Below, piece by piece: positions 1 to 64,000 of a stretch of DNA of 64,000 nucleotides. The notes beneath the pieces were generated by a model, which was not told the origin of the DNA, did not search any database, and worked only from the letters and a program-made list of their open reading frames with translations. A program made the translations under genes and the position numbers. Where the stretch lies: assembly GCF_029392315.1 (NCBI RefSeq), contig NZ_CP113939.1:1860001-1924000 (forward strand), given 5' to 3'. Each line of letters starts with the position of its first letter. The first letter of the stretch is position 1. The stretch is from Bifidobacterium sp. ESL0690 (GTDB taxonomy: Bacteria; Actinomycetota; Actinomycetes; Actinomycetales; Bifidobacteriaceae).

Positions 1-59
1 CCGAAAACTTGTCACATAGTCAGCATTTGACCAAAGCTCCTACCGCGTCTCCGAAACGT

Positions 60-938
60 TCATTTGTTCGCCGCCCACGCCGGCGGGCAGTCCAAGAACT
101 CACGGTCCCCATACAGCCACGACCAGAAACGGCGCACCCACGCACGCAGGCCACGCGACGGCAACGGGACCGCAGCAGACGCGATACGAGACCGGCACCA
201 CGCCACGAAGCCGTCCACATCAGGCATCACAGAACGGTCCACCAGCACACAACCATCCACATCCGCGAAGCGCACCTCCGCCACCGCAGGAATGATATCC
301 ATCGACGCCTTCCCACCCGCCGACGGCGACAACACCACCGCATGCTCCGTCAGCCGCACACAAGCCAAATCCGACCACGCCGCACGCGTCGCAAACTCCT
401 CGCCATTCACACGATGCAACAGCACCACGCCAGCGTCGTCCACCCACAAACGGCATGGCGTCAGCCAACGAGCATCAAAACTCTTGTAACGCCACGTGGC
501 GAACACACGCGTCAACTCCGCCGTGCTCGTGCTCGGCACCGCAAACCAATCCGACACCGAACGAAACATCGCACGCAACACCACCAAAGAATCCAACCGA
601 CCCCAACAAAAAAGCAAAGTAAGGACCATGAAAGCAAATAACCCAGCGAACAACTTCACCGACTCGTTATCGCCGAAAAACCTGGACCGCATGACCCCGA
701 CAATCATCAGGCACAAAGCGCCGAAGAACACAACGAAAGGCAGAAAAATACGACGCAACCCACGCCCATACGCATTCGCCGCCTCCACAAACTCACCCCA
801 CATCGGACCGGTCAACGTAAAATCAAACGACCAAGCACCAGATTGGGATGAATCCAGAGACTGGCCACCCAACCCATCGGAACTTTGCGCGCCCGCGGAC
901 CCATCCGCCGGCAACTCCACATTTTCAGCACCATCCAT
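60..938 (-). CDS. Membrane protein, YcxB-like, paralogue A (T7SS locus, hypothetical)
   Basis: A 292-residue protein of unknown function. It has an acidic Gly/Ser-rich N-terminal leader of about 35 residues, then an AWSFDFTLTGP motif, two adjacent hydrophobic segments at about residues 65-115, and a soluble C-terminal half. That half reads like a YcxB-type domain (LTEHAVVLSPSA, DIIPAVAEV, MPDVDGFVAWCR). It is a clear paralogue of the gene at 3506-4369; both end in PPAWAANK. It is the last gene of the minus-strand type VII secretion locus. ATG at 938 was chosen because GAGGAGG lies about 10 bases upstream; a GTG at 944 is possible. Its position near a candidate effector suggests an immunity or accessory membrane protein, but that is inference. 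Confidence 0.7.
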   Translation of the reverse strand: MDGAENVELPADGSAGAQSSDGLGGQSLDSSQSGAWSFDFTLTGPMWGEFVEAANAYGRGLRRIFLPFVVFFGALCLMIVGVMRSRFFGDNESVKLFAGLFAFMVLTLLFCWGRLDSLVVLRAMFRSVSDWFAVPSTSTAELTRVFATWRYKSFDARWLTPCRLWVDDAGVVLLHRVNGEEFATRAAWSDLACVRLTEHAVVLSPSAGGKASMDIIPAVAEVRFADVDGCVLVDRSVMPDVDGFVAWCRSRIASAAVPLPSRGLRAWVRRFWSWLYGDREFLDCPPAWAANK

Positions 939-1152
939 CAGCACCCAGCCTCCTCGGACACGGCACCGTCATCGGCCTGCCGTCCGCGCTCCCAGTTGCG
1001 ACGTTCTCCCTCGACCATCACACCAGTGTAACCCGGCTACCGCCCACCAGACCCATGCCTAATATCCTCCTCGACCAGCCATTCCAACATCGGACGCGCC
1101 AACGCTTTCTCCCCATTGACCGATACATAACAGATCTCAGATATACGGCCAC

Positions 1153-1446
1153 CTATACCAGCACAAGCGGGCTGCCGTCGACCAGCACGCCACGCGCCAC
1201 CAGCGAACCCACCAGCTCCCCCGGCGGCAGCAACTGCCCCGCCGGCGACCCGTCACGACGAGCCAAGTCGGCACCACCCGAATACGAGAACACACCCGAG
1301 GCGCGCGACGCCACCAGACGCGCCGCCAGATCGGCCGCCGCCCCCACCCGCAACGCGCACGGCAGACGCAACGAATACACCCGCCCATCAGCCGGCAACA
1401 ACACCTCCACCAACACCTTGCCATCCAACACACCAGACTCAGCCAT
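1153..1446 (-). CDS. YukD/EsaB-like ubiquitin-fold protein (putative)
   Basis: A 97-residue protein. Its hydrophobic pattern fits the small ubiquitin-like YukD/EsaB family of type VII secretion: an N-terminal beta hairpin (KVLVEVLLPADGRVYSLRL), a helix (AADLAARLVA) and a terminal strand after a Gly-Leu-hydrophobic turn (VLVDGSPLVLV). YukD proteins are about 80 residues and are part of T7SSb machinery, where they interact with or regulate the secretion ATPase. Here it lies between DUF4176 and a membrane protein in the same transcriptional direction. GAGAAGG lies upstream of the ATG. The fold call rests on pattern only. Confidence 0.55.
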   Translation of the reverse strand: MAESGVLDGKVLVEVLLPADGRVYSLRLPCALRVGAAADLAARLVASRASGVFSYSGGADLARRDGSPAGQLLPPGELVGSLVARGVLVDGSPLVLV

Positions 1447-1542
1447 CCAGCACGACCCTTCTCACCACCAAAACGAAACCACCATCATCGGGCGCCCACG
1501 TTCAGAACAAGCCACGCGCCACAACCATGTCACGCGGAGGAG

Positions 1543-1905
1543 CTACGCCTCGCCACCGTCACCGGCCGGTTCATCCCCGTCATCGGCCGGAACGGAATCA
1601 GCGCCAGAACCGGCCTGCTCCTTGGCCTTGAGGTACTCGGGCTCGTTCTCCTTGAGCATCTGCAGATAATTAAGCCCCTCGGCCGGCAGATAGCCGATGG
1701 AATAGACACCGTCGACACCCGACTTGTTGAACAGCACGCCCTTCAGCGGATCCGTGCTTCCCTCTGGGTATGGGTAGCCCATGTAGTCCCACAGCTTCCC
1801 CGTCGCCTCGTCACGTTGCATCGCCCCCGCAATCATCAGCAAACGGTTCGTATCCTCCACATGCACCACCGAGCCAATCGGAAGCCACTCATCAGTCCTG
1901 AACAT
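1543..1905 (-). CDS. DUF4176 domain protein, T7SS-associated
   Basis: A 120-residue protein. Residues 8-85 match the DUF4176 pattern: LPIGSVV at the start, LLMIAG, a YMGYPYPEG core and FNKSGVDGVYSIGY. The C-terminal tail is acidic and Gly/Ala-rich. DUF4176 proteins are small soluble proteins found in Gram-positive type VII secretion and LXG effector loci; their biochemical role is not known to me. The ATG has a good AAAGG ribosome binding site about 10 bases upstream. It lies downstream of the coiled-coil gene in the same operon direction. Its presence supports a T7SSb-type rather than mycobacterial ESX-type locus. Confidence 0.75.
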   Translation of the reverse strand: MFRTDEWLPIGSVVHVEDTNRLLMIAGAMQRDEATGKLWDYMGYPYPEGSTDPLKGVLFNKSGVDGVYSIGYLPAEGLNYLQMLKENEPEYLKAKEQAGSGADSVPADDGDEPAGDGGEA

Positions 1906-1975
1906 ACCTATTCACCTTTCCTTGTATTTTCCCATATCCATGCCCGTGTGAATCCCCGGACAAGTTTGCGACGGC

Positions 1976-2461
1976 TCAGTTCTGCATCTGCCATAGCTGA
2001 CCTTGGGCATGTGCGGCCGCCTGCGAACAGCTCCGCGCGGCATCATTCTCTGCGTTTACCTGGTTCTGCGCGGCGGTGCGGGCGTTCGACCAACCTGCGA
2101 CCTGACCCTGCAGACGGCCGATGATCGAGTCACATTGCGAGCCAACCGTATCGAGGACACCTGCGTTGCCGCTGCTGATATCCTTTGCGTTCGAGCAGGC
2201 GGACTGACAGCCGATGCCCTTCCCGGCCTCATCGCCCAGCGACTTCAACGACTTGATGAGGGCATCGTTCTGATCCCTGAGATTTTTAAGCGCGCCGTTC
2301 TTGAAATCCCTCGCATATTGAATGGCTGCGTTTGCCGCATCAATCTGCCCGGTAAGCGCATTGACCGTGTTCTGCGCCGCAGCGGCGTTCTGGCTATGCG
2401 CCTGGGCCGATCTGTTGCTCGAATCAATCTCCCGCCGCAACCGCTCCGTTGTCCTGCTCAT
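1976..2461 (-). CDS. Helical coiled-coil protein (DUF5082-like), T7SS-associated
   Basis: A 161-residue protein made almost entirely of predicted helix, rich in Ala, Gln and Asn, with a basic N-terminus (TTERLRREID) and four Cys residues in the centre and C-terminal half. Size and helical pattern resemble DUF5082-type proteins of T7SS/LXG loci, which act as partners or targeting factors of effectors. ATG at 2461 was chosen because its start overlaps the stop of the upstream gene (ATGA) and AAAGGA lies just upstream. A longer in-frame start exists but would overlap the upstream gene by about 150 bases. Function is inferred from context only. Confidence 0.65.
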   Translation of the reverse strand: MSRTTERLRREIDSSNRSAQAHSQNAAAAQNTVNALTGQIDAANAAIQYARDFKNGALKNLRDQNDALIKSLKSLGDEAGKGIGCQSACSNAKDISSGNAGVLDTVGSQCDSIIGRLQGQVAGWSNARTAAQNQVNAENDAARSCSQAAAHAQGQLWQMQN

Positions 2462-3453
2462 CCGTTTTCCTTTCCCTGATGAGGGCCGGCAACCCGGCCC
2501 GGCACCACGCCCCATTCGGCGCGCGGCACACCGGACAGTCGCTCCAGCAGGCTCCCGCCCGCCACGAACTCGATGTCCATATACGAATACAACGTCCGAT
2601 GCTCGTCCCACACCGACAGATCCGGATCCGGGTTGGGCACATACACCGAACGCATTATCACACCGGCATCAGGAACCACGAACGAGAACACCCACGGCTG
2701 CGGCCCCACACGAAGGTCACGCGCCTGCGCGATGCCCTCGAGCCTGGTGCGCTGGTAATCCACTCCCTGCACCGGATACACCCGGTACCGGCCTGAAGCG
2801 ATCCCGTCCGCCAACCCCGCCAGCAGTCCCGCATCGACACCATGGGCGGACGCTAACGCGCGGGCGGCGTCCGCGCTGCCATCCCTCAACCCGGCCAACA
2901 TCCCTTTCTCATCATCGTCTTTGCAACGCACGTACAACGACGCGGGCGCGAACCTGAACACCGAGGATAGACCCGAATTTTGAGCGAACGCATCCTCCCA
3001 GCCATCTGCACCGCCCAGACCAACCAGATTGAACTCGTCCTTGCTAGGCTGCCCCGGCGCGAAACGCGTGAACGTAGCGGACTGGGCACCGAAATATGCA
3101 GCAAACGAGCGGTACTCCTCTTCGCCTTTGTCGACAACGGGCATCAGCCCGTCTGCCACCGCGAACGCACAGTCACGCACCGGGGCCACCAACGATGCCA
3201 ACGCCGGGCAAGGGACGCCATTGGCATCGACCAAACCCAGACCCTGGAACGAGAAGACCAGGCGACTACGCAACCTCTCCAACGTATCCGGTTCACCCAC
3301 ATACGAGAACGGCAACAAACTCTCCGGCACCAGGAAACGCAGATAATCCGGGCCACCAATCAACATATACAACTGCTCCGGATTGAACGCTATTGAACCT
3401 ATCGATCCCGACGTCCACTCGGGACGGAAACTTCCGGCCAAACCATCAGCCAT
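2458..3453 (-). CDS. EspG-like T7SS chaperone (putative)
   Basis: A 331-residue soluble protein with no signal peptide or membrane segment. Its N-terminal third resembles the opening of EspG-type ESX chaperones: a short helix (FNPEQLYMLIGG), a strand with LPFSY, then a helix leading to GLGLVDANG and a leucine-rich ALASLVAPVRD. The rest alternates strands and helices with no motif I recognise. EspG proteins bind secreted WXG100/PE-PPE-type substrates in mycobacteria, and such a role would fit here. The ATG at 3453 has GGAAGGAG six bases upstream. The stop overlaps the next start, so the two genes are translationally coupled. The EspG assignment is weak. Confidence 0.5.
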   Translation of the reverse strand: MADGLAGSFRPEWTSGSIGSIAFNPEQLYMLIGGPDYLRFLVPESLLPFSYVGEPDTLERLRSRLVFSFQGLGLVDANGVPCPALASLVAPVRDCAFAVADGLMPVVDKGEEEYRSFAAYFGAQSATFTRFAPGQPSKDEFNLVGLGGADGWEDAFAQNSGLSSVFRFAPASLYVRCKDDDEKGMLAGLRDGSADAARALASAHGVDAGLLAGLADGIASGRYRVYPVQGVDYQRTRLEGIAQARDLRVGPQPWVFSFVVPDAGVIMRSVYVPNPDPDLSVWDEHRTLYSYMDIEFVAGGSLLERLSGVPRAEWGVVPGRVAGPHQGKENG

Positions 3454-3505
3454 CACCGACTCCTTCCACTAACGCCACCGTCAACAACCACGTGCCGCGT
3501 CTCGT

Positions 3506-4369
3506 TCATTTGTTCGCCGCCCATGCCGGGGGGCCGTCCAGATACTTCCCGTCCGCATACAGCCACGAACACAACCCACGCCACCAACGACGCGGGCCAC
3601 GCAACCGCGGCGACGCCGCCGCGATACGCTCCCGGCACCAGACCACGAACCCATCCACATCCGGCATCACACGCCGGTCCACCAGCACACAACCGGACAA
3701 ATCCGCGAACTTCACATCCGCAACCGCCGGAATGATATCCACACCCGACAGGCCACTCGCCGAAGGCGACAACACCACCGCCTCCTCCGTCAGCCGCACA
3801 CATCCCAGCTGCGACCACGGGACACGCACCTCATGCTCCTCGCCCCGCACCCGGCGCAGCAGCACCACCCCGTTCGCGTCCACCCACAGGCGGCACGGCG
3901 TCAGCCAGCGCGCGTCGAACCGGTGCTCACGCCACGCCGAGACCGTCTCCTTCGCCTGCCACGTATTCAACGCCGGCACATCGAACCAGTCACACGCCGA
4001 CCACAACACCGTATGCATCAGCAGCCAACACGAATACGACCGCGTACACGCCAACAAGCCAACCGCACCGATAGCCGCCAAAAGAAGAAACATGCCCAAA
4101 TCGTATTTAATGCCAATAATGAACCCAAGAGCCATAAAGCCAAAACCAACAAAGGCCAAGAGTACACCGATGAGGCGTATTCCCCTGCCATACGCGTTCG
4201 ACGCCTGCGCGAACCGACACCACATCGGCCCAGTCAACGTGAAATCAAACGACCAAGCATCGGCAGAACGTCCAACGGACAGATCCTCTTCACGACTCGG
4301 AATCGAAAACACTTCTGGCACGCTACTATCAGATGAAGAAACTTGAACGGGTGAAGTCTGCCTGTGCAT
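3506..4369 (-). CDS. Membrane protein, YcxB-like, paralogue B (candidate immunity protein)
   Basis: A 287-residue paralogue of the gene at 60-938. Shared blocks are AWSFDFTLTGPMW, ANAYGRG, FDARWLTPCRLWVD, VVLSPSA, DIIPAVA, MPDVDGFV and the C-terminal PPAWAANK. Two or three hydrophobic helices follow the shared N-terminal block, at about residues 65-125. The start at 4369 gives a leader of the same length as in paralogue A and lies 5 bases after the candidate effector's stop; a longer start at 4465 would overlap that gene by about 90 bases. Immediate downstream placement after an effector-like gene with membrane-active character suggests an immunity protein. That role is inferred. Confidence 0.65.
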   Translation of the reverse strand: MHRQTSPVQVSSSDSSVPEVFSIPSREEDLSVGRSADAWSFDFTLTGPMWCRFAQASNAYGRGIRLIGVLLAFVGFGFMALGFIIGIKYDLGMFLLLAAIGAVGLLACTRSYSCWLLMHTVLWSACDWFDVPALNTWQAKETVSAWREHRFDARWLTPCRLWVDANGVVLLRRVRGEEHEVRVPWSQLGCVRLTEEAVVLSPSASGLSGVDIIPAVADVKFADLSGCVLVDRRVMPDVDGFVVWCRERIAAASPRLRGPRRWWRGLCSWLYADGKYLDGPPAWAANK

Positions 4370-4373
4370 ATAC

Positions 4374-5615
4374 TTACCGTCCGAATAAACGTTCACTGAC
4401 TTTACCTCCAAATTCATCGGCTTTACCACTGATAAGCACACTGGCACCGACTTGGACACCAGCAACTACCAGTGGGGCAAACGGACCGGTCAAACCTCCA
4501 AGAGCTACGCCTACCCCTATCGTGGCTACTGCTGTTATTGCGGTCGATACACCAACCTTGACGCCTTCTTTACCAGACGCCTTGAAACCGGCACCCAGCC
4601 TGTCGCCGATGGAGCCATTGGTACCCAAAAATGCACCAACACCCTTGGACGCCACATCGTACAGGTCCATGGCCTTGCCTGCGACGCCGAGGCCTTTGTT
4701 TGCGAATTTCATGCCCTTACCCAGCGCACCAAATTCGTCTCCATGATCTAAGTCTTTGACGATTTCATCGAAGTCGTTGCATATCTTGCGTCCCCCAGAC
4801 TCATGCCCTTTAACACCAACGTCATATTTCTTAAAATACGTCTCATATGGCAGGAAATCCTTGAATTCATCCTTAAAGTTTTCGAGCATTTTTTCGGGGT
4901 TCCGGAGATCTTTAATTTTGCTCGGATCCTTGGTATACTCGACGAAATCCGAGAGGAATTTCGACACCTTATCCTTAATTTGAGATGGAAGCGTCTTCGT
5001 CAAGTTCGGAATATTACCGACTATCGAGTGGCTGAACTCCTCCTTATACTTGTCATCGAAATCCTGCACCGCCTGCCCATAATTGTCCCACGCTTCCTTT
5101 GCGGAATTGACCTGGATCTGTTCTTCCACCAGTCTGCCTGACAACAGGAACAACGCGGCAAGAATATTTTCCTTTTCACCTCCGCCGTTGTCCAACATCA
5201 AGGCAAAGCCTTTAGCAGCCTCAACCGCCAATATGAAGGAGGCGAACGCTCGATCCAAACTAGTGGAAGTCTGATCGACCTTTGCCTCATCATCATAGAA
5301 AATATTGACTGGATTGGCCACAGAACCACCACCCAGCAGCCCTGCCACCGCAGCTCTTTTGAATGAGATATCAGTAGTCAAATCCAAGTGTGCAAGACTC
5401 AAGTTAACCGAATACTGCTTAAGACCGATGGCAAGAGCATCAGCACTAGTAAACCATCCCCTCGCCATCACATCCGCCGAGCTTGAAGCCATTCCGGCAT
5501 TGAGGCTGGAGACATCTACAGTATTGTATTTTTGGGCAACCGAGGCAATGGTGTCATGCAAACTGTCCATGGCATTCTTGGCATCGAGGACATCATCGGT
5601 ATTTACATTCAGCAT
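4374..5615 (-). CDS. LXG-like putative T7SS effector with hydrophobic C-terminus
   Basis: A 413-residue protein. The N-terminal ~200 residues are helical without a signal peptide, as expected for an LXG/WXG-type targeting domain. The middle is charged and Lys/Asp-rich. The last ~110 residues are Gly/Ala/Val-rich with two hydrophobic stretches (VSTAITAVATIGVGVALGG and FAPLVVAGVQVGASVLI), like membrane-inserting or glycine-zipper toxins. It follows a small WXG100-like gene with which it overlaps by 7 bases, the usual layout of an LXG effector and its helical partner. Its base composition is clearly more AT-rich than the neighbours, a sign of transfer. The ATG at 5615 has GAGAGG upstream. No enzymatic toxin domain is recognisable. 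Confidence 0.6.
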   Translation of the reverse strand: MLNVNTDDVLDAKNAMDSLHDTIASVAQKYNTVDVSSLNAGMASSSADVMARGWFTSADALAIGLKQYSVNLSLAHLDLTTDISFKRAAVAGLLGGGSVANPVNIFYDDEAKVDQTSTSLDRAFASFILAVEAAKGFALMLDNGGGEKENILAALFLLSGRLVEEQIQVNSAKEAWDNYGQAVQDFDDKYKEEFSHSIVGNIPNLTKTLPSQIKDKVSKFLSDFVEYTKDPSKIKDLRNPEKMLENFKDEFKDFLPYETYFKKYDVGVKGHESGGRKICNDFDEIVKDLDHGDEFGALGKGMKFANKGLGVAGKAMDLYDVASKGVGAFLGTNGSIGDRLGAGFKASGKEGVKVGVSTAITAVATIGVGVALGGLTGPFAPLVVAGVQVGASVLISGKADEFGGKVSERLFGR

Positions 5616-5914
5616 TTTACCTCTCCCGTGTTGCTGCTGGCAGCCGCATTGTCGGCCGCGATGAAAGCGTCGGACGCAGACGTCGATTGTAACGAAAAAC
5701 TTGCAAATCCTTGAGCCAGAACATCCACCAGAGTTCGCGCCTGCTGACACATCTGCCGTGCCATATCTCCGGATTCACTCTGCCACGATTCCAAGGCCTG
5801 TGACGCATCTTTGATATAGCGCGCAGAAGCCACAATGTCGTCGCTCATCTGCTTGAAGTTGTTCGAAACCTGCTGCCAAGCGGCCTCGTTCGATTTGATT
5901 TCCTTACCACTCAT
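5609..5914 (-). CDS. WXG100-like small helical protein (effector partner)
   Basis: A 101-residue helical-hairpin protein of WXG100 size. The turn carries W44 but reads WQSES, so the glycine of WXG is missing. The C-terminal third is Ala/Ser-rich. Proteins of this type encoded directly before an LXG-like effector act as helical partners that form the secretion signal. Its start overlaps the stop of essC (ATGA), and its end overlaps the start of the effector by 7 bases, so all three are translationally coupled. Confidence in the fold is good; the partner role is inferred from gene order. Confidence 0.7.
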   Translation of the reverse strand: MSGKEIKSNEAAWQQVSNNFKQMSDDIVASARYIKDASQALESWQSESGDMARQMCQQARTLVDVLAQGFASFSLQSTSASDAFIAADNAAASSNTGEVKC

Positions 5915-8900
5915 TGTTTCTCCTCCTTTTCAGATTCGTCTTTATTCCCTTCATATTGCAAAGGCCTCACTTTCATCACGCTGCCGCGAGAGGCAAATAC
6001 CGCGTCCTTGGCGCCGACCCCCTTCAAAGCGGACAGCGGCACGCCGTATGTGTTGACCAGCGTCTGGCCGGCGTTGAATCCGGCCCCCAGCCACAAGCCG
6101 TCCTTGTAGGCGGTCATGGCGGTGAACCACGCCTCGTAAACACCTTTGGCTCTCCACGCTTCGGTGCCGACCACGAAACCGGTATGCCTCCTGATCTCGT
6201 CCGAGGAGACGAGACGGGTGAACAGGGCCCCGGTATCCGGCGACAGACCGGAGACCAGCGTCATCACCGAAGGAACGAGCACCAAATCGAAGCCGCCCTG
6301 CTCGACGGCATGCAGGGCGTCGAGCACCCCGGTATCCTTCGAACGCACATCGCCGCAACCTTCCGGAACGATCCCGTCGATGTCCAACGTCACGGTACGC
6401 ACTCCCGCGTCGGAGAGCGCACGCGCCAGACCGCGGAAGTAGGAACCGATTTGGTCCGCATCGTTGCTGGCCACCAGCATCACCGGCGTACGCTGCGCAT
6501 CGAAGCAGACTGGTTCGATGCCCTCGACGGAAATACCGGCAGGCACGCAAGAACGTCCCAAGGAAAGCCCGGCGAACATTGTCGGCGTGACGACCTTCGG
6601 CAGCACAGGAATCGCCGGTGCCGACTGTCCATGCCACTGGCCCGCGTCCCAATCCGCGAAACTGCGTATGACATCACCTTCACCCGACGGGTCGTCACAC
6701 AACGACGCCCCTTGGAACTCGTAGACCTTCTTGCCCGAGGCGACCAGCCCGCGACGCAAAGCATGCGGCGGCACCATTTTGCGCGCCCCGCTGCCCAGCA
6801 CCGTACCGTAATCGTTCTCGTCATTGAACGCGGTGACCACGCTCGCCCCCATATTCGCCCTCAGACGCATACGCAGACCGTTGGCGGTGGCTGCCGTGAC
6901 GATGAAACGCACTCCGTAACGCACGCAGTCGCGCGTCATCGAATTCAGACGATCCTCCATGTCCGGGAATGCTTCGTAGAACGCCGGCACACCTACCAGC
7001 AGCACCAGAAGCTCCGGTTCCACGGCTCCGGCGTCGACATGGTCGTTGTATCCACCAATGGAACCGCCATATGGGGCGAACAGGTCACGACGACGCTCAA
7101 TCTCGCGCTCCAGCAGGCGGAACAGGCTCTCCACCCGCTCGACGTCTCCGGAAAGCACCACCCCTCCGCAATGCGGGTCGTGTGCGAACGCCGAGAACAC
7201 GCCCGCACCGAAATCAAGCACATAGAAACGAAGATGCGCAGGGTCCATCCGGCCGGCAAGCTCGGTGAGCATCGCAGCCAGCCATCCCTCCGGGTCGGTG
7301 GACACATCTCCATAGACGCACAGGTTGCCGTCGTGCCCGAGGTCCAACGTCATCAACGCCTGTCGCTGCTGCTCCGGATCGTCCAGCTCGCCGCCGACCA
7401 GCACCAGATCCGAATCCCCGGGCCAGTCATTCGTATATTTCTCCCGTAGCCCGTCGATGACCACACGAGACGGCAGCGGGTCGAGCCACAAGGCATGCGC
7501 CGAAAGCCCCGACGCCCCCGCCACCTCGCACACCTGCGCCAACACCGCGTTGAGTTCCGAGACCTTCGAGCCCGAAGTCCCGCCCGACGCCGGACGAAGC
7601 CGCGCCAACGGTTCGCCGGCCAGACCGACCAGCTCCACCGACACGTCACGCTTGGGTTCGTACACCTCGCGTTCCACATACGAGCCGCCCGCGTACGCCG
7701 CCTGCCCGCCCACGAACAGCTCGTCGTAGCCGACCAAAAGATAGAATTCGCCAGGCCGGTCGAGCTCGGCCGCGTCGGGACGACGAATCATCTCGCGGCT
7801 GTCTCCCGCATCCGCCACCTTCAACGACACACGGAACCGCGCGTTGCTCGCGATCTGGTCGGAGACCACACCCGTCGGCTTCTGCGTCGCCAGCACCAGG
7901 TGCAGCCCCAACGAGCGCCCGATACGCGCCGCCGAAACCAGCTCATCCATGAACGCCGGCTCCTGCTGCTTCAACTCCGCGAACTCATCCGCCACTACAA
8001 ACAGATGCGGGCAGGGTTCCTTCAATACCCCTTGACGCCAATACGAGATGTACTTGCCGATATCCATCGTCGCTTCGCCGGTGATATCGCAGGCCTTGTT
8101 GAACAATGCCTGGCGACGTTTCAGCTCGCTCTGGATCGAGACCATGCTTCGCGTCACCGCGGCCCCGTCGAGGTTGGTGATCGTGCCAGCTAGGTGAGGC
8201 AGACGATACCGGTCGTTGTCGAACGCGCCGGCCAGACCGCCGCCCTTGTAATCAATGAGCACGAACGCGGCCTCGTCCGGCGAGAAATTCACGCACATCG
8301 AAAGAATCCACGTAATGATGAACTCGGACTTTCCGGAACCGGTGGTGCCGGCAATCAGACCGTGCGGGCCATGCGCGTCCTCGTGCAGGTCGAGATCGAC
8401 CAGCTCGCCCTTGGCCCCCACTCCCACCGGAGCCGCCAGCGAACGTGACGAATCATGTTTCTTCCAACGGTCGGCCACGTTGAGCTGCAACACGCTGCCC
8501 GCCTTGAACATCTCCATGAAGCCCAACGACTCGGGCATCGACCCCTCAGCCTGAGACGCGCCAAGATGCGCGCGCGAAAGCGCCAAAACAAACGCCTGCG
8601 CCCGGCTTTCAGACAACAGGATATCGGGGCGAAAATCGCGTTCCGTGCCCCCGACGTCGCTCCGGTCGAACATTCTTGAAACCCCGGCAAGCACACCCGG
8701 AGTACCCAACGCGTAATCCCCACGCGCCAATTGAGCATCGTCGGGTTTGGCAAGTTCGATGACTTGCGAGCATTCCCTCGGCAAATCCTTGAGTTCATCG
8801 GCCAGGAATATGACACAAAAACCTTTGTTCTTTCCGACTTGGGAAAGCTTCGCGACACTAGAGGAGCCCGAGGTCAAATCCTTGTTGGCGCAAAGCACCA

Positions 8901-10557
8901 CATAGAACGGCATGCACGTGCGTGCAGAGGCTTCATGATCATCCGCGCGGTCCGCCAAAACCTTGCCCAGCATCGTGTCCAATGCCAACAATTCGGTGGA
9001 ATCCCCTGCGAGATACCGCACTTTCCCGTCGTTGCTGCGTGCGTGAGGGGCGTCTTTGAGGAATCCCCATTCACGCTCTTCCTGGGGATTGACGATAGCG
9101 GCTATCTTCACCTCGTTATAGCTGTAGAACCCGCAGACCTGAGTCAAAAGCCCTCTGACGAAATCCCAAGTGAGCGGGCGCGACCCCACCAGGCCCAAAG
9201 TCTTTGTCGCCGCCAAATCGACGGCCACGGGAGCTTCCATCATCGTCGGCTTGTCGGCGAGCGCCTCCGCCTGATCGAGCAGGGCGTCATCATCCATGCT
9301 GAATCCGCGGTGCGGGGCCTCGATCTTGGCCTGCACGTGTTGCTGGCCCATCCCCACCCGCAACTGCAGGAAGTCATCATGTGTGGCATTGCGGTCCATC
9401 AGATGCGGCGAAAGGTCGTAGGCCCGTTGCAGCACCTGCGCCAGCGGAGGCCGGTTTTCATTCAAGATCGCGATTTGCCGGTCGCGCTCCTGCAACAGCT
9501 TGGCGGTTATCGAATTGAGATAATCGGTGTATTTGTTTTGACGACGACGTTCCTCCCGGCCTTCCACTTTCTTGGTATACCGCTTGCTGATCATCGGCCA
9601 GATTACGGTTCCACCGATCATGGCCACAGCCATTGCCAAGGAAGGCAACGCGGTCATGATATTGCCGCCGTGCGAGATATTGGACATCGCCGAAATGGCC
9701 ATGAACACCGAGCCGATGCCCATCAGGAACGAAGGCCCCAGCTGCATCAGCGCCGGCTGGTCCTTCTGCTTCGGCGATTGCGGCGGTTCGTCGACATGGA
9801 AGGTCTTGACATGCACGGTATGCATGAGTCTGGGAGCGGGATAGAAGGGTTCCGGCTCTTCCACATCATCATCCGGCTTGGGAGAGGAGGCCGCGATGTT
9901 CTCGTGCGAAACCTCGTGCCAATTGCGCGAAGTCCTGAGGAGCACGCCCTCAGGGGCATTGAGCGAGATAAAACGCAGACCGACGGTGAACACCAGATCC
10001 ATGATCTGCACCAAATCGCCGGGATTCAGGCTCATTGCCTGCCCTGCGGCCAATCTTTCGCCGTTGACGAAAGTACCGTTCACGCTCCCGTTGTCGACAA
10101 TGGAAAAGCCGTCATCCCTATAACGCAGTGTGGCGTGATGCTCCGAAACAAAAGAAATCGGATAGACGAGCGCATTGTCCGCCCCGCGCCCGATCGGCAT
10201 ATCGGCAGGCTGCGCAAATGCGACTTTATGAAATTTCTTGGCACCTGGTGATAACGGGTGGATGAAAAGCAATGCGACGGTATCATGGGCAATCTGCCGC
10301 AACGTAACCACACAGCCTTGTGGGTTACGCATTACATCGTAACGTTCAACGGCCTTGCCGTCATCGCCGAACAGGCGGCAACCGGAATCCGCAGTCAGCG
10401 TCATCCCGTTTTTATCGGTGCGCACAGTGGCGCTTGGAGTGTTCAAGCCCTGCCGGCTGAAGCCTATATGACAGACACCGAACGATCCGCTTTCGACGGC
10501 AAAGTTTTCAAGCTGCCGGGCATCGATCAATGTCACTACATACGCATTGCTGGGCAT
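5911..10557 (-). CDS. essC: Type VII secretion ATPase EssC (FHA + FtsK/SpoIIIE)
   Basis: A 1,548-residue membrane ATPase, the motor of type VII secretion. Residues ~1-110 look like a degenerate first FHA-type domain. Residues ~118-192 are a canonical FHA domain (GRG, SEHHA, NGSVNGTFVNG). Two membrane helices lie at ~273-293 and 300-322. The first FtsK/SpoIIIE domain has an intact Walker A GTTGSGKS at ~737-744 and a Walker B (LFVVADEFAEL). The second (~1083, GDVSTDPEG) and third (~1360, VASNDADQ) nucleotide sites have lost the P-loop lysine. The N-terminal FHA layout is that of firmicute EssC (T7SSb), not mycobacterial EccC. ATG at 10557 has GGGAGG six bases upstream. Confidence 0.93.
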   Translation of the reverse strand: MPSNAYVVTLIDARQLENFAVESGSFGVCHIGFSRQGLNTPSATVRTDKNGMTLTADSGCRLFGDDGKAVERYDVMRNPQGCVVTLRQIAHDTVALLFIHPLSPGAKKFHKVAFAQPADMPIGRGADNALVYPISFVSEHHATLRYRDDGFSIVDNGSVNGTFVNGERLAAGQAMSLNPGDLVQIMDLVFTVGLRFISLNAPEGVLLRTSRNWHEVSHENIAASSPKPDDDVEEPEPFYPAPRLMHTVHVKTFHVDEPPQSPKQKDQPALMQLGPSFLMGIGSVFMAISAMSNISHGGNIMTALPSLAMAVAMIGGTVIWPMISKRYTKKVEGREERRRQNKYTDYLNSITAKLLQERDRQIAILNENRPPLAQVLQRAYDLSPHLMDRNATHDDFLQLRVGMGQQHVQAKIEAPHRGFSMDDDALLDQAEALADKPTMMEAPVAVDLAATKTLGLVGSRPLTWDFVRGLLTQVCGFYSYNEVKIAAIVNPQEEREWGFLKDAPHARSNDGKVRYLAGDSTELLALDTMLGKVLADRADDHEASARTCMPFYVVLCANKDLTSGSSSVAKLSQVGKNKGFCVIFLADELKDLPRECSQVIELAKPDDAQLARGDYALGTPGVLAGVSRMFDRSDVGGTERDFRPDILLSESRAQAFVLALSRAHLGASQAEGSMPESLGFMEMFKAGSVLQLNVADRWKKHDSSRSLAAPVGVGAKGELVDLDLHEDAHGPHGLIAGTTGSGKSEFIITWILSMCVNFSPDEAAFVLIDYKGGGLAGAFDNDRYRLPHLAGTITNLDGAAVTRSMVSIQSELKRRQALFNKACDITGEATMDIGKYISYWRQGVLKEPCPHLFVVADEFAELKQQEPAFMDELVSAARIGRSLGLHLVLATQKPTGVVSDQIASNARFRVSLKVADAGDSREMIRRPDAAELDRPGEFYLLVGYDELFVGGQAAYAGGSYVEREVYEPKRDVSVELVGLAGEPLARLRPASGGTSGSKVSELNAVLAQVCEVAGASGLSAHALWLDPLPSRVVIDGLREKYTNDWPGDSDLVLVGGELDDPEQQRQALMTLDLGHDGNLCVYGDVSTDPEGWLAAMLTELAGRMDPAHLRFYVLDFGAGVFSAFAHDPHCGGVVLSGDVERVESLFRLLEREIERRRDLFAPYGGSIGGYNDHVDAGAVEPELLVLLVGVPAFYEAFPDMEDRLNSMTRDCVRYGVRFIVTAATANGLRMRLRANMGASVVTAFNDENDYGTVLGSGARKMVPPHALRRGLVASGKKVYEFQGASLCDDPSGEGDVIRSFADWDAGQWHGQSAPAIPVLPKVVTPTMFAGLSLGRSCVPAGISVEGIEPVCFDAQRTPVMLVASNDADQIGSYFRGLARALSDAGVRTVTLDIDGIVPEGCGDVRSKDTGVLDALHAVEQGGFDLVLVPSVMTLVSGLSPDTGALFTRLVSSDEIRRHTGFVVGTEAWRAKGVYEAWFTAMTAYKDGLWLGAGFNAGQTLVNTYGVPLSALKGVGAKDAVFASRGSVMKVRPLQYEGNKDESEKEEKQ

Positions 10558-10705
10558 AGCTACCTCCCGAAAAACCATGACAAGATTGGCTTGGTCGCCC
10601 TGTTCCGCCACTACCGACGGCGGATATGAACCAATAGAACACCGCGTAATCTGGTGAGGAAACAGCTACCCGCAGCCGTTCCCTCACCAGATACGGCAAA
10701 CCATG

Positions 10706-10999
10706 TCAGCCGCGGAACTGAGAAGCGATATTCTGATCCGTCTCTTCCAGGGACTGCGCGGTGTTTCGCAGGCTGGTGGCGATATCGTTGATCAGTTGCT
10801 GAGCCTGGGTAAAGCTAGGACGAAGCTCGGCGAAACGCGAAGCATAGGCCTGGCTCGAAGCGCCTTCCCATTCTTCCTGGAGTTCATTGAGCAGAGTGTC
10901 CATTCTGCTGATCACATCGCCGACAGCACTGGCCTGCTGGTCATACTCACCTGCACGGCTACGCATCTGATCCGGCGTAATTCGAATCTGTCCTGCCAT
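10706..10999 (-). CDS. WXG100 family secreted protein (EsxA-like)
   Basis: A 97-residue helical hairpin with the family motif W44-E-G46 in its turn (EEWEGASSQAY) and an N-terminal helix starting RITPDQM. WXG100 proteins are secreted as dimers through EssC and are core T7SS components. No C-terminal YxxxD signal is obvious; the tail ends SLEETDQNIASQFRG. It lies 148 bases upstream of essC on the same strand. The start at 10999 was preferred over an ATG six bases upstream because AAGGAAAGGAA then has proper spacing. About 220 bases without a gene precede it, so it may have its own promoter, as is common for esxA. Confidence 0.92.
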   Translation of the reverse strand: MAGQIRITPDQMRSRAGEYDQQASAVGDVISRMDTLLNELQEEWEGASSQAYASRFAELRPSFTQAQQLINDIATSLRNTAQSLEETDQNIASQFRG

Positions 11000-11223
11000 T
11001 TTCATTTCCTTTCCTTGTCTCCTCCGGTTAGCCCGGAGAAGCTTGCGCCGGATTTCGACGCAAAATCTTTAATTGTTATTCCTCGCCGGCCGCTGCCTAT
11101 CGCCTGTCGTCAAGCCCACCGCACCCACCGGCAATCGCAATGGCTAAGTAGTGGTCTAGCGGTGTATCAATTCCAAAGCGGAAGCACTGCCACAGCGGCA
11201 GCCGGCGAAGAACCCCTCACGGT
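11000..11223. other. Intergenic segment upstream of the WXG100 gene
   Basis: This 224-base gap separates the giant Ig-like gene from the WXG100 gene; both are on the minus strand. It holds the WXG100 ribosome binding site and short GC-rich inverted pieces (TTAGCCCGGAGAAGC region), but no ORF I believe and no clear uridine-tract terminator. A separate promoter for the WXG100/essC unit is likely here; I cannot place its boxes with confidence. Confidence 0.3.
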
Positions 11224-14200
11224 CTATTTCGACTTGGAGTGCCTGAAGACGTTCCTCCTATAGGCGACGGACTTGCTGCGACGCACCGCAGCGACCGCGC
11301 CGATAGCCACCAGTGCCACCACGATGATGCCTCCGAAGATCAGCGGCAGCAGCAGCCCGCGCGCCATCATGTAGGCCCACCAACTCGTAGCCACCACAAT
11401 GCCGGAATACTCGGTCTTGGTGCGGTTGCCCGCCATATCGGTGGAGATGACCTCCACGGAGTGCTCGTGCTGGTCGGCCTCGAGGCGGTAGCTCATCGGA
11501 GAGAGCGTCCGCTTGCCTTCCCAATGCCCCACGGTTCGCCCGTCGACCTTGAGTTCGGCCGACTTGAGCGCCACGTCATCCTTGGCATCGACCACAAGGG
11601 CGCGAGAAGGCGCATAAACCACGGAGTTGTTTTTGAGCTCGTCCACCGAAGCGCTGGGCATGTCCTGGTCCACGGCGAAGTTGATCTGGGCATCGCCGTT
11701 GCGAGCCTCGTTCTTCTTGTTCATCGTGTTCTGCGAGAGGTTGCCCGCAGCGTCGACGGAAGTCAGACGAAGCCGGTAATAGCCGTCGGCGTTGAATAGG
11801 CTCGCGGGAAAATCGTAGGTGTCTTCCTGCCAGCCGCTGGTTCTGTCGCTGACCAGGTGGTAGTCCTTCGCCGACGAAATCGATTTGACGGATTGGTTGT
11901 GCACCAGTTCCGTATGCGATTTGTCGAAGTTGAGGCCGCTGACGTTGATCTCGGTGACGTGGACTTCCTGCGGAACCTTGATGTAACGCCCCAAGATGTT
12001 CTGTGTGGCCCCGTCGAGGATGTAGTTGGAGCCGAAGCGGTTCAAGCTGAACACCACTTTCTGCTCGCTCTCGTTGCCGGCCTTGTCCTTCACCTTCGCG
12101 TCGAGCGTGTAGACGTCGTCGTTGTCGACGGTGTGCTCCACGTCCGGCAGGGCCACGGACTTCGAAGTGCTGCTGTCCTGTTCCTTGCTTTGCAAGTAGA
12201 CGTCGTTGGCGTTCGACTTGCCGCGCTTGGCGTTCTGGTCTTTCTTGCTCGGGTCGGGGTTTCTGGTGCGCGTCAGCTTGTAGTCGGCGAACATCGGATC
12301 GAAATTGGTGTCGCTGAAATCGATCTGCGGAGTCACCTTGCCCGCGTAGGCGGTTTTGTCGGTGACCTGGCTGATCGCCAGTTTCGGCTTGGTCATATCG
12401 ATGATGAATTCGGGTTCTTCGACAGCCTCGGCGGTGTTGCCCGCCAAGTCGGTGGCCGTCACCTTGATCGAGTAGTGCAGCTCGCCGGTGAAGGCAACCG
12501 AGGTGGTGCGCTCGTAGTCCTTGCTGGGTGCCGACCAAGGCGCCGCAGCCGGCGGAGTCACAGCCGTGCCGTTGGCGTCCTTCGCGCTCACGGTCACCGC
12601 GGTGTCGGCAGGGCTGAAGTTGCGTTCCGTCTGCTTGATGCTTGCGGTGCGCGTGGCCTTGTAGTAATTGCCGTTCTCGGAGGAGTTGTTGTCGAATTTC
12701 ATCTCGAGTATCGGCTTTTGCGTGTCGATGGTGAATTCCGAATGGTACGGAGCTGCGACATGACCTGCCGGGTCGGTCAGCGAGACGTCGAAGGTCCAGT
12801 CGGCGTCATGGTCGCAGGGCACCTGCGCCACCCACGTCGAACCGTCCTTGCTCGGGTTGTCGAATTTGTCGGCGTCAACCGTCGACTTCGAGCCATCGGC
12901 CCGGGTGACGACGATATCGCGGTATTTGTCGTTGCCCTTGATGAAGTCGAAGTTCGATTCGTTGATGGTCACCGTGGCCGTGCGCTTGGCTTTGTAATAC
13001 TTTCCATTACGCACGTCGTTGTTGTCATAGACCACACCGATTGTCGGCGCCTTGGTATCGATGGCGATACCCGTGGTGCCCTTGGGCAGGTTGGAAAGCA
13101 GCTTGGGCTTGTCTTTTTCGGGGACATAGCCGGAAGGCATCACCGTGTCTCCCAAGTCCAGCGAGCTGACGTTGCCGGCCCTGTCGCTGATACGCAGCGT
13201 TGAACCTTTGAGCGTCAACCGCTCGGAATCGTCACCGAAATTCACCGATACCTCTGTGGTATGGTTGCCGGCATCTCGACTATCGACCTTGCTGGGAGGA
13301 TTGTTGGTTCCGTGCTCGGAAAAGACTCCATGGAATGTGGGGCCGGCATCCTGGCACTGGTCGTCATTGACATTGCAGACGCCCGAAACGTCATCGGAAG
13401 TGGATATGTCGACGGTTTCCGGCTCAGGCGCAAATACCCAGTTCCATTGCGAAGGATTAACCAACGCGAAATTCACCTTGGTGATCTTCGGAGGCGTGTA
13501 GTCCACACCGAATTTAAGGGTTGGACTCTGAATTGGCACTCCTCCAATGGTTCGGTATGTCAGATCGAAGACGTATCGGCCTTCCACGGTTTTGCCCGCG
13601 CCATCTCCGCTGCCGTTGGTCGGCAATTGCACATTCATAATCCAGTTATTGCCTTGGCCAGCCGCGAATTCACCCAAAGAGACTTCACCCGGATTGCCTA
13701 GCTGAGGAGCAAGCATGCTTCTGTTGGTCGCCAATCTGGAAGCGACCGGGAACCATTTGTCATTGACTGTGACTTTGAGCGCTGCGGAATTTCTGTGCCA
13801 GGTATTAGCTTCTGTACAACCTTCCTGCTTGCCTTTCACCACGTCGCAGACTTGAAGAGTCACCTTCTTGTCGGTCTCATTTTGCCCGTCTATTACGATT
13901 ATCTCGTTGCCACCATCAGTGAGCTGACTGAGCTTTTTCTCGCTCACATTGCCGGCGTTATCGGCGGCATGCACAACGACGTCGGAAAGCAGGTATGCAC
14001 CATCCTCATTAAATTTCAACGCATTTTCATCGTTCAGCCAGCCGCTGCTAGTGTCAAACTTGTCTTCGGTCAGATCAATATGCGTCAAGTGACATCCATT
14101 ATCCGCCACGCAAGCCGGTTCCGGGCTGTTTCCTTCCCGCTTCGCCGCATCGAGGACTTCCGCATATGTATCATACTTCCGATACTCAATCCAAGACTCT

Positions 14201-16182
14201 TTGCTCTTGTCGGAGTCGGATTTATGGGTGAGCTTGACTTGGGACGTCCATTTCTCGTTCATAACAGATATGTTGTCCGAGGAAATATCCTTTGGCAATA
14301 TATCCTGCATCCTTATGCTGTATGCCATCGGCTTTTGCACAATAGTCGCCAGAACCGGTATCGACTTGTTACCGGATAGCTTCTGACTGAACGAATTATC
14401 GTCGGTAGCGGCAGGAGAAGAATCCAGTTTCGTACCCGTCACTTTTGGACCCGTGCCATCTACAAGAATATTCGCTTCAGGAATAGGCCAACGCTCACGT
14501 GAAGCATTTTCATCATCGGTGTTTTGCCCTTGTAAATTAGCAGATTTCCTATAGGAAAGGGTGAATTGCACTTTTGTGTACCCACCTTCGTGGAGAAGCA
14601 TCATGGAATATTCTTTTTCAATTCCAGTTAGATTTTTGCAAATCCTATCATTTCCGGAAACTGGGCAAATATCAATCGGATCTGATGTGATTGTTTTCTG
14701 AGGGACAGAAGTAGTATCGGTATACGTATAAGTAAGTCTCGGATCGAAATTCCTTATTTGATAAATCAGTGTTTGAAAGCCCGGCTTGAACTGTGCAGTC
14801 AGCAAGACAGAATGCGCTGTTCCTGTCTTTTGCGTGCAAACGCCTTGGTTATCATCATATATTGAGCAAGGAGCTGTTTCGGGATTGTCAGGAATATTAT
14901 TCGAGTCATCCAAAGGTGTGATTACTTCGGAAATATTATTAGGCAAATCATTACTATTCGGCGTATTGTATATGTTCCATTTTTTTATGCCATTTTGCTT
15001 AAATGCAGGCATATCGGCGAGAGAAGAGGGAGTCGATTCATTGCCCGCCCTATCAGATACTGAAAAAACAAGCTTGCTCAGATCCACAGAAATACTTTGA
15101 CCGTACTGATTACTTTGTATATATTTGAGTTGCACCAATGTGTCCAGATTTATTGTGAACTGGACACATTGAGAATTAGGTTTGATAGCACAAGTTTCAG
15201 TATGAATATCCGTTAAACTGCCCTTATAAGATGGATATTGTATGTTTATCTTCTGTCCGGCAAGACCCGAAGCCGGGGCAAAGGTATCCGGCTGACCCGA
15301 AGTTGATTGTATTTTTTGCTGCGAATCTGAAGCCCTGACCTGAATCGTGATTCCGATGCCACTGGAATCTTTTGATGAGCCTTGTAAGGGCACTATCCCT
15401 TCTGGGTTAAGATCATCAGCATAATGTATTTCATCAGGAGAAACAGTAAAGTCAGGAGCTTGAGTATCTGCATAAATCGGAAGTTTTACGAATTGTCCTT
15501 TTACAAATGTCACCGGACTCCCTGTTCCAGGAATTTCAGTAAAGTCTGAACCAATTTTCACATAAACATACATCGGTTTATCCGAAGGAGTTGGCTTGAC
15601 AGTCACGGTGTTTAAGTTCGGGTTGCCAGGGAAGGAAATTGCTCCCTCTACAGGAGAAACCTTAGAGACTTGGTATCCTTGGGCAGCAAAAGCAGAATCC
15701 ACAGTTACTGTTATTTTAGGATACTTTTTATTCGCCCAAATACGTAATGGGGCGTTTTGTGGATCCTGGCTATTTGCGTCACTACTCCACCAGTTCCCCG
15801 AGCAATACGCATCCGGAGATGTTTCTAAATTGCCATAAGTAATCTTGATATGAGAGGCCAGAATATTTTGTGGGGTTCTTGCATAAGGAGCCACGGCAAT
15901 CTCACTATCGGGAATATTGGAAGGCTGTGGCGTAGCAGGAGGAGCACTGGGACCCGATGGCGTAGAAGGTTGAGGCTGCGAGCCTGTTGACGGATTGGTC
16001 TGTGAGCCTGACGATGGATTAGTTTGTGAACCTGACGATAGATTAGTTTGTGAGGAATTAGGCTGAGAACTCGGAGAATTCCCGGCAGCTGACGCTGCAA
16101 CGGCAGCACCGCATCCGAACACGGCACACAACGCAACCGCACAAACCGCTGTACGGATACCATGAAAATGCTTGTTTCTCAT
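11224..16182 (-). CDS. Giant cell-surface protein with repeated Ig-like domains
   Basis: A 1,652-residue exported protein. It has a signal peptide (basic start, Ala/Val core, cleavage near AASAA, ~residue 33) and then a Ser/Asn/Gln/Pro-rich linker with SSGSQTNP repeats to ~residue 85. The ectodomain contains many D-x-AGN motifs typical of bacterial Ig-like folds. Three related units of about 110 residues start near 1041, 1152 and 1262 and share YYKA[KT]RTA. A single membrane helix at ~1603-1631 and a basic tail anchor it; no LPXTG motif is present. The N-terminal half is clearly more AT-rich than the C-terminal half. It lies in the T7SS locus, so an adhesin or a secretion-linked envelope protein are both possible. 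Confidence 0.85.
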   Translation of the reverse strand: MRNKHFHGIRTAVCAVALCAVFGCGAAVAASAAGNSPSSQPNSSQTNLSSGSQTNPSSGSQTNPSTGSQPQPSTPSGPSAPPATPQPSNIPDSEIAVAPYARTPQNILASHIKITYGNLETSPDAYCSGNWWSSDANSQDPQNAPLRIWANKKYPKITVTVDSAFAAQGYQVSKVSPVEGAISFPGNPNLNTVTVKPTPSDKPMYVYVKIGSDFTEIPGTGSPVTFVKGQFVKLPIYADTQAPDFTVSPDEIHYADDLNPEGIVPLQGSSKDSSGIGITIQVRASDSQQKIQSTSGQPDTFAPASGLAGQKINIQYPSYKGSLTDIHTETCAIKPNSQCVQFTINLDTLVQLKYIQSNQYGQSISVDLSKLVFSVSDRAGNESTPSSLADMPAFKQNGIKKWNIYNTPNSNDLPNNISEVITPLDDSNNIPDNPETAPCSIYDDNQGVCTQKTGTAHSVLLTAQFKPGFQTLIYQIRNFDPRLTYTYTDTTSVPQKTITSDPIDICPVSGNDRICKNLTGIEKEYSMMLLHEGGYTKVQFTLSYRKSANLQGQNTDDENASRERWPIPEANILVDGTGPKVTGTKLDSSPAATDDNSFSQKLSGNKSIPVLATIVQKPMAYSIRMQDILPKDISSDNISVMNEKWTSQVKLTHKSDSDKSKESWIEYRKYDTYAEVLDAAKREGNSPEPACVADNGCHLTHIDLTEDKFDTSSGWLNDENALKFNEDGAYLLSDVVVHAADNAGNVSEKKLSQLTDGGNEIIVIDGQNETDKKVTLQVCDVVKGKQEGCTEANTWHRNSAALKVTVNDKWFPVASRLATNRSMLAPQLGNPGEVSLGEFAAGQGNNWIMNVQLPTNGSGDGAGKTVEGRYVFDLTYRTIGGVPIQSPTLKFGVDYTPPKITKVNFALVNPSQWNWVFAPEPETVDISTSDDVSGVCNVNDDQCQDAGPTFHGVFSEHGTNNPPSKVDSRDAGNHTTEVSVNFGDDSERLTLKGSTLRISDRAGNVSSLDLGDTVMPSGYVPEKDKPKLLSNLPKGTTGIAIDTKAPTIGVVYDNNDVRNGKYYKAKRTATVTINESNFDFIKGNDKYRDIVVTRADGSKSTVDADKFDNPSKDGSTWVAQVPCDHDADWTFDVSLTDPAGHVAAPYHSEFTIDTQKPILEMKFDNNSSENGNYYKATRTASIKQTERNFSPADTAVTVSAKDANGTAVTPPAAAPWSAPSKDYERTTSVAFTGELHYSIKVTATDLAGNTAEAVEEPEFIIDMTKPKLAISQVTDKTAYAGKVTPQIDFSDTNFDPMFADYKLTRTRNPDPSKKDQNAKRGKSNANDVYLQSKEQDSSTSKSVALPDVEHTVDNDDVYTLDAKVKDKAGNESEQKVVFSLNRFGSNYILDGATQNILGRYIKVPQEVHVTEINVSGLNFDKSHTELVHNQSVKSISSAKDYHLVSDRTSGWQEDTYDFPASLFNADGYYRLRLTSVDAAGNLSQNTMNKKNEARNGDAQINFAVDQDMPSASVDELKNNSVVYAPSRALVVDAKDDVALKSAELKVDGRTVGHWEGKRTLSPMSYRLEADQHEHSVEVISTDMAGNRTKTEYSGIVVATSWWAYMMARGLLLPLIFGGIIVVALVAIGAVAAVRRSKSVAYRRNVFRHSKSK

Positions 16183-16261
16183 CCTAATTCCTCATATCAT
16201 TCATCTATAAAACTGAAAATGCCTCAAACCACAGAAACCTATCCGCTAAAGGGATTAGCGT

Positions 16262-17314
16262 TCAGGCATGGCGACGTGCCATGAATAGGCCCGCGCCAAG
16301 CAGCAGCGTCAACGCCGCCACACCCGCGACACCAATCACCGGCGTGCCCGTCTCAGGCAGAGCCCCGGAAGCCTTCGCCGTCGCAGCCTGCTGCTGCTTC
16401 TTCTGCGGATTCACAGGAGCAGGACCGGGACCCGGCTGCTGCACAGATGAGGGATCCTGTGGAACGGCAGGGCCTGAAGTGGAATACATCGTAAAACTGG
16501 TATAATCATAGTTATAAATATTGGGTGCTTGGTTAGGGAAATGATAATCAGCAACAAAACTTATCGAATCTCCCTCATTCAGGCCGGTCCAACTGACCAC
16601 ACCCGTCACAGGATCGAAGACCCCGGAACTCGGGGTGATGGTCGTCGGCCGAATATATTCCCCATCCAAGCCCCTCGGAGTTTGCAGCCATGTCGCAGCC
16701 GGCTGAGGATCCGTAGCCGGCGTTTGATCAACGACATTCTCATCCTGCAAATTAGGCAAGGCCAGAAGCGGCTTCATCGGCCGAAGATCAGCGATATGGT
16801 TCCCATCAAGCATCAGAGTCGTCAACTTCGTCAACCCGGAAATGGCAGAAATGTCGACAATCTCATCGCGCTCAAGAACGAGATCCGTGAGATTCGTCAA
16901 CCCCCTTAACGAGGAAATGTCCGAAACAGACGAATACGCCACGTTCAGATGAGTCAACTTGATCAAGCCCGCCAACGGAGAAAGATCGCTCAACGTAGTA
17001 TTGGAGGTCTTCAGATATTCCAGATTAGTGAGATATTGGACCCCTTGCAACGAAACATAATGGTTTCGCAATGAAACGACACTGTCAGCGATATGCTGGG
17101 TAAACACGTCGCCGACCGCGACACCACCTTTAGTCGCCACATCAGCGGCCAAAGTCGTGTCCGGGAAGCACTGGGCGATGGTGCTCGTGCCCACCGAACA
17201 ACTCCCCCTCGTCTCCACGGCATTCGCCGAACCCGGCACCAACATCGCCACAGCGGCAACACCCGCGACGCAAGCCGCCAACGACCCACGCACGCCTTTC
17301 TTAGTAAACCTCAT
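16262..17314 (-). CDS. Leucine-rich-repeat surface protein, LPETG-anchored, copy 1
   Basis: A 350-residue cell-wall protein. It has a signal peptide ending near SANA (residue ~32), then a conserved ~55-residue cap containing two Cys, then about five internalin-like 22-residue leucine-rich repeats (DLSPLAGLIKLTHLNV, DISSLRGLTNLTDLVL, DISAISGLTKLTTLML). A beta-rich module and a Pro/Gln linker follow. The sorting signal is LPETG, a hydrophobic helix and a basic end. Sortase would anchor it to peptidoglycan. It is the downstream copy of a tandem duplication with the gene at 17444-18571; ends are nearly identical while the repeats differ. The ATG has GAAAGG upstream. Confidence 0.9.
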   Translation of the reverse strand: MRFTKKGVRGSLAACVAGVAAVAMLVPGSANAVETRGSCSVGTSTIAQCFPDTTLAADVATKGGVAVGDVFTQHIADSVVSLRNHYVSLQGVQYLTNLEYLKTSNTTLSDLSPLAGLIKLTHLNVAYSSVSDISSLRGLTNLTDLVLERDEIVDISAISGLTKLTTLMLDGNHIADLRPMKPLLALPNLQDENVVDQTPATDPQPAATWLQTPRGLDGEYIRPTTITPSSGVFDPVTGVVSWTGLNEGDSISFVADYHFPNQAPNIYNYDYTSFTMYSTSGPAVPQDPSSVQQPGPGPAPVNPQKKQQQAATAKASGALPETGTPVIGVAGVAALTLLLGAGLFMARRHA

Positions 17315-17443
17315 CTTCTTTTCCTTTCAATCAACCAGCCAAGCCCCAAACCACTCAGACCCAACCGAAACCAACAAAACACAAAACAAAAAACATCTTT
17401 TTTAACAGATAACCCACCATCGGATTGTCAATGGGATTAGCGT

Positions 17444-18571
17444 TCAGGCATGGCGACGTGCCATGAATAGGCCTGCACCGAGCAGCAGCATCAACGTTGT
17501 CACACCGGCAATGCCGAGCACCGATATGCCCGTCTCAGGCAGAGCACCAGAAGCCTTCGTTGCCGCAGTCTGTGCCTTCTGCCGATTCACAGGAGCAGGA
17601 CCAGAACCTGGCTGTTGTGCATGTGCAGGAGCCTGCGGGGCCGCAGGACCGGAAGTGGAATAAGTCCCTACTGCCGAATAGGTGTAACTAGCAATCGGAT
17701 CTGGCTCATTGGGGAAATGATAATCAACATCGATGCTGATTTCATCACCTTCGTTAAGTCCAGACCAGCTCACCACACCGGTAGTCGGATTGTATGTACC
17801 GGAACTAGGAGTAATTTGATAAGGTTCGATGTATTCACCATTAAGCCCCATGGGAGCCTGAAGCCACGTCGCCGAAGGAGTGGATTCTTCAAACTGCCCG
17901 GCAAAGGGATTCTCACCGCCACCAGTATCGGGGTCTGTCCAACTAAGATATGGCGCAACCGCCTTTACGGGCCGAAGATCACGGATATGATTATCCCATG
18001 CTTCGATGTGTCGAAGTCTCGTTAAACCGGACAGTGGAGTGATATCAGTGATATTATTACGATCCACATTCAGCACCTCCAGATTGGTAAGCCCTCTAAT
18101 CGGGGAAAGATCAGAGATGTGACCATAGGTAAAATCCAGCCTAACCAATTGCGTCAAGCCGGCCAATGGAGACAAATCAGAAACACTGGAATGTTCAAGG
18201 GTTATCTTCGTCAAATGCCTGAGCCCCGACAAAGGAGACAAATCAGAAACGCCACTGTACTGAGAATGAATCGTGGCCAGATTGGTGAGGTGCTGAACTC
18301 CCTGTAACGAATTAAAATTGCCGTCTACTTCAAGCACTGTGTCGGCGATGTGCTGGGTAAACACGTCGCCGACCGCGACACCGCCCTTGACTGCCACATC
18401 AGCGGCCAGCCTCGTATCTGGGAAGCACTGGGCGATGGTGCTCGTGCCCACCGAACAACTCCCCCTCGTCTCCACGGCATTCGCCGAACCCGGCACCAAC
18501 ATCGCCACAGCCGCGACACCCGCGACGCAGGCCGCCAACGACCCACGCAGACCGTTCTTCGTAAACCTCAT
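17444..18571 (-). CDS. Leucine-rich-repeat surface protein, LPETG-anchored, copy 2
   Basis: A 375-residue paralogue of the neighbouring gene with the same order: signal peptide, conserved cap with CSVGTSTIAQCFPDT, about six internalin-like leucine-rich repeats (DLSPLSGLRHLTKITL, DLSPLAGLTQLVRLDF, DLSPIRGLTNLEVLNV and others), a beta-rich module, a Pro/Gln-rich linker and an LPETG sorting signal with terminal ARRHA. The 5' untranslated bases and the last ~40 coding bases are also shared with copy 1. Such proteins bind host or bacterial ligands, but the ligand is unknown. Sequence shows one to two more repeats than copy 1. Confidence 0.9.
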   Translation of the reverse strand: MRFTKNGLRGSLAACVAGVAAVAMLVPGSANAVETRGSCSVGTSTIAQCFPDTRLAADVAVKGGVAVGDVFTQHIADTVLEVDGNFNSLQGVQHLTNLATIHSQYSGVSDLSPLSGLRHLTKITLEHSSVSDLSPLAGLTQLVRLDFTYGHISDLSPIRGLTNLEVLNVDRNNITDITPLSGLTRLRHIEAWDNHIRDLRPVKAVAPYLSWTDPDTGGGENPFAGQFEESTPSATWLQAPMGLNGEYIEPYQITPSSGTYNPTTGVVSWSGLNEGDEISIDVDYHFPNEPDPIASYTYSAVGTYSTSGPAAPQAPAHAQQPGSGPAPVNRQKAQTAATKASGALPETGISVLGIAGVTTLMLLLGAGLFMARRHA

Positions 18572-18705
18572 CTTCTTTTCCTTTCAATCAACCAGCCAAG
18601 CCCCAAACCTCTCAGACCCAACCGAAACCAACAATTACAAAAATTAAAAACACGACAGTCAGCCGCCAACGCAACCCAGCGAAAGCGCCGCCCCGCCATC
18701 GAGCG

Positions 18706-19365
18706 TCATCGTCGACCACCGCCTTCCGGCTTGCGTTCAGGAAGCAACGTGGTCGGAACCCACTCCTCGCCGGCATCTGCCGAGCGGGTGGAAGTGCCAC
18801 CAAGCAATGTCGTTTCAAGCCCCTCGCCGTCAGCCGCCGCGCTGGGTGCAATGTGCTTCCCCACGTGCTTCGAACCCTTCAGCAGCGTTGTCGCGCCTTC
18901 GTCGTCGCCAACGCCAGCCTGACGAACCTGATTCAACAAGGTGGTCGAAAGCTGTTCATCGCCATCGGCTCCACCGTTACCGGTTTGCGAGCGCTGGCTT
19001 TGATCCAACATCGTGGTGCCCACGTTTTCGTCATCCACCAACGCAGCGGAGGCAGAATCCCCAACGGAGGGCTGGCCGCTACCCAACGGTTGCAAATCGG
19101 AAGAATCCAATGAATCGGATACGCCGTGTATCTGGCTGGCTCGCCAAGGCGTACCGCCTTCCGGTGCCTCAGAACGCCTTACATCCGTCTTCCAACGCCC
19201 GCTTTCGCGACGCAACTCGGCGATGCGCAGCTCAGCCGTCTTACCCGTCAACGTGTCGCGAATCCCTCTGACGTTCCAAGCGAAATACAGAATGACGGTC
19301 ACAATGGCGCAGACCACGGCCAGTGAGAACAGCACGACGGCGGTAATCTTGAATCCCGAACTCAT
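18706..19365 (-). CDS. Membrane protein with five TT[L/M]L motifs (putative kinase substrate)
   Basis: A 219-residue protein with one membrane helix at ~8-29 and a long hydrophilic, Gly/Asp/Ser-rich tail expected in the cytoplasm. The tail carries five evenly scattered TT[L/M]L motifs at residues 117-120, 141-144, 159-162, 185-188 and 205-208, each in a disordered context and mostly with acidic residues before it. I know no named family. Its ATG overlaps the stop of the Ser/Thr kinase gene (ATGA) and AAAGGAG lies upstream, so the two are co-translated. The pattern fits multiple phospho-threonine sites read by an FHA domain such as that of EssC; this is inference. Confidence 0.8.
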   Translation of the reverse strand: MSSGFKITAVVLFSLAVVCAIVTVILYFAWNVRGIRDTLTGKTAELRIAELRRESGRWKTDVRRSEAPEGGTPWRASQIHGVSDSLDSSDLQPLGSGQPSVGDSASAALVDDENVGTTMLDQSQRSQTGNGGADGDEQLSTTLLNQVRQAGVGDDEGATTLLKGSKHVGKHIAPSAAADGEGLETTLLGGTSTRSADAGEEWVPTTLLPERKPEGGGRR

Positions 19366-21134
19366 AGTCTGGTCTCCTTTCCGCCAGTATTGGCGGCACT
19401 GCCTGCACCATTGGTTCCTGCGATGTCCACAAAGGCTTCGGCCACCGCCTGTCGCGCGGGTGCGATGGAGCTGGTCGCCTGATCTTTCGTCTGCCGCAGC
19501 TTGGTCGTGGTGGGATCGACGCTTTGCGAAAGGTTCTGCGCGGCGTCAATCGCCTTGTTCAACTGCTCCTGGGTGACGCCGTCGGCACGGAACTTACGGG
19601 AATAGGTGCGCAGCGCTTCAAGCACGGTATTGACCGTCGAAAGCTTCATCACGTCGTTGTTGCTGGACTGCATCATGTGCATGAGCGTGTTCATGCTCTT
19701 GAAATACGGCGCATACTTTCCGGCGTCGGAGCCTTCGTTGATCAGGGGGACTATCGTGGTGTTGAAATCGGCGATGGTGGCATAGAGTTTGGCCAGCTTC
19801 TGATCCTTGAAACTCGTTCTGCTGGCCTCATTCATCCAATGCGACGCGGCGGTGATACGCAGATATTGCGATTGCGCGATGGTGTCGCCGCCCACTTCGG
19901 GGCTCTTGGAGGGATCGACGGAATAGTAATACCAATAAAGCTTGCCCACATCGAAGCAAAGACGGCCCCAATTGCCACCCTGCTTCTGCAGGACCGCGGA
20001 ATGGTCATCAAGCGACTGCTGCAACTGCTGTTCCTCGGAGGCGCTGAACACCCCGTCGGATTCGTACCTCTTGATCATCCCTTCGTAAGGATCGATGGAA
20101 CTCGGCCTGATGTTCGCGGCCGTTACGTAGTAGGCTTCCGCGGCATTGTCATCGCTGGACTGCGCGGCCAGGTTCATTTTCAGGTCATAGTTCGAATTCG
20201 CATTGACCGCACCGGCCGCCAATGTGGCGCCTCCACCCACCAAAGCGACCACGCTCGCCACGCACAGCACACAGAACGTCCGCCACTTCAGTTGCATGGT
20301 CTTGCGCCGCTTCGCATCCCTGTCCGAATAGTGCTCGAGGTCGTAGGCGAATTGCGCACAATCCTGATATCGCTGCTCCGGATCGCGCTGCATGGCTTTG
20401 CTCAACACACGCTCCAGGCCCGCCGACGCGTTGGGGAGCACCTGCCGCAGTGGCGCCGCGTCATAAGGCTCGCCTTTGATGGGCTTACCGGTAAGCATGA
20501 CGTAAAGCAGGGCGCCCAGGCCGTAAACGTCAGTCCGTGCGTCGCTGCGGCCGAACTCGTCGTACTGCTCGGGAGCGGCATAGCCCGGCGTGCCCATCCT
20601 CGCCTCGTAGCCCTGCGGCAACGGGCCTTTGGCAGGAGGCATCTCGCAGGCGATGCCGAAGTCGATGACGCGCACGGCTCCTTCCGGAGTCACCATGACG
20701 TTGGAAGGCTTCATATCGCGATAGACGATGGGAGGGTTGCGCTGGTGCAGGTAATCGAGCACATCGCAGAGTTGTATGCCCCAGGAGGTCACTGTTTCCT
20801 CGTCCTGCGGGCCTTGGTCGGCAAGCACTTTCGAAAGCGTTTCGCCTTCGATATAGTCCATTACGATATAAAGGCTGCCGTTTTCCTCGATCAGATCGAC
20901 GATGCGGGGTATGGCAGGATGGTCGAAGGTCTTGATAAGGTTGGCCTCGCTGATCAGGCCGTCGATGATGAAGCGACGTTGCTCTTTATCGGGGATATGG
21001 CGAATCTCCTTGACCGCCCACTGCTTGTGCAGCGTGGCATCAAGGGCGAGATACACGGTGGACATGCCACCGCGCCCGATCTCCGTCAGCAACTCATAAC
21101 GTTTGCCGACCCACCTATTGCCGTTATTCGCCAC
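19362..21134 (-). CDS. Membrane Ser/Thr protein kinase (PknB/Hanks type), no PASTA
   Basis: A 590-residue kinase. The N-terminal kinase domain (~12-270) has all key residues: glycine loop GRGGMS, K42, E63, YRD with D140, N145, DFG at 158-160, APE at 187-189. A membrane helix lies at ~285-308. The ~280-residue extracytoplasmic part is helical, TPR-like in pattern, and contains no PASTA repeats. GTG start with GGGGGAGAGG upstream. It opens the minus-strand secretion locus and is translationally coupled to the TT[L/M]L protein. Architecture (kinase fold, one helix, outer helical domain) matches that of EssB, but EssB is a pseudokinase and this enzyme appears active. Confidence 0.93.
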   Translation of the reverse strand: MANNGNRWVGKRYELLTEIGRGGMSTVYLALDATLHKQWAVKEIRHIPDKEQRRFIIDGLISEANLIKTFDHPAIPRIVDLIEENGSLYIVMDYIEGETLSKVLADQGPQDEETVTSWGIQLCDVLDYLHQRNPPIVYRDMKPSNVMVTPEGAVRVIDFGIACEMPPAKGPLPQGYEARMGTPGYAAPEQYDEFGRSDARTDVYGLGALLYVMLTGKPIKGEPYDAAPLRQVLPNASAGLERVLSKAMQRDPEQRYQDCAQFAYDLEHYSDRDAKRRKTMQLKWRTFCVLCVASVVALVGGGATLAAGAVNANSNYDLKMNLAAQSSDDNAAEAYYVTAANIRPSSIDPYEGMIKRYESDGVFSASEEQQLQQSLDDHSAVLQKQGGNWGRLCFDVGKLYWYYYSVDPSKSPEVGGDTIAQSQYLRITAASHWMNEASRTSFKDQKLAKLYATIADFNTTIVPLINEGSDAGKYAPYFKSMNTLMHMMQSSNNDVMKLSTVNTVLEALRTYSRKFRADGVTQEQLNKAIDAAQNLSQSVDPTTTKLRQTKDQATSSIAPARQAVAEAFVDIAGTNGAGSAANTGGKETRL

Positions 21135-21349
21135 CAGCCTCTCCCCCTGACAAGATTCCGTCGATTCTGGCAGAAACGAAGTATTCGATATAAATCGATT
21201 ACAGCTTACTCGAAAATATCATATAAGACTGACGTTTATCATAAAATATCAATTACAACGAAATCTGTATATTTTTCGCACTACGAATCGGCATGCTATT
21301 CCCCGACACCCCGCTGGGCAACGGTTGCGGTAAAGTAAATGAGGTCTTC

Positions 21350-21423
21350 GGGCAATTAGCTCAGTTGGTTAGAGCGCCACCTTTACACGGTGGATGTCAG
21401 GGGTTCGAATCCCTTATTGCCCA
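21350..21423 (+). tRNA. tRNA-Val (anticodon TAC)
   Basis: A 74-base cloverleaf with a perfect 7-bp acceptor stem (GGGCAAT/ATTGCCC), D arm TAGCTCAGTTGGTTAGAGC, anticodon stem CCACC/GGTGG enclosing loop TTTACAC with anticodon TAC, and T arm with GGTTCGAATCC. The discriminator base is A; CCA is not encoded. It reads GUA/GUG valine codons. Confidence 0.97.
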
Positions 21424-21697
21424 CTTTCCTTTTCACCGTTTTATCGATAACGGCTTACGAGTATTCCTTGTATATAACGGATTATCAATTCTTGCGATAG
21501 CCGGTCGTCCATAAAAAGGACAAGCGGGGCATGTTCATGCTCTTTTCTGGCATAATAAAATAGTGCAGCAATGAGGCAAAATCCATAGACTGCACAATCC
21601 GTAGAATCCATTCCTTTCATAAAGGGCGGCGAAGCGGAAGCAACTTGCTGTATTCCCGGCAAGCACAAGTATTAACGAGTATTAAAAGGAGTTCGAA

Positions 21698-23017
21698 ATG
21701 GCTGAACCATATAAAGCCGACACATCCAACCCTGCAGTCGTGCAGAGTCCGTCGGACGTGTTCAATGCACCCATCGCGCAAGCGGACCCCGAAATCTCGT
21801 CGCTTATCAATGACGAACTCAAGCGCCAGCAGAACGGCCTTGAGATGATCGCTTCCGAAAACTTTGTGCCCCGCGCTGTGCTCGATGCGCAAGGTTCTGT
21901 GCTGACCAACAAATACGCGGAAGGCTACCCCGGACGCCGCTACTACGGTGGCTGCGAATTCGTCGACGGCATCGAAACGCTCGCCCGCAACCGCGCCAAG
22001 GAGCTTTTCGGCGCTGAGTTCGCCAACGTGCAGCCCCATTCGGGCGCGCAGGCCAACGCCGCCGTCTATCAGGCGCTGATCAAGCCGGGCGATACCGTGC
22101 TCGGGCTCGCGCTCGACCATGGCGGGCACCTGACCCACGGCACCAAGATGAACTTCTCCGGCAAGTTCTACCACGCCGAATCCTATGGCGTGAACCCAGA
22201 CACGTTCCTCATCGATCCCGAAATCATTCGCCAGCGCGCGCTCGAGGTTCATCCCCAGCTCATCATCGGCGGCTGGAGCGCCTACCCGCGCATCGAGGAT
22301 TTCAAAGCGATGAAGGAGATCGCCGACGAGGTCGGCGCGAAGTTCTGGGTCGACATGGCCCACTTCGCCGGTATGGTGGCCGCAGGCCTGCATCCGAGCC
22401 CTGTCCCCTACGCCGATGTCGTTTCCTCGACCGCGCACAAAACGCTGGGCGGACCGCGTTCCGGCTTCATCCTGGCCAAGAAGGAGTACGGCAAGAAGAT
22501 CAATTCCGCCGTCTTCCCCGGCCAGCAGGGCGGGCCGCTGATGCACATCATCGCCGCCAAGGCCGTGGCCTTCAAGGTCGCCGGCACCGAAGCCTTCAAG
22601 CACCGTATGGAGCGCACGCTGGAAGGCGCGAAGATTCTCGCCGACCGCCTCAACGCCGACGATGTCAAGGCCCAGGGCATCACCGTGCTGACCGGAGGCA
22701 CCGACGTGCATCTGGTCATGGTCGACCTGCGTAACAGCGAAATGGACGGGCAGCAGGGCGAAAACCTGCTGGCTCAATGCGGCATCACCGTCAACCGCAA
22801 CACCGTTCCGTTCGATCCGCGCCCGGCTTCCGTGGCTTCCGGTCTGCGTATCGGCACCTCGGCTCTGGCCACCCGTGGCTTCGCTGCCCCGCAGTATGAA
22901 GAAGTCGCTGACATCATCGGCACCGCTCTCGCCCAAGGCAAGGACGCGGATGTCGACGCGCTGCACGCCCGCGTCACCAAGCTGACCGAGGACTTCCCGC
23001 TGTATCCGGGCCTTTAA
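21698..23017 (+). CDS. glyA: Serine hydroxymethyltransferase
   Basis: A 439-residue PLP enzyme that interconverts serine and glycine with tetrahydrofolate, supplying one-carbon units. The PLP lysine lies in [13 protein letters not shown]. The substrate and cofactor segments [18 protein letters not shown] and HSGAQAN are all present. Length is normal for the family, with a short N-terminal extension of ~35 residues. The ATG has AAAAGGAG upstream. It is monocistronic, with a strong terminator right after the stop. Confidence 0.97.
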
Positions 23018-23041
23018 ATCGCAGCCAAAACTCAAGTAGTC

Positions 23042-23077
23042 AAAATCCCCACCGGTTCAAATGCCGGTGGGGATTTT
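23042..23077. terminator. Bidirectional rho-independent terminator, glyA / DUF3052
   Basis: A perfect 14-bp stem (AAAATCCCCACCGG / CCGGTGGGGATTTT) with an 8-base loop lies between two convergent genes. The terminal A/T tracts on both sides allow termination in both directions. Confidence 0.93.
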
Positions 23078-23104
23078 ATACAGCCTGAAAAATCTATTGC
23101 TGCT

Positions 23105-23521
23105 TTAGCGGCCTTTGCCGAAGGCACGGAGACGGATGCCGTTCCAATCCTCGGAAACCGTCAACGGCGTCGCGGCGTTCATGCCGGCGGTCTTGGCGGC
23201 GGACTGCACTGTATTCGAGGCTGGAGCACCCGGACGACCGGGCTTGGGGGTAAGAATCCACAGCGGACCGTCTTCGCCGATCACTCCATGTGCGTCCATG
23301 ATGGTGTCGGCCAAGGCGTCTTCGTCATCGCCGTCGCGCCACCAGATGATGACGCCATCCACAGCAGAATCATAATCCTCGTCGACCAGATCCTGACCGG
23401 TCAAATCCATGATTTTCTCTCGAGTGGATTCACTCACGTCGTCATCCCACAGCCATTCCTGCACGATGTCGCCCTCGTGAAAACCGAACTCTTCAGCGTT
23501 TTTTGATGCCGTTTCATTCAC
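23105..23521 (-). CDS. DUF3052 family protein
   Basis: A small acidic soluble protein of ~138 residues found across actinobacteria, function unknown. It contains the family pattern: FHEGDIVQEWLWDDDV near the N-terminus, then a two-layer domain with VDGVIIWWRDGD and GPLWILTPKPGRPG. GTG at 23521 was chosen because GGAAGG is next to it and because this gives the family's usual length; longer starts upstream lack support. It ends close to the shared terminator with glyA. Confidence 0.8.
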   Translation of the reverse strand: MNETASKNAEEFGFHEGDIVQEWLWDDDVSESTREKIMDLTGQDLVDEDYDSAVDGVIIWWRDGDDEDALADTIMDAHGVIGEDGPLWILTPKPGRPGAPASNTVQSAAKTAGMNAATPLTVSEDWNGIRLRAFGKGR

Positions 23522-23622
23522 CCTTCCAATATAGCAAAGATACGGAACAGCGCACGCAACAACGTTCGGGCGTATCCACATTGCGGGCATTACTAGACAT
23601 TTGTATCGCTTGTATCGGCCCG

Positions 23623-24705
23623 CTAATTCGCGGTGCAGTGCGGCAGGCTATCGGCCTTGCCCTGCCCGATGGCGACCAAAGCGCGGTAGGCTTCGTCGAG
23701 CGTCGAGACCTTGACGTCGCGCAGACCGTTCGGCACGTGGCCCACGACCTCGTCGCAATTGCTGGCTGGCGCAAGGAAGTAGGTGGCGCCGTCACGCTTG
23801 GCCCCGAGCATCTTAAGCTGGATGCCGCCGATTTTGCCGACTTTGCCTTTGTTATCGATGGTGCCGGTGCCCGCTATTGTCTTGCCGCCGGTCTCATCCT
23901 GCGGGGTCAATTTGTCGATGACACCCAGCGCGTACATCATGCCTGCGGACGGGCCGCCGATGTCGTCGACGTGCATCTGGACCTTGGCGGTTTTCGCTCC
24001 TGCTATATTGTGTTTTTTGGCAAAGGCGAGCGCCGCGGTCGTGGCGGAATCTTGGGATCCGGTCATCTGCTTGGTAGCGGTCTCTTTGTATTCATCCGTA
24101 CTCTGGCCGACCGGGAACACGGCCTCGCTGGGCATGACCTGCTGCTGGGGGTCGATCCACGCAATCAGTGTATTGATGCCAAGCGCCGGATCACCGGGAA
24201 TGCCTTGTGCGTTAACAGTGAGTAGCAACAGCTTGCCCCGACTTTTGTGCGTGGCTGCGCCGGTGATGGCGATGACCTCTTTGCCGTCGGCTTTGCCAAG
24301 CACATCCTGGGTGGGGCCTGGCATTTCGATAACGTAAGGGCTGGGAAGCAGCAATACCAGGAAACACAGCACCGCACAGATAATTCCCGCGAAATATCGC
24401 AACGAATGGCGCGAGCAATAGCAGATGAAACGATGCCAGATTCCATAATGGCCGGGAACGAAAACAGCACTCTCTTCGGTTTCGGCACTGCTGTCAAGTA
24501 GGGAATTTTCATCGGCATCGTTTGAGTTTTCGGCAGCCCCGAGGGCTCCGACAGTTCCGGCGGCACCGTTATCCGTTTGGGATGATCCGATGATGCTGTT
24601 GAAATCATTCCTGCTGTAAGACAACGAATCCGCCGTCCCTTCGCTTGACGGAGATATCGGCGTTTGCTCGCCCGAATGCCGTTGGTCCTGATTACTGCGT
24701 GCCAT
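23623..24705 (-). CDS. Lon-like membrane serine protease (YlbL/Rv3194c type, without PDZ)
   Basis: A 360-residue protein with a disordered acidic N-terminal ~100 residues, one membrane helix at ~105-125, and an extracytoplasmic Lon-type protease domain. The catalytic Ser-Lys dyad is visible as S253 in GGPSAGMM and K298 in GGIQLKMLGA, 45 residues apart as in Lon. The PDZ domain usually inserted between helix and protease is largely missing, so the protein is short. It diverges from the DUF2342 zincin gene, a pairing also known in mycobacteria. The substrate is unknown. Confidence 0.88.
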   Translation of the reverse strand: MARSNQDQRHSGEQTPISPSSEGTADSLSYSRNDFNSIIGSSQTDNGAAGTVGALGAAENSNDADENSLLDSSAETEESAVFVPGHYGIWHRFICYCSRHSLRYFAGIICAVLCFLVLLLPSPYVIEMPGPTQDVLGKADGKEVIAITGAATHKSRGKLLLLTVNAQGIPGDPALGINTLIAWIDPQQQVMPSEAVFPVGQSTDEYKETATKQMTGSQDSATTAALAFAKKHNIAGAKTAKVQMHVDDIGGPSAGMMYALGVIDKLTPQDETGGKTIAGTGTIDNKGKVGKIGGIQLKMLGAKRDGATYFLAPASNCDEVVGHVPNGLRDVKVSTLDEAYRALVAIGQGKADSLPHCTAN

Positions 24706-24924
24706 AACTCACCAGTATGCTGCCTTGCCCAGACGCAGCGCCTTTGTTCAGAGTCCCGACGAAACGACGAAAACAGCACCCGTCACCCAACATATTCCCG
24801 ACATTGCCGCAATCTCGTCGGTAGCGGAAGTTTGCGCCGAGAAGACCATGGAAGACCATAATATGGAATCAACATACGGACTGTATATTGCTTGATAGGA
24901 CTTCCAAGATAAAGGACGATACCG
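24706..24924. promoter_or_regulatory. Divergent promoter region
   Basis: The 219-base gap between the divergent Lon-like protease and zincin genes must hold both promoters. The segment just before the zincin gene is AT-rich (ATAATATGGAATCAACATACGG) and carries AAAGGA as ribosome binding site. I cannot assign the boxes firmly. Confidence 0.4.
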
Positions 24925-26571
24925 ATGGACGAAAACGCGATTCACCAATGGCTGATCGACTGCTTCGGTCAGATGCAGGGCAACATGGCCTTCCAACAGT
25001 TGAGCGCGCTGCCTGACGCGGTCAAAGACCAGCTCCTCGGCCAGGATCCTTCCAAGCTGCCCAAGCCGGCCGAAGTGAAGGCGCTGATGAACGCGTTCAC
25101 CACCAGCGGACTCAACACGATGGGCGATATGCAGCAGAGCGCCGACGAAGGTCCGGTCAACGTGAAGCTGGCGACCTCCCTGGCCCTGGCCATCGCCAAC
25201 GACGAAGGCAGCGAACAGACCGTCACCGCAACCGAAGGCGAAGCCGTACGGCAGGCGATGAGCGAGGCGAATCTTTGGCTTGACACGGCCAGTGCGATTG
25301 ATCCTGCTCCTGGCGAGCCACAGGTCTTCACCCGCGCCGATTGGGTCAATGCGACGGTCGATTCCTGGGCGAAATTCGCCAGCCCGGTCGAGCAGTCCAT
25401 GAGCGATGCGCTCTCCAGCGTCATTTCCGAACGTTTCGGCGACGAGTTCGGCGAAGGGGAAATCGCGGGAGTTTTCGCAGGCCCGATTCCTGTGCCGATT
25501 CCCGACAATATGAAGGACCCGGCCAATCTCATCAAGATTCTAGGCAACACGGCTTTCTCCACGCAGTTGGGGCATGCGGCCGGCCAGCTTTCGCACGAGG
25601 TGCGCGGCAGCTTCGACCAAGGCATCGCTTTGCAAAAGAATCCGGCGGGGGCTTTGATCGCGCAGAACTCGATCGAATATGCCAAGACGCTGGAAATCGA
25701 CCAGTCCGAGGTGTTGGCGTTCCTGGCACTTGAGGAAGTGGCTCACGCCCGCCTCTTCGCGCACGTGCCGTGGCTCATGCCGCGTTTCGAGGCGCTGATC
25801 GGCAAGTATGCGCGCGGTATCAATATCGATTTGGACGCGATGGAAGAGCAGCTACGCGACGCGACTTCGATGGATCCGGATTCGATTTCCGGTGCCGTGG
25901 ACCTGACGAAAGTCGGCATCGCGGATACCCCGGAGCAGAAAGAGGCGCTCGAAAGCCTCGAAACGTTGCTGGCGCTGGTCGAAGGCTGGGTCGATGCAGT
26001 GACGTGGAAAGCCGGCGTGGCCCATCTTCCGCATATCGATCAGCTGCGCGAGATGGTGCGCCGCGAGCGCGCTGTCGGAGGTCCCGCGGAACGCACGTTC
26101 GAAAGCCTGCTCGGCATGGAACTGCGCCCGAAGCGCATGCGTGAGGCGGCTGATATCTGGGAGAAAATCGGCACCCAAGAAGGCGACGCGGCTCGTGACG
26201 AGAAGTGGTCGCACCCCGACCTGCTGCCGAAACTGCCGGATATCGACGGCCAGAAGGCTGAAATCGCCGACACGGAAACCCCCGAATCCGACAATGTCAC
26301 GAATCCGGACGCGAATATCACCACGTTCGCCGCCGACGGCAGTGCCACCTCTTCATCCAAGCCCGGCATCGACTGGGACGCCGAACTCGAGAAGCTGCTC
26401 GACGCCCAAGGCGACGACGATGAAAACAATCAGGATGCTGGCGAGCACGGTAATGACGGCAACAACGATTCGTCGAAATCCGATGATTCCAAGACACCCG
26501 ATAACGGCAATGACGCATCCGGTCAAGCCGACGGCAACCAGCCCAACGATGACAACAAACCGCAAAGCTGA
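24925..26571 (+). CDS. Zinc-dependent metalloprotease-like protein (DUF2342/zincin_2 family)
   Basis: A 548-residue protein of the actinobacterial DUF2342 family. The conserved helix carries E270-E-V-A-H274 in EEVAHARLFAHVPWL, the family's version of the zincin helix; the first His of HEXXH is not present. A second conserved block is GKYARGINID. The last ~130 residues are Asp/Asn/Ser-rich and disordered. Proteolysis has not been shown to my knowledge, so enzymatic activity is uncertain. The ATG has AAAGGA upstream. Confidence 0.85.
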   Translation: MDENAIHQWLIDCFGQMQGNMAFQQLSALPDAVKDQLLGQDPSKLPKPAEVKALMNAFTTSGLNTMGDMQQSADEGPVNVKLATSLALAIANDEGSEQTVTATEGEAVRQAMSEANLWLDTASAIDPAPGEPQVFTRADWVNATVDSWAKFASPVEQSMSDALSSVISERFGDEFGEGEIAGVFAGPIPVPIPDNMKDPANLIKILGNTAFSTQLGHAAGQLSHEVRGSFDQGIALQKNPAGALIAQNSIEYAKTLEIDQSEVLAFLALEEVAHARLFAHVPWLMPRFEALIGKYARGINIDLDAMEEQLRDATSMDPDSISGAVDLTKVGIADTPEQKEALESLETLLALVEGWVDAVTWKAGVAHLPHIDQLREMVRRERAVGGPAERTFESLLGMELRPKRMREAADIWEKIGTQEGDAARDEKWSHPDLLPKLPDIDGQKAEIADTETPESDNVTNPDANITTFAADGSATSSSKPGIDWDAELEKLLDAQGDDDENNQDAGEHGNDGNNDSSKSDDSKTPDNGNDASGQADGNQPNDDNKPQS

Positions 26572-26592
26572 AAAACAACGATAAAGGCAACA

Positions 26593-26638
26593 GAAAAGGC
26601 CGGTACCAACTTATCGAAAGTTGATAACGGCTTTTCTT
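26593..26638. terminator. Imperfect bidirectional terminator
   Basis: An inverted repeat AAAAGGCCG..AACTT / AAGTT..CGGCTTTT, with mismatches in the middle, sits between the convergent zincin and helicase genes. Flanking A and T tracts suggest termination in both directions. Confidence 0.65.
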
Positions 26639-26695
26639 ATTGTCTTAGCAGCATTAATCAACGCCAAATCCCATAAGGACATCGAATCCTCGAAT

Positions 26696-28201
26696 TCACC
26701 AGAAACGGCTCGGCGTGCGGGAGAAAGTGGAGGCGCCATCCTTGCTGCGCGCGTAGGAAAGGTGCAGCGAATCCTCGGCACGGGTGACAGCCACGTAGAA
26801 AAGCCGGCGTTCCTCTTCCAAAGCCTCCCCCGGCGCGGGAGAACCGTACGGCAGCAGCCCTTCCGAACAGCCGATGATGAAGACATGCTTGAATTCCAGG
26901 CCCTTCGCCGCGTGAATCGACGAGATCATGACGCCAGGCTCGCGCCTGCTTGCCAAAATTTCCATGGCTTCGCGGCGGCTCTCATTATTGTCTTCAAGCA
27001 CCGTGTCCTGCCCGCTGGCATCGCGACGCGTACGATACGCAATCCCCTGTGCTTTCAAGGCCTTGCAGACCACCTGCTGCTGGGCGTTAAGCCGCGTCAA
27101 CACCGCACATTGCGAAGGTTTCGCACCTTCGGCTATGAATTGAGCGATACGCTTGGCCACGCCTTGGGCCTCCTCTTCGTCGCTTTCGTATGCGGTTTTC
27201 ACCACGCGCATGCCCTCGTCTTTGCTTCTTGCTGAAACCAGACGCAGGTATTGGTCTCGGTCGGGCGCGGCGGCGAGCACGCGGTTGGCCATCGAAACGA
27301 CCTGAGGGGTGGAGCGGTAATCGGTATTGAGATTGACGTCAGCGGAAAGCTTACCGAACTCCCCCACGAAATTGAGCAGGTCGTAGCTCGAGGCCCCCGC
27401 GAAGGAATAAATCGTCTGGGCCGGGTCGCCCACCACGCACACGTTGCGGTTATCGCCTCCGAGCCACAGGTCCATCAGGCGGTGCTGCAGCGGCGAGACA
27501 TCCTGGTATTCGTCGACGGTGAGCCAGCCGATGGACTGCCTGATCTGCGCGGCCTGTTCGTCGAAAGCCTCAAGCACGTGGCAGCACAAAAGCAGAATAT
27601 CGTTGAAATCCATCTCGCCGCGCGAAGTTTTCTCTTGCTCGTAAGCGGTGTAAACGTCCGTGAAACGTTGCGGGGCCAGCTCTGCTGGAGGCAGGCGATG
27701 CGCGGCCGCGCAGACCCGCTCATAATCTTCCGGAGCAACGAGCGAGACCTTCGCCCAGTTGATTTCGGCAAGCAGATTACGCCTGGCGATTCCATCGTAT
27801 TCGTCGGTTCCAGTGGCGCGTTTAAGCGCCCGGGCCATGATCTCCTGCGCATCTTCGATGACGTGCGGGAACGGGGCGACGCTCACGTCGTACCAAACGC
27901 GACGCAACTGGTGCAATGCGGCGGAATGGAAGGTGGCGGCGGTGACCTTGTCGCCCACGCCGAGCGCAGCCAGACGTTGCTTCATCTCGTCGGCGGCCTT
28001 CACCGAAAACGTCACCGCGAGCGCGCGACTTGCATCCCACTCGCCTTTGGCACACGCGTAGGCGATGCGCCGGGTGACGGTGCGCGTCTTGCCCGCGCCG
28101 GCTCCCGCGATGATGCGAACCGGGCCGTCGAGGGCCGTGGCGGCAGCACGTTGGGCGTCGTCAAGTCCTTCAAGCATTTCTTGGGCATCGCGGGTGGTCA
28201 T
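26696..28201 (-). CDS. UvrD/PcrA-like superfamily 1 DNA helicase, short form
   Basis: A 501-residue 3'-5' helicase. Motifs in order: Q-type start LDDAQRAAA, Walker A GAGAGKTRTV, motif II DEYQDVSPLQ, motif III VVGDPAQTIYSF, motif IV LNTDYRST, motif V SSIHAAKGLEF, motif VI FYVAVTRAEDSL. It is shorter than UvrD1/PcrA (~750-850) and has no HRDC or Rep-type C-terminal extension; the closest match in my memory is actinobacterial UvrD2-like proteins. ATG at 28201 was chosen from the family start (EMLEGLDDAQ); a longer start at 28291 is possible. It diverges from the APH-fold gene. Confidence 0.9.
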   Translation of the reverse strand: MTTRDAQEMLEGLDDAQRAAATALDGPVRIIAGAGAGKTRTVTRRIAYACAKGEWDASRALAVTFSVKAADEMKQRLAALGVGDKVTAATFHSAALHQLRRVWYDVSVAPFPHVIEDAQEIMARALKRATGTDEYDGIARRNLLAEINWAKVSLVAPEDYERVCAAAHRLPPAELAPQRFTDVYTAYEQEKTSRGEMDFNDILLLCCHVLEAFDEQAAQIRQSIGWLTVDEYQDVSPLQHRLMDLWLGGDNRNVCVVGDPAQTIYSFAGASSYDLLNFVGEFGKLSADVNLNTDYRSTPQVVSMANRVLAAAPDRDQYLRLVSARSKDEGMRVVKTAYESDEEEAQGVAKRIAQFIAEGAKPSQCAVLTRLNAQQQVVCKALKAQGIAYRTRRDASGQDTVLEDNNESRREAMEILASRREPGVMISSIHAAKGLEFKHVFIIGCSEGLLPYGSPAPGEALEEERRLFYVAVTRAEDSLHLSYARSKDGASTFSRTPSRFW

Positions 28202-28291
28202 ATCTGTTATTGTGCCAGCCACACCCGATAGTCTTGCAATCCCTTGAAAGCGCGCAAACTCTAGGACATACGATGTATTAATCTGGTACAT

Positions 28292-30169
28292 GTGACTTTA
28301 CGAAGCAAGTTTATGCTGGCGGCCCTCGCCTCCGCCGCCATGCCGGAGACCTCCATGGCCGGGGTGTGCGAACACAACCGCAGCGACAAGGCCGACAACG
28401 CCGTCGGTATCGATTATGTCGTGGTGCAGGATACCGCAGGACGACGTTACGACGTCTTCGTTTCGAGCGAGCCGAAAGGCAAAAAGCTGCTCGCAGGGCG
28501 TGCGAAAGCCGCGAAAGTCCTCGCCAAATCCCATGAAATGAGCGGTTTGGGCTTCGCCGTGGACCGTGCGTTGGCGTTCAGCGCTGCTGGAACCGGCAGC
28601 CCGACCGGCAAGAATTCGGTATTGGTCACCCCCCATGTGGAAGGCGAGCCACGGCAGCTTGATTTGCTGACCATTCAGGACGCCGCAAGCGTTGGGACGG
28701 CCATCGGCGCCATTCATCGGCAGCGTACCGATTTTTTGACCGAGGCGAAATATCCGGCTTTCACCACCGGGCAGATTCGCGCCCAACTGACCGGCTGGAT
28801 CAAACGTCTGCAGCAGGCTGGCCATGTGCCGCCCGCCATCACTTCCAGCTGGGCTAAAATCATCGAGACCGAAGGCCTTTGGTCTTTCTCCACCACGCTG
28901 ACCCACGGAGGGTTCGCGGACGGCGATTTCCTCTTCACCGACTCCACCATCACACAAGTCGGCAACTGGCAGGATGTGCAGGTCAACGATCCAGCTCGCG
29001 ACTTGGCATGGATATTCGCAAAAATGGATGAATCTCATCGCAACTCGTTGATGAACGCCTACGGCGCGATGATGGGCTCGCGCATCGACGACCTCATCCT
29101 GCTTCGCGCCAACCTTTGGCTGCAGATGGAGCAGGTAGGCGATTTCATCGAAGCGCTCGGGCGCGCGGACAATACCAAGATCCTGCAGTTCAAGGCGCAG
29201 GTGGAGCATCTGGCGCATCAGCTCACCGTCGTGGCCAACAAAGCCGCAGGCGCCGCCACCGCCGCTTCGGCGGTCGTTCCGCCGAAAGACGACAAAGTCT
29301 CTTCCGCTTCGGGGCGCAGGAATGCGCGACGTGCCGAAGAAGAAGAGGAAGACGACGACAAAACCGGTTCCGCCGAAGTCACCAAATTGGTGAACTTGAG
29401 CGACAGCACCGCGGATTGCCCGGTGCATTTCAAGCCCGCCACCTCAGACGTATCCGAAGATGACGACGATCGCACCGACGACAAGAAGCCCGTCGCGCAA
29501 TCCAAGCCTCTCTATGCCAACATGCCCAATCCTTCCTCTTCCGCCACGCTTGTTTTAAGCGAAGCCGAGAAACAGGCCAGGGCCGAGGATGAGGGCATCG
29601 AAACCGATGCCGACGAGGCCTCAGAAAGTTCAGAACGCACCGAGCGTGCCGACAGCGAAAGCCGGTCCGGAGCAAAGCCGGAAGAGGACGAGGACGAAAC
29701 CGGGGAACGCAAGGTTTCTTGGCACGTCCAGTATTCCGAAGAAGACGACGCCTATGGTGAGGCTGCGAAGAAGGGCAATGTCGACCGGGACGCGCCCACG
29801 ACGCTGATTCCTCTGCTCGAGCAGGAGCAGCAAGCCTTGCACGACGCCGAGATGGGGCTTGAAGAAGTCGAGGAAAAGGCGGAGAAGGAACGCGCTGCTT
29901 CACGAACCAACATCAACGCCCAGAGCGAAGACGACGAAGATGGGTTGGATTCCGAAATCGTCAATGAACTCGATGACGCGGCCGAACAGGACGACGCGAG
30001 CAAGGACGATGATACGGAAGCCAAGGAAAGCGTATCTTCTGCCGTCGAAACCGATGACGCGGATTCCAGCGATGACAACGAGACCGACGATACCAACTCC
30101 GACATCTCCGACACCGCCAAAACCTCGCTCTCGAGCAAAGACGGCAAGGAACAAGACACTTCCGACTGA
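28292..30169 (+). CDS. APH-fold phosphotransferase-like protein, catalytic motifs degraded
   Basis: A 625-residue protein. Residues ~1-310 have the aminoglycoside/macrolide phosphotransferase fold. The catalytic loop, normally HGDxxxxN, reads HGGFADGD from H205, and the metal-binding Asp of the next motif is Asn (GNWQDVQVNDPARDLAW, N225). Both key acidic positions are therefore lost, so it may be a pseudokinase. The second half (~310-625) is extremely acidic, Ser/Asp/Glu-rich and disordered. GTG start. Its place next to a UvrD-like helicase is conserved in related genomes as I recall. Antibiotic resistance is unlikely. Confidence 0.8.
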   Translation: MTLRSKFMLAALASAAMPETSMAGVCEHNRSDKADNAVGIDYVVVQDTAGRRYDVFVSSEPKGKKLLAGRAKAAKVLAKSHEMSGLGFAVDRALAFSAAGTGSPTGKNSVLVTPHVEGEPRQLDLLTIQDAASVGTAIGAIHRQRTDFLTEAKYPAFTTGQIRAQLTGWIKRLQQAGHVPPAITSSWAKIIETEGLWSFSTTLTHGGFADGDFLFTDSTITQVGNWQDVQVNDPARDLAWIFAKMDESHRNSLMNAYGAMMGSRIDDLILLRANLWLQMEQVGDFIEALGRADNTKILQFKAQVEHLAHQLTVVANKAAGAATAASAVVPPKDDKVSSASGRRNARRAEEEEEDDDKTGSAEVTKLVNLSDSTADCPVHFKPATSDVSEDDDDRTDDKKPVAQSKPLYANMPNPSSSATLVLSEAEKQARAEDEGIETDADEASESSERTERADSESRSGAKPEEDEDETGERKVSWHVQYSEEDDAYGEAAKKGNVDRDAPTTLIPLLEQEQQALHDAEMGLEEVEEKAEKERAASRTNINAQSEDDEDGLDSEIVNELDDAAEQDDASKDDDTEAKESVSSAVETDDADSSDDNETDDTNSDISDTAKTSLSSKDGKEQDTSD

Positions 30170-30339
30170 GGCAGAATCGGTTCCATCTCACCGATTTCGC
30201 CCACAGAGACGAAAGACGAAACCGATTCGGCCTGTTCCCCCGCCAGTGGACAAGCGCGCCAATCCTAGCCAGAAGCGTAATGACCAGCCTTCGGGCACAA
30301 TAAAACCTAAGAACCATTCAAACACGAAAGAGGTAACAC

Positions 30340-30564
30340 ATGGATGTCGAACTCGGAATTCAGAACGTGGCACGTCCGGTCAATTTCACGACCGAGCAGA
30401 GCGCCGATGAAGTCAGCCGCGCCATTTCGGATGCAGTGACGAAGGGCGAACCAATCGATTTGGTCGACGACAAGGACCGCCACATCATGGTGCCAGCCGG
30501 CGCCTTGGGCTATGCCATCATCGGTTCGGAAACCAAACACGCCGTCGGCTTCGGAGCTCTTTAG
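30340..30564 (+). CDS. DUF3107 family protein
   Basis: A 74-residue actinobacterial protein of unknown function. It starts with VELGIQNVARP, followed by a helix (SADEVSRAISDAV) and strands around DKDRHIMVPAGALGYAIIG, which is the DUF3107 pattern. The ATG has GAAAGAGGT upstream. It is followed by a strong terminator. Confidence 0.9.
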   Translation: MDVELGIQNVARPVNFTTEQSADEVSRAISDAVTKGEPIDLVDDKDRHIMVPAGALGYAIIGSETKHAVGFGAL

Positions 30565-30616
30565 ACACACCAGCCGCAAATATATAATTACGCTTGCGGA
30601 ATAATATTTATCGATA

Positions 30617-30660
30617 ATGCCCAGCCTCTCGCGACACAATTCACGAGCTGGGTATTTTTC
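30617..30660. terminator. Rho-independent terminator after DUF3107
   Basis: The stem ATGCCCAGC / GCTGGGTAT (one G-T pair) with an inner CTCTCG/CGAG extension is followed by TTTTTC on the plus strand. It ends the DUF3107 transcript and may also serve the convergent PHP gene. Confidence 0.8.
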
Positions 30661-30843
30661 ATTTTCCAAAGATGTTTTCTAGGCCAACCCGGCTATTTTC
30701 ACAACGATATTGCATTGCCGAAATCAATTATCAGAATGGCGATTTACCGCCCAGAAAAGTTTCCGGTGAACACGCAGCAACAAGCCCAGAGCTTTGCCCA
30801 GTTCTGCCCGGCCCAGCTCAATTCAGTCCTACTTAGCCCAAGC

Positions 30844-31728
30844 TCAGGAAACCAGCGGAATGGCCCCGCGCTGCACAATTTGCGCCACGACGCTGTCAGC
30901 GGTCAGATTCTCCCCCAGCTTGTTGGGCTTGCCGTCCCCGTGCCAATCCGAACCACCCGTAACGAGCAGGCCAAGTTCGCGCGCAAGACCCAGCAGACGC
31001 TTGCGATCTTCGGCGCCATTGCCGCGATGCCAGACCTCAAGGCCACCCAGCCCCGCCGCGGCCAACTCACGAATCTGGAAGTCGGAAAGCAAAACCTTGT
31101 TGCGGCTGTAATCCGCAGGATGCGCAACGACACTCACCCCGCCGGCCTGCCGCACGACTTCAACGACCTGCAAAGCACTCGGCGAAGGCGTCGGTATGTA
31201 ATACTTACTCGAAGAGGAAATAGCTCCGGCAAAGGCCTCGGAACGCGTGTGATAGAAACCCGCCGCCACCAGCGCATCGGCCATATGCGGCCTGCCCACC
31301 GTCGTCTCGTCGCCTTTTTTGGTTTGATTCATCACGTCGTTCCACGTAATAGGAAAATCCTTCGACAGACGCGATACCATGTGCTTCGCCCGCTCGATAC
31401 GCGCCGCACGCGTGGAGGAAAACAGGTTCACAATACCCTCGTCTTGCGGGTCATACTGATAAGCCAGCATGTGCACCGAAACGCGATGGTCCTGAGCGGT
31501 GATCTCGCTGCCCCGCAGCAACGGAAAACCGCGACTCTCAGCGGCTTTTTGAGCATCACCCCATCCTGCGGTGGTATCATGGTCTGTGATTGCGATACCA
31601 TGCAGGCCGTTAGCTTTTGCAAGGTCAACAAGTTCGGCAGGGGTCTTGGTACCATCGGAAAAGACCGTATGACAGTGAAGGTCCCAGCCGGAAACCGGAC
31701 CGCAATCGTTATATTCGTCGCTAGTCAT
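30844..31728 (-). CDS. PHP-domain metal-dependent phosphoesterase
   Basis: A 294-residue cytoplasmic enzyme of the PHP family. Metal-binding motifs are DLHCHTVFSDGT at the N-terminus, ITDHDTT, GSEIT, VVAHPAD and GGSDWHG near the C-terminus. Relatives hydrolyse nucleoside 3',5'-bisphosphates or short RNA ends (RNase AM/YciV type), a plausible activity here. It diverges from the VKOR-family gene with ~70 bases between starts. Confidence 0.9.
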   Translation of the reverse strand: MTSDEYNDCGPVSGWDLHCHTVFSDGTKTPAELVDLAKANGLHGIAITDHDTTAGWGDAQKAAESRGFPLLRGSEITAQDHRVSVHMLAYQYDPQDEGIVNLFSSTRAARIERAKHMVSRLSKDFPITWNDVMNQTKKGDETTVGRPHMADALVAAGFYHTRSEAFAGAISSSSKYYIPTPSPSALQVVEVVRQAGGVSVVAHPADYSRNKVLLSDFQIRELAAAGLGGLEVWHRGNGAEDRKRLLGLARELGLLVTGGSDWHGDGKPNKLGENLTADSVVAQIVQRGAIPLVS

Positions 31729-31796
31729 AGACCTATCGTAGGCCTATGAGCCCGACAGCCTATGGAATGTTAGGGGAAAAGAAAGCAGGGATATGC

Positions 31797-32507
31797 ATGT
31801 CGACTAAACACAGCGCCGCCGCCGTGAGGAGCATGGAAAGTGGGCCGAGAGACCCGAACGGTCAGCTGCCCCCTAACTTGAACGAAAGCCGGGAACCCAC
31901 CGGATTCTTCCACGGGCCCATCTGGAATTACGGCATGATGTGCTTGGGCGCAGGCGTCGGCCTGTTCGCCTCGCTGATGCTGGCCGCCGATACGCTGAAA
32001 CTGGCGCGTAACCCCAACAAGGCGTTGGGTTGCGACGTGAACTCCGTGCTTTCCTGCTCCACCGTCGCCGAATCCTGGCAGGCTGAAATCATCAAGTTCG
32101 GCGGGCTCAGCTTCCCGAACGCGTTCTTCGGCATCTGCTTCTATTCCGTCTTCGTCACCGTAGCCGTGGTGGGCGCCTGCAACGTCAAGCTTCCCTACTG
32201 GTTCTCCATGGCAGCCTGGTGGGGCGGTGTGGCCGCGATTTCCTACGCTTACTGGCTGATGAGCCAGTCCATGTTCGTCATCAAGGCGCTTTGCCCCTGG
32301 TGCATGACCATGATGTTCGCCACGACGATTATGTTCATGGCGCTAACACATGCGACGGTTACGGTGCAGAAGATACCGCGGAAACACTGGCGCAAGGGGC
32401 TCAATACCTACTACCGCATGCGCTACGACTGGATGGTCAACATCGTCTGGATCTTCGCCATCATCGCGCTGATCTTCGTCAAGGAAGGCGCCGCGATCTT
32501 CGCCTGA
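31797..32507 (+). CDS. Vitamin K epoxide reductase (VKOR) family thiol oxidoreductase
   Basis: A 236-residue membrane protein with about five helices. It carries the VKOR cysteines: a first pair in GCDVNSVLSCS and the active CPWC in LCPWCMTMM. The family recycles a quinone-linked disulfide generator for envelope protein oxidation, in place of DsbB. No DsbA partner is encoded in this window. ATG at 31797 has GCAGGGA upstream; an in-frame ATG at 31746 has no ribosome binding site. A terminator follows the stop. Confidence 0.92.
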   Translation: MSTKHSAAAVRSMESGPRDPNGQLPPNLNESREPTGFFHGPIWNYGMMCLGAGVGLFASLMLAADTLKLARNPNKALGCDVNSVLSCSTVAESWQAEIIKFGGLSFPNAFFGICFYSVFVTVAVVGACNVKLPYWFSMAAWWGGVAAISYAYWLMSQSMFVIKALCPWCMTMMFATTIMFMALTHATVTVQKIPRKHWRKGLNTYYRMRYDWMVNIVWIFAIIALIFVKEGAAIFA

Positions 32508-32528
32508 GTGTTTGACAAACCTTTAAAA

Positions 32529-32570
32529 GAAACCCGCACGTTCGTCACGATAGACGGCCATGCGGGTTTC
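32529..32570. terminator. Bidirectional terminator, VKOR / dapF
   Basis: The 10-bp stem GAAACCCGCA / TGCGGGTTTC with a 22-base loop is flanked by A-rich and T-rich sequence, between two convergent genes. Confidence 0.88.
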
Positions 32571-32628
32571 TTTGTTTGCTGCTGATAACGACACTGATCA
32601 GTCGTACGGATTGAGCCTTTACAACCAC

Positions 32629-33534
32629 TTATTTCTCAAGCAGTTCGATTTTCGCCACGATGACCGCCGCACCGGTAAGCAGCACATCCTCATCGCTGAC
32701 GTCGACATGCACCAGGCCGCCACGAATGCTGATATCCCAATGGCTCACACCGGTCTTCGCCCTCAACGTCACTGCCGTGGCGCCAAGTCCGGTACCGCAG
32801 GAAAGCGTTTCGCCACATCCTCGTTCGTTCACGCGCATGGTGGCACGGCCCGTGTCGGCGGCTTTGTCACAAGCGTCGATGCGTACAAATTCGGCGTTCT
32901 GGTCGGTCTCGATCATTGGGCTTACCACGGGCTTGACGATGAGGTTCAAATCCTCGACGGCAGGCAGTGCGGCCTTGCCATCCTCCAGAATGGAGACGAC
33001 ATGGGGATTGCCCATATCCACGAACGTTCCGGCAGCCTCACCGTCAGTTCCCGGAATAGTAACCTTGTAGGTATCCAACTCCCCGATTTTGCCGGCACCA
33101 AGACTCACTTGAAACACGTCGTCGCCGTAAGGCTCAAGCGCTCCCAGCGAGCGCAGTGTCTTGGCCCCGGCCCGTGTGCCGAGCTTGAAAGGCGCACCGC
33201 CGGGAACATCCGCTATACCGGCACGCTGAGCAAGCAACGTCGTCACCCGTGTCCCGTTGCCGCACATCTCCGCAAGAGTTCCGTCGGCATTGCGGTAATC
33301 CATGAACCAATCGGCCCCGCCCTCGCGGCATTGCTCGGCCGCAACTGCCGAAAGGTCGCTGACATATTCCGGCTTGGTCAGGCGGATCAGACCGTCGGCA
33401 CCGATGCCGAAATGCCGGTCGCAGATATGGCGAACCTCGTCGGCAGTCGGCTCAAGCTTGCCCTCGAGGTCGATATAGATGACGAAATCGTTGCCGGTGC
33501 CATGCCCTTTATAGACGAATTGCGGAAGACTCAT
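32629..33534 (-). CDS. dapF: Diaminopimelate epimerase
   Basis: A ~301-residue enzyme that converts LL- to meso-diaminopimelate for lysine and peptidoglycan synthesis. Both active-site cysteines are present: AEMCGNGTR and GETLSCGTG. The N-terminal KGHGTGNDFV block is typical. ATG at 33534 fits the family start; an upstream ATG at 33561 would add 9 residues and has no better ribosome binding site. It is divergent from murI, so two cell-wall precursor genes share one intergenic region. Confidence 0.95.
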   Translation of the reverse strand: MSLPQFVYKGHGTGNDFVIYIDLEGKLEPTADEVRHICDRHFGIGADGLIRLTKPEYVSDLSAVAAEQCREGGADWFMDYRNADGTLAEMCGNGTRVTTLLAQRAGIADVPGGAPFKLGTRAGAKTLRSLGALEPYGDDVFQVSLGAGKIGELDTYKVTIPGTDGEAAGTFVDMGNPHVVSILEDGKAALPAVEDLNLIVKPVVSPMIETDQNAEFVRIDACDKAADTGRATMRVNERGCGETLSCGTGLGATAVTLRAKTGVSHWDISIRGGLVHVDVSDEDVLLTGAAVIVAKIELLEK

Positions 33535-33771
33535 AACAGACAAGTCTACCTGCTCCCGCACCTCATGCCGAGAACCGAGATATAAAACAGCAATGAAAAC
33601 AATAATAATAATTCGTAAGTAGATGGCTTTCGGATTACCGGTGGAACGAAATCACTTCAGTCGGCGCAGTTGCCTATCGTGTGGATGTTCGCTCAAGCCA
33701 GTACGATACAAGAGCAAAATCGCTAAGCTTACAATCAGACTGGTTGAAAAATCGCGGTGAAAGAGGACGGC

Positions 33772-34548
33772 ATGGCATTAAACGCTCCCATTGGCGTGTT
33801 CGATTCGGGGCTGGGCGGCATCTCCGTTGTGCGCGAAATCCGCAGGGAAATGCCGAACGAACGCATCATCTATTTCGGCGACTCCGCCAACGCACCATAC
33901 GGCACCAAAACCCCGGAAGAAGTGCGCAAACTTTCGTTTGATATCGTCGAGCGATTCGTCGCCATGGGCGTCAAGGCCATCGTCATTGCCTGCAACACCG
34001 CCACTTCAGCCGCCGTCAACGATCTGCGGGCCACCTACGACCTGCCTATCATCAGCATGGAACCGGCACTTAAAGTGGCCTGCGACCGAGGGCACGGAAA
34101 GCCACAGCAGGTCATCGTCGCCGCTACCCCATTGACACTGCGCGAGAAGAAATTCACCGCGTTGATGCAGCGTTTCAGCGCCACCAATACCATCTATCGC
34201 CAGCCTTGCCCCGACCTGGTGGAAATCGTGGAGCACGACCAACTTGAAGACCACAATCTCGTGATGCGTACGCTGCACCGTTATTTCGATAGCTACGACC
34301 TCGATACCATCGATTCGGTGGTGCTGGGCTGCACGCATTTCGTCTTCTATCGCGATTATTTCCGCGAGCTGCTCCCCGCCTCCACCGCCATCATCGACGG
34401 CAACGAAGGCACCGCCCACCGCCTGCACGACCTCCTCGCCGCCTCGGACGCCCTGGCTGCCCCCGATGCCCAAGGCAGCGTCACGCTCGAAAACTCTGAC
34501 ACGAGTGCCCGCATGGCCGTCCTGGCCGCCAAGCGCCTCAATGCGTAA
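33772..34548 (+). CDS. murI: Glutamate racemase
   Basis: A 258-residue enzyme making D-glutamate for peptidoglycan. It has [10 protein letters not shown], the catalytic pair C in IACNTATS and C in LGCTHF, and the GDSANAPYG loop. ATG at 33772 has AGAGGA eight bases upstream; a GTG 15 bases before is less likely. Confidence 0.96.
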
Positions 34549-34723
34549 CTTTATCGGAGAAAACCGATCTCATAAACCCTTGCAGGCTTTCTTAGCCAAT
34601 AAGAATTCGTCACCAAATCATCCTTTGTATGTCTTCAACCAGCATCGAAATAATGTCCGTAAGGCAGACGTATGCTCGGTTAACTATAGATAGTGACTTC
34701 GGCTCCAAAGGAAAGGTGAGACG

Positions 34724-35569
34724 ATGACGAGAACTGCTTTGATCGATGTTGGCGGGGGCTTCCGTTCCATCTACGGCGCCGGTGTGATGGACCGGCTCAT
34801 GGACTTGGGCATCACCGTTGACAAGTGCTACGGCGTCTCCGCAGGCAGCGCCAACATGATCTCCTACATTTCCGGCCAGCGCGGACGCACCCACAAGTTC
34901 TATACGGAATACGCCTTCCGCCCCGAATACGCGAGCGCCAACAACTTCTTCAAGCTGCACAATTACGCCAATCTGGACTATATCTACGGCACGCTTTCCA
35001 ATTCGGACGGCGAATACCCGGTGGACTACCCCGCCTTCGCCGCCTCACCCATCGAATTCACCGTGGTGGCCTGCGACGCGCGCAACGGCTACGCCCGCTA
35101 TTTCGACAAGTCGGATGTGCATCAAGACAATTACGACGTGATGAAGGCCTCCAGCGCGGTTCCGGTCGCCTGCGAACCGTATGTCGTTGACGGCATTCCC
35201 TATTACGACGGCGGCATCGCCGATCCGATTCCGGTGCAACTGGCAGCCGACGAGGGCTACGACCGCATCGTGCTCATCCTCACCCACCAGCGCGATTTCG
35301 TGCGCGAGGCCAAGAAGGACGCCGCTCCGGCCGCATTGCTGAAGCGCTCCTACCCCGCTGCCGCGGAACGGCTCAAGAATCGTTATCGTACTTACAACGA
35401 AGAGATGAAAGTGGCTGAGAAACTTGCCGCCGAAGGCAAGGTGCTGATTTTGGCGCCTGATGACCTGTGTGGCCTGGACACGTTGAGCAAGAACGCCGAG
35501 GGTTTGGAGAAGATGTATCAGAAGGGGCTCGACGCGGCCGAGGCCGTGCCGGAATTCCTCACGAACTAA
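34724..35569 (+). CDS. Patatin-like phospholipase family protein
   Basis: A 281-residue cytoplasmic hydrolase of the patatin/RssA type. The oxyanion loop GGGFRSIYGAG, nucleophile motif GVSAGS and catalytic Asp in DGGIADP are intact. Family members are lipid acyl hydrolases; the substrate here is unknown. The ATG has AAAGGAAAGG upstream. It stands alone between murI and a region with inverted repeats. Confidence 0.92.
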   Translation: MTRTALIDVGGGFRSIYGAGVMDRLMDLGITVDKCYGVSAGSANMISYISGQRGRTHKFYTEYAFRPEYASANNFFKLHNYANLDYIYGTLSNSDGEYPVDYPAFAASPIEFTVVACDARNGYARYFDKSDVHQDNYDVMKASSAVPVACEPYVVDGIPYYDGGIADPIPVQLAADEGYDRIVLILTHQRDFVREAKKDAAPAALLKRSYPAAAERLKNRYRTYNEEMKVAEKLAAEGKVLILAPDDLCGLDTLSKNAEGLEKMYQKGLDAAEAVPEFLTN

Positions 35570-35849
35570 TCGGCCGTCGAAACTGGCTTCGTGACTGGTG
35601 CTGGGAAACGGACTCTTATCGCAATTGACATGCCGTTTACCAGCACCAAAGTGTCAAACTGCCGAAAAATAAGTGTTGGGCGGATTCCTCGGGTGAGTGA
35701 GGGGTCCGCCCAGCTTGTTGACACATCCTTGTGCCCTGGTCAAGCTGCCGGATTTGTTGGGCATCTTGGCCGGTACTGCTTAGTATAGTGGATACACCGT
35801 TTGCAACTCACCAGAAAATGGTCTGCCGATTAGCGTATCCGACCTATTT
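35570..35849. other. Intergenic region with several inverted repeats
   Basis: This 280-base gap between convergent genes contains three inverted repeats: TGGTGCTGG[G/T]AAACGG around 35596 and 35632-35647; GGGCGGA/TCCGCCC at 35678-35684 and 35705-35711; and GGATAC/GTATCC near 35791 and 35839. None has a clean U tract. They may be terminators, a structured RNA or a mobile-element remnant. Confidence 0.5.
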
Positions 35850-36746
35850 TTATTTCGCTTCGTTGGAAGTAACCATCGCCTTGGTGACCTCGTCGAAAAG
35901 CTGTTGGTAGCCGCCAGGCGTGGACGCCGGAAGCACGACCGTCTTGGCGTTTCCGGATTCGCTCAGCGAACGCATCACGTCGAGGTACTGGTTGAAAAGC
36001 ACCACGTTGTTGACGTCGGTGATATCCATGCCCACGCCCTGCAGGCTCTTGATCTGGTCGACAATGCCGTTGGCAATCTCGCGGCGGTAATTGGCCTGGC
36101 CTTCGCCCTGCAGACGGGTCTTTTCGGCATCGGCGGTGGCTTGCGTCTCAATCTGGATGCGCTGAGCGTCAGCACGCTGACGGGTGGCTTCCTTCTCACG
36201 CTGGGCGGCGTTGATGGAGTCCATGGCGGTCTTCACAGCCGGGCTCGGGTCGATGGCGGTGATCAGTGTCTTGACGACGGTGAAGCCGAACTTCGCCATT
36301 TCTCCACCCACGGTCTTCTGCACGTCGGCGGCCACGTCGTCCTTCTTGGCGAAGGCATCATCGAGCGAAAGCGCAGGAATCGCGGAGCGCAAGGCATCCT
36401 CGACGTAGCTGCGCAGCTGGCCGGCCGGATCGCGAAGCTCATAGTAGGCGGTGGCCACGTTGTTGGGGTCCACGCGGAACTGGGTGGAGGCAACGACGGT
36501 GACGAAAACGTTGTCGAGCGTCTTGGTCTCGAGCTTGACGTTCAGCTGGTTGACACGCATGTTCGTCTTGGTGGCGATGCGGTCGACGTATGGAATCTTG
36601 AGATGGATGCCGGCCAGCTCGACTTTGAGGAACCTGCCAAAGCGTTCGATGACGTACGCCTGCTGCTGCGGCACCACGAAGATACCCGAGATAATCAACG
36701 CGATAATGATTACCAGAACGATAATCAGGAGGATAAGCCCTACCAT
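35850..36746 (-). CDS. SPFH domain / stomatin-like membrane protein (QmcA type)
   Basis: A 298-residue protein with an N-terminal membrane helix (residues 2-23), an SPFH/Band 7 domain (PQQQAYVIERFGRF, ASTQFRVDP, LRSAIPALSLDDAF) and a long Ala/Glu/Gln-rich coiled coil at ~175-225. Such proteins form oligomeric rafts at the membrane and often modulate FtsH or other membrane proteases. No NfeD partner lies nearby. Length and order are normal. Confidence 0.93.
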   Translation of the reverse strand: MVGLILLIIVLVIIIALIISGIFVVPQQQAYVIERFGRFLKVELAGIHLKIPYVDRIATKTNMRVNQLNVKLETKTLDNVFVTVVASTQFRVDPNNVATAYYELRDPAGQLRSYVEDALRSAIPALSLDDAFAKKDDVAADVQKTVGGEMAKFGFTVVKTLITAIDPSPAVKTAMDSINAAQREKEATRQRADAQRIQIETQATADAEKTRLQGEGQANYRREIANGIVDQIKSLQGVGMDITDVNNVVLFNQYLDVMRSLSESGNAKTVVLPASTPGGYQQLFDEVTKAMVTSNEAK

Positions 36747-36916
36747 GATATTCCCTTCAATCTCTTTTCTGTATGGATTACATCAAAACGATGCCCGTCA
36801 ATCGTGCGTTTTCGCGATTTCCGGATACATCCTTTAGTCAAATCGTAGCAGAACCTCTGGTATCCATTCCCGATGAATACTGAGCGATACAGAAAATAGC
36901 CAGCGTCACGAGGCAT

Positions 36917-38050
36917 TCAGACCATCATGCCGAGCATCAGCAACGCAAGAGAGACGACCATCATGCCCGCCGTGTGCACGAAAGCCCAGAGCAGCTTGCC
37001 GCCATTCACCAGTTTCGCGCCTTCTACGCTGGCGGTGCTGAAGGTCGAATAGCCTCCGAGGAAGCCAGACGCGAGCAGGTATTGCAAGGTCGTCAGGCCT
37101 ACGTGCGTCGCACACCAACCGGCCACAAAACCCATGGCCAGGCAGGCGGTGAGGTTGACGACGATGGTGCCGCACGGGAAGGGGAGATGGATGCGGTTGT
37201 TGACCCACGCGTCGACGCCGTAGCGGGCGAACGCGCCCAAACCGCCGAGCAGCGAGGCCACAAGAAGCAGGCCAAGGGCGGCGATATCCTGCCGCCAATG
37301 CGGGTTGAGCAGCAACGCGGCGGCGGTCACGCAGGCGAAGAGCAAGAAGGTGACGCCTACCAACCGGCCGCGATTGGGCTCGGTTGACTCGATAGGTTCG
37401 GCTAACTTGATGGGTTCGGCTGGTTCAGCAAGATCAGCGGGTTCATCGGGCTTAACAGGTTTAACGGATTCACCAGATTCATCGGCATCAACCAATCCTG
37501 CCAAATCTCGAGAAGCGGCAGAAACGGAAGAAACGTACATTCCTACCCGGCTGTTCATCCCGTCAGAGCCATTGCCCTGATTCCCCTGGCTCTCGGCGGC
37601 ATCAAGTTCCAGACCATTGCGCCGGGCACGGTGTTTGCCCACGGCCTTGCCGACGGCCAGGCCCAACATCGCGCAAAGAAGCCCGATAATAATACTGAAG
37701 AGCAGATACGCCACGGCGATTGCCGCCTCGCCGCCTTTGATGCGTTTGGCGACTTCGAGCATGAAGGTGCTATACGTGGTGTACCCACCGATCAGCCCGG
37801 TCCCGAGCCCGAGTCTGGTCACCCTCCACACGCCGATATCAGGACCGAGCGCGGCCATATATGCGGTGATGAATCCGAGCAGAAAAGCACCGGTGAGATT
37901 GATGGTTGTGGTCATCCACGGCCAGGTAACATCGGCCGGCTGCAACGCGCTCAACGCCAAACGTACCAAGGACCCGCAGGCCCCGCCGACAAACAGGCTC
38001 GCCGCGACCATCAGCGTGGAAACGGTGAAGGAACCCGACTTTCTTGCCAT
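36917..38050 (-). CDS. crcB: Fused tandem CrcB/Fluc fluoride channel
   Basis: A 377-residue protein with two complete CrcB domains in one chain. Domain 1 has four helices (~12-34, 48-68, 82-101, 109-136). A hydrophilic Pro/Glu-rich linker (~140-228) leads to an extra helix (~230-248). Domain 2 has four helices (~256-277, 294-313, 322-345, 353-375). CrcB channels normally work as antiparallel dimers exporting fluoride; the extra linker helix would invert domain 2 relative to domain 1. The Phe-box reads TTYSTF in domain 1 and STFSTA in domain 2. ATG at 38050 has GGGGGA upstream. I saw no fluoride riboswitch before it. Confidence 0.93.
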   Translation of the reverse strand: MARKSGSFTVSTLMVAASLFVGGACGSLVRLALSALQPADVTWPWMTTTINLTGAFLLGFITAYMAALGPDIGVWRVTRLGLGTGLIGGYTTYSTFMLEVAKRIKGGEAAIAVAYLLFSIIIGLLCAMLGLAVGKAVGKHRARRNGLELDAAESQGNQGNGSDGMNSRVGMYVSSVSAASRDLAGLVDADESGESVKPVKPDEPADLAEPAEPIKLAEPIESTEPNRGRLVGVTFLLFACVTAAALLLNPHWRQDIAALGLLLVASLLGGLGAFARYGVDAWVNNRIHLPFPCGTIVVNLTACLAMGFVAGWCATHVGLTTLQYLLASGFLGGYSTFSTASVEGAKLVNGGKLLWAFVHTAGMMVVSLALLMLGMMV

Positions 38051-38456
38051 GACCCAATCCCCCATTCACCGGCAACATCCGATGCCGGATATATGCCAAG
38101 ACCACCTGCAAGCCAATACATTATCCGAACCAACAAAAATAATCCGTCTATATGACAAATCGATTTATATATACAATAAATGTCAGAATATTGCATATTT
38201 ATTTACATATTTGCATTTTCTTTTTGAAGAAAACTTTCTATGTTAAAGTCAAACCACAATTTCAGAATCTGCTGGCCTGTTTGATATTGTTGACTTACAG
38301 GTAAAAATTTCAAACCAAAATGGCACTTAAAACGTTTTAATAAACCTACGTTTACAAGGCATTCGTCGAGCCTTCTAGCTATGATATTAAGAAAGCCTAA
38401 GTTTTACCCCCTTTGGAGTACAACATGGCACATCGGAATTATCAGAGGGGATTTTC
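38051..38456. other. AT-rich intergenic region (crcB / nox divergent)
   Basis: This 406-base gap separates divergent crcB and nox. It contains a hairpin CCGGCA..TGCCGG at 38071-38090 near crcB and a long AT-rich stretch toward nox with a TTGACT hexamer at 38290-38295. I find no ORF, no fluoride riboswitch consensus and no clear Rex site. The nox ribosome binding site AGAGGGG lies at its end. Confidence 0.4.
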
Positions 38457-39872
38457 ATGACTACAGTTGCTGTTATCGGATGCACGCACGCAGGCACGTT
38501 CGCCACCACTTCCATTCTTCGCAATCACCCTGATTGGACGGTTGATGTCTTCGAGAAGAACGATACCGTCTCCTTCCTCTCCTGCGGCATCGCCCTGTGG
38601 GCCGGCAACCATGTCAGCAGCACCGAAAAGATGTTCTACACCTCCCCCGAAGAGCTCGAAGAAACCGGGGCGAGCATGCATATGCGCACCGAGGTCACCG
38701 ACATCGACGTCAAGGGCAAGAGGCTTAACGCCACCGATCTCGAAACCGGAAAGTCGAAGCAATACCGGTTCGACAAACTCGTCATTACCACGGGTTCCTC
38801 GCCGGCGGCTCCTTTCATCCAAGGACTGCGCGAGGCGCTCGACAACGGCCGCGCCATGTTGTGCAAGGACTTCAACGACGGCAAGCGCATCGTCGAACGT
38901 GCCAAGAAAATCAAATCGGTCGTGGTGGTCGGAGCCGGCTATATCGGCTGCGAGCTGGCCGAACAGCTGAGCACCCGCGACATCAAGGTGACGCTCGTCG
39001 ACGCACTGCCGCATGTGCTCGACAACAATTACGACAAGTCGGTCACCGATCAGGCTGAGGCCGCATTCGAGGAGCATGGCGTGACACTGGCCATGAACCA
39101 GAAGGTCGTCGCCTTCCGTCCCGAAACCGGCAGCGACGGAGTGGCTGATTCCGGAGTCACCGTGGTCACCGAGCTTGGCGAATACACTGCGGATCTGGCC
39201 GTTATGGGCGCGGGTTTCGTACCGAACACCAGTCTGGTCGCCGCCCAGCTGCGCACATTGGGTTACGGCGCCATCATCGTCGACAAATACATGCGTGCCG
39301 CCACCCCCGAAAACGACGTCCTCGACGACGTCTTCGCCGCAGGAGATTGCGCGACCGTGCATTTCAACCCGACGAACACGGACGAATACCGCCCGCTGGC
39401 CACCAACGCCATCCGCGAGGCGATGCTGATTGGCGAGAACATCGACGAGCCCACCAAGACGTACGCGGGCACACAGGCCACCAGCGCCGTCCAGCTCTAC
39501 GACCTGTCGATGTCTTCCAGCGGCATGACTCTGGATCTGGCCGACCGACGTCATATCGAAGCCGATTCCGTGACCATCCAGGAAAATTACCGTCCGGAAT
39601 TCATGCTTTCCACCACCCCGGTGACCGCCACCATCGTCTACGACCGCGCGACCGGGCGCATCTTGGGCGCACAGTTCGCGGCGAAGCACGACATCTCGAT
39701 GGCCGCGAACCTCATTTCTGTGGCCATTCAGGCAGGATTCACCGTCGACCAACTGGCCTCCACCGACATGCTCTTCCAGCCCAACTTCGACCAGCCAGTC
39801 AACTTCGTGAGTTCTTTGGCGATAACCGCTGCAGACAAGCGCAGCAAAGACCTTGAGGGCATTGAGGAATAG
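38457..39872 (+). CDS. nox: FAD-dependent NADH oxidase (CoA-disulfide reductase family)
   Basis: A 471-residue flavoenzyme. The single redox cysteine is C43 in SFLSCGIALW, as in water-forming NADH oxidases. It has two dinucleotide-binding motifs: VIGCTHAG at the start for FAD and VVGAGYIGCELAE for NADH. The FAD-closing motif is FAAGDCA. It disposes of oxygen and regenerates NAD+ in aerotolerant fermenters. The ATG has AGAGGGG upstream. It is convergent with metY, with only 12 bases between stops. Confidence 0.92.
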   Translation: MTTVAVIGCTHAGTFATTSILRNHPDWTVDVFEKNDTVSFLSCGIALWAGNHVSSTEKMFYTSPEELEETGASMHMRTEVTDIDVKGKRLNATDLETGKSKQYRFDKLVITTGSSPAAPFIQGLREALDNGRAMLCKDFNDGKRIVERAKKIKSVVVVGAGYIGCELAEQLSTRDIKVTLVDALPHVLDNNYDKSVTDQAEAAFEEHGVTLAMNQKVVAFRPETGSDGVADSGVTVVTELGEYTADLAVMGAGFVPNTSLVAAQLRTLGYGAIIVDKYMRAATPENDVLDDVFAAGDCATVHFNPTNTDEYRPLATNAIREAMLIGENIDEPTKTYAGTQATSAVQLYDLSMSSSGMTLDLADRRHIEADSVTIQENYRPEFMLSTTPVTATIVYDRATGRILGAQFAAKHDISMAANLISVAIQAGFTVDQLASTDMLFQPNFDQPVNFVSSLAITAADKRSKDLEGIEE

Positions 39873-39884
39873 GATTATAGCCAG

Positions 39885-41297
39885 TCAGTACGCTTGGGCG
39901 ATAACCCGGTCCAGATCGCCAATCAGATCTACCGGTTCTTCCAACCCGATGGAAAGCCGCAGCAAATGATCGTCGACGCCGGCGGCACGACGATAGTCTC
40001 CCGGAACCTCACGGTGGGTGATGCGTGCGGGATTGACGATCAACGAATGTGTGTCGCCAATATTGGGAACGTAGGAAAACACGCGCACGGCATTGACGAC
40101 GCGATTGATATGCGATTCGTCGCCTTCCAGGCGGAATGAAAGCACAGGGCCGATGCCGTCCGGGAAATAGCGGTCGGCAAGCGGCTTGTCGGCGCTGGAA
40201 TCGAGACCGGAGTAATTGACCTGGGTGATGTGTGGCACCGTCTCAAGATGACGCGCAATTTCAAGCGCGGTGTCGGTTTCGCGACGAAAACGCTGCGGAA
40301 GCGTCTCCAAACCGATCAGCTGCAGATAGGCGTTGGCCGGCGACATCACCGCGCCAAGGTTGTGCAGGTATTTGATGCGCACACGGCCGGCGAAAGCGGC
40401 ATTGCCATAGGCTTCGCAGAAGCTCTTCCAGATGCCTTTTCTCTCGTCGCTGACCACCAGTTCCTTTTTCGTGAATTGCGGGAAACGTCCGTTGGCCCAG
40501 TCGAACTTGCCGGAATCGACGACCACCCCGCCCAAGGCGTTGCCGTGCCCGCTGATGCCCTTGGTCGTTGAGTGAACGACAACATCGGCACCGAACTCGA
40601 TCGGGCGGAACAGGTACGGGGTCGGTACGGTGTTGTCGACGATGAGGGCGACGCCGTGGCGATGAAGCATGTCGGCGAGTGGCTTGATGTCGGTGATCTT
40701 GGTGGAGGGGTTGGCCACGGATTCGGCGAAAACGGCACGGGTCTCGGGCGTTATTTTCGATTCGACCTCGGCAATATCGTTGATATCCTCGACGAAATCG
40801 GTGTAGATACCAAACTGCGGAAAGAAACTTTCCATCGCATCGATGGAGGCACCGTAGAGGTCCTTCGGAGCGATGAGCCTGCCGCCGCCTTCCGCTGCAC
40901 AGAGCAACGCGAACGAAACCGCAGCCATGCCCGAGGCCAACGCCACCGCCGAAACCCCACCTTCGAGGTCAGCCAAGCGGCGTTCCAGCGCATCGACCGT
41001 AGGATTGGCGCAACGTGAGTACGAGAATCCTTCGATTTCGCCGGAGGAAAGGCCGTCGCCGCGAACCGCGTCGTGCATGGCGAAAGCGGCGCTCTGATAG
41101 ATCGGGATGCTCACCGAACCGTTGTGTTCGTAAGGATCATAGCCGGCGTGGACGGCACGGGTTTCGAAGCCTAGTCGTTCCTGCTGCTGCCGTTTCTTCC
41201 GCTTTACCGCTTGGAAATCAGCAGTCGGTGCATCGTTGGTTTGGCAATCCTCGGGCTTCGGACAGCCTGCCAAGCCGTTTTCGGTGTCACTGGACAT
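39885..41297 (-). CDS. metY: O-acetylhomoserine sulfhydrylase-type PLP enzyme
   Basis: A 470-residue Cys/Met-metabolism PLP enzyme that makes homocysteine from O-acetylhomoserine and sulfide. The PLP lysine is in VHSTTKGISGHGN. Other family blocks are YSRCANPTVDALERRLADLEGG and ALASGMAAV. An N-terminal extension of ~40 polar residues is unusual. The ATG has GGGGGAG upstream. No SAM riboswitch was seen in the 207 bases before it. Confidence 0.9.
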   Translation of the reverse strand: MSSDTENGLAGCPKPEDCQTNDAPTADFQAVKRKKRQQQERLGFETRAVHAGYDPYEHNGSVSIPIYQSAAFAMHDAVRGDGLSSGEIEGFSYSRCANPTVDALERRLADLEGGVSAVALASGMAAVSFALLCAAEGGGRLIAPKDLYGASIDAMESFFPQFGIYTDFVEDINDIAEVESKITPETRAVFAESVANPSTKITDIKPLADMLHRHGVALIVDNTVPTPYLFRPIEFGADVVVHSTTKGISGHGNALGGVVVDSGKFDWANGRFPQFTKKELVVSDERKGIWKSFCEAYGNAAFAGRVRIKYLHNLGAVMSPANAYLQLIGLETLPQRFRRETDTALEIARHLETVPHITQVNYSGLDSSADKPLADRYFPDGIGPVLSFRLEGDESHINRVVNAVRVFSYVPNIGDTHSLIVNPARITHREVPGDYRRAAGVDDHLLRLSIGLEEPVDLIGDLDRVIAQAY

Positions 41298-41439
41298 AGT
41301 GCTCCCCCAATATTTTCGCTCTATCGAAACGTATTGGGCACTAGGTTACCGTGTCACGCCTTCGCCGCCACGCACCTTGCCATATCAAAAATCTATACAA
41401 GGTTCACGAGGCTACACGGCACAACAGAAACGGCTTGTC

Positions 41440-41487
41440 ATGGAGATAAAACATATGCGCATACACCTTGGAGTGCATGCGCATATG
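41440..41487 (-). terminator. Rho-independent terminator of the MacB-like gene
   Basis: A 15-bp stem with one mismatch (CATATGCGCATACAC / GTGCATGCGCATATG, 41452-41466 and 41473-41487) has a 6-base loop. On the minus strand it is followed by TTTTATC, right after the stop of the ABC transporter. Confidence 0.85.
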
Positions 41488-41504
41488 CAGCAATTATGAC
41501 TGGA

Positions 41505-44387
41505 TTATTCCGTACGCAACGCGGTAGCCGGATCCTGCTTGGCAGCCTTGCGCGACGGAATCAACCCGCCAATTAATGTCAGCACCACCGAAAGGATAAT
41601 GAGGATTATCGCTCCGGAAAGAGGCAGAGCGGCATTGACGCGGTTGGTACCCATGAAGTGGTGCATCACCGCATTGCCGGGAATGATGAGTAGCAGCGTC
41701 ACCACGATGCCGATGACGCCGGCGCATAGCCCGATGATGCCTGTCTCGGCGTTGAAGACCGTGGAAACGTTGTGCTTCGAGGCGCCCATGGCGCGCAGGA
41801 TGCCAATCTCCTTGGTGCGTTCGAGCACGGAAATGTAAGTGATGATGCCGATCATGATTGACGAGACCACCAGCGAGACCGCGACGAAAGCAATCAAGAC
41901 GTAGGTGATGACGTTGATGATGGTGGTCACCGAGTTCATCATGAGGCCTGCGTAGTCGGTGTAGACGATGCGGTCCTTCTTTTTGGCGCCGTTGTTGTAC
42001 TGCTTGATGGCATCCTCGATCTTGTTCTTCGCTTCGAAACTGTCGGCGTAGATCTTGATGGAGCTCGGTGCGTCGCGGCCGATGACGCCGAAATCGGCAA
42101 GATTGCCGTTGTAGGTGCCGGTGGAGACGTACTGGTTGTAAATCGAGACCAGCACGTTTTCGGGAGCCGTGGCAAGGTAGTTGCTGAAGGCCTGTGCCAC
42201 CTGCTGCTCGCCCATTCCGGAGACTGCTTCCTGAGGATTGCTGGCGACGGCGGCATTGCCCGCTGCGGCCGCTGCGGCGTTGCGCTGTTGGGTCACTTCA
42301 GCCGACTGGTTGGAGCTCGCCGCACCCATGCCGCCAGGTGCTTGGGTCATCAGGCTTTTGGCCATATTCGCCTGCTCGGAGACCGGCAGTGATGCCACGT
42401 AGGCCTTGGCATTCGCCGCCTTGGTCGCGTCGTCGGAAGGCGCGAAGGTCATGCCGTTCAAGATGTTATGGTTCGGGTCGGCCTTCTGAGCGTTGACGAT
42501 TTCGCTTGATTTGGCATAGTCAATCAAGGAATTGGTGAGCATGCGCGTATAGCCGATGCCCGGCGACAACGGCGTGGTCTTGGCGTTCGCGTCGGCACGG
42601 ATGACACCCACGACCTTGAGCTTCACTGCAGCCTGCGAATCCATGAGCTTGCCGACCTGATCGGCGTCATTGCCCACGTATTTGAAGTGGCCGTCGGCAC
42701 CCTTGACGTACTGGTCGGCTGCGGGAAGCAGCGTCAACGACTGGTTCATCGCCTTGGAATAATCAATGCGAGAGGTGTCGGTTTTAACCTTTTCGCCGCT
42801 GTTGAGCTTGTTCATCATATCGTTGTAATCTGCGCTTGGAAGCAGGCCAAGCTCGTAGACCTGGGTCAACGGAATCTGATTGTTCTTATCCAAAACAAGC
42901 ACGACCTGATCGCTCGATTTCGGCCAATGCCCCTTGACCATCTGGTAGTTATCGGTGATCACCGAACTGATTGGCTGCTTGTCGGCATGCTCGCCCGGCA
43001 TAATCTCCGAAAATGTGGACGGCGCCTTGTTGTTGTCGGTTTTGCCGGTAAGTTTGGAAATCTGCAGGGATTGCAGGCTTCCGAAGTCGTTGGAAGACGA
43101 GTTCAGCCCAGCGAACGTGCTGGCCGCAGACTGTGAAGCGACAGAGCTGCCACCGACCTTTACACCGTCCACATCCACGAGCGTGTCTTTCGAATCGTGG
43201 GTGAACACGGAGAACTTCGGCGAATAGGAATATTGGATGCCGACGTCGCCGACATATTTGCGCACGTCGTTGCCGGGTTTGTCAAGATACGTCTTGAACG
43301 GGCTCAGATTGTTGCTGGTGATGCCGTTGGTCACCGACGCGGCGCCCTTGACGCTTGAATCATCGGGATAGATACCGTTGCGCGGCTTCGCCTTTTCCTT
43401 GGAATCGGCCGCAGCCTGCGCGGTGTCCATGATCTTGTTCATATCGAAGGTCTGTTCATTGATCTCAATGGGGTACGAGGTCAACGTTTCTTTCTGGATA
43501 TCGGCGATATAGCGGTTCACGCCGGTCGAAACCGAAAGAATCAGCGCGATGCCGATAATGCCAATCGAGCCTGCAAACGAGGTCAGGATGGTACGGGCCT
43601 TCTTGCTTTTGAGATTGTTGAAGCTCAGCGCGACCGCGGTGGCGAACGACATCGAAGCCTTGCCCATCGTGCGGTGCACAGCGGGTTTCTCATCAACCAT
43701 TTCCTCGGGTTCGACGGGTCTGGAATCGCCTCGAATCACGCCGTCCTTGAGCTCGACGATACGGTTGGCGTATTGGTGGGCGAGGTCGGGGTTGTGCGTG
43801 ACCATGACGACCAGGCGGTCCTTCGCCACCTCTTTGAGCAGGTCCATGATCTGCACAGAAGTCTCGGAATCGAGCGCACCCGTCGGCTCGTCGGCAAGTA
43901 CGATGCTCGGGTCGTTGACCAGCGCGCGGGCGATGGCGACGCGCTGCATCTGGCCGCCGGAAAGCTGATTCGGCTTCTTGTTGACGTGCTCGCCCAAACC
44001 GACCTTTTGCAAAGCCTCTTCCGCACGTTTGCGGCGGTCGGCGCGCGAGACGCCCGAGATGGTCAGCGCCAGCTCGACGTTGGAAAGAATGGTCTGGTGC
44101 GGAATGAGGTTATAGCTCTGAAAGACAAAGCCGACCGTGTGGTTGCGGTAGGAGTCCCAGTCGCGGTCCTTGTATTTCTTGGTCGACGTTCCGTTAATCA
44201 CCAAATCGCCGGAATCGTAACGGTCGAGCCCACCGATGATGTTCAGAAGTGTGGTCTTGCCCGAACCGGACGGCCCCAGAATCGCGACGAACTCGTTGTC
44301 GCGCAAGGTAAGGCTCACATGATCCAGCGCCTGCTGAACGAAATCGCCCGTCTTATACTGCTTGCTGATGTCTTTGATCTGTAGCAC
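41505..44387 (-). CDS. MacB-like ABC exporter (ATPase fused to FtsX permease)
   Basis: A 960-residue fusion. Residues ~1-230 are an ABC ATPase: Walker A GPSGSGKT, signature [14 protein letters not shown], Walker B IVLADEP. A first membrane helix follows at ~265-290, then a ~500-residue extracytoplasmic domain, then three helices in the last ~150 residues with [15 protein letters not shown], the FtsX/MacB signature. Such exporters move peptides, antimicrobials or lipoproteins, or act as mechanotransmitters; the substrate is unknown. GTG start with AGGGAA upstream. No MacA or two-component system is adjacent. Confidence 0.92.
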
Positions 44388-44781
44388 GAATTCCCTGCCT
44401 GCCTAATTGTCGCGTCTCTCGCCACACCAAAACTCGGTTCTGCCACTCTACCCCAACGCACACCCGTGCCAACCTCTATCAGACGCCTTTGGCGAACTTC
44501 AACAGCTGCACACTGACAACTTCAAAAAGGGCACCTGTATTCAGCGAAATATCTAAAGCAAGTTTAGTGACACAACTGTTTATTGACGAATATTATCGAC
44601 TATTTTCACCATTTAATTAGTCTCTTTACACCAAATTTCCCATATCTCTAAGCGTTGAAAGTAACTCCCGTTTTTCCGAACCGTTCTTCGGTAGAGTGAA
44701 AACCACAGTGTATGACATGATTTCGATCTAAACGGGACCATTGCAGCACTTCACTAAGCCTTCAAAAGGAAAGAGCACATC
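44388..44781. promoter_or_regulatory. AT-rich divergent intergenic region
   Basis: This 394-base gap separates the divergent MacB-like gene and the F420-reductase-like gene, so both promoters should lie in it. The central 200 bases are AT-rich (TTTATTGACGAATATTATCGAC). I see no ORF, riboswitch or clear operator. Confidence 0.4.
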
Positions 44782-45396
44782 ATGACAAGCATCACCGTTT
44801 TCGGATCAGGACACATCGGCGCGGCGGTCGCCGGCATCGGCGTCGCGGCGGGAGCCGACGTACAGGTTATCGACCGCGACAAGGCCAAGGCCGCAGCCAT
44901 TCCGGGCGTCACGCCTGCAGCGTGGAGCGAGGAAATCACCGGCGACATCGTCATTCTGGCACTGCCTTACCCGGCCGAAGCGAGCGTGGTAGCAGAATAC
45001 GGCAAGCAGCTCGCGGGCAAGGTGGTCGTGGACCCGAGCAATCCCGTCGATTTCAGCACCATGGACCTGGCTCTGCCGCAAGGTGTGCATTCGGCAGCCG
45101 AAGAACTGGCTTCCAAGCTACCGAATTCCAAGGTCGTCAAAGCGTTCAACACCGACTTTGCCGCAACGCTGGCCAGCGGAACCAACGACGGTGCGCCGAC
45201 CACCGTGATGGCGGCTTCCGACAGCGAGGAAGCGAAGAAGGCGCTGCAAGCCGTCGTCGAAGGCGCGGATCTGCGCTTCGTGGACGCCGGTCCGCTCAAG
45301 CGTGCCTCCTACATGGAGGGCTTCGGCGCGCTACAGATGGTGCTGGCCATGAACGGCGGCACGCAGTGGACCAGCGGTTTCAAAGTCGTCAAGTAA
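44782..45396 (+). CDS. NADPH-dependent F420 reductase-like oxidoreductase
   Basis: A 204-residue soluble protein with a Rossmann fold: nucleotide loop VFGSGHIGAAV, DIVILALPYP and KVVVDPSNPVDF. This matches the F420-dependent NADP reductase domain family. Bifidobacteria are not known to make F420, so the true substrate is probably a different NAD(P)-linked electron carrier. The ATG has AAAAGGAAAGAG upstream. It lies upstream of another NAD(P)-binding gene, 230 bases apart. Confidence 0.85.
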   Translation: MTSITVFGSGHIGAAVAGIGVAAGADVQVIDRDKAKAAAIPGVTPAAWSEEITGDIVILALPYPAEASVVAEYGKQLAGKVVVDPSNPVDFSTMDLALPQGVHSAAEELASKLPNSKVVKAFNTDFAATLASGTNDGAPTTVMAASDSEEAKKALQAVVEGADLRFVDAGPLKRASYMEGFGALQMVLAMNGGTQWTSGFKVVK

Positions 45397-45626
45397 TATG
45401 GAGCGGCTTATCGTCAAGGGATAATTCCAGCGATTATTCCTTGACATTGCCATGAACTTCAACGATACTTAACCATGCCCGAATCGCAAACGCATTTAGG
45501 GCATCTTGGTATCTGCACGAACACCAAAGTCAATTCCGCTTCGGCAATGGCACAAACCGATAAGGCAGTAGAGTCATCAGCTTTATATCAACAACCAACC
45601 AATAATTCCAACGAAAAGAAGAATCT

Positions 45627-46256
45627 ATGAGCAAGAAAATCGCAGTGGTCGCCGCCAATGGCAAGTCCGGACGTCTGATCGTCGAAGAGGCCGTCAACCG
45701 TGGCATGGATGTCACCGCCATCGTGCGAGGCGAGAACAAAACCAAAGCACAACACGCCATCATCAAGGACCTCTATGATCTGACGGCCGCCGACCTCACC
45801 GGTTTCGACGCCGTGGTGGACGCGTTCGGCATCTTCGACCCTGCCAAGCTCGATGAGCACAGCACTTCGCTGAAGCACCTGGCCGACGCCCTGTCCGGAA
45901 GCAACACCCGGCTGCTGGTGGTCGGCGGCACGGGAAGCCTCTACACCGACAAAGCCCATACCAAGCAGCTTTCCGACTCGTTCCCCGACAACATCAAGGG
46001 TGTGCCGCTGGCGATGGGTAAGGCGCTGGATGCACTGCGCAAGCGCGACGACGTGCATTGGACCTACGTGAGCCCTGCCAGCGATTTCCAGGCCGATGGC
46101 CCACGCACCGGCAAGTACGTTCTGGCCGGCGAGGAATACACCACCGACAAGGACGGCAAAAGCGCCATCAGCTACGCCGATTACGCGGTGGCGATGGTCG
46201 ACGAAATCGATGCGGACAAGCCGCACGACCACGAGCGCATTTCCGTGCGCTGGTAA
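45627..46256 (+). CDS. NAD(P)-binding SDR-like protein (YwnB type)
   Basis: A 209-residue atypical short-chain dehydrogenase. The cofactor loop is AANGKSGRLIVEEA and the second strand carries basic residues after VTAIVRG. A VVGGTGSLY segment follows. No YxxxK catalytic pair is present, as in NmrA/YwnB-like proteins. Function is probably redox sensing or reduction of a small molecule; this is family-level knowledge. A weak GAAAAGAAG precedes the ATG. Confidence 0.85.
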   Translation: MSKKIAVVAANGKSGRLIVEEAVNRGMDVTAIVRGENKTKAQHAIIKDLYDLTAADLTGFDAVVDAFGIFDPAKLDEHSTSLKHLADALSGSNTRLLVVGGTGSLYTDKAHTKQLSDSFPDNIKGVPLAMGKALDALRKRDDVHWTYVSPASDFQADGPRTGKYVLAGEEYTTDKDGKSAISYADYAVAMVDEIDADKPHDHERISVRW

Positions 46257-46348
46257 TCCAATCGCCGATACCGGTATCAGAGCATATGGCCGGCAACCAT
46301 CGAGACTGATCGCGTGCCGGCAATCTCGCTGATACCAGCCTTTCATAG

Positions 46349-46381
46349 ACCGTCTGTGGCTTAGCCTCAGGCGGTTTGTTC
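46349..46381 (+). terminator. Rho-independent terminator after the SDR-like gene
   Basis: A 12-bp stem with one mismatch (ACCGTCTGTGGC / GCCTCAGGCGGT) and a TTA loop is followed by TTTGTTCTTT. Its downstream end overlaps the last codons of the convergent acyltransferase gene. Confidence 0.78.
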
Positions 46382-47437
46382 TTTAAGCGCGGCTGTTTTC
46401 TTGTCTTTAAGCAGCGTTGGGAAGAAGACAGAATTGATTGCGGGAATGCGATAGAGCACCACTGCAATTACGGCAATCAGCACGCATTTGACGGCAAAAA
46501 TAAAGAACGGTTCAAGCTGATAGCCGATGGCCGGCTGGGTCTTGCTCATGATGGTGACCCATGGCAAAACGTCGTTTTCCAGCAGATGCGCGCAGAAAAT
46601 CGCCAAAGTATATCGTCCGACGAATGACAGTGCCTTGCCAATGGGAGCCGCCCAGCGGTCAATCGCCATGGAAATGCCGACGATGCAGGCAGTGCCGCCA
46701 ACAGAACCGATAATGGAAAGGGCCGGGGTATTGCCAAAGGCATTGGTCGCCAAGCCGAACGAGCTGAATTTCCACATGGCCAGGCCCCATGGAATTACCG
46801 CCACGATCCACAGATAAGGCCTGCGACGCAGCAGACCCATTACATTAAAACGCTTCGCCAGGCAACCAAGATAAACGAACAACGCCGAGGTCAAGCCCGC
46901 TTGAACACTGAGCGGCAACCAAACATAACGCGATGAAACATATCCAAGCGCAAAGAAACCGATAACCCACAAGGGCGTGGCAGGCAAGCGGTAGGCAATA
47001 TGGACCAGCAAATGGGCCCAAAACAGCGCCAGGAGAAACCAAATGGCTCCGATGCTTCTGGACATGGGTATCAGCGCGTTGCTGACATCAGCACCGGAAC
47101 CGTACAGTGCCGCGACAAACCAAGTGCCCGTAACATGGGCCGCATCATGGTGCAGGGCCAAGGCGAGCAAGGCGTGAAGGACCACCACGGCTGCAGCGGT
47201 CAGCACATAGGTGAACAGCAGCTCATGGGATTCCTTGCGCCAGGCGAACGGGTGGTCGGGATGCATGAAATAGCCCGACAATATGAAAAACAGCGGCATG
47301 TGGAACGAGAAACAGAAGACATAAATCAGCCGGGCCGCCTCGCTCATCGGGACGACCATCAGCACGCTGTGGCCGAGAACCACACAAATCATGGCGATAC
47401 CTTTGGCGATGTCGAAATACCGTATCCTCGAAGCCAT
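46367..47437 (-). CDS. Membrane acyltransferase family 3 (OafA-like)
   Basis: A 356-residue integral membrane protein with about ten helices. The family signature is at the N-terminus: RYFDIAKGIAMICVVLGHS, with the catalytic His, and FFILSGYFM further on. Family members acetylate polysaccharides or peptidoglycan, or move acyl groups across the membrane. No extracellular SGNH domain is fused. The ATG has GGGAG upstream. It stands alone and is divergent from the thiamine cluster. Confidence 0.92.
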   Translation of the reverse strand: MASRIRYFDIAKGIAMICVVLGHSVLMVVPMSEAARLIYVFCFSFHMPLFFILSGYFMHPDHPFAWRKESHELLFTYVLTAAAVVVLHALLALALHHDAAHVTGTWFVAALYGSGADVSNALIPMSRSIGAIWFLLALFWAHLLVHIAYRLPATPLWVIGFFALGYVSSRYVWLPLSVQAGLTSALFVYLGCLAKRFNVMGLLRRRPYLWIVAVIPWGLAMWKFSSFGLATNAFGNTPALSIIGSVGGTACIVGISMAIDRWAAPIGKALSFVGRYTLAIFCAHLLENDVLPWVTIMSKTQPAIGYQLEPFFIFAVKCVLIAVIAVVLYRIPAINSVFFPTLLKDKKTAALKEQTA

Positions 47438-47679
47438 AGACGAATCTCCCGGAACGCAATGAATCAGAGCAGCAACCGTCCAAGTATATCGCTATGCCTT
47501 GCGTTCGTTTCTATGACGGGGATGGAGACGCGACTTAACCTTTTCGCAACTCCCTTATGCAAACCGTGTCAAGTTTACCGGATTATTGACTAAAATAGCC
47601 GTCGCAACAACTACCCTATGCCAGCTGTGTCGAGATGGAAACGGCTTGTCCAATGAAGCGCATAGCGTCGTGGATTGTA

Positions 47680-47781
47680 AGTGCAGGGGAACCTGCGGGC
47701 CCGTTTCGGCGGGCGCGCAAGTTGAGACGAGCACAACGCTCGACCCTTGGAACCTGTTGGTTAATACCATCGTAGGGAGAC
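47680..47781 (+). ncRNA. TPP riboswitch (THI element)
   Basis: Conserved TPP aptamer elements appear in order: TGCAGGGG..ACCTGCGGG for P2/P3, TTGAGA (CUGAGA box), a variable stem ACGAGC/GCTCG, then CCCTTGGAACCTGTTGGTTAATACCATCGTAGGGA. The terminal TAGGGAGA also serves as ribosome binding site of thiM, seven bases from its ATG. This suggests translational control by sequestration; no terminator stem is visible between aptamer and gene. Confidence 0.96.
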
Positions 47782-47787
47782 GCGAAT

Positions 47788-48717
47788 ATGGTCAATGACG
47801 CATACTCATCAGCAAATAACAACCTCAGCAATCTGAACGATTTGGCGACGGACGATCCGTTGCGTACAAGCATCCGCAAGGCCGCGCAGACCGTACGGGA
47901 CACCACGCCTTTGGCGCAGTCCTTCACCAATTTCGTCACCATCAACCTCGTGGCCAACGCGCAACTGGCGGCGGGCGGCACGGCAGCGATGAGCTTCTTG
48001 CCCGACGACATCGCCGACGGCGAGGTGGCCAGCGGCGCCAGCTATATCAACGTCGGCACGCTGCTGCCGTTCTACGAGGACGCACTCGAGGAAATCGCCA
48101 GGCATTTCCACGCGGACCATCACCGCTGGGTGCTCGATCCCGTGGCCGCAGGGCTTGGAACGACCCGCACCGATATCCTGAAATCGTTCAAGGCGGCACC
48201 GCCCACCATCATTCGCGGCAACGCTTCGGAAATCATCAAGCTGCGCGAGATGTGGGAGCTGCCGTTGGATGAAAATGAGAAGGATTCCGGCAAATCCAAG
48301 AAATCCAGCGGACCTGTCGGCGTGGAATCAGCCGATGACGTCGAGGCCGCGGAAGCCTCCGCACGAGTTTTGGCCCGGTTCATCGCCAAGGGCGACGCGA
48401 AGCGCCAGGGTGCTGTGGCCGTTTCCGGCGAAACCGACCTCGTTACCGACGGAGAACACACCTATCGTCTGCCCGGCGGCAGCGCGATGATGACCAAAAT
48501 CACCGGTGCCGGCTGCTCGCTGGGCGGCGTGGTCGCAACCTATCTGGCCGTCGCAGACCCGCTGACCGCCGCCGTCGCCGCGAGCGCGCTCTACAACCGT
48601 GCCAGCGAAACCGGCGAGACCAATTCGCACGGCCCGGGTTCCTTCCAGGTCGCGTTCCTTGACGGACTCTGGTCGACCACCCCCGACCAGATCGCCGCTT
48701 CGCCGATTTTGGCCTGA
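47788..48717 (+). CDS. thiM: Hydroxyethylthiazole kinase
   Basis: A 309-residue thiamine salvage kinase that phosphorylates the thiazole alcohol. It has the N-terminal TNFVTINLVANAQLAAGG, DPVAAGLGTTRT, IIRGNASEI and the catalytic GAGCSLGG. A charged insertion of ~35 residues (~155-190, Lys/Ser/Asp-rich) interrupts the fold after the NASEI block. It is the first gene after the TPP riboswitch and is followed by thiE. Confidence 0.95.
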   Translation: MVNDAYSSANNNLSNLNDLATDDPLRTSIRKAAQTVRDTTPLAQSFTNFVTINLVANAQLAAGGTAAMSFLPDDIADGEVASGASYINVGTLLPFYEDALEEIARHFHADHHRWVLDPVAAGLGTTRTDILKSFKAAPPTIIRGNASEIIKLREMWELPLDENEKDSGKSKKSSGPVGVESADDVEAAEASARVLARFIAKGDAKRQGAVAVSGETDLVTDGEHTYRLPGGSAMMTKITGAGCSLGGVVATYLAVADPLTAAVAASALYNRASETGETNSHGPGSFQVAFLDGLWSTTPDQIAASPILA

Positions 48718-48816
48718 ATATCCTGTTTTGGCGCAATCTGACATCATGATGCGCTTACGCCAATCACACAATCTTTATAGACGCAAATATTGATTATTTA
48801 CAGAATCGAGTCCATC

Positions 48817-49557
48817 TTGACTACAACCAATTCGACATCATCCCCGTCCATGCGCGACCACTTTGACCTGAGCTCATATCTCGTGCTCGGCCCGGCGGAC
48901 ACCAAATCGCGACCCGTTCCCGACATCGTGCGGCAGACACTGGCCGGCGGCATCACCTTCGTCCAGATTCGCGTCAAGCCAGGTGACGCCAGGGACATCA
49001 CCGAAATCGCACGGCAAACCGCCGACGTCATTGCACAGGCCGGTGCGTCCGACTCCGTGCCGTTGGTCATCGATGACCGTGCGGACGTGGCCTGGCAGTG
49101 CCGCGACATGGGTATCAAGGTCGACGGCGTGCATATCGGACAGGATGACATGAACCCGGTTGAGGCACGAAAGCTGCTCGGCCCAGACGCCATCATCGGA
49201 CTGAGCTGCAAGGTACTCGACGAGGTGAAAGCCGCCAACGCCCTGCCCGCCGGCACTATCGACTACATCGGCGCGGGCCCTCTGCATCCCAGCACCACCA
49301 AGCCTGACTGCATCGTCATCGGAGCCGACCACAAGCGCCACACGCAGGACACGGAATCCATCAACGCCTTGTGCACCGAGTCTCACTACCCCATCGTCGT
49401 GGGTGGCGGCGTAAAGCTTGAGGATCTGCCGGATTTGGCGCAGACCGAGGCGGCAGGCTGGTTCGTGGTCTCCGCCATCGCAGGGGCCGACGACCCGCAA
49501 GCCGCCACCAAGGCCATGGTGGACTCGTGGAACGCCGCACGCGCAAAGCGTGGCTGA
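48817..49557 (+). CDS. thiE: Thiamine phosphate synthase
   Basis: A TIM-barrel enzyme of ~246 residues joining HMP-PP and thiazole phosphate to thiamine phosphate. Visible motifs: YLVLGPADT, FVQIRVKPGDAR, PLVIDDRADVAW, GVHIGQDD, GLSCK, YIGAGPLHPSTTK and the terminal VVGGGVKL and VVSAIAGADDP. The start is unclear: TTG at 48790 or 48817, or ATG at 48850; none has a good ribosome binding site. It follows thiM by ~100 bases and probably shares its riboswitch-controlled transcript. Confidence 0.93.
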   Translation: MTTTNSTSSPSMRDHFDLSSYLVLGPADTKSRPVPDIVRQTLAGGITFVQIRVKPGDARDITEIARQTADVIAQAGASDSVPLVIDDRADVAWQCRDMGIKVDGVHIGQDDMNPVEARKLLGPDAIIGLSCKVLDEVKAANALPAGTIDYIGAGPLHPSTTKPDCIVIGADHKRHTQDTESINALCTESHYPIVVGGGVKLEDLPDLAQTEAAGWFVVSAIAGADDPQAATKAMVDSWNAARAKRG

Positions 49558-49585
49558 AACAAGCGAGATGATCTCACGAATCACC

Positions 49586-49645
49586 CTTATCGCTTTATAG
49601 TGAACCAAGCGAAATAACCTTGAGAGAACACCATAAAGCGATAAG
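49586..49645. repeat. Long inverted repeat upstream of thiD
   Basis: CTTATCGCTTTATAGTG and CACCATAAAGCGATAAG match at 16 of 17 positions around a 26-base spacer. The first 13 bases (49586-49598) and the last 13 (49633-49645) are perfectly complementary. It lies between thiE and thiD. It could be a transcription attenuator, an operator or a small mobile-element remnant. Confidence 0.75.
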
Positions 49646-49697
49646 AAGCATTCGATTGAGAGATTTAAGTCTCGTAAATCAAGAGCATGGCGTGTAG

Positions 49698-50723
49698 ATG
49701 ACTAAAGCACAGGAGATACGCTTCAGACAGATGACAAGCAGACAATCAATGAACGATTCAGCAAAGCCCACGGCTGTCCAGCCATATAGGCTGCCGGTAG
49801 TTCTGTCCATCGCGGGCAGCGACTCGTCCGGCGGGGCCGGAATTCAGGCCGACCTTAAGACGTTCATGGCTTGCGGCGTTTACGGGATGAGTGCCATCAC
49901 CTCGTTGACCGCTCAGAATACGACCGGCGTACGCGCTTCCGCGGCAACATCTCCGGACATGCTGGCTGCACAGATTGATGCCGTATTTGAGGATATCCGA
50001 CCCGACGCCGTCAAAATCGGCATGGTTCCTGATGCCGAACTCATCGAGATCATTGCTGATCGGCTTTCGCATTATCACGCAAGCAATATTGTGGTCGACC
50101 CGGTGATGATTGCTTCCAGCGGCGACCGGCTGAGCAGTAAAAGTGCAGTTGACACGCTGTGTACGCAGTTGCTTTCGTTGGTTACTTTGGTCACGCCCAA
50201 TATTCCCGAAGCCGAGGTATTGGCAAACTTCGACGCGGAACGCATTCATAGCAAAGACCCGACTTCTCAAGCTACACAGACAGATACAAGCACCGAAGCG
50301 ATGAACAGTGAAGCTGAATATACAGATGATAACCACCGAGACATCACGACCGACACCAGACCAATCAGAATTACCAGCGATGCAAGCACCGTCGAAGTCG
50401 CGCAACGCATCACGGAATGTTGCGGAGGTTGCGCAGTGCTTGTCAAAGGCGGACATGGACACGACGGCGCCAATGACCTGTTATTAGACAACGGACAAAT
50501 CACCTGGTTCCGCCATGAACGCATCGCCAATCCCAATACCCACGGTACAGGTTGCACACTTTCCAGCGCCATCGCCGCTGGCCTTGCGAAAGGCCAATCG
50601 CTTGCTGAAGCTGTACAAAACGGCAAAGACTATCTCACCGGTTGCATCGCTGCCGGTCTCGACCTCGGAGCAGGCTCTGGACCAATGGACCATGCTTGGG
50701 CTTGGCGCAGTGACAAAAATTAG
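49698..50723 (+). CDS. thiD: HMP/HMP-P kinase
   Basis: A 341-residue ribokinase-fold enzyme that phosphorylates hydroxymethylpyrimidine twice. It has AGSDSSGGAGIQADLKTF, VVDPVMIASSGDRL, the LVKGGHG segment and the family's catalytic Cys in THGTGCTLSSA. A polar insertion of ~50 residues (~185-235, Thr/Asp/Glu-rich) splits the domain; typical ThiD is ~270 residues. Start codon is uncertain: ATG at 49698, 49731 or 49749. The stop lies 15 bases before the next gene. Confidence 0.92.
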   Translation: MTKAQEIRFRQMTSRQSMNDSAKPTAVQPYRLPVVLSIAGSDSSGGAGIQADLKTFMACGVYGMSAITSLTAQNTTGVRASAATSPDMLAAQIDAVFEDIRPDAVKIGMVPDAELIEIIADRLSHYHASNIVVDPVMIASSGDRLSSKSAVDTLCTQLLSLVTLVTPNIPEAEVLANFDAERIHSKDPTSQATQTDTSTEAMNSEAEYTDDNHRDITTDTRPIRITSDASTVEVAQRITECCGGCAVLVKGGHGHDGANDLLLDNGQITWFRHERIANPNTHGTGCTLSSAIAAGLAKGQSLAEAVQNGKDYLTGCIAAGLDLGAGSGPMDHAWAWRSDKN

Positions 50724-50737
50724 ACAGAGTGTTTTTA

Positions 50738-52798
50738 ATGACAATTGATGCCATTAATCCTGCCAATTACAACGAAAATCCGAATGATTCGAGTGCAACA
50801 GATATGGAAAATACGACAGACGCGTTAAACGAAAGTCCAACAACAACGGAAACCAAAAATATGACAGACCAACTGAACGACGATTCAGGTCAAGCCATTG
50901 TCGAATTGCTTAGTATGCAGCAACGCTATGACGACGAACTGAATCAGACCAAACCATCGCGTCTGCGCGTGCTTTCTATTGAAGGCTCCGACCCGATTGG
51001 CGGGGCCGGCACGATGGCCGATATGAAGGCATTCACCGCGCAAGGCGTCTTCGGCTACGCCGCCATGACCAGTGTGCTGGCGCAGAACACGCAAGGTGTC
51101 ACCGACATCGTCAACGTCGAACCATCGTTTCTGCTCGCCCAGCTCAAGGCCGTCAGCGACGATGCCGAGATCGACTCGATGAAAATCGGCATGCTTGGTA
51201 CTCCGGAATTGGTGGATACCGTGCGAGAATGGCTGGTCGAACTGCTGGATGCTTACAAAACTAGCGGCAAACGCAAGCCGATCGTGGTCCTTGACCCGGT
51301 GATGTACGCCAAGTCCGGCGACCGTCTGCTTACCCCTGAAGCGGAGCAGACGCTGACCACGCTGATTCCTCTGGCCGACATCATCACGCCGAATGCGATG
51401 GAGCTGGCTGCGTTTGACACGTTGGGTAATGATACAAAATTAGACAGCGATATTTCAACCATCAGAAATATTGAAAACAAGCCATTAAGCAACCCTACTT
51501 CGTCAGATAGTTCGACAAGCACTGGTTACACCGCTCCGCAAACTCCACGTTCCTACGAGGAGATGGAACGGTTGGCGAAATCCGTGGCGGCTCACTTCGA
51601 TGTGGCCGTCTACGCGAAAGGCGGCGCGCTGGCACTTAACGGCAATGAAGAATGCAACGACATTCTAGCCGTCCCGGCAACCGCAGGTAAAACCGCCAGA
51701 AATAACGCAGCCGATACTTTTAGCGCAAACCAATCAGCCAACTCAACTGTTTGCCCGGATGAATCACCTATTAGAACATACCCCGATAGTCCGTCTGATA
51801 CCGCGTCAACTTCGGCATCGCCGTCTTCGCCAACCCCACTTTCGGCACTTAATTCGACACACCAGCCCTCACTCAAACACGATTCCGAACACGGAACTCC
51901 AATAGTCGTTACCCGCATCGAAGGCGATGCCGTGCCGACGCAGAACGTGCACGGAACCGGAGATACGTTGTCGAGCACGCTCGCGGCCTTGCGGCCACAG
52001 TGCGAAGACTGGATCGAAACCGCGAAACGTGCGAAGGCGTGGATGACCGGAGCCATCGCCGCAGCGGACAGTCTGCATGTCGGATGCGGCCACGGTCCTG
52101 TCGATTTCACTTGGCAGCACTCCCCGACCGGGCTGAGCTTCACCGAGGATTATTGGCGCCGTACCGCCGAAATTCGCGAACGCATCGCCAAGATGCCCTT
52201 TATCGAACGCATGCTCGACGGGACTCTGGCCCTTGACGATTTCTCGTTTTACCTGCATCAGGACGACCTCTACCTGACCGACTACACGTCGCTGCTGGCA
52301 CTGGCGAGCAGCCGTGCCACCGACCCGCACGAACGTGCGTTCTTCGCCGATGCCGCTTCGTTCGGACTTGAGGAGGGGCTCACGTTCCACAAGCAGTGGT
52401 ATCGGGAGCACGGCTTCAGCGTCGAACGCGCGCCTATGAGCGAGACGACCGCCGCCTATCTGGGCCACGAGCACCGCTTCACCGACTTCGGCTCCTACTC
52501 CGCGCTGGTAGCCGTGGTCATGCCCTGCTACTGGGTCTATTCCGTCATCGGACAAGAGATGGAGGTGCAGGTCCGCAAGCGCCAGCTCGATCTTGACCAC
52601 CATCCTTACGGCTTGTGGATCCGCATGTATGCAGACCCCGGTTTCGCCTCGCGCACACTCGAGGAGCTGCGCATCTGCGACAAGCTTGCTGCCAAGGGCA
52701 CCATGGCCGATTACAACCGCATGATGGATGCTGCCCTAGGTTCCACCGAGCACGAATACCGCTTCTTCAATCAGGCGTTAATCAGACCTCGCCAATAG
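50738..52798 (+). CDS. thiD: ThiD-like kinase fused to TenA thiaminase/aminohydrolase
   Basis: A 686-residue bifunctional protein. Residues ~1-75 are polar. A ThiD-like domain follows (IEGSDPIGGAGTMADMKAF, VVLDPVMYAKSGDRLL) with two Ser/Thr-rich insertions at ~230-265 and ~315-385. Its last motif reads VHGTGDTLSST, with Asp where ThiD has Cys. Residues ~465-686 are a TenA domain (TEDYWRRTAEIRERIAKMPF, FYLHQDDLYL, catalytic Cys in VMPCYWVY, TenA_C type), which salvages HMP from thiamine breakdown products. ATG at 50738 was chosen; GTG at 50729 is possible. A terminator follows. Confidence 0.93.
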   Translation: MTIDAINPANYNENPNDSSATDMENTTDALNESPTTTETKNMTDQLNDDSGQAIVELLSMQQRYDDELNQTKPSRLRVLSIEGSDPIGGAGTMADMKAFTAQGVFGYAAMTSVLAQNTQGVTDIVNVEPSFLLAQLKAVSDDAEIDSMKIGMLGTPELVDTVREWLVELLDAYKTSGKRKPIVVLDPVMYAKSGDRLLTPEAEQTLTTLIPLADIITPNAMELAAFDTLGNDTKLDSDISTIRNIENKPLSNPTSSDSSTSTGYTAPQTPRSYEEMERLAKSVAAHFDVAVYAKGGALALNGNEECNDILAVPATAGKTARNNAADTFSANQSANSTVCPDESPIRTYPDSPSDTASTSASPSSPTPLSALNSTHQPSLKHDSEHGTPIVVTRIEGDAVPTQNVHGTGDTLSSTLAALRPQCEDWIETAKRAKAWMTGAIAAADSLHVGCGHGPVDFTWQHSPTGLSFTEDYWRRTAEIRERIAKMPFIERMLDGTLALDDFSFYLHQDDLYLTDYTSLLALASSRATDPHERAFFADAASFGLEEGLTFHKQWYREHGFSVERAPMSETTAAYLGHEHRFTDFGSYSALVAVVMPCYWVYSVIGQEMEVQVRKRQLDLDHHPYGLWIRMYADPGFASRTLEELRICDKLAAKGTMADYNRMMDAALGSTEHEYRFFNQALIRPRQ

Positions 52799-52812
52799 CG
52801 ACTATTACAACG

Positions 52813-52851
52813 GAAAAGGCCTGCCAGCGGCAATAACTGACAGGCCTTTTC
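52813..52851. terminator. Bidirectional terminator, thiD-tenA / ABC permease
   Basis: An 11-bp stem GAAAAGGCCTG / CAGGCCTTTTC, extended inward by CAG/CTG after one mismatch, has a ~10-base loop. A and T tracts on both sides suit the two convergent genes. Confidence 0.9.
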
Positions 52852-52882
52852 TTATATTCCTTATTTGCTTATAGCCGCATAA

Positions 52883-55800
52883 TCAGTCCACGGACTTGAG
52901 GGCTTCGAGCATGTCGAGGTGCTTGAGCTTGGTGTTGACGAACCAGCCGAGGGCGGCGGTAATAAGGCCTACCACGACCAGCGGCACCACGAAGGCCAGC
53001 CAGACGATCGACGGGTCGAACATCACGTCATCGGGCGGCACGGCAGTAATGATGTAGCGGTGCAGCCATGCGCCGAAACCGTAGCCGACGACGATGCCAA
53101 GCAGCGAAAGCAGAATCGTTTCGCGGTAGATGTACATCGTGGTTTCGCCGTTATAGAAGCCCAGCACCTTGATGGTCGAAAGCTCGCGGACACGTTCGGA
53201 GACGTTGAGGTTGGTGAGATTGTAAAGGATAACGACGCCCAACATCACCGCCACGATGATGAGCACCCACATGATCTGGTTCAGGGCTTTAACGACCACG
53301 TCGATCTGGTGCATCAGCGTCGTGTTCTGTACCACGCCCTCGATGCCGCCCAGCCGCATGAACGAGGCCGCCTGCCGCTTGGTGTTGGCCATGCTGCCGT
53401 CTTTGAGTGTCACCATATAGGCGTTGGTCTGGTAGCGTTGCCCGAACACAGAACGATAGGCGGACGGGCTCATCACCATGAAGTGCCCAAGGTACATTTC
53501 GCAGATACCGGTTACCTTGACTCGGTAGGTTTTACCCGCGCCGTTCTGGAAGTCGATGGTGTCGCCCTTCTTGGCGTGCACAAGGCTTGCAAAGCGCTCG
53601 GAAACTATGGCCCCGTTCGATTCCAGCGAAAGCGGGTGGTGGCCTTTGCGCGTGTTGAGCTTGATGTAGTCGTTAAACGTGGAAGTATTCTTCGGCACGA
53701 GCATGGTGACGGACTGCTTGTCGCCGTTGCGTCCGGCGACCTTGGTTATCGATTCGTAATGAACCGGCAGCGAGCGCTTAATATCAGACTTTTCAAGCCG
53801 CTTGCTGATGGCTTTGCCTTGTGAATCGGTGACATGCGCATTCTCCGCGGCGATGAGATTGTAGTGCATAACGTCGCCGAACTGATGCTGATTGATGGCC
53901 GAAATCGAGCCCTGCACCGCGAAGCCTGCAGTCAAGAGCGCGACAGATCCGCAGACGCCGAAAATAGTCATGAACATGCGCTGCTTGTATCGGAAGATGT
54001 TGCGCGCAGTCACCTTGTGGGTGAAGTTCAGATGATTCCAGATGAACGGTATGCGTTCCAGCAGAATCTTGGAACCGGCACTCGGCGGCTTGGGCAGCAT
54101 CAGCGCGGCCGGACGTTCTTTGAGCTCGCGAGCAGCGCTCCACACGGCCGGAACCACGGCGCTTATCATGGCCAGCACGAAAGCCAGCAACGTGACCTGC
54201 CAGTGGAATCCGAGATGGATCACCGGCACATTGAAGCCGACCTTATAGGCGTTGTAAACAATCATCGGCAACAGCGTGTGGCCGGCGAAAATACCGATAA
54301 CCGCTCCCAGAATCGAGGCGGCAAAGCCATAGACCACGAACTTCTTCATCACGTCGCGGTCGGAATAGCCCAGCCCCTTGAGCGTGCCGGCATTGATGCG
54401 TTCCTCGTCGACAAAGCGGGTCATCGTGGTGAACGTGACCAGAGCGGCGACCAGATACATGAAGTAGGGGAAAATGCGCGAAAGCGAGTCGACGATCACG
54501 GAAATCGAATCGTAGATCTTGTAGCCGTCTGAGCCGGGCGTCTCCCGCTTGGAATCCACGGAATAAACCGGATCCTCAAGGGCATTGAGCATCGCGGTGG
54601 CATCGTTGAGCTTGCGTTCCGCGTCCTTGATCTTCTTTTGCGCGCCGGGCTCGGCCTGATCGAACTGCGTCTTTTTGGTGTTGTATTCGTTGGTTTTATC
54701 GGTCAGTTGGGCTTGAGCAGCGTCAATCTGCGCCTGTGCCTGCTGTTGTTTAGTAGCAAGCTGCTGCTGCGATTGTTGGACTTTAGCGCGGGCCTGCACA
54801 AGTTGCGACGCGGCCTGATCAAGCGACGTCTTGGCCGCGGCAAGCTGTTGCTGCTTTAAGGCAAGCTGGGCATTGCTGGCATTCACCTGGGCACGTTGGG
54901 CGTTGAGCTGCGCCTGAGCCGCCTGAATCTGCGCGATGCCAGGGTTATAGGTATTGGCAACGAAAGCGTCGCGTCCGGCCTTGGCTTCTGCCGACTTTTG
55001 CGCGATGGCTTGAGCCTGAACCTGAAGTTGCTGCAATTGGGTATTGAGCTGGGCAAGCTGAGCTTGCAGAGCGTCGTGAGCGGGGCCGGAAAGTGATGGA
55101 AGCTGCGCATTGCCTGCATTAATCTGCCCCTGCACAGCGTCAATCCCCTGCTGATTGGCCGTTTGCGCGGCCTCGACCTGCGCCACCGCGTCATCGGCCT
55201 GTTTCTTGCCCGCCGCAAGTTTGCCCGAATTGGTATCGATCTGCGCTTGCGCGGCATTGAGCTGCGCGTACGCGTTGCTGACCTGCTGCGCCGCCGCACC
55301 GACCTGCGCGGCGCCGATATCATACTGCTGCTTGTTCGTGTTGTAGGTGTTCTGCCCGTTCGCAATCTTCGTCTGCGCCGTGGCAATCTGCTGTTGCGCC
55401 GAAGCGACTTGCGTGGCCAATTGCTGCCGGGAAGTAGCCAACTGTTGGTTGCCGCTATCGAGTTGTGCTTTGCCGTCGGTCAATTGCTGCCGTGCACTGG
55501 CGAGCTGCTGCTTGGCGTCGTTGACCTGCTGCCGCCCGGAGTCAATCTGCGGCTTGACCTGCTTTTCGATGCTCTGCCGCCGCGCTTTGGGCCGCCCGGC
55601 CAAGATTTTATCAAGCGCCTTCTTGTGAGCCTGCAACGCGTCATTATATTTCGATGAATAGTGGTCGTGCATATGGTCAAGGTCGGTATAGGTAAGCCTT
55701 GCGATCATATAATCGTCTGATTTGAAAGCACTCGGCGTCACCACCGCGTAACCGTCCAGCGAGCCTGAACCGGAGGTCGAGGGCCCCATATTCACCGAGC

Positions 55801-56458
55801 TTAGGATTTCGGTGGAATCGACGAAACCGACGACCTTGAAGTTGTCGCGACGCAACACTTTACGCCCCAGCGCGTCAGGTTTTTCGCTCAAACGTAACGT
55901 GGAACCAATCGGATATTTGCTTTGATGCGACGAATCGATAACCGTCTCGCGAGCGGTTTTCGGCATCCGCCCTGCCACCAGATGGTAGGTCGAAATATCC
56001 TTCGGCGCGGAAAGCACGCGAACGCTTTCATCGCTATTTCGTATGACAACATCCTTCAGATACCCGTATTCGATACGCGAGGCTCCCGGCGCCTTGTCGA
56101 TCTGTTGTCGGTCGGCCTTGTCGACCCCATAGCTCGAGATAACGCTCAGATCGGCCAGATGGTGATCGGCGAAGTAATCGTTGCCGGTGTCGCGCATATC
56201 CGGCCCGGAGACGGTGAGCCCGACGAGCGCAAAGGAACCCAGCGCCACAAGGCAGACAATGGAGAAGAACCGGCCCTTGGATTTCGAGAACGCCTGCCGG
56301 ATATCGCGCCACAACATCCGTTTCGAAGTGTGGCCTTGCGACGGCTCCGAATCTTTTCCAGCATTATTTGAAGTAGTGGCACCTTGCGACGTGACAGGAG
56401 GTATCCGAACGGTGTCTTCCTGCCGAAAATCAGAGCCTATCGTATCATCACTTGCCAT
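52883..56458 (-). CDS. FtsX-type ABC permease with long Ala/Gln coiled coil
   Basis: A 1,191-residue permease. After a polar cytoplasmic start, helix 1 is at ~62-82. A mixed extracytoplasmic domain follows, then a ~325-residue Ala/Gln-rich coiled coil (~293-619). Three more FtsX helices begin at ~660 (ERINAGTLKGLGYSD signature). A second four-helix FtsX module fills the C-terminal half, ending VRELSTIKVLGFYNGE and a last pair of helices. With the adjacent ATPase it forms an exporter; the coil may span the cell wall. ATG at 56458 has GGTGAT upstream; ATG at 56470 would overlap the ATPase gene. Confidence 0.9.
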   Translation of the reverse strand: MASDDTIGSDFRQEDTVRIPPVTSQGATTSNNAGKDSEPSQGHTSKRMLWRDIRQAFSKSKGRFFSIVCLVALGSFALVGLTVSGPDMRDTGNDYFADHHLADLSVISSYGVDKADRQQIDKAPGASRIEYGYLKDVVIRNSDESVRVLSAPKDISTYHLVAGRMPKTARETVIDSSHQSKYPIGSTLRLSEKPDALGRKVLRRDNFKVVGFVDSTEILSSVNMGPSTSGSGSLDGYAVVTPSAFKSDDYMIARLTYTDLDHMHDHYSSKYNDALQAHKKALDKILAGRPKARRQSIEKQVKPQIDSGRQQVNDAKQQLASARQQLTDGKAQLDSGNQQLATSRQQLATQVASAQQQIATAQTKIANGQNTYNTNKQQYDIGAAQVGAAAQQVSNAYAQLNAAQAQIDTNSGKLAAGKKQADDAVAQVEAAQTANQQGIDAVQGQINAGNAQLPSLSGPAHDALQAQLAQLNTQLQQLQVQAQAIAQKSAEAKAGRDAFVANTYNPGIAQIQAAQAQLNAQRAQVNASNAQLALKQQQLAAAKTSLDQAASQLVQARAKVQQSQQQLATKQQQAQAQIDAAQAQLTDKTNEYNTKKTQFDQAEPGAQKKIKDAERKLNDATAMLNALEDPVYSVDSKRETPGSDGYKIYDSISVIVDSLSRIFPYFMYLVAALVTFTTMTRFVDEERINAGTLKGLGYSDRDVMKKFVVYGFAASILGAVIGIFAGHTLLPMIVYNAYKVGFNVPVIHLGFHWQVTLLAFVLAMISAVVPAVWSAARELKERPAALMLPKPPSAGSKILLERIPFIWNHLNFTHKVTARNIFRYKQRMFMTIFGVCGSVALLTAGFAVQGSISAINQHQFGDVMHYNLIAAENAHVTDSQGKAISKRLEKSDIKRSLPVHYESITKVAGRNGDKQSVTMLVPKNTSTFNDYIKLNTRKGHHPLSLESNGAIVSERFASLVHAKKGDTIDFQNGAGKTYRVKVTGICEMYLGHFMVMSPSAYRSVFGQRYQTNAYMVTLKDGSMANTKRQAASFMRLGGIEGVVQNTTLMHQIDVVVKALNQIMWVLIIVAVMLGVVILYNLTNLNVSERVRELSTIKVLGFYNGETTMYIYRETILLSLLGIVVGYGFGAWLHRYIITAVPPDDVMFDPSIVWLAFVVPLVVVGLITAALGWFVNTKLKHLDMLEALKSVD

Positions 56459-56463
56459 GCCTA

Positions 56464-57165
56464 TCACCATTCGATATCGCTGATATCGGCTGGTGTTGCG
56501 TGCTCTTCGATGCCCTGCACGCGGGCGTCGCGCATGTGGATGACGCGGTCGGCGATCGGCGCGATGGCGGCGTTGTGGGTGACGATGATGACGGTGGAGC
56601 CGAACTCACGCGATTGATCCTGCAGAATGCGCAGCACCTGTTTGCCGGTGTGATAGTCGAGCGCGCCTGTCGGTTCGTCGCACAGCAGGATCTTCGGCTT
56701 CTTGGCCACAGCTCGGGCGATGGCAACGCGCTGCTGCTCCCCACCGGAAAGCTGGGCCGGAAAGTTGTCAAGTCTGTTTTGAAGCCCGACGTCAATCAAC
56801 GTCTGAGTCGGGTCGGCGGCATGCGGCACGATTTCGGCGGAAAGCTCCACGTTCTCGCGCGCGGTCAAATTGGAAACGAGGTTATAGAACTGGAAGACGA
56901 AGCCGACGTCGTAACGGCGGTAGGTCGTCAACTGCCGGGCGTTATATTGCGCAATATCATTGCCATCGATGATAACCTGACCCGCGTCGCAGGTATCCAT
57001 CCCGCCCAGAATATTCAGCAATGTCGATTTGCCCGCGCCGGACGCGCCGAGAATGACCACCAGCTCGCCTTGGTTGATGGAAAACGTCACATCGTGATTG
57101 GCGTAGATGGTGGTATCACCGGTTTTGTATCGCTTTGTTTCACCTCGCACGTCGATATATGCCAT
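56464..57165 (-). CDS. ABC transporter ATP-binding protein (MacB/LolD type)
   Basis: A 233-residue ATPase: Walker [10 protein letters not shown]-loop FVFQFYNL, signature [14 protein letters not shown], Walker [14 protein letters not shown]-loop VTHN. It is the partner of the large coiled-coil FtsX permease directly downstream. ATG at 57165 has AGGAGG seven bases upstream and the normal family N-terminus ([13 protein letters not shown]); a longer start at 57216 is unlikely. Confidence 0.95.
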
Positions 57166-57392
57166 CGCACGACCTCCTGTAGCCCCAAGCCTTACGCACG
57201 GCAAACCCGCGCTCACCCCATGATATTAATGTCGTGCGAAATTATGCGCGGCGCTTTAAAAGATTGAACGAATTTACCGTTCTGCCTAATTATTACGAAA
57301 AAGAGTGTTCCGCACGACACGAAATTGCAAATATTACGCTTAAAGAACTGAAAACGCTCCATCGAAACATAAGATACAAGCTTGCTTATTCA

Positions 57393-57416
57393 ACTCTGAT
57401 ATACTCAATTCAGAGT
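57393..57416. promoter_or_regulatory. Putative RelB operator around a -10 box
   Basis: The inverted repeat ACTCTGA (57393-57399) and TCAGAGT (57410-57416) encloses TATACT, a good -10 hexamer. It lies 45 bases before the antitoxin ATG, where an autorepressing antitoxin would bind. Confidence 0.6.
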
Positions 57417-57460
57417 CGATCATACTGACAAACGACTTTAAATCAACAAAGGTGGTCATC

Positions 57461-57730
57461 ATGGTACAAGCAGCGGCAAACCAAACTCGCATACAGATTC
57501 GGACCAGCAAAACACTCAAAGAACAGGCGACGGAAGTTTTTGCCGACATGGGCATCGACCTGACGGCGGCAATCAACATGTTCCTTTCGCAAGCGGTGAA
57601 GGAAGGCGGAATGCCTTTCAAACCAATGGCTATGACCCCACTGGAAAAAGCCGTGCGCAAGGCGGAAAATAGCGGGTTCGTTTACGCGGGAGACGCCGAT
57701 ATGGCGCAAAGGATGATCGAGCATGTATGA
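57461..57730 (+). CDS. RelB/DinJ family antitoxin
   Basis: An 89-residue protein with an N-terminal ribbon-helix-helix domain of RelB/DinJ type (TRIQIRTSKTLKEQA, DMGIDLTAAINMFLSQAV) and a C-terminal tail that would wrap the toxin. It neutralises the downstream YafQ-type toxin and represses the operon. ATG at 57461 has AAAGGTGG upstream; a GTG nine bases earlier is in frame. It overlaps the toxin gene by 8 bases. Confidence 0.92.
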   Translation: MVQAAANQTRIQIRTSKTLKEQATEVFADMGIDLTAAINMFLSQAVKEGGMPFKPMAMTPLEKAVRKAENSGFVYAGDADMAQRMIEHV

Positions 57731-58004
57731 GATATCGTTCTCGAACGAGTTCCTGCGCGACGCCAAGAAACTCAAGAAGAAGCACTACGACTTGAGCAAA
57801 CTCTACGAGGTGTTCCACGTCCTTGAGCGAGATGACACCGAGACGCTTCACCGTAAATACCGTGATCATCAGCTCAAGGGGAGTCTGAAGGATTATCGTG
57901 AGCTGCACATCGCCGCCGATTGGTTGCTCATCTATCGCGTCGAGGGACGGGTACTGCTGATTACCATGATGCGTACCGGCAGCCATGATGAGCTGCTGCG
58001 ATAA
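57723..58004 (+). CDS. YafQ/RelE family mRNA interferase toxin
   Basis: A 93-residue RelE-fold toxin of the YafQ type: basic helices with DAKKLKKKHYDL, core DHQLKGSLKDYRELHIA, WLLIYRV and the terminal RTGSHDELL with the catalytic His. Such toxins cleave mRNA in the ribosomal A site. It overlaps the antitoxin gene, as usual. No damage to the motifs is visible, so it should be active. Confidence 0.93.
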   Translation: MYEISFSNEFLRDAKKLKKKHYDLSKLYEVFHVLERDDTETLHRKYRDHQLKGSLKDYRELHIAADWLLIYRVEGRVLLITMMRTGSHDELLR

Positions 58005-58061
58005 TCGCAGCCCCCATCAACGTTAATGCTGAATCAATCTTCGTCCGTGATAAAGCACGAT

Positions 58062-60407
58062 TTATAATTGCAGACCACTATCAACGTGGGCAAAGTCCGG
58101 AACCTTGTTCCACTTGACCGTATAGCCGGCACCGTGGGCGCAGAATACGGAATCAGGGGTGTTTTCGAGGTCGGTTTCCGGGTTGTAGGCAGTTTGCTTG
58201 ATGATTTCGTCGGCATTGTGACAGGACTGGTATCCGGCAAAAACACAAGTAAGCGAGCCACGGCCGTGGGTGTAGGCGTTGACATCCATCGAATAGTCGC
58301 GCATTTCAGAGACCGGCGCTTGGCCTTCCAGTTCGGCATAATCACCGTCGGATTTCGGGGCGTCGAACGTACCGCTCATCCGCTGGATATCGGCCATCGC
58401 ACGGCCTAACATATCCTGCGGAACTTCGAGGCGGAAACTGTACCACGGTTCCAAAAGTTGGCATTCATCCTTCGCTTTGAGTTCCATCAAACCTTGCCGC
58501 ACGGCGCGATACGTGGCCTCGCGGAAGTCGCCGCCTTCCGTATGTTTTTCGTGACCTCGGCCGGCGACCAAGGAAATCTTCATATCCGTAATCGGAGAAC
58601 CGGTGAGCACACCAAGATGTTCTTTCTCGCGCAGATGAGTCAAAATCGCGCGTTGCCAATTGCGATCGAGATTGTCAAGGCTGCAACTCGATTCAAAATG
58701 CAAGCCGCTGCCCGGCTCTCCCGGTTCGAGCAGCAAATGGACTTCGGCATAGTGACGCAACGGCTCGAAATGGCCGATGCCCTCGATGGGCGAGGTGATG
58801 GTTTCACGATAAAGGATGCCACCGGGACCGAAGTGCACGTCAACGCCGAAGCGGTCGTGCATCATCTGTGTGATGATCTCAACCTGCACCGCACCCATCA
58901 GCTGGACGTGTATCTCGCCAAGCCTCGCCACCCAGCGCACGTGCAACGCCGGGTCTTCGTCCTCGAGCGTGCGCAGCGCCACCAGAATCTTGTGCAATTC
59001 CGGCGTGACTTCGGCGGGCTTGCCCTGATTGTGCGCGCCTTGAGCATCATCAGAAGCGTCGTTTATTGCGGATCTCTTGGTCTTTCCTGCACCGCTGCCA
59101 GCGTCTGTTTTTCTCCCAGCATCGTCAGCAATCGAAGAAATTGCCGTTTGACCACCTTTACCAGCATTCTGGGTATTTACTGGATTCCTAGAATCCGTGG
59201 CTCCCGGCAACACCGTATACGTTAGCACTGGCTGAAGTACGGATTCCCCAGCATCTGTCTCGAATCCTAAGCCTTCACCCGGGAAAGTTTTCGTCAAACC
59301 GGTCACCGCACAGACATCACCGGCCGCAACCTCGTCGGCCAGCTCGAACTTCGCCCCGGAATACCGCCGAATCTGGTCAACTTTTTCTTGCCAGATTTCG
59401 GTATCGGAATCAGACAACCCGCGATTGGATTCAGCCGAATTGCCCTTACTCTGATTATCATTCCCACGTTCGCCGAAAGTGTCATCTCCGACATTTTCGC
59501 TGGCATTTTCTGCATTCTGAAAATCCCTGTCACGCTTGTTACTAAGCGTTTCCTTAACTTTCAGCGCACCGCCCGTAACTTTGAGCCAGGTGAGGCGATT
59601 GCCCTGTTCATCGTGCGAAATCTTGTAGACGCGAGCACCAAATGCGTCCGGGTAATTCTTCTGCTTCGTGAATCGTTCCAGCCCAGTCAAGAACTCATCG
59701 ACGCCCTCAAGTTTCAGCGCCGACCCGGAATAGCATGGGAAAAGCTGACGGGAGGCGACCATCGAGCGCAAGGTGTCATCCGAAATCTTGCCGCCGTCCA
59801 GCAACTCGTCCATCGCCAATCCGCTGTCATCGAGTAAGGCGACTTCTTCCTGCTCGCCCGGCTCAGTATCCCCTTCGAAATCAATGCACCCCTCGGAAAA
59901 TCGCTGCTGCATCTGCGAAATAAGCCCGGCTTTATCAGCACCTGCCGCGTCCATTTTGTTGATGAAAATGAACGTCGGCACATTGTAGCGAGCCAGCAGC
60001 CGCCACAACGTTTCGGTATAACCTTGCAATCCATCATTAGCGCCGATAACGAGAATCGCGTAATCCAGCACCCGCAGCGTCCGTTCCATCTCGGCCGAGA
60101 AATCCACATGCCCAGGGGTATCAAGCAGCGTGAATTCAAAGCCGTTCTCGCTTGCGCTGGCTTTCGAATTTCCACCTTGTTTTACCGAAGTGCTGTCAGC
60201 ATTGCCCGCACCGATATCGAGAATGGCCTGCTTCGAGAAAATGGTGATGCCGCGTCGTTTCTCCATCGCATCGGTGTCAAGAAACGCGTCGCCGTGATCC
60301 ACGCGCCCAAGCTTGCGAATCTCACCTGCGCGATACAACATCGCCTCGCACAGCGTGGTCTTTCCCGCGTCCACATGCGCCGCAATCCCCACCACTGCTC
60401 GTCTCAT
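58062..60407 (-). CDS. TetM-like ribosomal-protection GTPase (EF-G family)
   Basis: A 781-residue translation-factor GTPase. G motifs: AHVDAGKTTL, RGITIF, DTPGHVDF and NKMDAAG; an EF-G-type domain IV and V follow (VRQGLMELKAKDECQLLEPWYSFRLEVP shortened to its key blocks LLEPW and DMLGRAMADIQ). Two low-complexity insertions lie at ~315-350 and ~425-490. It is clearly divergent from Tet(W)/Tet(M), and resistance cannot be assumed; chromosomal relatives exist in actinobacteria and Clostridia. ATG at 60407 has CAGGAG upstream. It is convergent with the toxin gene. Confidence 0.88.
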   Translation of the reverse strand: MRRAVVGIAAHVDAGKTTLCEAMLYRAGEIRKLGRVDHGDAFLDTDAMEKRRGITIFSKQAILDIGAGNADSTSVKQGGNSKASASENGFEFTLLDTPGHVDFSAEMERTLRVLDYAILVIGANDGLQGYTETLWRLLARYNVPTFIFINKMDAAGADKAGLISQMQQRFSEGCIDFEGDTEPGEQEEVALLDDSGLAMDELLDGGKISDDTLRSMVASRQLFPCYSGSALKLEGVDEFLTGLERFTKQKNYPDAFGARVYKISHDEQGNRLTWLKVTGGALKVKETLSNKRDRDFQNAENASENVGDDTFGERGNDNQSKGNSAESNRGLSDSDTEIWQEKVDQIRRYSGAKFELADEVAAGDVCAVTGLTKTFPGEGLGFETDAGESVLQPVLTYTVLPGATDSRNPVNTQNAGKGGQTAISSIADDAGRKTDAGSGAGKTKRSAINDASDDAQGAHNQGKPAEVTPELHKILVALRTLEDEDPALHVRWVARLGEIHVQLMGAVQVEIITQMMHDRFGVDVHFGPGGILYRETITSPIEGIGHFEPLRHYAEVHLLLEPGEPGSGLHFESSCSLDNLDRNWQRAILTHLREKEHLGVLTGSPITDMKISLVAGRGHEKHTEGGDFREATYRAVRQGLMELKAKDECQLLEPWYSFRLEVPQDMLGRAMADIQRMSGTFDAPKSDGDYAELEGQAPVSEMRDYSMDVNAYTHGRGSLTCVFAGYQSCHNADEIIKQTAYNPETDLENTPDSVFCAHGAGYTVKWNKVPDFAHVDSGLQL

Positions 60408-61100
60408 TGTCACTCCTGAAAACCATATCGACAATCTGTTCCCGATTAATCATAAAACGAGCCTTACATGAGAAATGAAATCATGTCTTTGCGAAAATGA
60501 AGTTTCCTGAAACCCACAACAAAATTCAACAAACAAACGATTCACAATCACAGAGAAGTCAGCAGACAGAAGGAAACGGGCATGGTGAAGCCCGCCAAAA
60601 GAATTTGGGAAGAAAGAACAAGCGACGCCGCTTCACCACACAACCTGCGGATTTCCAGTCCTCCAGTAAAACCGGATACCCGTTACAACCAGCGAAAGAT
60701 AAGAGACAAGGCCTTCATCGAATCACTGATTACAGTGTACACGCTTTTATCGTCTTTTGCGACACTTCAACAAAGTTTCGTCTCGAAATATGAAAATTTA
60801 TTACAGAATAATGAGAAAAACCGTTTTACGCTATGCCCCTAAAGATAGCCCGGCCAATAGAGAATCCGGCAACCCTCTCGCGAATTCATCGGGCAGCAAA
60901 ACTTCGTGGGAGCAAAGGCTTCGGCAGATACGACGGCGGCTGCAATCCTCTGCCTTAAGGCAATCGCGTTCCCGCCCCCAACTCGCTTTCAAACTTTGAT
61001 CATTGACGCCATCATTTCGCAGTAATTTATAAACGCATTACATCACGGTATTCCAGCGATCACCAGCAAGAGGGATGCTATCGTAGACATAAGAAGGTAA
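60408..61100. other. Long gene-free AT-rich region
   Basis: The 693 bases between the divergent TetM-like gene and the large unknown gene hold only short ORFs (up to ~98 codons) rich in Lys, Gln, Ser and Asn, with no motif and no good ribosome binding site. I do not accept them as genes. The region is AT-richer than its neighbours. It must contain promoters of both flanking genes. No hairpin with a U tract stands out. Confidence 0.5.
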
Positions 61101-64000
61101 ATGCCCAAATTCCGCGCAATATCTACAACGAAGAAGCTCATGACCACCACAAACCCCAACAATCCGACTGCCGACAACGACGATGGCAGCGTCAAAAAGA
61201 GCAACGCCGACAGCAACACGCACGATACAAACCACGAGAACCGCGAAACCCCGGAAAACTCCGAAACCCCGGAAAACGAACTCAACGCGAGAATGGACAA
61301 GCTTTTCAAACTGCTCGAGCCCTTCATGGACCATTACGGCTGGCGCACGCTTATGGACGATTACGGCGGAGACACCGTCTTCGACACGGAAGACAAGCGG
61401 ATGGAAGCGGAACTGGCCTTCCGCGACACGAAAATTGATCCCGAACCCGACATGCCGCAAGCGAAGCGCATCATCTGCATTTCGCCCGAACCCACATTGA
61501 AAATGATCTGCATCGTCCCCAAGCTCAACGGCTTCCGGATCCATACCCTCATCACCAAGGCAACCAAGAAGCTGAAATCCAGAGAAACCAAGGTAACCCC
61601 TTCTGTTGATTTAGATGCTCCTTGCGTATTCAAGCACGAATACCGGCACTACGACATCAAAGGCGAAGCGGGAATGGTCGTTCTTTATCTGGCGCTGAAT
61701 TTCCGCCCACTCCTTACGCACCACGCCCTCTCCCCCAACGACGTTACGTTCGCCAGCCTTCACGATGACGGCTTCACCGTCTATTTCAAAGACGGCCAGG
61801 GCATCGCGTCAATCGAGCTCAACCAATCGGAAAGTATCTATTATTATCTACGTTTCTTCTCTGACCCACGTACGGCGCAGACAGCGCTGGATGAGGCGCG
61901 AAAGCTCGACGAAATTGACGTCGATCCGGAGCAGATGCTCGCATACTCACCCGGGCGCTCGGACAGGGATTCCTTCTCATTTTGCCCACCGAACCGCGGG
62001 CAGATATACATGTACGGACAAATCCACGAAAACCCATGGAAGCACATCAAAGAAGGCTTTACTTACGAAATCGACTACGTAAGCGAAGACGGGACCTCCG
62101 AATACATCAGTAGCCCGGAACCCTACAAATGGAGCGTTTGGCAAAAGGACGACATCCCTGCAAGGACGACCTACACAGATGCGTTCAGGGCATTCACGGC
62201 TCTTTCCATGCTGATGCGATCCGCCTACGAACTTGCCGACCAGCTGGGAATCAAGCACGACGCGAACCTCGAGGACGTCGTGGTGAGATATGCCAGAAGC
62301 TGTTCGCATGGGATGGACCACATGTGGAACGTCATCAACCATGCTGCGACCCGTCGGCGTGACATGGCAACCCTTTCGGCGCTCCTCGACGAACGAAACT
62401 TCGAACAGACCGAGCTGCCACTGGGCTACGAACCGGCCGATCGTGCCGATTACCCTCATTGGCCCGACCAAATCAAAAGCTGCGGAGGCATTCTGATCAC
62501 TGCGAACGACAAAGCGTATCCGTTCCATTTTTATCTTGAGCAGATGTCCAACGATGCCACCGATATCTACCATTGCCATCTGTTGCGTAACGAAGGAAAC
62601 GTCGATCTCGGCAGTGTTAGCGTGAACGGAATCGAGGCGGCCAGACTGTATCTGGTCACTTACCTTGGACGCGCAAACCCCGGAAAGCCGACGGATGACC
62701 CGTATGGAGAACCTGATCACAAAACGCTCAGACACAAGGTCGAACTCTATTGCCAACGCAACGAAGACAACTACGATGACCTCGCCAACGCTCCGGAATT
62801 CCTCACATCTCTGGTGAAACCTCAGTATTACTCGTTGGGTGAGGACACGGACGGCAAGGTCTGTCTCACATACACGCAGAGTGAAGAATATAGCAATTAC
62901 GACCTGGACTTCGTCTGCACTGAGGGAGAGCACTACAGCAACCACAACTACCCGCTTGGATGGGACCCGGACAACTCTTCAAAAAAGCACTATCTCCTTG
63001 CATTCACCTTGTGGGCGTGGCGTCTGCAAAATCTCTATGAATTGGCGGAACGAATCGACATCGACATCCGGAAATTCAGCTGCGCGGACGTTCATGAAAT
63101 ATTGGCCAATCCGGGCATTGCCGACCTTAGCAAGGATTCCGGCAATGATGAGTCAGACAATGAACCCGAAGACAACAAATCCGAAAACGTCAAACCCGAT
63201 GCGAATGTCATTGCCAATGCTTTCAACAGCACTCCGGGTGATACAGAAGCCACCCAAAACGTCAGTGACATTGATGACGAAATTGACGAAAACGTTGACA
63301 AAAACTGCAGCAAGAACCAGCATGACATGGATTGGCTCTTTGACAGTCTCCGATATCTGCTTGCCGGAAGCGGTTGGTGGTTCATTCCCGATTCCATCGT
63401 CCCGGGCACGCCTGCAAACGACAAAGCGGAAACCGCAGAGAAGAATAGCGTCCCGAACAGAGATCCCGTCAGTGAAGCAATCACGGAATTGACACAAGAG
63501 ACGGCGGGAATCCAGCGCATCCTTTGTTTTTCTCCAGGTCGCAAACCGTTCATCATCACCATCGCTGTGCCCAGAACCGGCAACGGACACGTCACGCTGT
63601 CGTACTCTCTGCCATGCAAGCAGGTGACGTGGCCGTTCGAAGAGCCTTCCGGTCAAAGAGCCGAGGCCATTCTGCGATTCAGCTCCATCGACAAGGCCCT
63701 GCTCTTCATCCTCGCCGAACTCGACCCGCTGATATTCACCAACGGCTTGGACAGCAAGACCATCTCGGCTGTCGTCAAAAGCCAAGAGGGCTACCAAATC
63801 ATATTATGCGACGGAAGCAGGTTCGACCCTATGCCGGTTCGAGAGCCGGAAAGCCTTTACCTATATCTGCTGCTCGCCTCGGATTCCTCTACCGCCGACC
63901 GCGCGCGGCAGGCAGCGCTAAGCATCTATGACTTTACTACGAACCCGCAAGCGGCGATCGATTTTCTACAATACAATGTCAGTCCTCGATACTTCTCATT
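61101..64000 (+). CDS. Large repeat-module protein of unknown function (3' end beyond window)
   Basis: One uninterrupted frame of 966 codons runs from here to the window edge without a stop, so the gene is partial. I translated it fully. There is no signal peptide or membrane helix. After a polar ~60-residue start, an ~335-residue unit (~65-400) is followed by a shorter copy (~405-660), an acidic Asp/Asn/Glu linker (~665-735) and a third copy from ~743. Matching pieces are MDKLF/MDWLF, RIICISP/RILCFSP, ESIYYYL/ESLYLYL and SAYELADQLGI/NLYELAERIDI. I recognise no family. ATG at 61101 follows AGAAGG closely; ATG at 61140 is an alternative. Confidence 0.85.
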   Translation, partial: MPKFRAISTTKKLMTTTNPNNPTADNDDGSVKKSNADSNTHDTNHENRETPENSETPENELNARMDKLFKLLEPFMDHYGWRTLMDDYGGDTVFDTEDKRMEAELAFRDTKIDPEPDMPQAKRIICISPEPTLKMICIVPKLNGFRIHTLITKATKKLKSRETKVTPSVDLDAPCVFKHEYRHYDIKGEAGMVVLYLALNFRPLLTHHALSPNDVTFASLHDDGFTVYFKDGQGIASIELNQSESIYYYLRFFSDPRTAQTALDEARKLDEIDVDPEQMLAYSPGRSDRDSFSFCPPNRGQIYMYGQIHENPWKHIKEGFTYEIDYVSEDGTSEYISSPEPYKWSVWQKDDIPARTTYTDAFRAFTALSMLMRSAYELADQLGIKHDANLEDVVVRYARSCSHGMDHMWNVINHAATRRRDMATLSALLDERNFEQTELPLGYEPADRADYPHWPDQIKSCGGILITANDKAYPFHFYLEQMSNDATDIYHCHLLRNEGNVDLGSVSVNGIEAARLYLVTYLGRANPGKPTDDPYGEPDHKTLRHKVELYCQRNEDNYDDLANAPEFLTSLVKPQYYSLGEDTDGKVCLTYTQSEEYSNYDLDFVCTEGEHYSNHNYPLGWDPDNSSKKHYLLAFTLWAWRLQNLYELAERIDIDIRKFSCADVHEILANPGIADLSKDSGNDESDNEPEDNKSENVKPDANVIANAFNSTPGDTEATQNVSDIDDEIDENVDKNCSKNQHDMDWLFDSLRYLLAGSGWWFIPDSIVPGTPANDKAETAEKNSVPNRDPVSEAITELTQETAGIQRILCFSPGRKPFIITIAVPRTGNGHVTLSYSLPCKQVTWPFEEPSGQRAEAILRFSSIDKALLFILAELDPLIFTNGLDSKTISAVVKSQEGYQIILCDGSRFDPMPVREPESLYLYLLLASDSSTADRARQAALSIYDFTTNPQAAIDFLQYNVSPRYFS

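Follow-up and report, generated by a model that had tools for sequence, protein, structure and literature searches.

The TsdH-like protein of a T7SSd secretion locus in Bifidobacterium sp. ESL0690 carries five copies of a TT[LM]L motif, and their sequence and setting suggest that it is a phosphorylation-controlled docking tail of T7SSd, bound by the FHA domain of EssC, by that of a TsdJ-like protein, or by both (probability about 0.6). The reading is based on a single-pass protein with a predicted disordered multi-site tail, encoded directly after a membrane kinase gene in a cluster that encodes two FHA proteins. The whole stretch of DNA that was analysed, 64,000 nucleotides of contig NZ_CP113939.1, is referred to below as the window.

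The TsdH-like protein and its gene cluster

The locus in the window matches T7SSd, for which Garrett, Higginson and Palmer (2024; PMC11217815) give a set of five core components, TsdA, TsdC, TsdD, TsdH and TsdI, with TsxJ not among them (statements on this and the other cited articles refer to the parts of them that are drawn on here). TsdH is described there as having one membrane helix and a likely unstructured cytoplasmic region, and the authors bring up kinase-FHA regulation in general terms; the part of the article used here names no motif, site, partner or role for TsdH. By the same account, TsdD is a membrane Ser/Thr kinase whose outside region is helical, and T7SSd clusters do not encode the ubiquitin-like TsxB. 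The window was found to encode a WXG100 protein (TsdA), an EssC/TsdC whose FHA domain has the conserved phosphothreonine pocket, a protein with the TsdH topology, and a TsdI with the size, signal-like start, C-terminal helix and Ig-like domains of that component. The published absence of TsxJ was not reproduced, as a DUF6382-FHA protein (TsdJ/TseJ-like) with an intact pocket is encoded in the same genome, beyond the window and ~21 kb from EssC (G000:C1:1843191-1844810; L217:2192-3811). The DUF6382-FHA (TsdJ-like) component in these clusters is an extension of the published T7SSd description. The features are listed below.

18706..19365, minus strand: TsdH-like protein, 219 aa, with one N-terminal membrane helix, then a basic juxtamembrane helix and a disordered tail that bears the five TT[LM]L copies
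19246..19359, minus strand: predicted membrane helix (residues 3-40) of the TsdH-like protein, with a basic stretch after it; from AlphaFold2 and sequence, topology from the positive-inside rule
19006..19017, minus strand: motif 1, TTML, residue 117
18934..18945, minus strand: motif 2, TTLL, residue 141
18880..18891, minus strand: motif 3, TTLL, residue 159
18802..18813, minus strand: motif 4, TTLL, residue 185
18742..18753, minus strand: motif 5, TTLL, residue 205
19362..21134, minus strand: TsdD-like membrane Ser/Thr kinase, 590 aa, GTG start; PF00069 at E 2e-45 over residues 13-235, with YRDxKxxN, DFG and APE
5911..10611, minus strand: TsdC/EssC ATPase, 1566 aa, with an N-terminal FHA region; Pfam FtsK_SpoIIIE and FHA, NCBIfam TIGR03928 above cut-off
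10003..10194, minus strand: FHA domain of EssC, residues 140-203; G141, R142, S156, H159 and N178 present
10706..11005, minus strand: TsdA-like WXG100 protein, 99 aa; Pfam WXG100 at E 1.4e-21
11224..16182, minus strand: TsdI-like envelope protein, 1652 aa; Pfam Big_13 and Big_3_2 (Ig-like), signal-like N terminus and C-terminal membrane helix, ends judged by eye
17444..18571, minus strand: optional leucine-rich-repeat surface protein with an LPETG-like tail, encoded between TsdH and TsdI; its copy number varies in relatives
16262..17314, minus strand: second leucine-rich-repeat surface protein, a paralogue of that at 17444..18571

The preliminary description had reported a 219-residue ORF with TT[LM]L at residues 117, 141, 159, 185 and 205 in a disordered tail, and both points were upheld: the positions are correct, with one TTML and four TTLL, and an AlphaFold2 model, calculated from a five-sequence alignment, has helices at residues 3-40 and 42-63 and a pLDDT mostly below 50 from about residue 63 to the end. 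Because a basic stretch follows the membrane helix, the tail should face the cytoplasm by the positive-inside rule. The protein was assigned as TsdH by topology and gene position and set against the published TsdH by description. No family matched it in Pfam at E up to 0.01 or in NCBIfam at E up to 0.001. The TsdH profile used for the searches below included a relative from Olsenella massiliensis (L139).

Ten of the 15 threonines past residue 48 belong to the five copies. When the 171-residue tail was shuffled 200,000 times with its composition kept, no copy arose 197,840 times, one copy 2,148 times, two copies 12 times and three copies never. The five copies are written in five different codon quartets, and they are therefore not a fresh DNA repeat; a recent DNA duplication was ruled out as the origin of the array by this codon diversity. 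An array owed to chance or low complexity might be imagined, given that disordered tails vary in length and that repeats expand readily, but the shuffles, the codon diversity and the recurrence of arrays across other phyla leave this explanation with a negligible probability.

The gene setting was also as first described. The kinase ORF (19362-21134) stops in a TGA that overlaps the ATG of TsdH, giving the ATGA overlap, and the catalytic motifs of the kinase are intact. Its layout comprises the kinase domain, a membrane helix (placed by eye) and a C-terminal region presumed to lie outside, and the solved kinase nearest to its kinase domain is PknB. The claim of an FHA-bearing EssC was likewise correct, with Pfam FHA matching residues 140-203 at E 3.3e-15. 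Residues 1-230 of EssC were modelled by AlphaFold2 with a mean pLDDT of 88, and the folds closest to the FHA model were the EssC FHA structures 5fwh and 1wv3, with FHA-2 of Rv1747, GarA and EmbR also among the best matches, phosphothreonine-binding FHA domains included. A profile search with the EssC FHA domain gave Rv1747 (FHA-2), GarA, EmbR and OdhI as the nearest solved FHA domains.

Several further observations concern the surroundings. Leucine-rich-repeat proteins with LPETG-like ends (16262-18571) number two in the window, one each in G089, G091 and G083, and none in G012. Repeated cassettes of related genes, perhaps effector/immunity sets, flank EssC (60-5750; L217:8491-17189), and an APH-like protein (28292-30169) has a single APTTLI site and a long acidic tail. 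The C-terminal part of EssC (5911-10611) looks mosaic, the window and G083 having one version and G089 and G012 another; the N termini are similar in the window, G083 and G089 despite the differing C-terminal versions, and the pattern resembles that of the EssC variants of Staphylococcus. The EssC of G091 (L078:5319-9917) is ~41% identical to that of the window, the adjoining TsdD and TsdI being 83-88% identical, and was likely replaced.

Site conservation and the probable acceptor threonine

Conservation of the motifs in orthologues had been named in the preliminary description as a check on its proposal, and motif positions are indeed kept while the linkers diverge. Between the window genome (G000) and G091, with gaps left out, 19 of 20 motif residues are identical against 71 of 128 linker residues (Fisher p = 0.0004); the same comparison gave p = 0.014 for G083, 0.0013 for G012 and 0.36 for G089, which is too similar to tell. 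A full-length TsdD was found in 15 of 112 genomes of the genus, and the TsdH N-terminal profile placed TsdH next to TsdD in the same 15, two other genomes giving marginal matches. The order TsdD-TsdH-TsdI is kept wherever the contig permits, the contig of G040 stopping after TsdH.

Sites were counted as T-x-[LIVM]-[LIVMF] with overlapping registers included, a pattern that misses variants such as the PTVV repeats of L245, the D-x-T-V repeats of G064 and G065, and TTPL/TTRL in L139. By this count, TsdH has 5, 5, 6, 6 and 4 sites in the five closest genomes, the clusters of which all encode an EssC with an intact FHA pocket, 10 sites in G221 and 5-11 in six further relatives. The remaining ten genus genomes comprise seven with two or three sites, G072 with two, G064 with none and G065 with one. 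As regards conservation of motif number in homologues, also raised in the preliminary description, the number is held at 4-6 in the five closest genomes, but it is not fixed and runs from 0 to 11 further away. G064 and G065 have eight and seven D-x-T-V repeats, respectively, in place of pattern sites, and in both TsdH is fused to TsdI; the fusions L089:3659-8137 and L090:12971-16480 have seven and eight such repeats in the TsdH tail.

The EssC FHA domain is degenerate in the low-site genomes G097 and G024, and in G043 and G072 EssC is divergent and encoded on a different contig, close to an FHA match. A full EssC was not found in G074, G055, G040, G049, G064 or G065 despite the presence of TsdD and TsdH (G049 is 88% and G040 94% complete). 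In those six genomes TsdD and TsdH, joined by TsdI if the contig extends far enough, have the appearance of an orphan module. The split in the genus between site count and EssC pocket is clean in numbers and may be a single evolutionary event. G088 (L092, L093) encodes an EssC with an intact FHA domain and an FHA protein, yet gave no full TsdD or TsdH match.

The five closest relatives keep both threonines of the motif; further away the second varies, as in ETSLM, SRTILV, ETALM, PTEVL, ATGVL, DTSLL and GTQLL. The site in distant relatives is [acid]-x-x-T-x-[L/V]-[L/M/V], with only the first threonine fixed; the first threonine and the hydrophobic +3 residue, on which the preliminary description had built its case for FHA recognition, are thus the two features that persist while the second threonine changes. 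Among 98 unique sites from 22 proteins, Thr accounts for 45% of the +1 residues, with Ser, Ala, Val, Glu and others making up the rest, an acid stands at -3 in 57% (19% background), and Leu occupies +3 in 88%, although the purity at +2 and +3 is partly by construction, since the pattern preset both as hydrophobic.

The PknA-dependent Thr sites of Mycobacterium tuberculosis show a preference for an acid at -1 and at -3 to -6, Pro at -1 and Leu or Val at +3, together with Pro at +2 and a basic residue at +4 (PMC7164672); the last two are absent from the TsdH sites, whose sequence agrees in part with this published actinobacterial kinase motif. The Leu at +3 may stem from kinase preference alone. 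The sites also resemble two FHA ligands, namely DLPpTVVEI of TssL (PMC3953482) and pTRVV of Rv2623, which is bound by FHA I of Rv1747 (PMC5549992). The TssL peptides bind FHA weakly, with Kd values of 1.58 and 0.54 mM (PMC3953482), and with binding of this type several sites would help.

Arrays in other phyla and the candidate FHA readers

The EssC scan covered the best 80 of 584 relatives, corresponding to 79 distinct named loci, and an array was counted where an ORF between 80 and 1000 aa had four or more acid-preceded T-x-[LVI]-[LMV] sites within 120 residues. Arrays were present in eight of the 2,820 ORFs of these 79 loci, ORF sets that contain spurious frames and overlapping loci, and all eight share the strand of the kinase gene and follow it at a distance of 12-766 bases. 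They derive from a Coriobacteriia MAG (L144), Neobacillus mesonae (L150), Bacillus timonensis (L151), Bacillus sp. HNG (L152), Fredinandcohnia onubensis (L161), a Clostridia MAG (L163), Candidatus Heritagella gallinarum (L153) and a second Clostridia MAG (L170). In the last two (L153:19939-22089 and L170:19796-21931), the array consists of repeated QTVLL or GT[QR]LL and is carried by zinc-ribbon/TPR/LRR membrane proteins, between the zinc ribbon and the membrane helix; the TsdH profile found no match in either genome.

The position of the arrays bears on whether the motif is used in unphosphorylated form, TTLL binding a protein pocket, a chaperone or the membrane directly as a short linear motif. 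Paired leucines in an acidic disordered tail could indeed form a hydrophobic docking motif. However, the Thr-pattern arrays were located immediately behind a kinase gene, a point that is itself partly by construction because the pattern required Thr, and direct docking of this kind is considered quite improbable.

Within the 79 loci, arrays occurred in eight of the 27 whose EssC matches GR...SxxH against none of the 52 others (Fisher 8.5e-5), and a kinase in 18 of the 27 against four of the 52 (Fisher 6.7e-8), values that overstate independence since the loci are mutually related, represent the best 80 of 584 and are flank-limited. The fetched flanks of 14 of the 22 kinase-bearing loci in this set contained no array. 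Genes other than TsdH follow the kinase in L147, L149, L159, L160, L162 and L176, and in L154, L157 and L162 TsdH lies elsewhere in the genome.

A second set, made up of the window and loci 77-137 and 217-226, contained arrays in seven of 3,685 ORFs, six of them TsdH and one an FHA protein of the G221 cluster (L224:2254-3978) that has GK in its FHA domain. Whole-genome searches for TsdH (49 genomes, for 50 of the 79 loci) recovered four-site proteins in G780 and G788 and one with three sites in G783, where it is cut by the contig end. Coriobacteriia gave TsdH profile matches in 23 of 296 genomes, amounting to 25 rows, three of which were set aside as spurious or fragments; the 22 kept have at least four sites in six cases, three in two, two in two, one in five and none in seven.

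A strict tracking of arrays with the EssC FHA arginine was considered and rejected, since it agreed with the data for the genus and for the 79 loci but failed in Coriobacteriia. The arginine is absent from EssC though TsdH has 4-6 sites in G677, G647, G638 and G716, the EssC of G716 concerned being that on the TsdH contig; a second EssC in G716 has the arginine. Conversely, G662, G679, G708, G715, G756 and G757 (Coriobacteriia) combine an intact EssC pocket with 0-1 sites per TsdH. Scardovia wiggsiae (L174, L260) and the second system of RUG002 (L141, L268) are cases in which a degenerate EssC pocket goes together with the absence of an array.

Arrays where the EssC FHA domain is without its arginine would also suit a role with no FHA reader at all, the sites being kinase substrates that act by charge, as a substrate sink or through altered contact of the tail with the membrane; in addition, the upstream acid and the Leu at +3 can be explained by kinase preference alone (PMC7164672). 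Against this, arrays were found in clusters in which FHA domains are encoded as well, and an array is even present on an FHA protein itself (L224:2254-3978). A purely reader-free role is judged improbable.

If the array is read by an FHA domain, two candidates are at hand. EssC is not settled as the reader, because the TsdJ-like protein is an equal candidate, because EssC without the arginine occurs with arrays and because intact pockets occur without them. In G647, G677 and G716, FHA proteins, all with GR, are encoded no more than ~13 kb away from TsdH or EssC; those of G647 and G677 match DUF6382, and that of G677 has NR where NG is usual. Some relatives have FHA proteins with an acid-G-E-T-x-[L/I] site ahead of the FHA domain.

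Within the overall docking reading, it is conceivable, if rather unlikely, that TsdD phosphorylates the array and the TsdJ-like FHA protein alone reads it, the EssC FHA domain serving another partner. Such a division of labour would fit the intact pocket of the DUF6382-FHA protein in the window genome's own cluster, the GR-bearing FHA proteins of the three genomes just named, whose EssC on the TsdH contig is without the arginine, and the pairing of TsdH with an FHA protein in the clusters of G074 and G055, in which no full EssC was found. It is less easily squared with the five genus genomes that have 4-6 sites, all of which keep an intact EssC FHA domain, and with the other ten, with 0-3 sites, in which EssC is degenerate, divergent or unfound, although this split may reflect one event; Scardovia wiggsiae, with a degenerate EssC FHA domain and a site-less TsdH, points the same way. 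That EssC takes part in reading the array, as the preliminary description proposed, forms a share of the same docking reading and, judged from these sequences, may be so at somewhat short of even odds.

Proposed docking mechanism and relation to known systems

In the proposed mechanism, the kinase TsdD would phosphorylate the first threonine of each site, and the FHA domains of the EssC ring, of TsdJ, or of both would bind the phosphothreonine, with the aliphatic +2 and +3 residues as specificity contacts. EssC presumably forms a hexameric ring, and several weak sites on one tail could engage several FHA domains simultaneously. Responding to the region of the kinase that lies outside, the tail would then tether the ATPase close to the kinase and TsdI, or activate it there, and the outcome of docking may be either assembly or firing.

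A broader model, put forward tentatively, is that T7SSd and T7SSe share a phospho-code, in which a kinase-made pThr-x-[L/V]-L array on a membrane tail draws together, by avidity, the FHA domains of TsdJ and of the EssC ring, the number of sites setting the level at which assembly or firing takes place. Such a code would have at least two unrelated carriers, TsdH and the zinc-ribbon/TPR/LRR proteins, and would be the Gram-positive, multivalent equivalent of threonine phosphorylation in the T6SS pathway.

The docking reading gives TsdH a concrete and testable role, with candidate phosphosites, the first and not the second threonine as acceptor, two candidate FHA readers and a part for copy number to play. 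It could explain the presence of a kinase and an intact FHA pocket in several newly described T7SS subtypes and, if true, would mean that the control of secretion machines by phosphothreonine reaches beyond the Gram-negative T6SS to the Gram-positive T7SS.

Open-access articles in PMC on T7SSd/TsdH, on FHA with TTLL/TTVL, on EssC/FHA/T7SS and on Bifidobacterium T7SS, covered by title and start of abstract, did not describe the motif. The nearest known proteins are TsdH and TseH of T7SSd and T7SSe (PMC11217815), which are alike in the single helix and the unstructured region and in the company of TsdD, an EssC pocket and TsdI; what is added here is the array, together with its presence in further phyla, and a TsdJ-like FHA protein in these clusters. 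The T7SSb pair of the EssB pseudokinase and EssC FHA (PMC11217815) is similar in having a kinase fold with a membrane helix and an FHA domain on EssC, but in the part of that article used here it is without kinase activity and a phosphothreonine site, whereas the window has both sets of residues.

GarA and OdhI, with their ETTS motif (PMC12321487), likewise present an actinobacterial kinase site beside an FHA domain; they differ in having one site, located within the FHA protein itself, and in serving metabolic control. The threonine phosphorylation pathway of the Agrobacterium T6SS (PpkA, TssL pThr14 and Fha; PMC3953482) shares a kinase, a membrane target, an FHA reader and control of secretion, and the TssL threonine sits in a D-L-P-T-V-V context like that of the sites described here. 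It differs in its single site, in belonging to an unrelated system with unrelated proteins, and in having its FHA domain on a separate protein (PMC3953482). The genes of the window are T7SS components and do not belong to that pathway, the likeness being in logic only. The system as such is known, and what is new relative to the part of PMC11217815 drawn on here is the array, the proposed assignment of the acceptor threonine, the recurrence of the array, including in a second architecture, and the TsdJ-like component.
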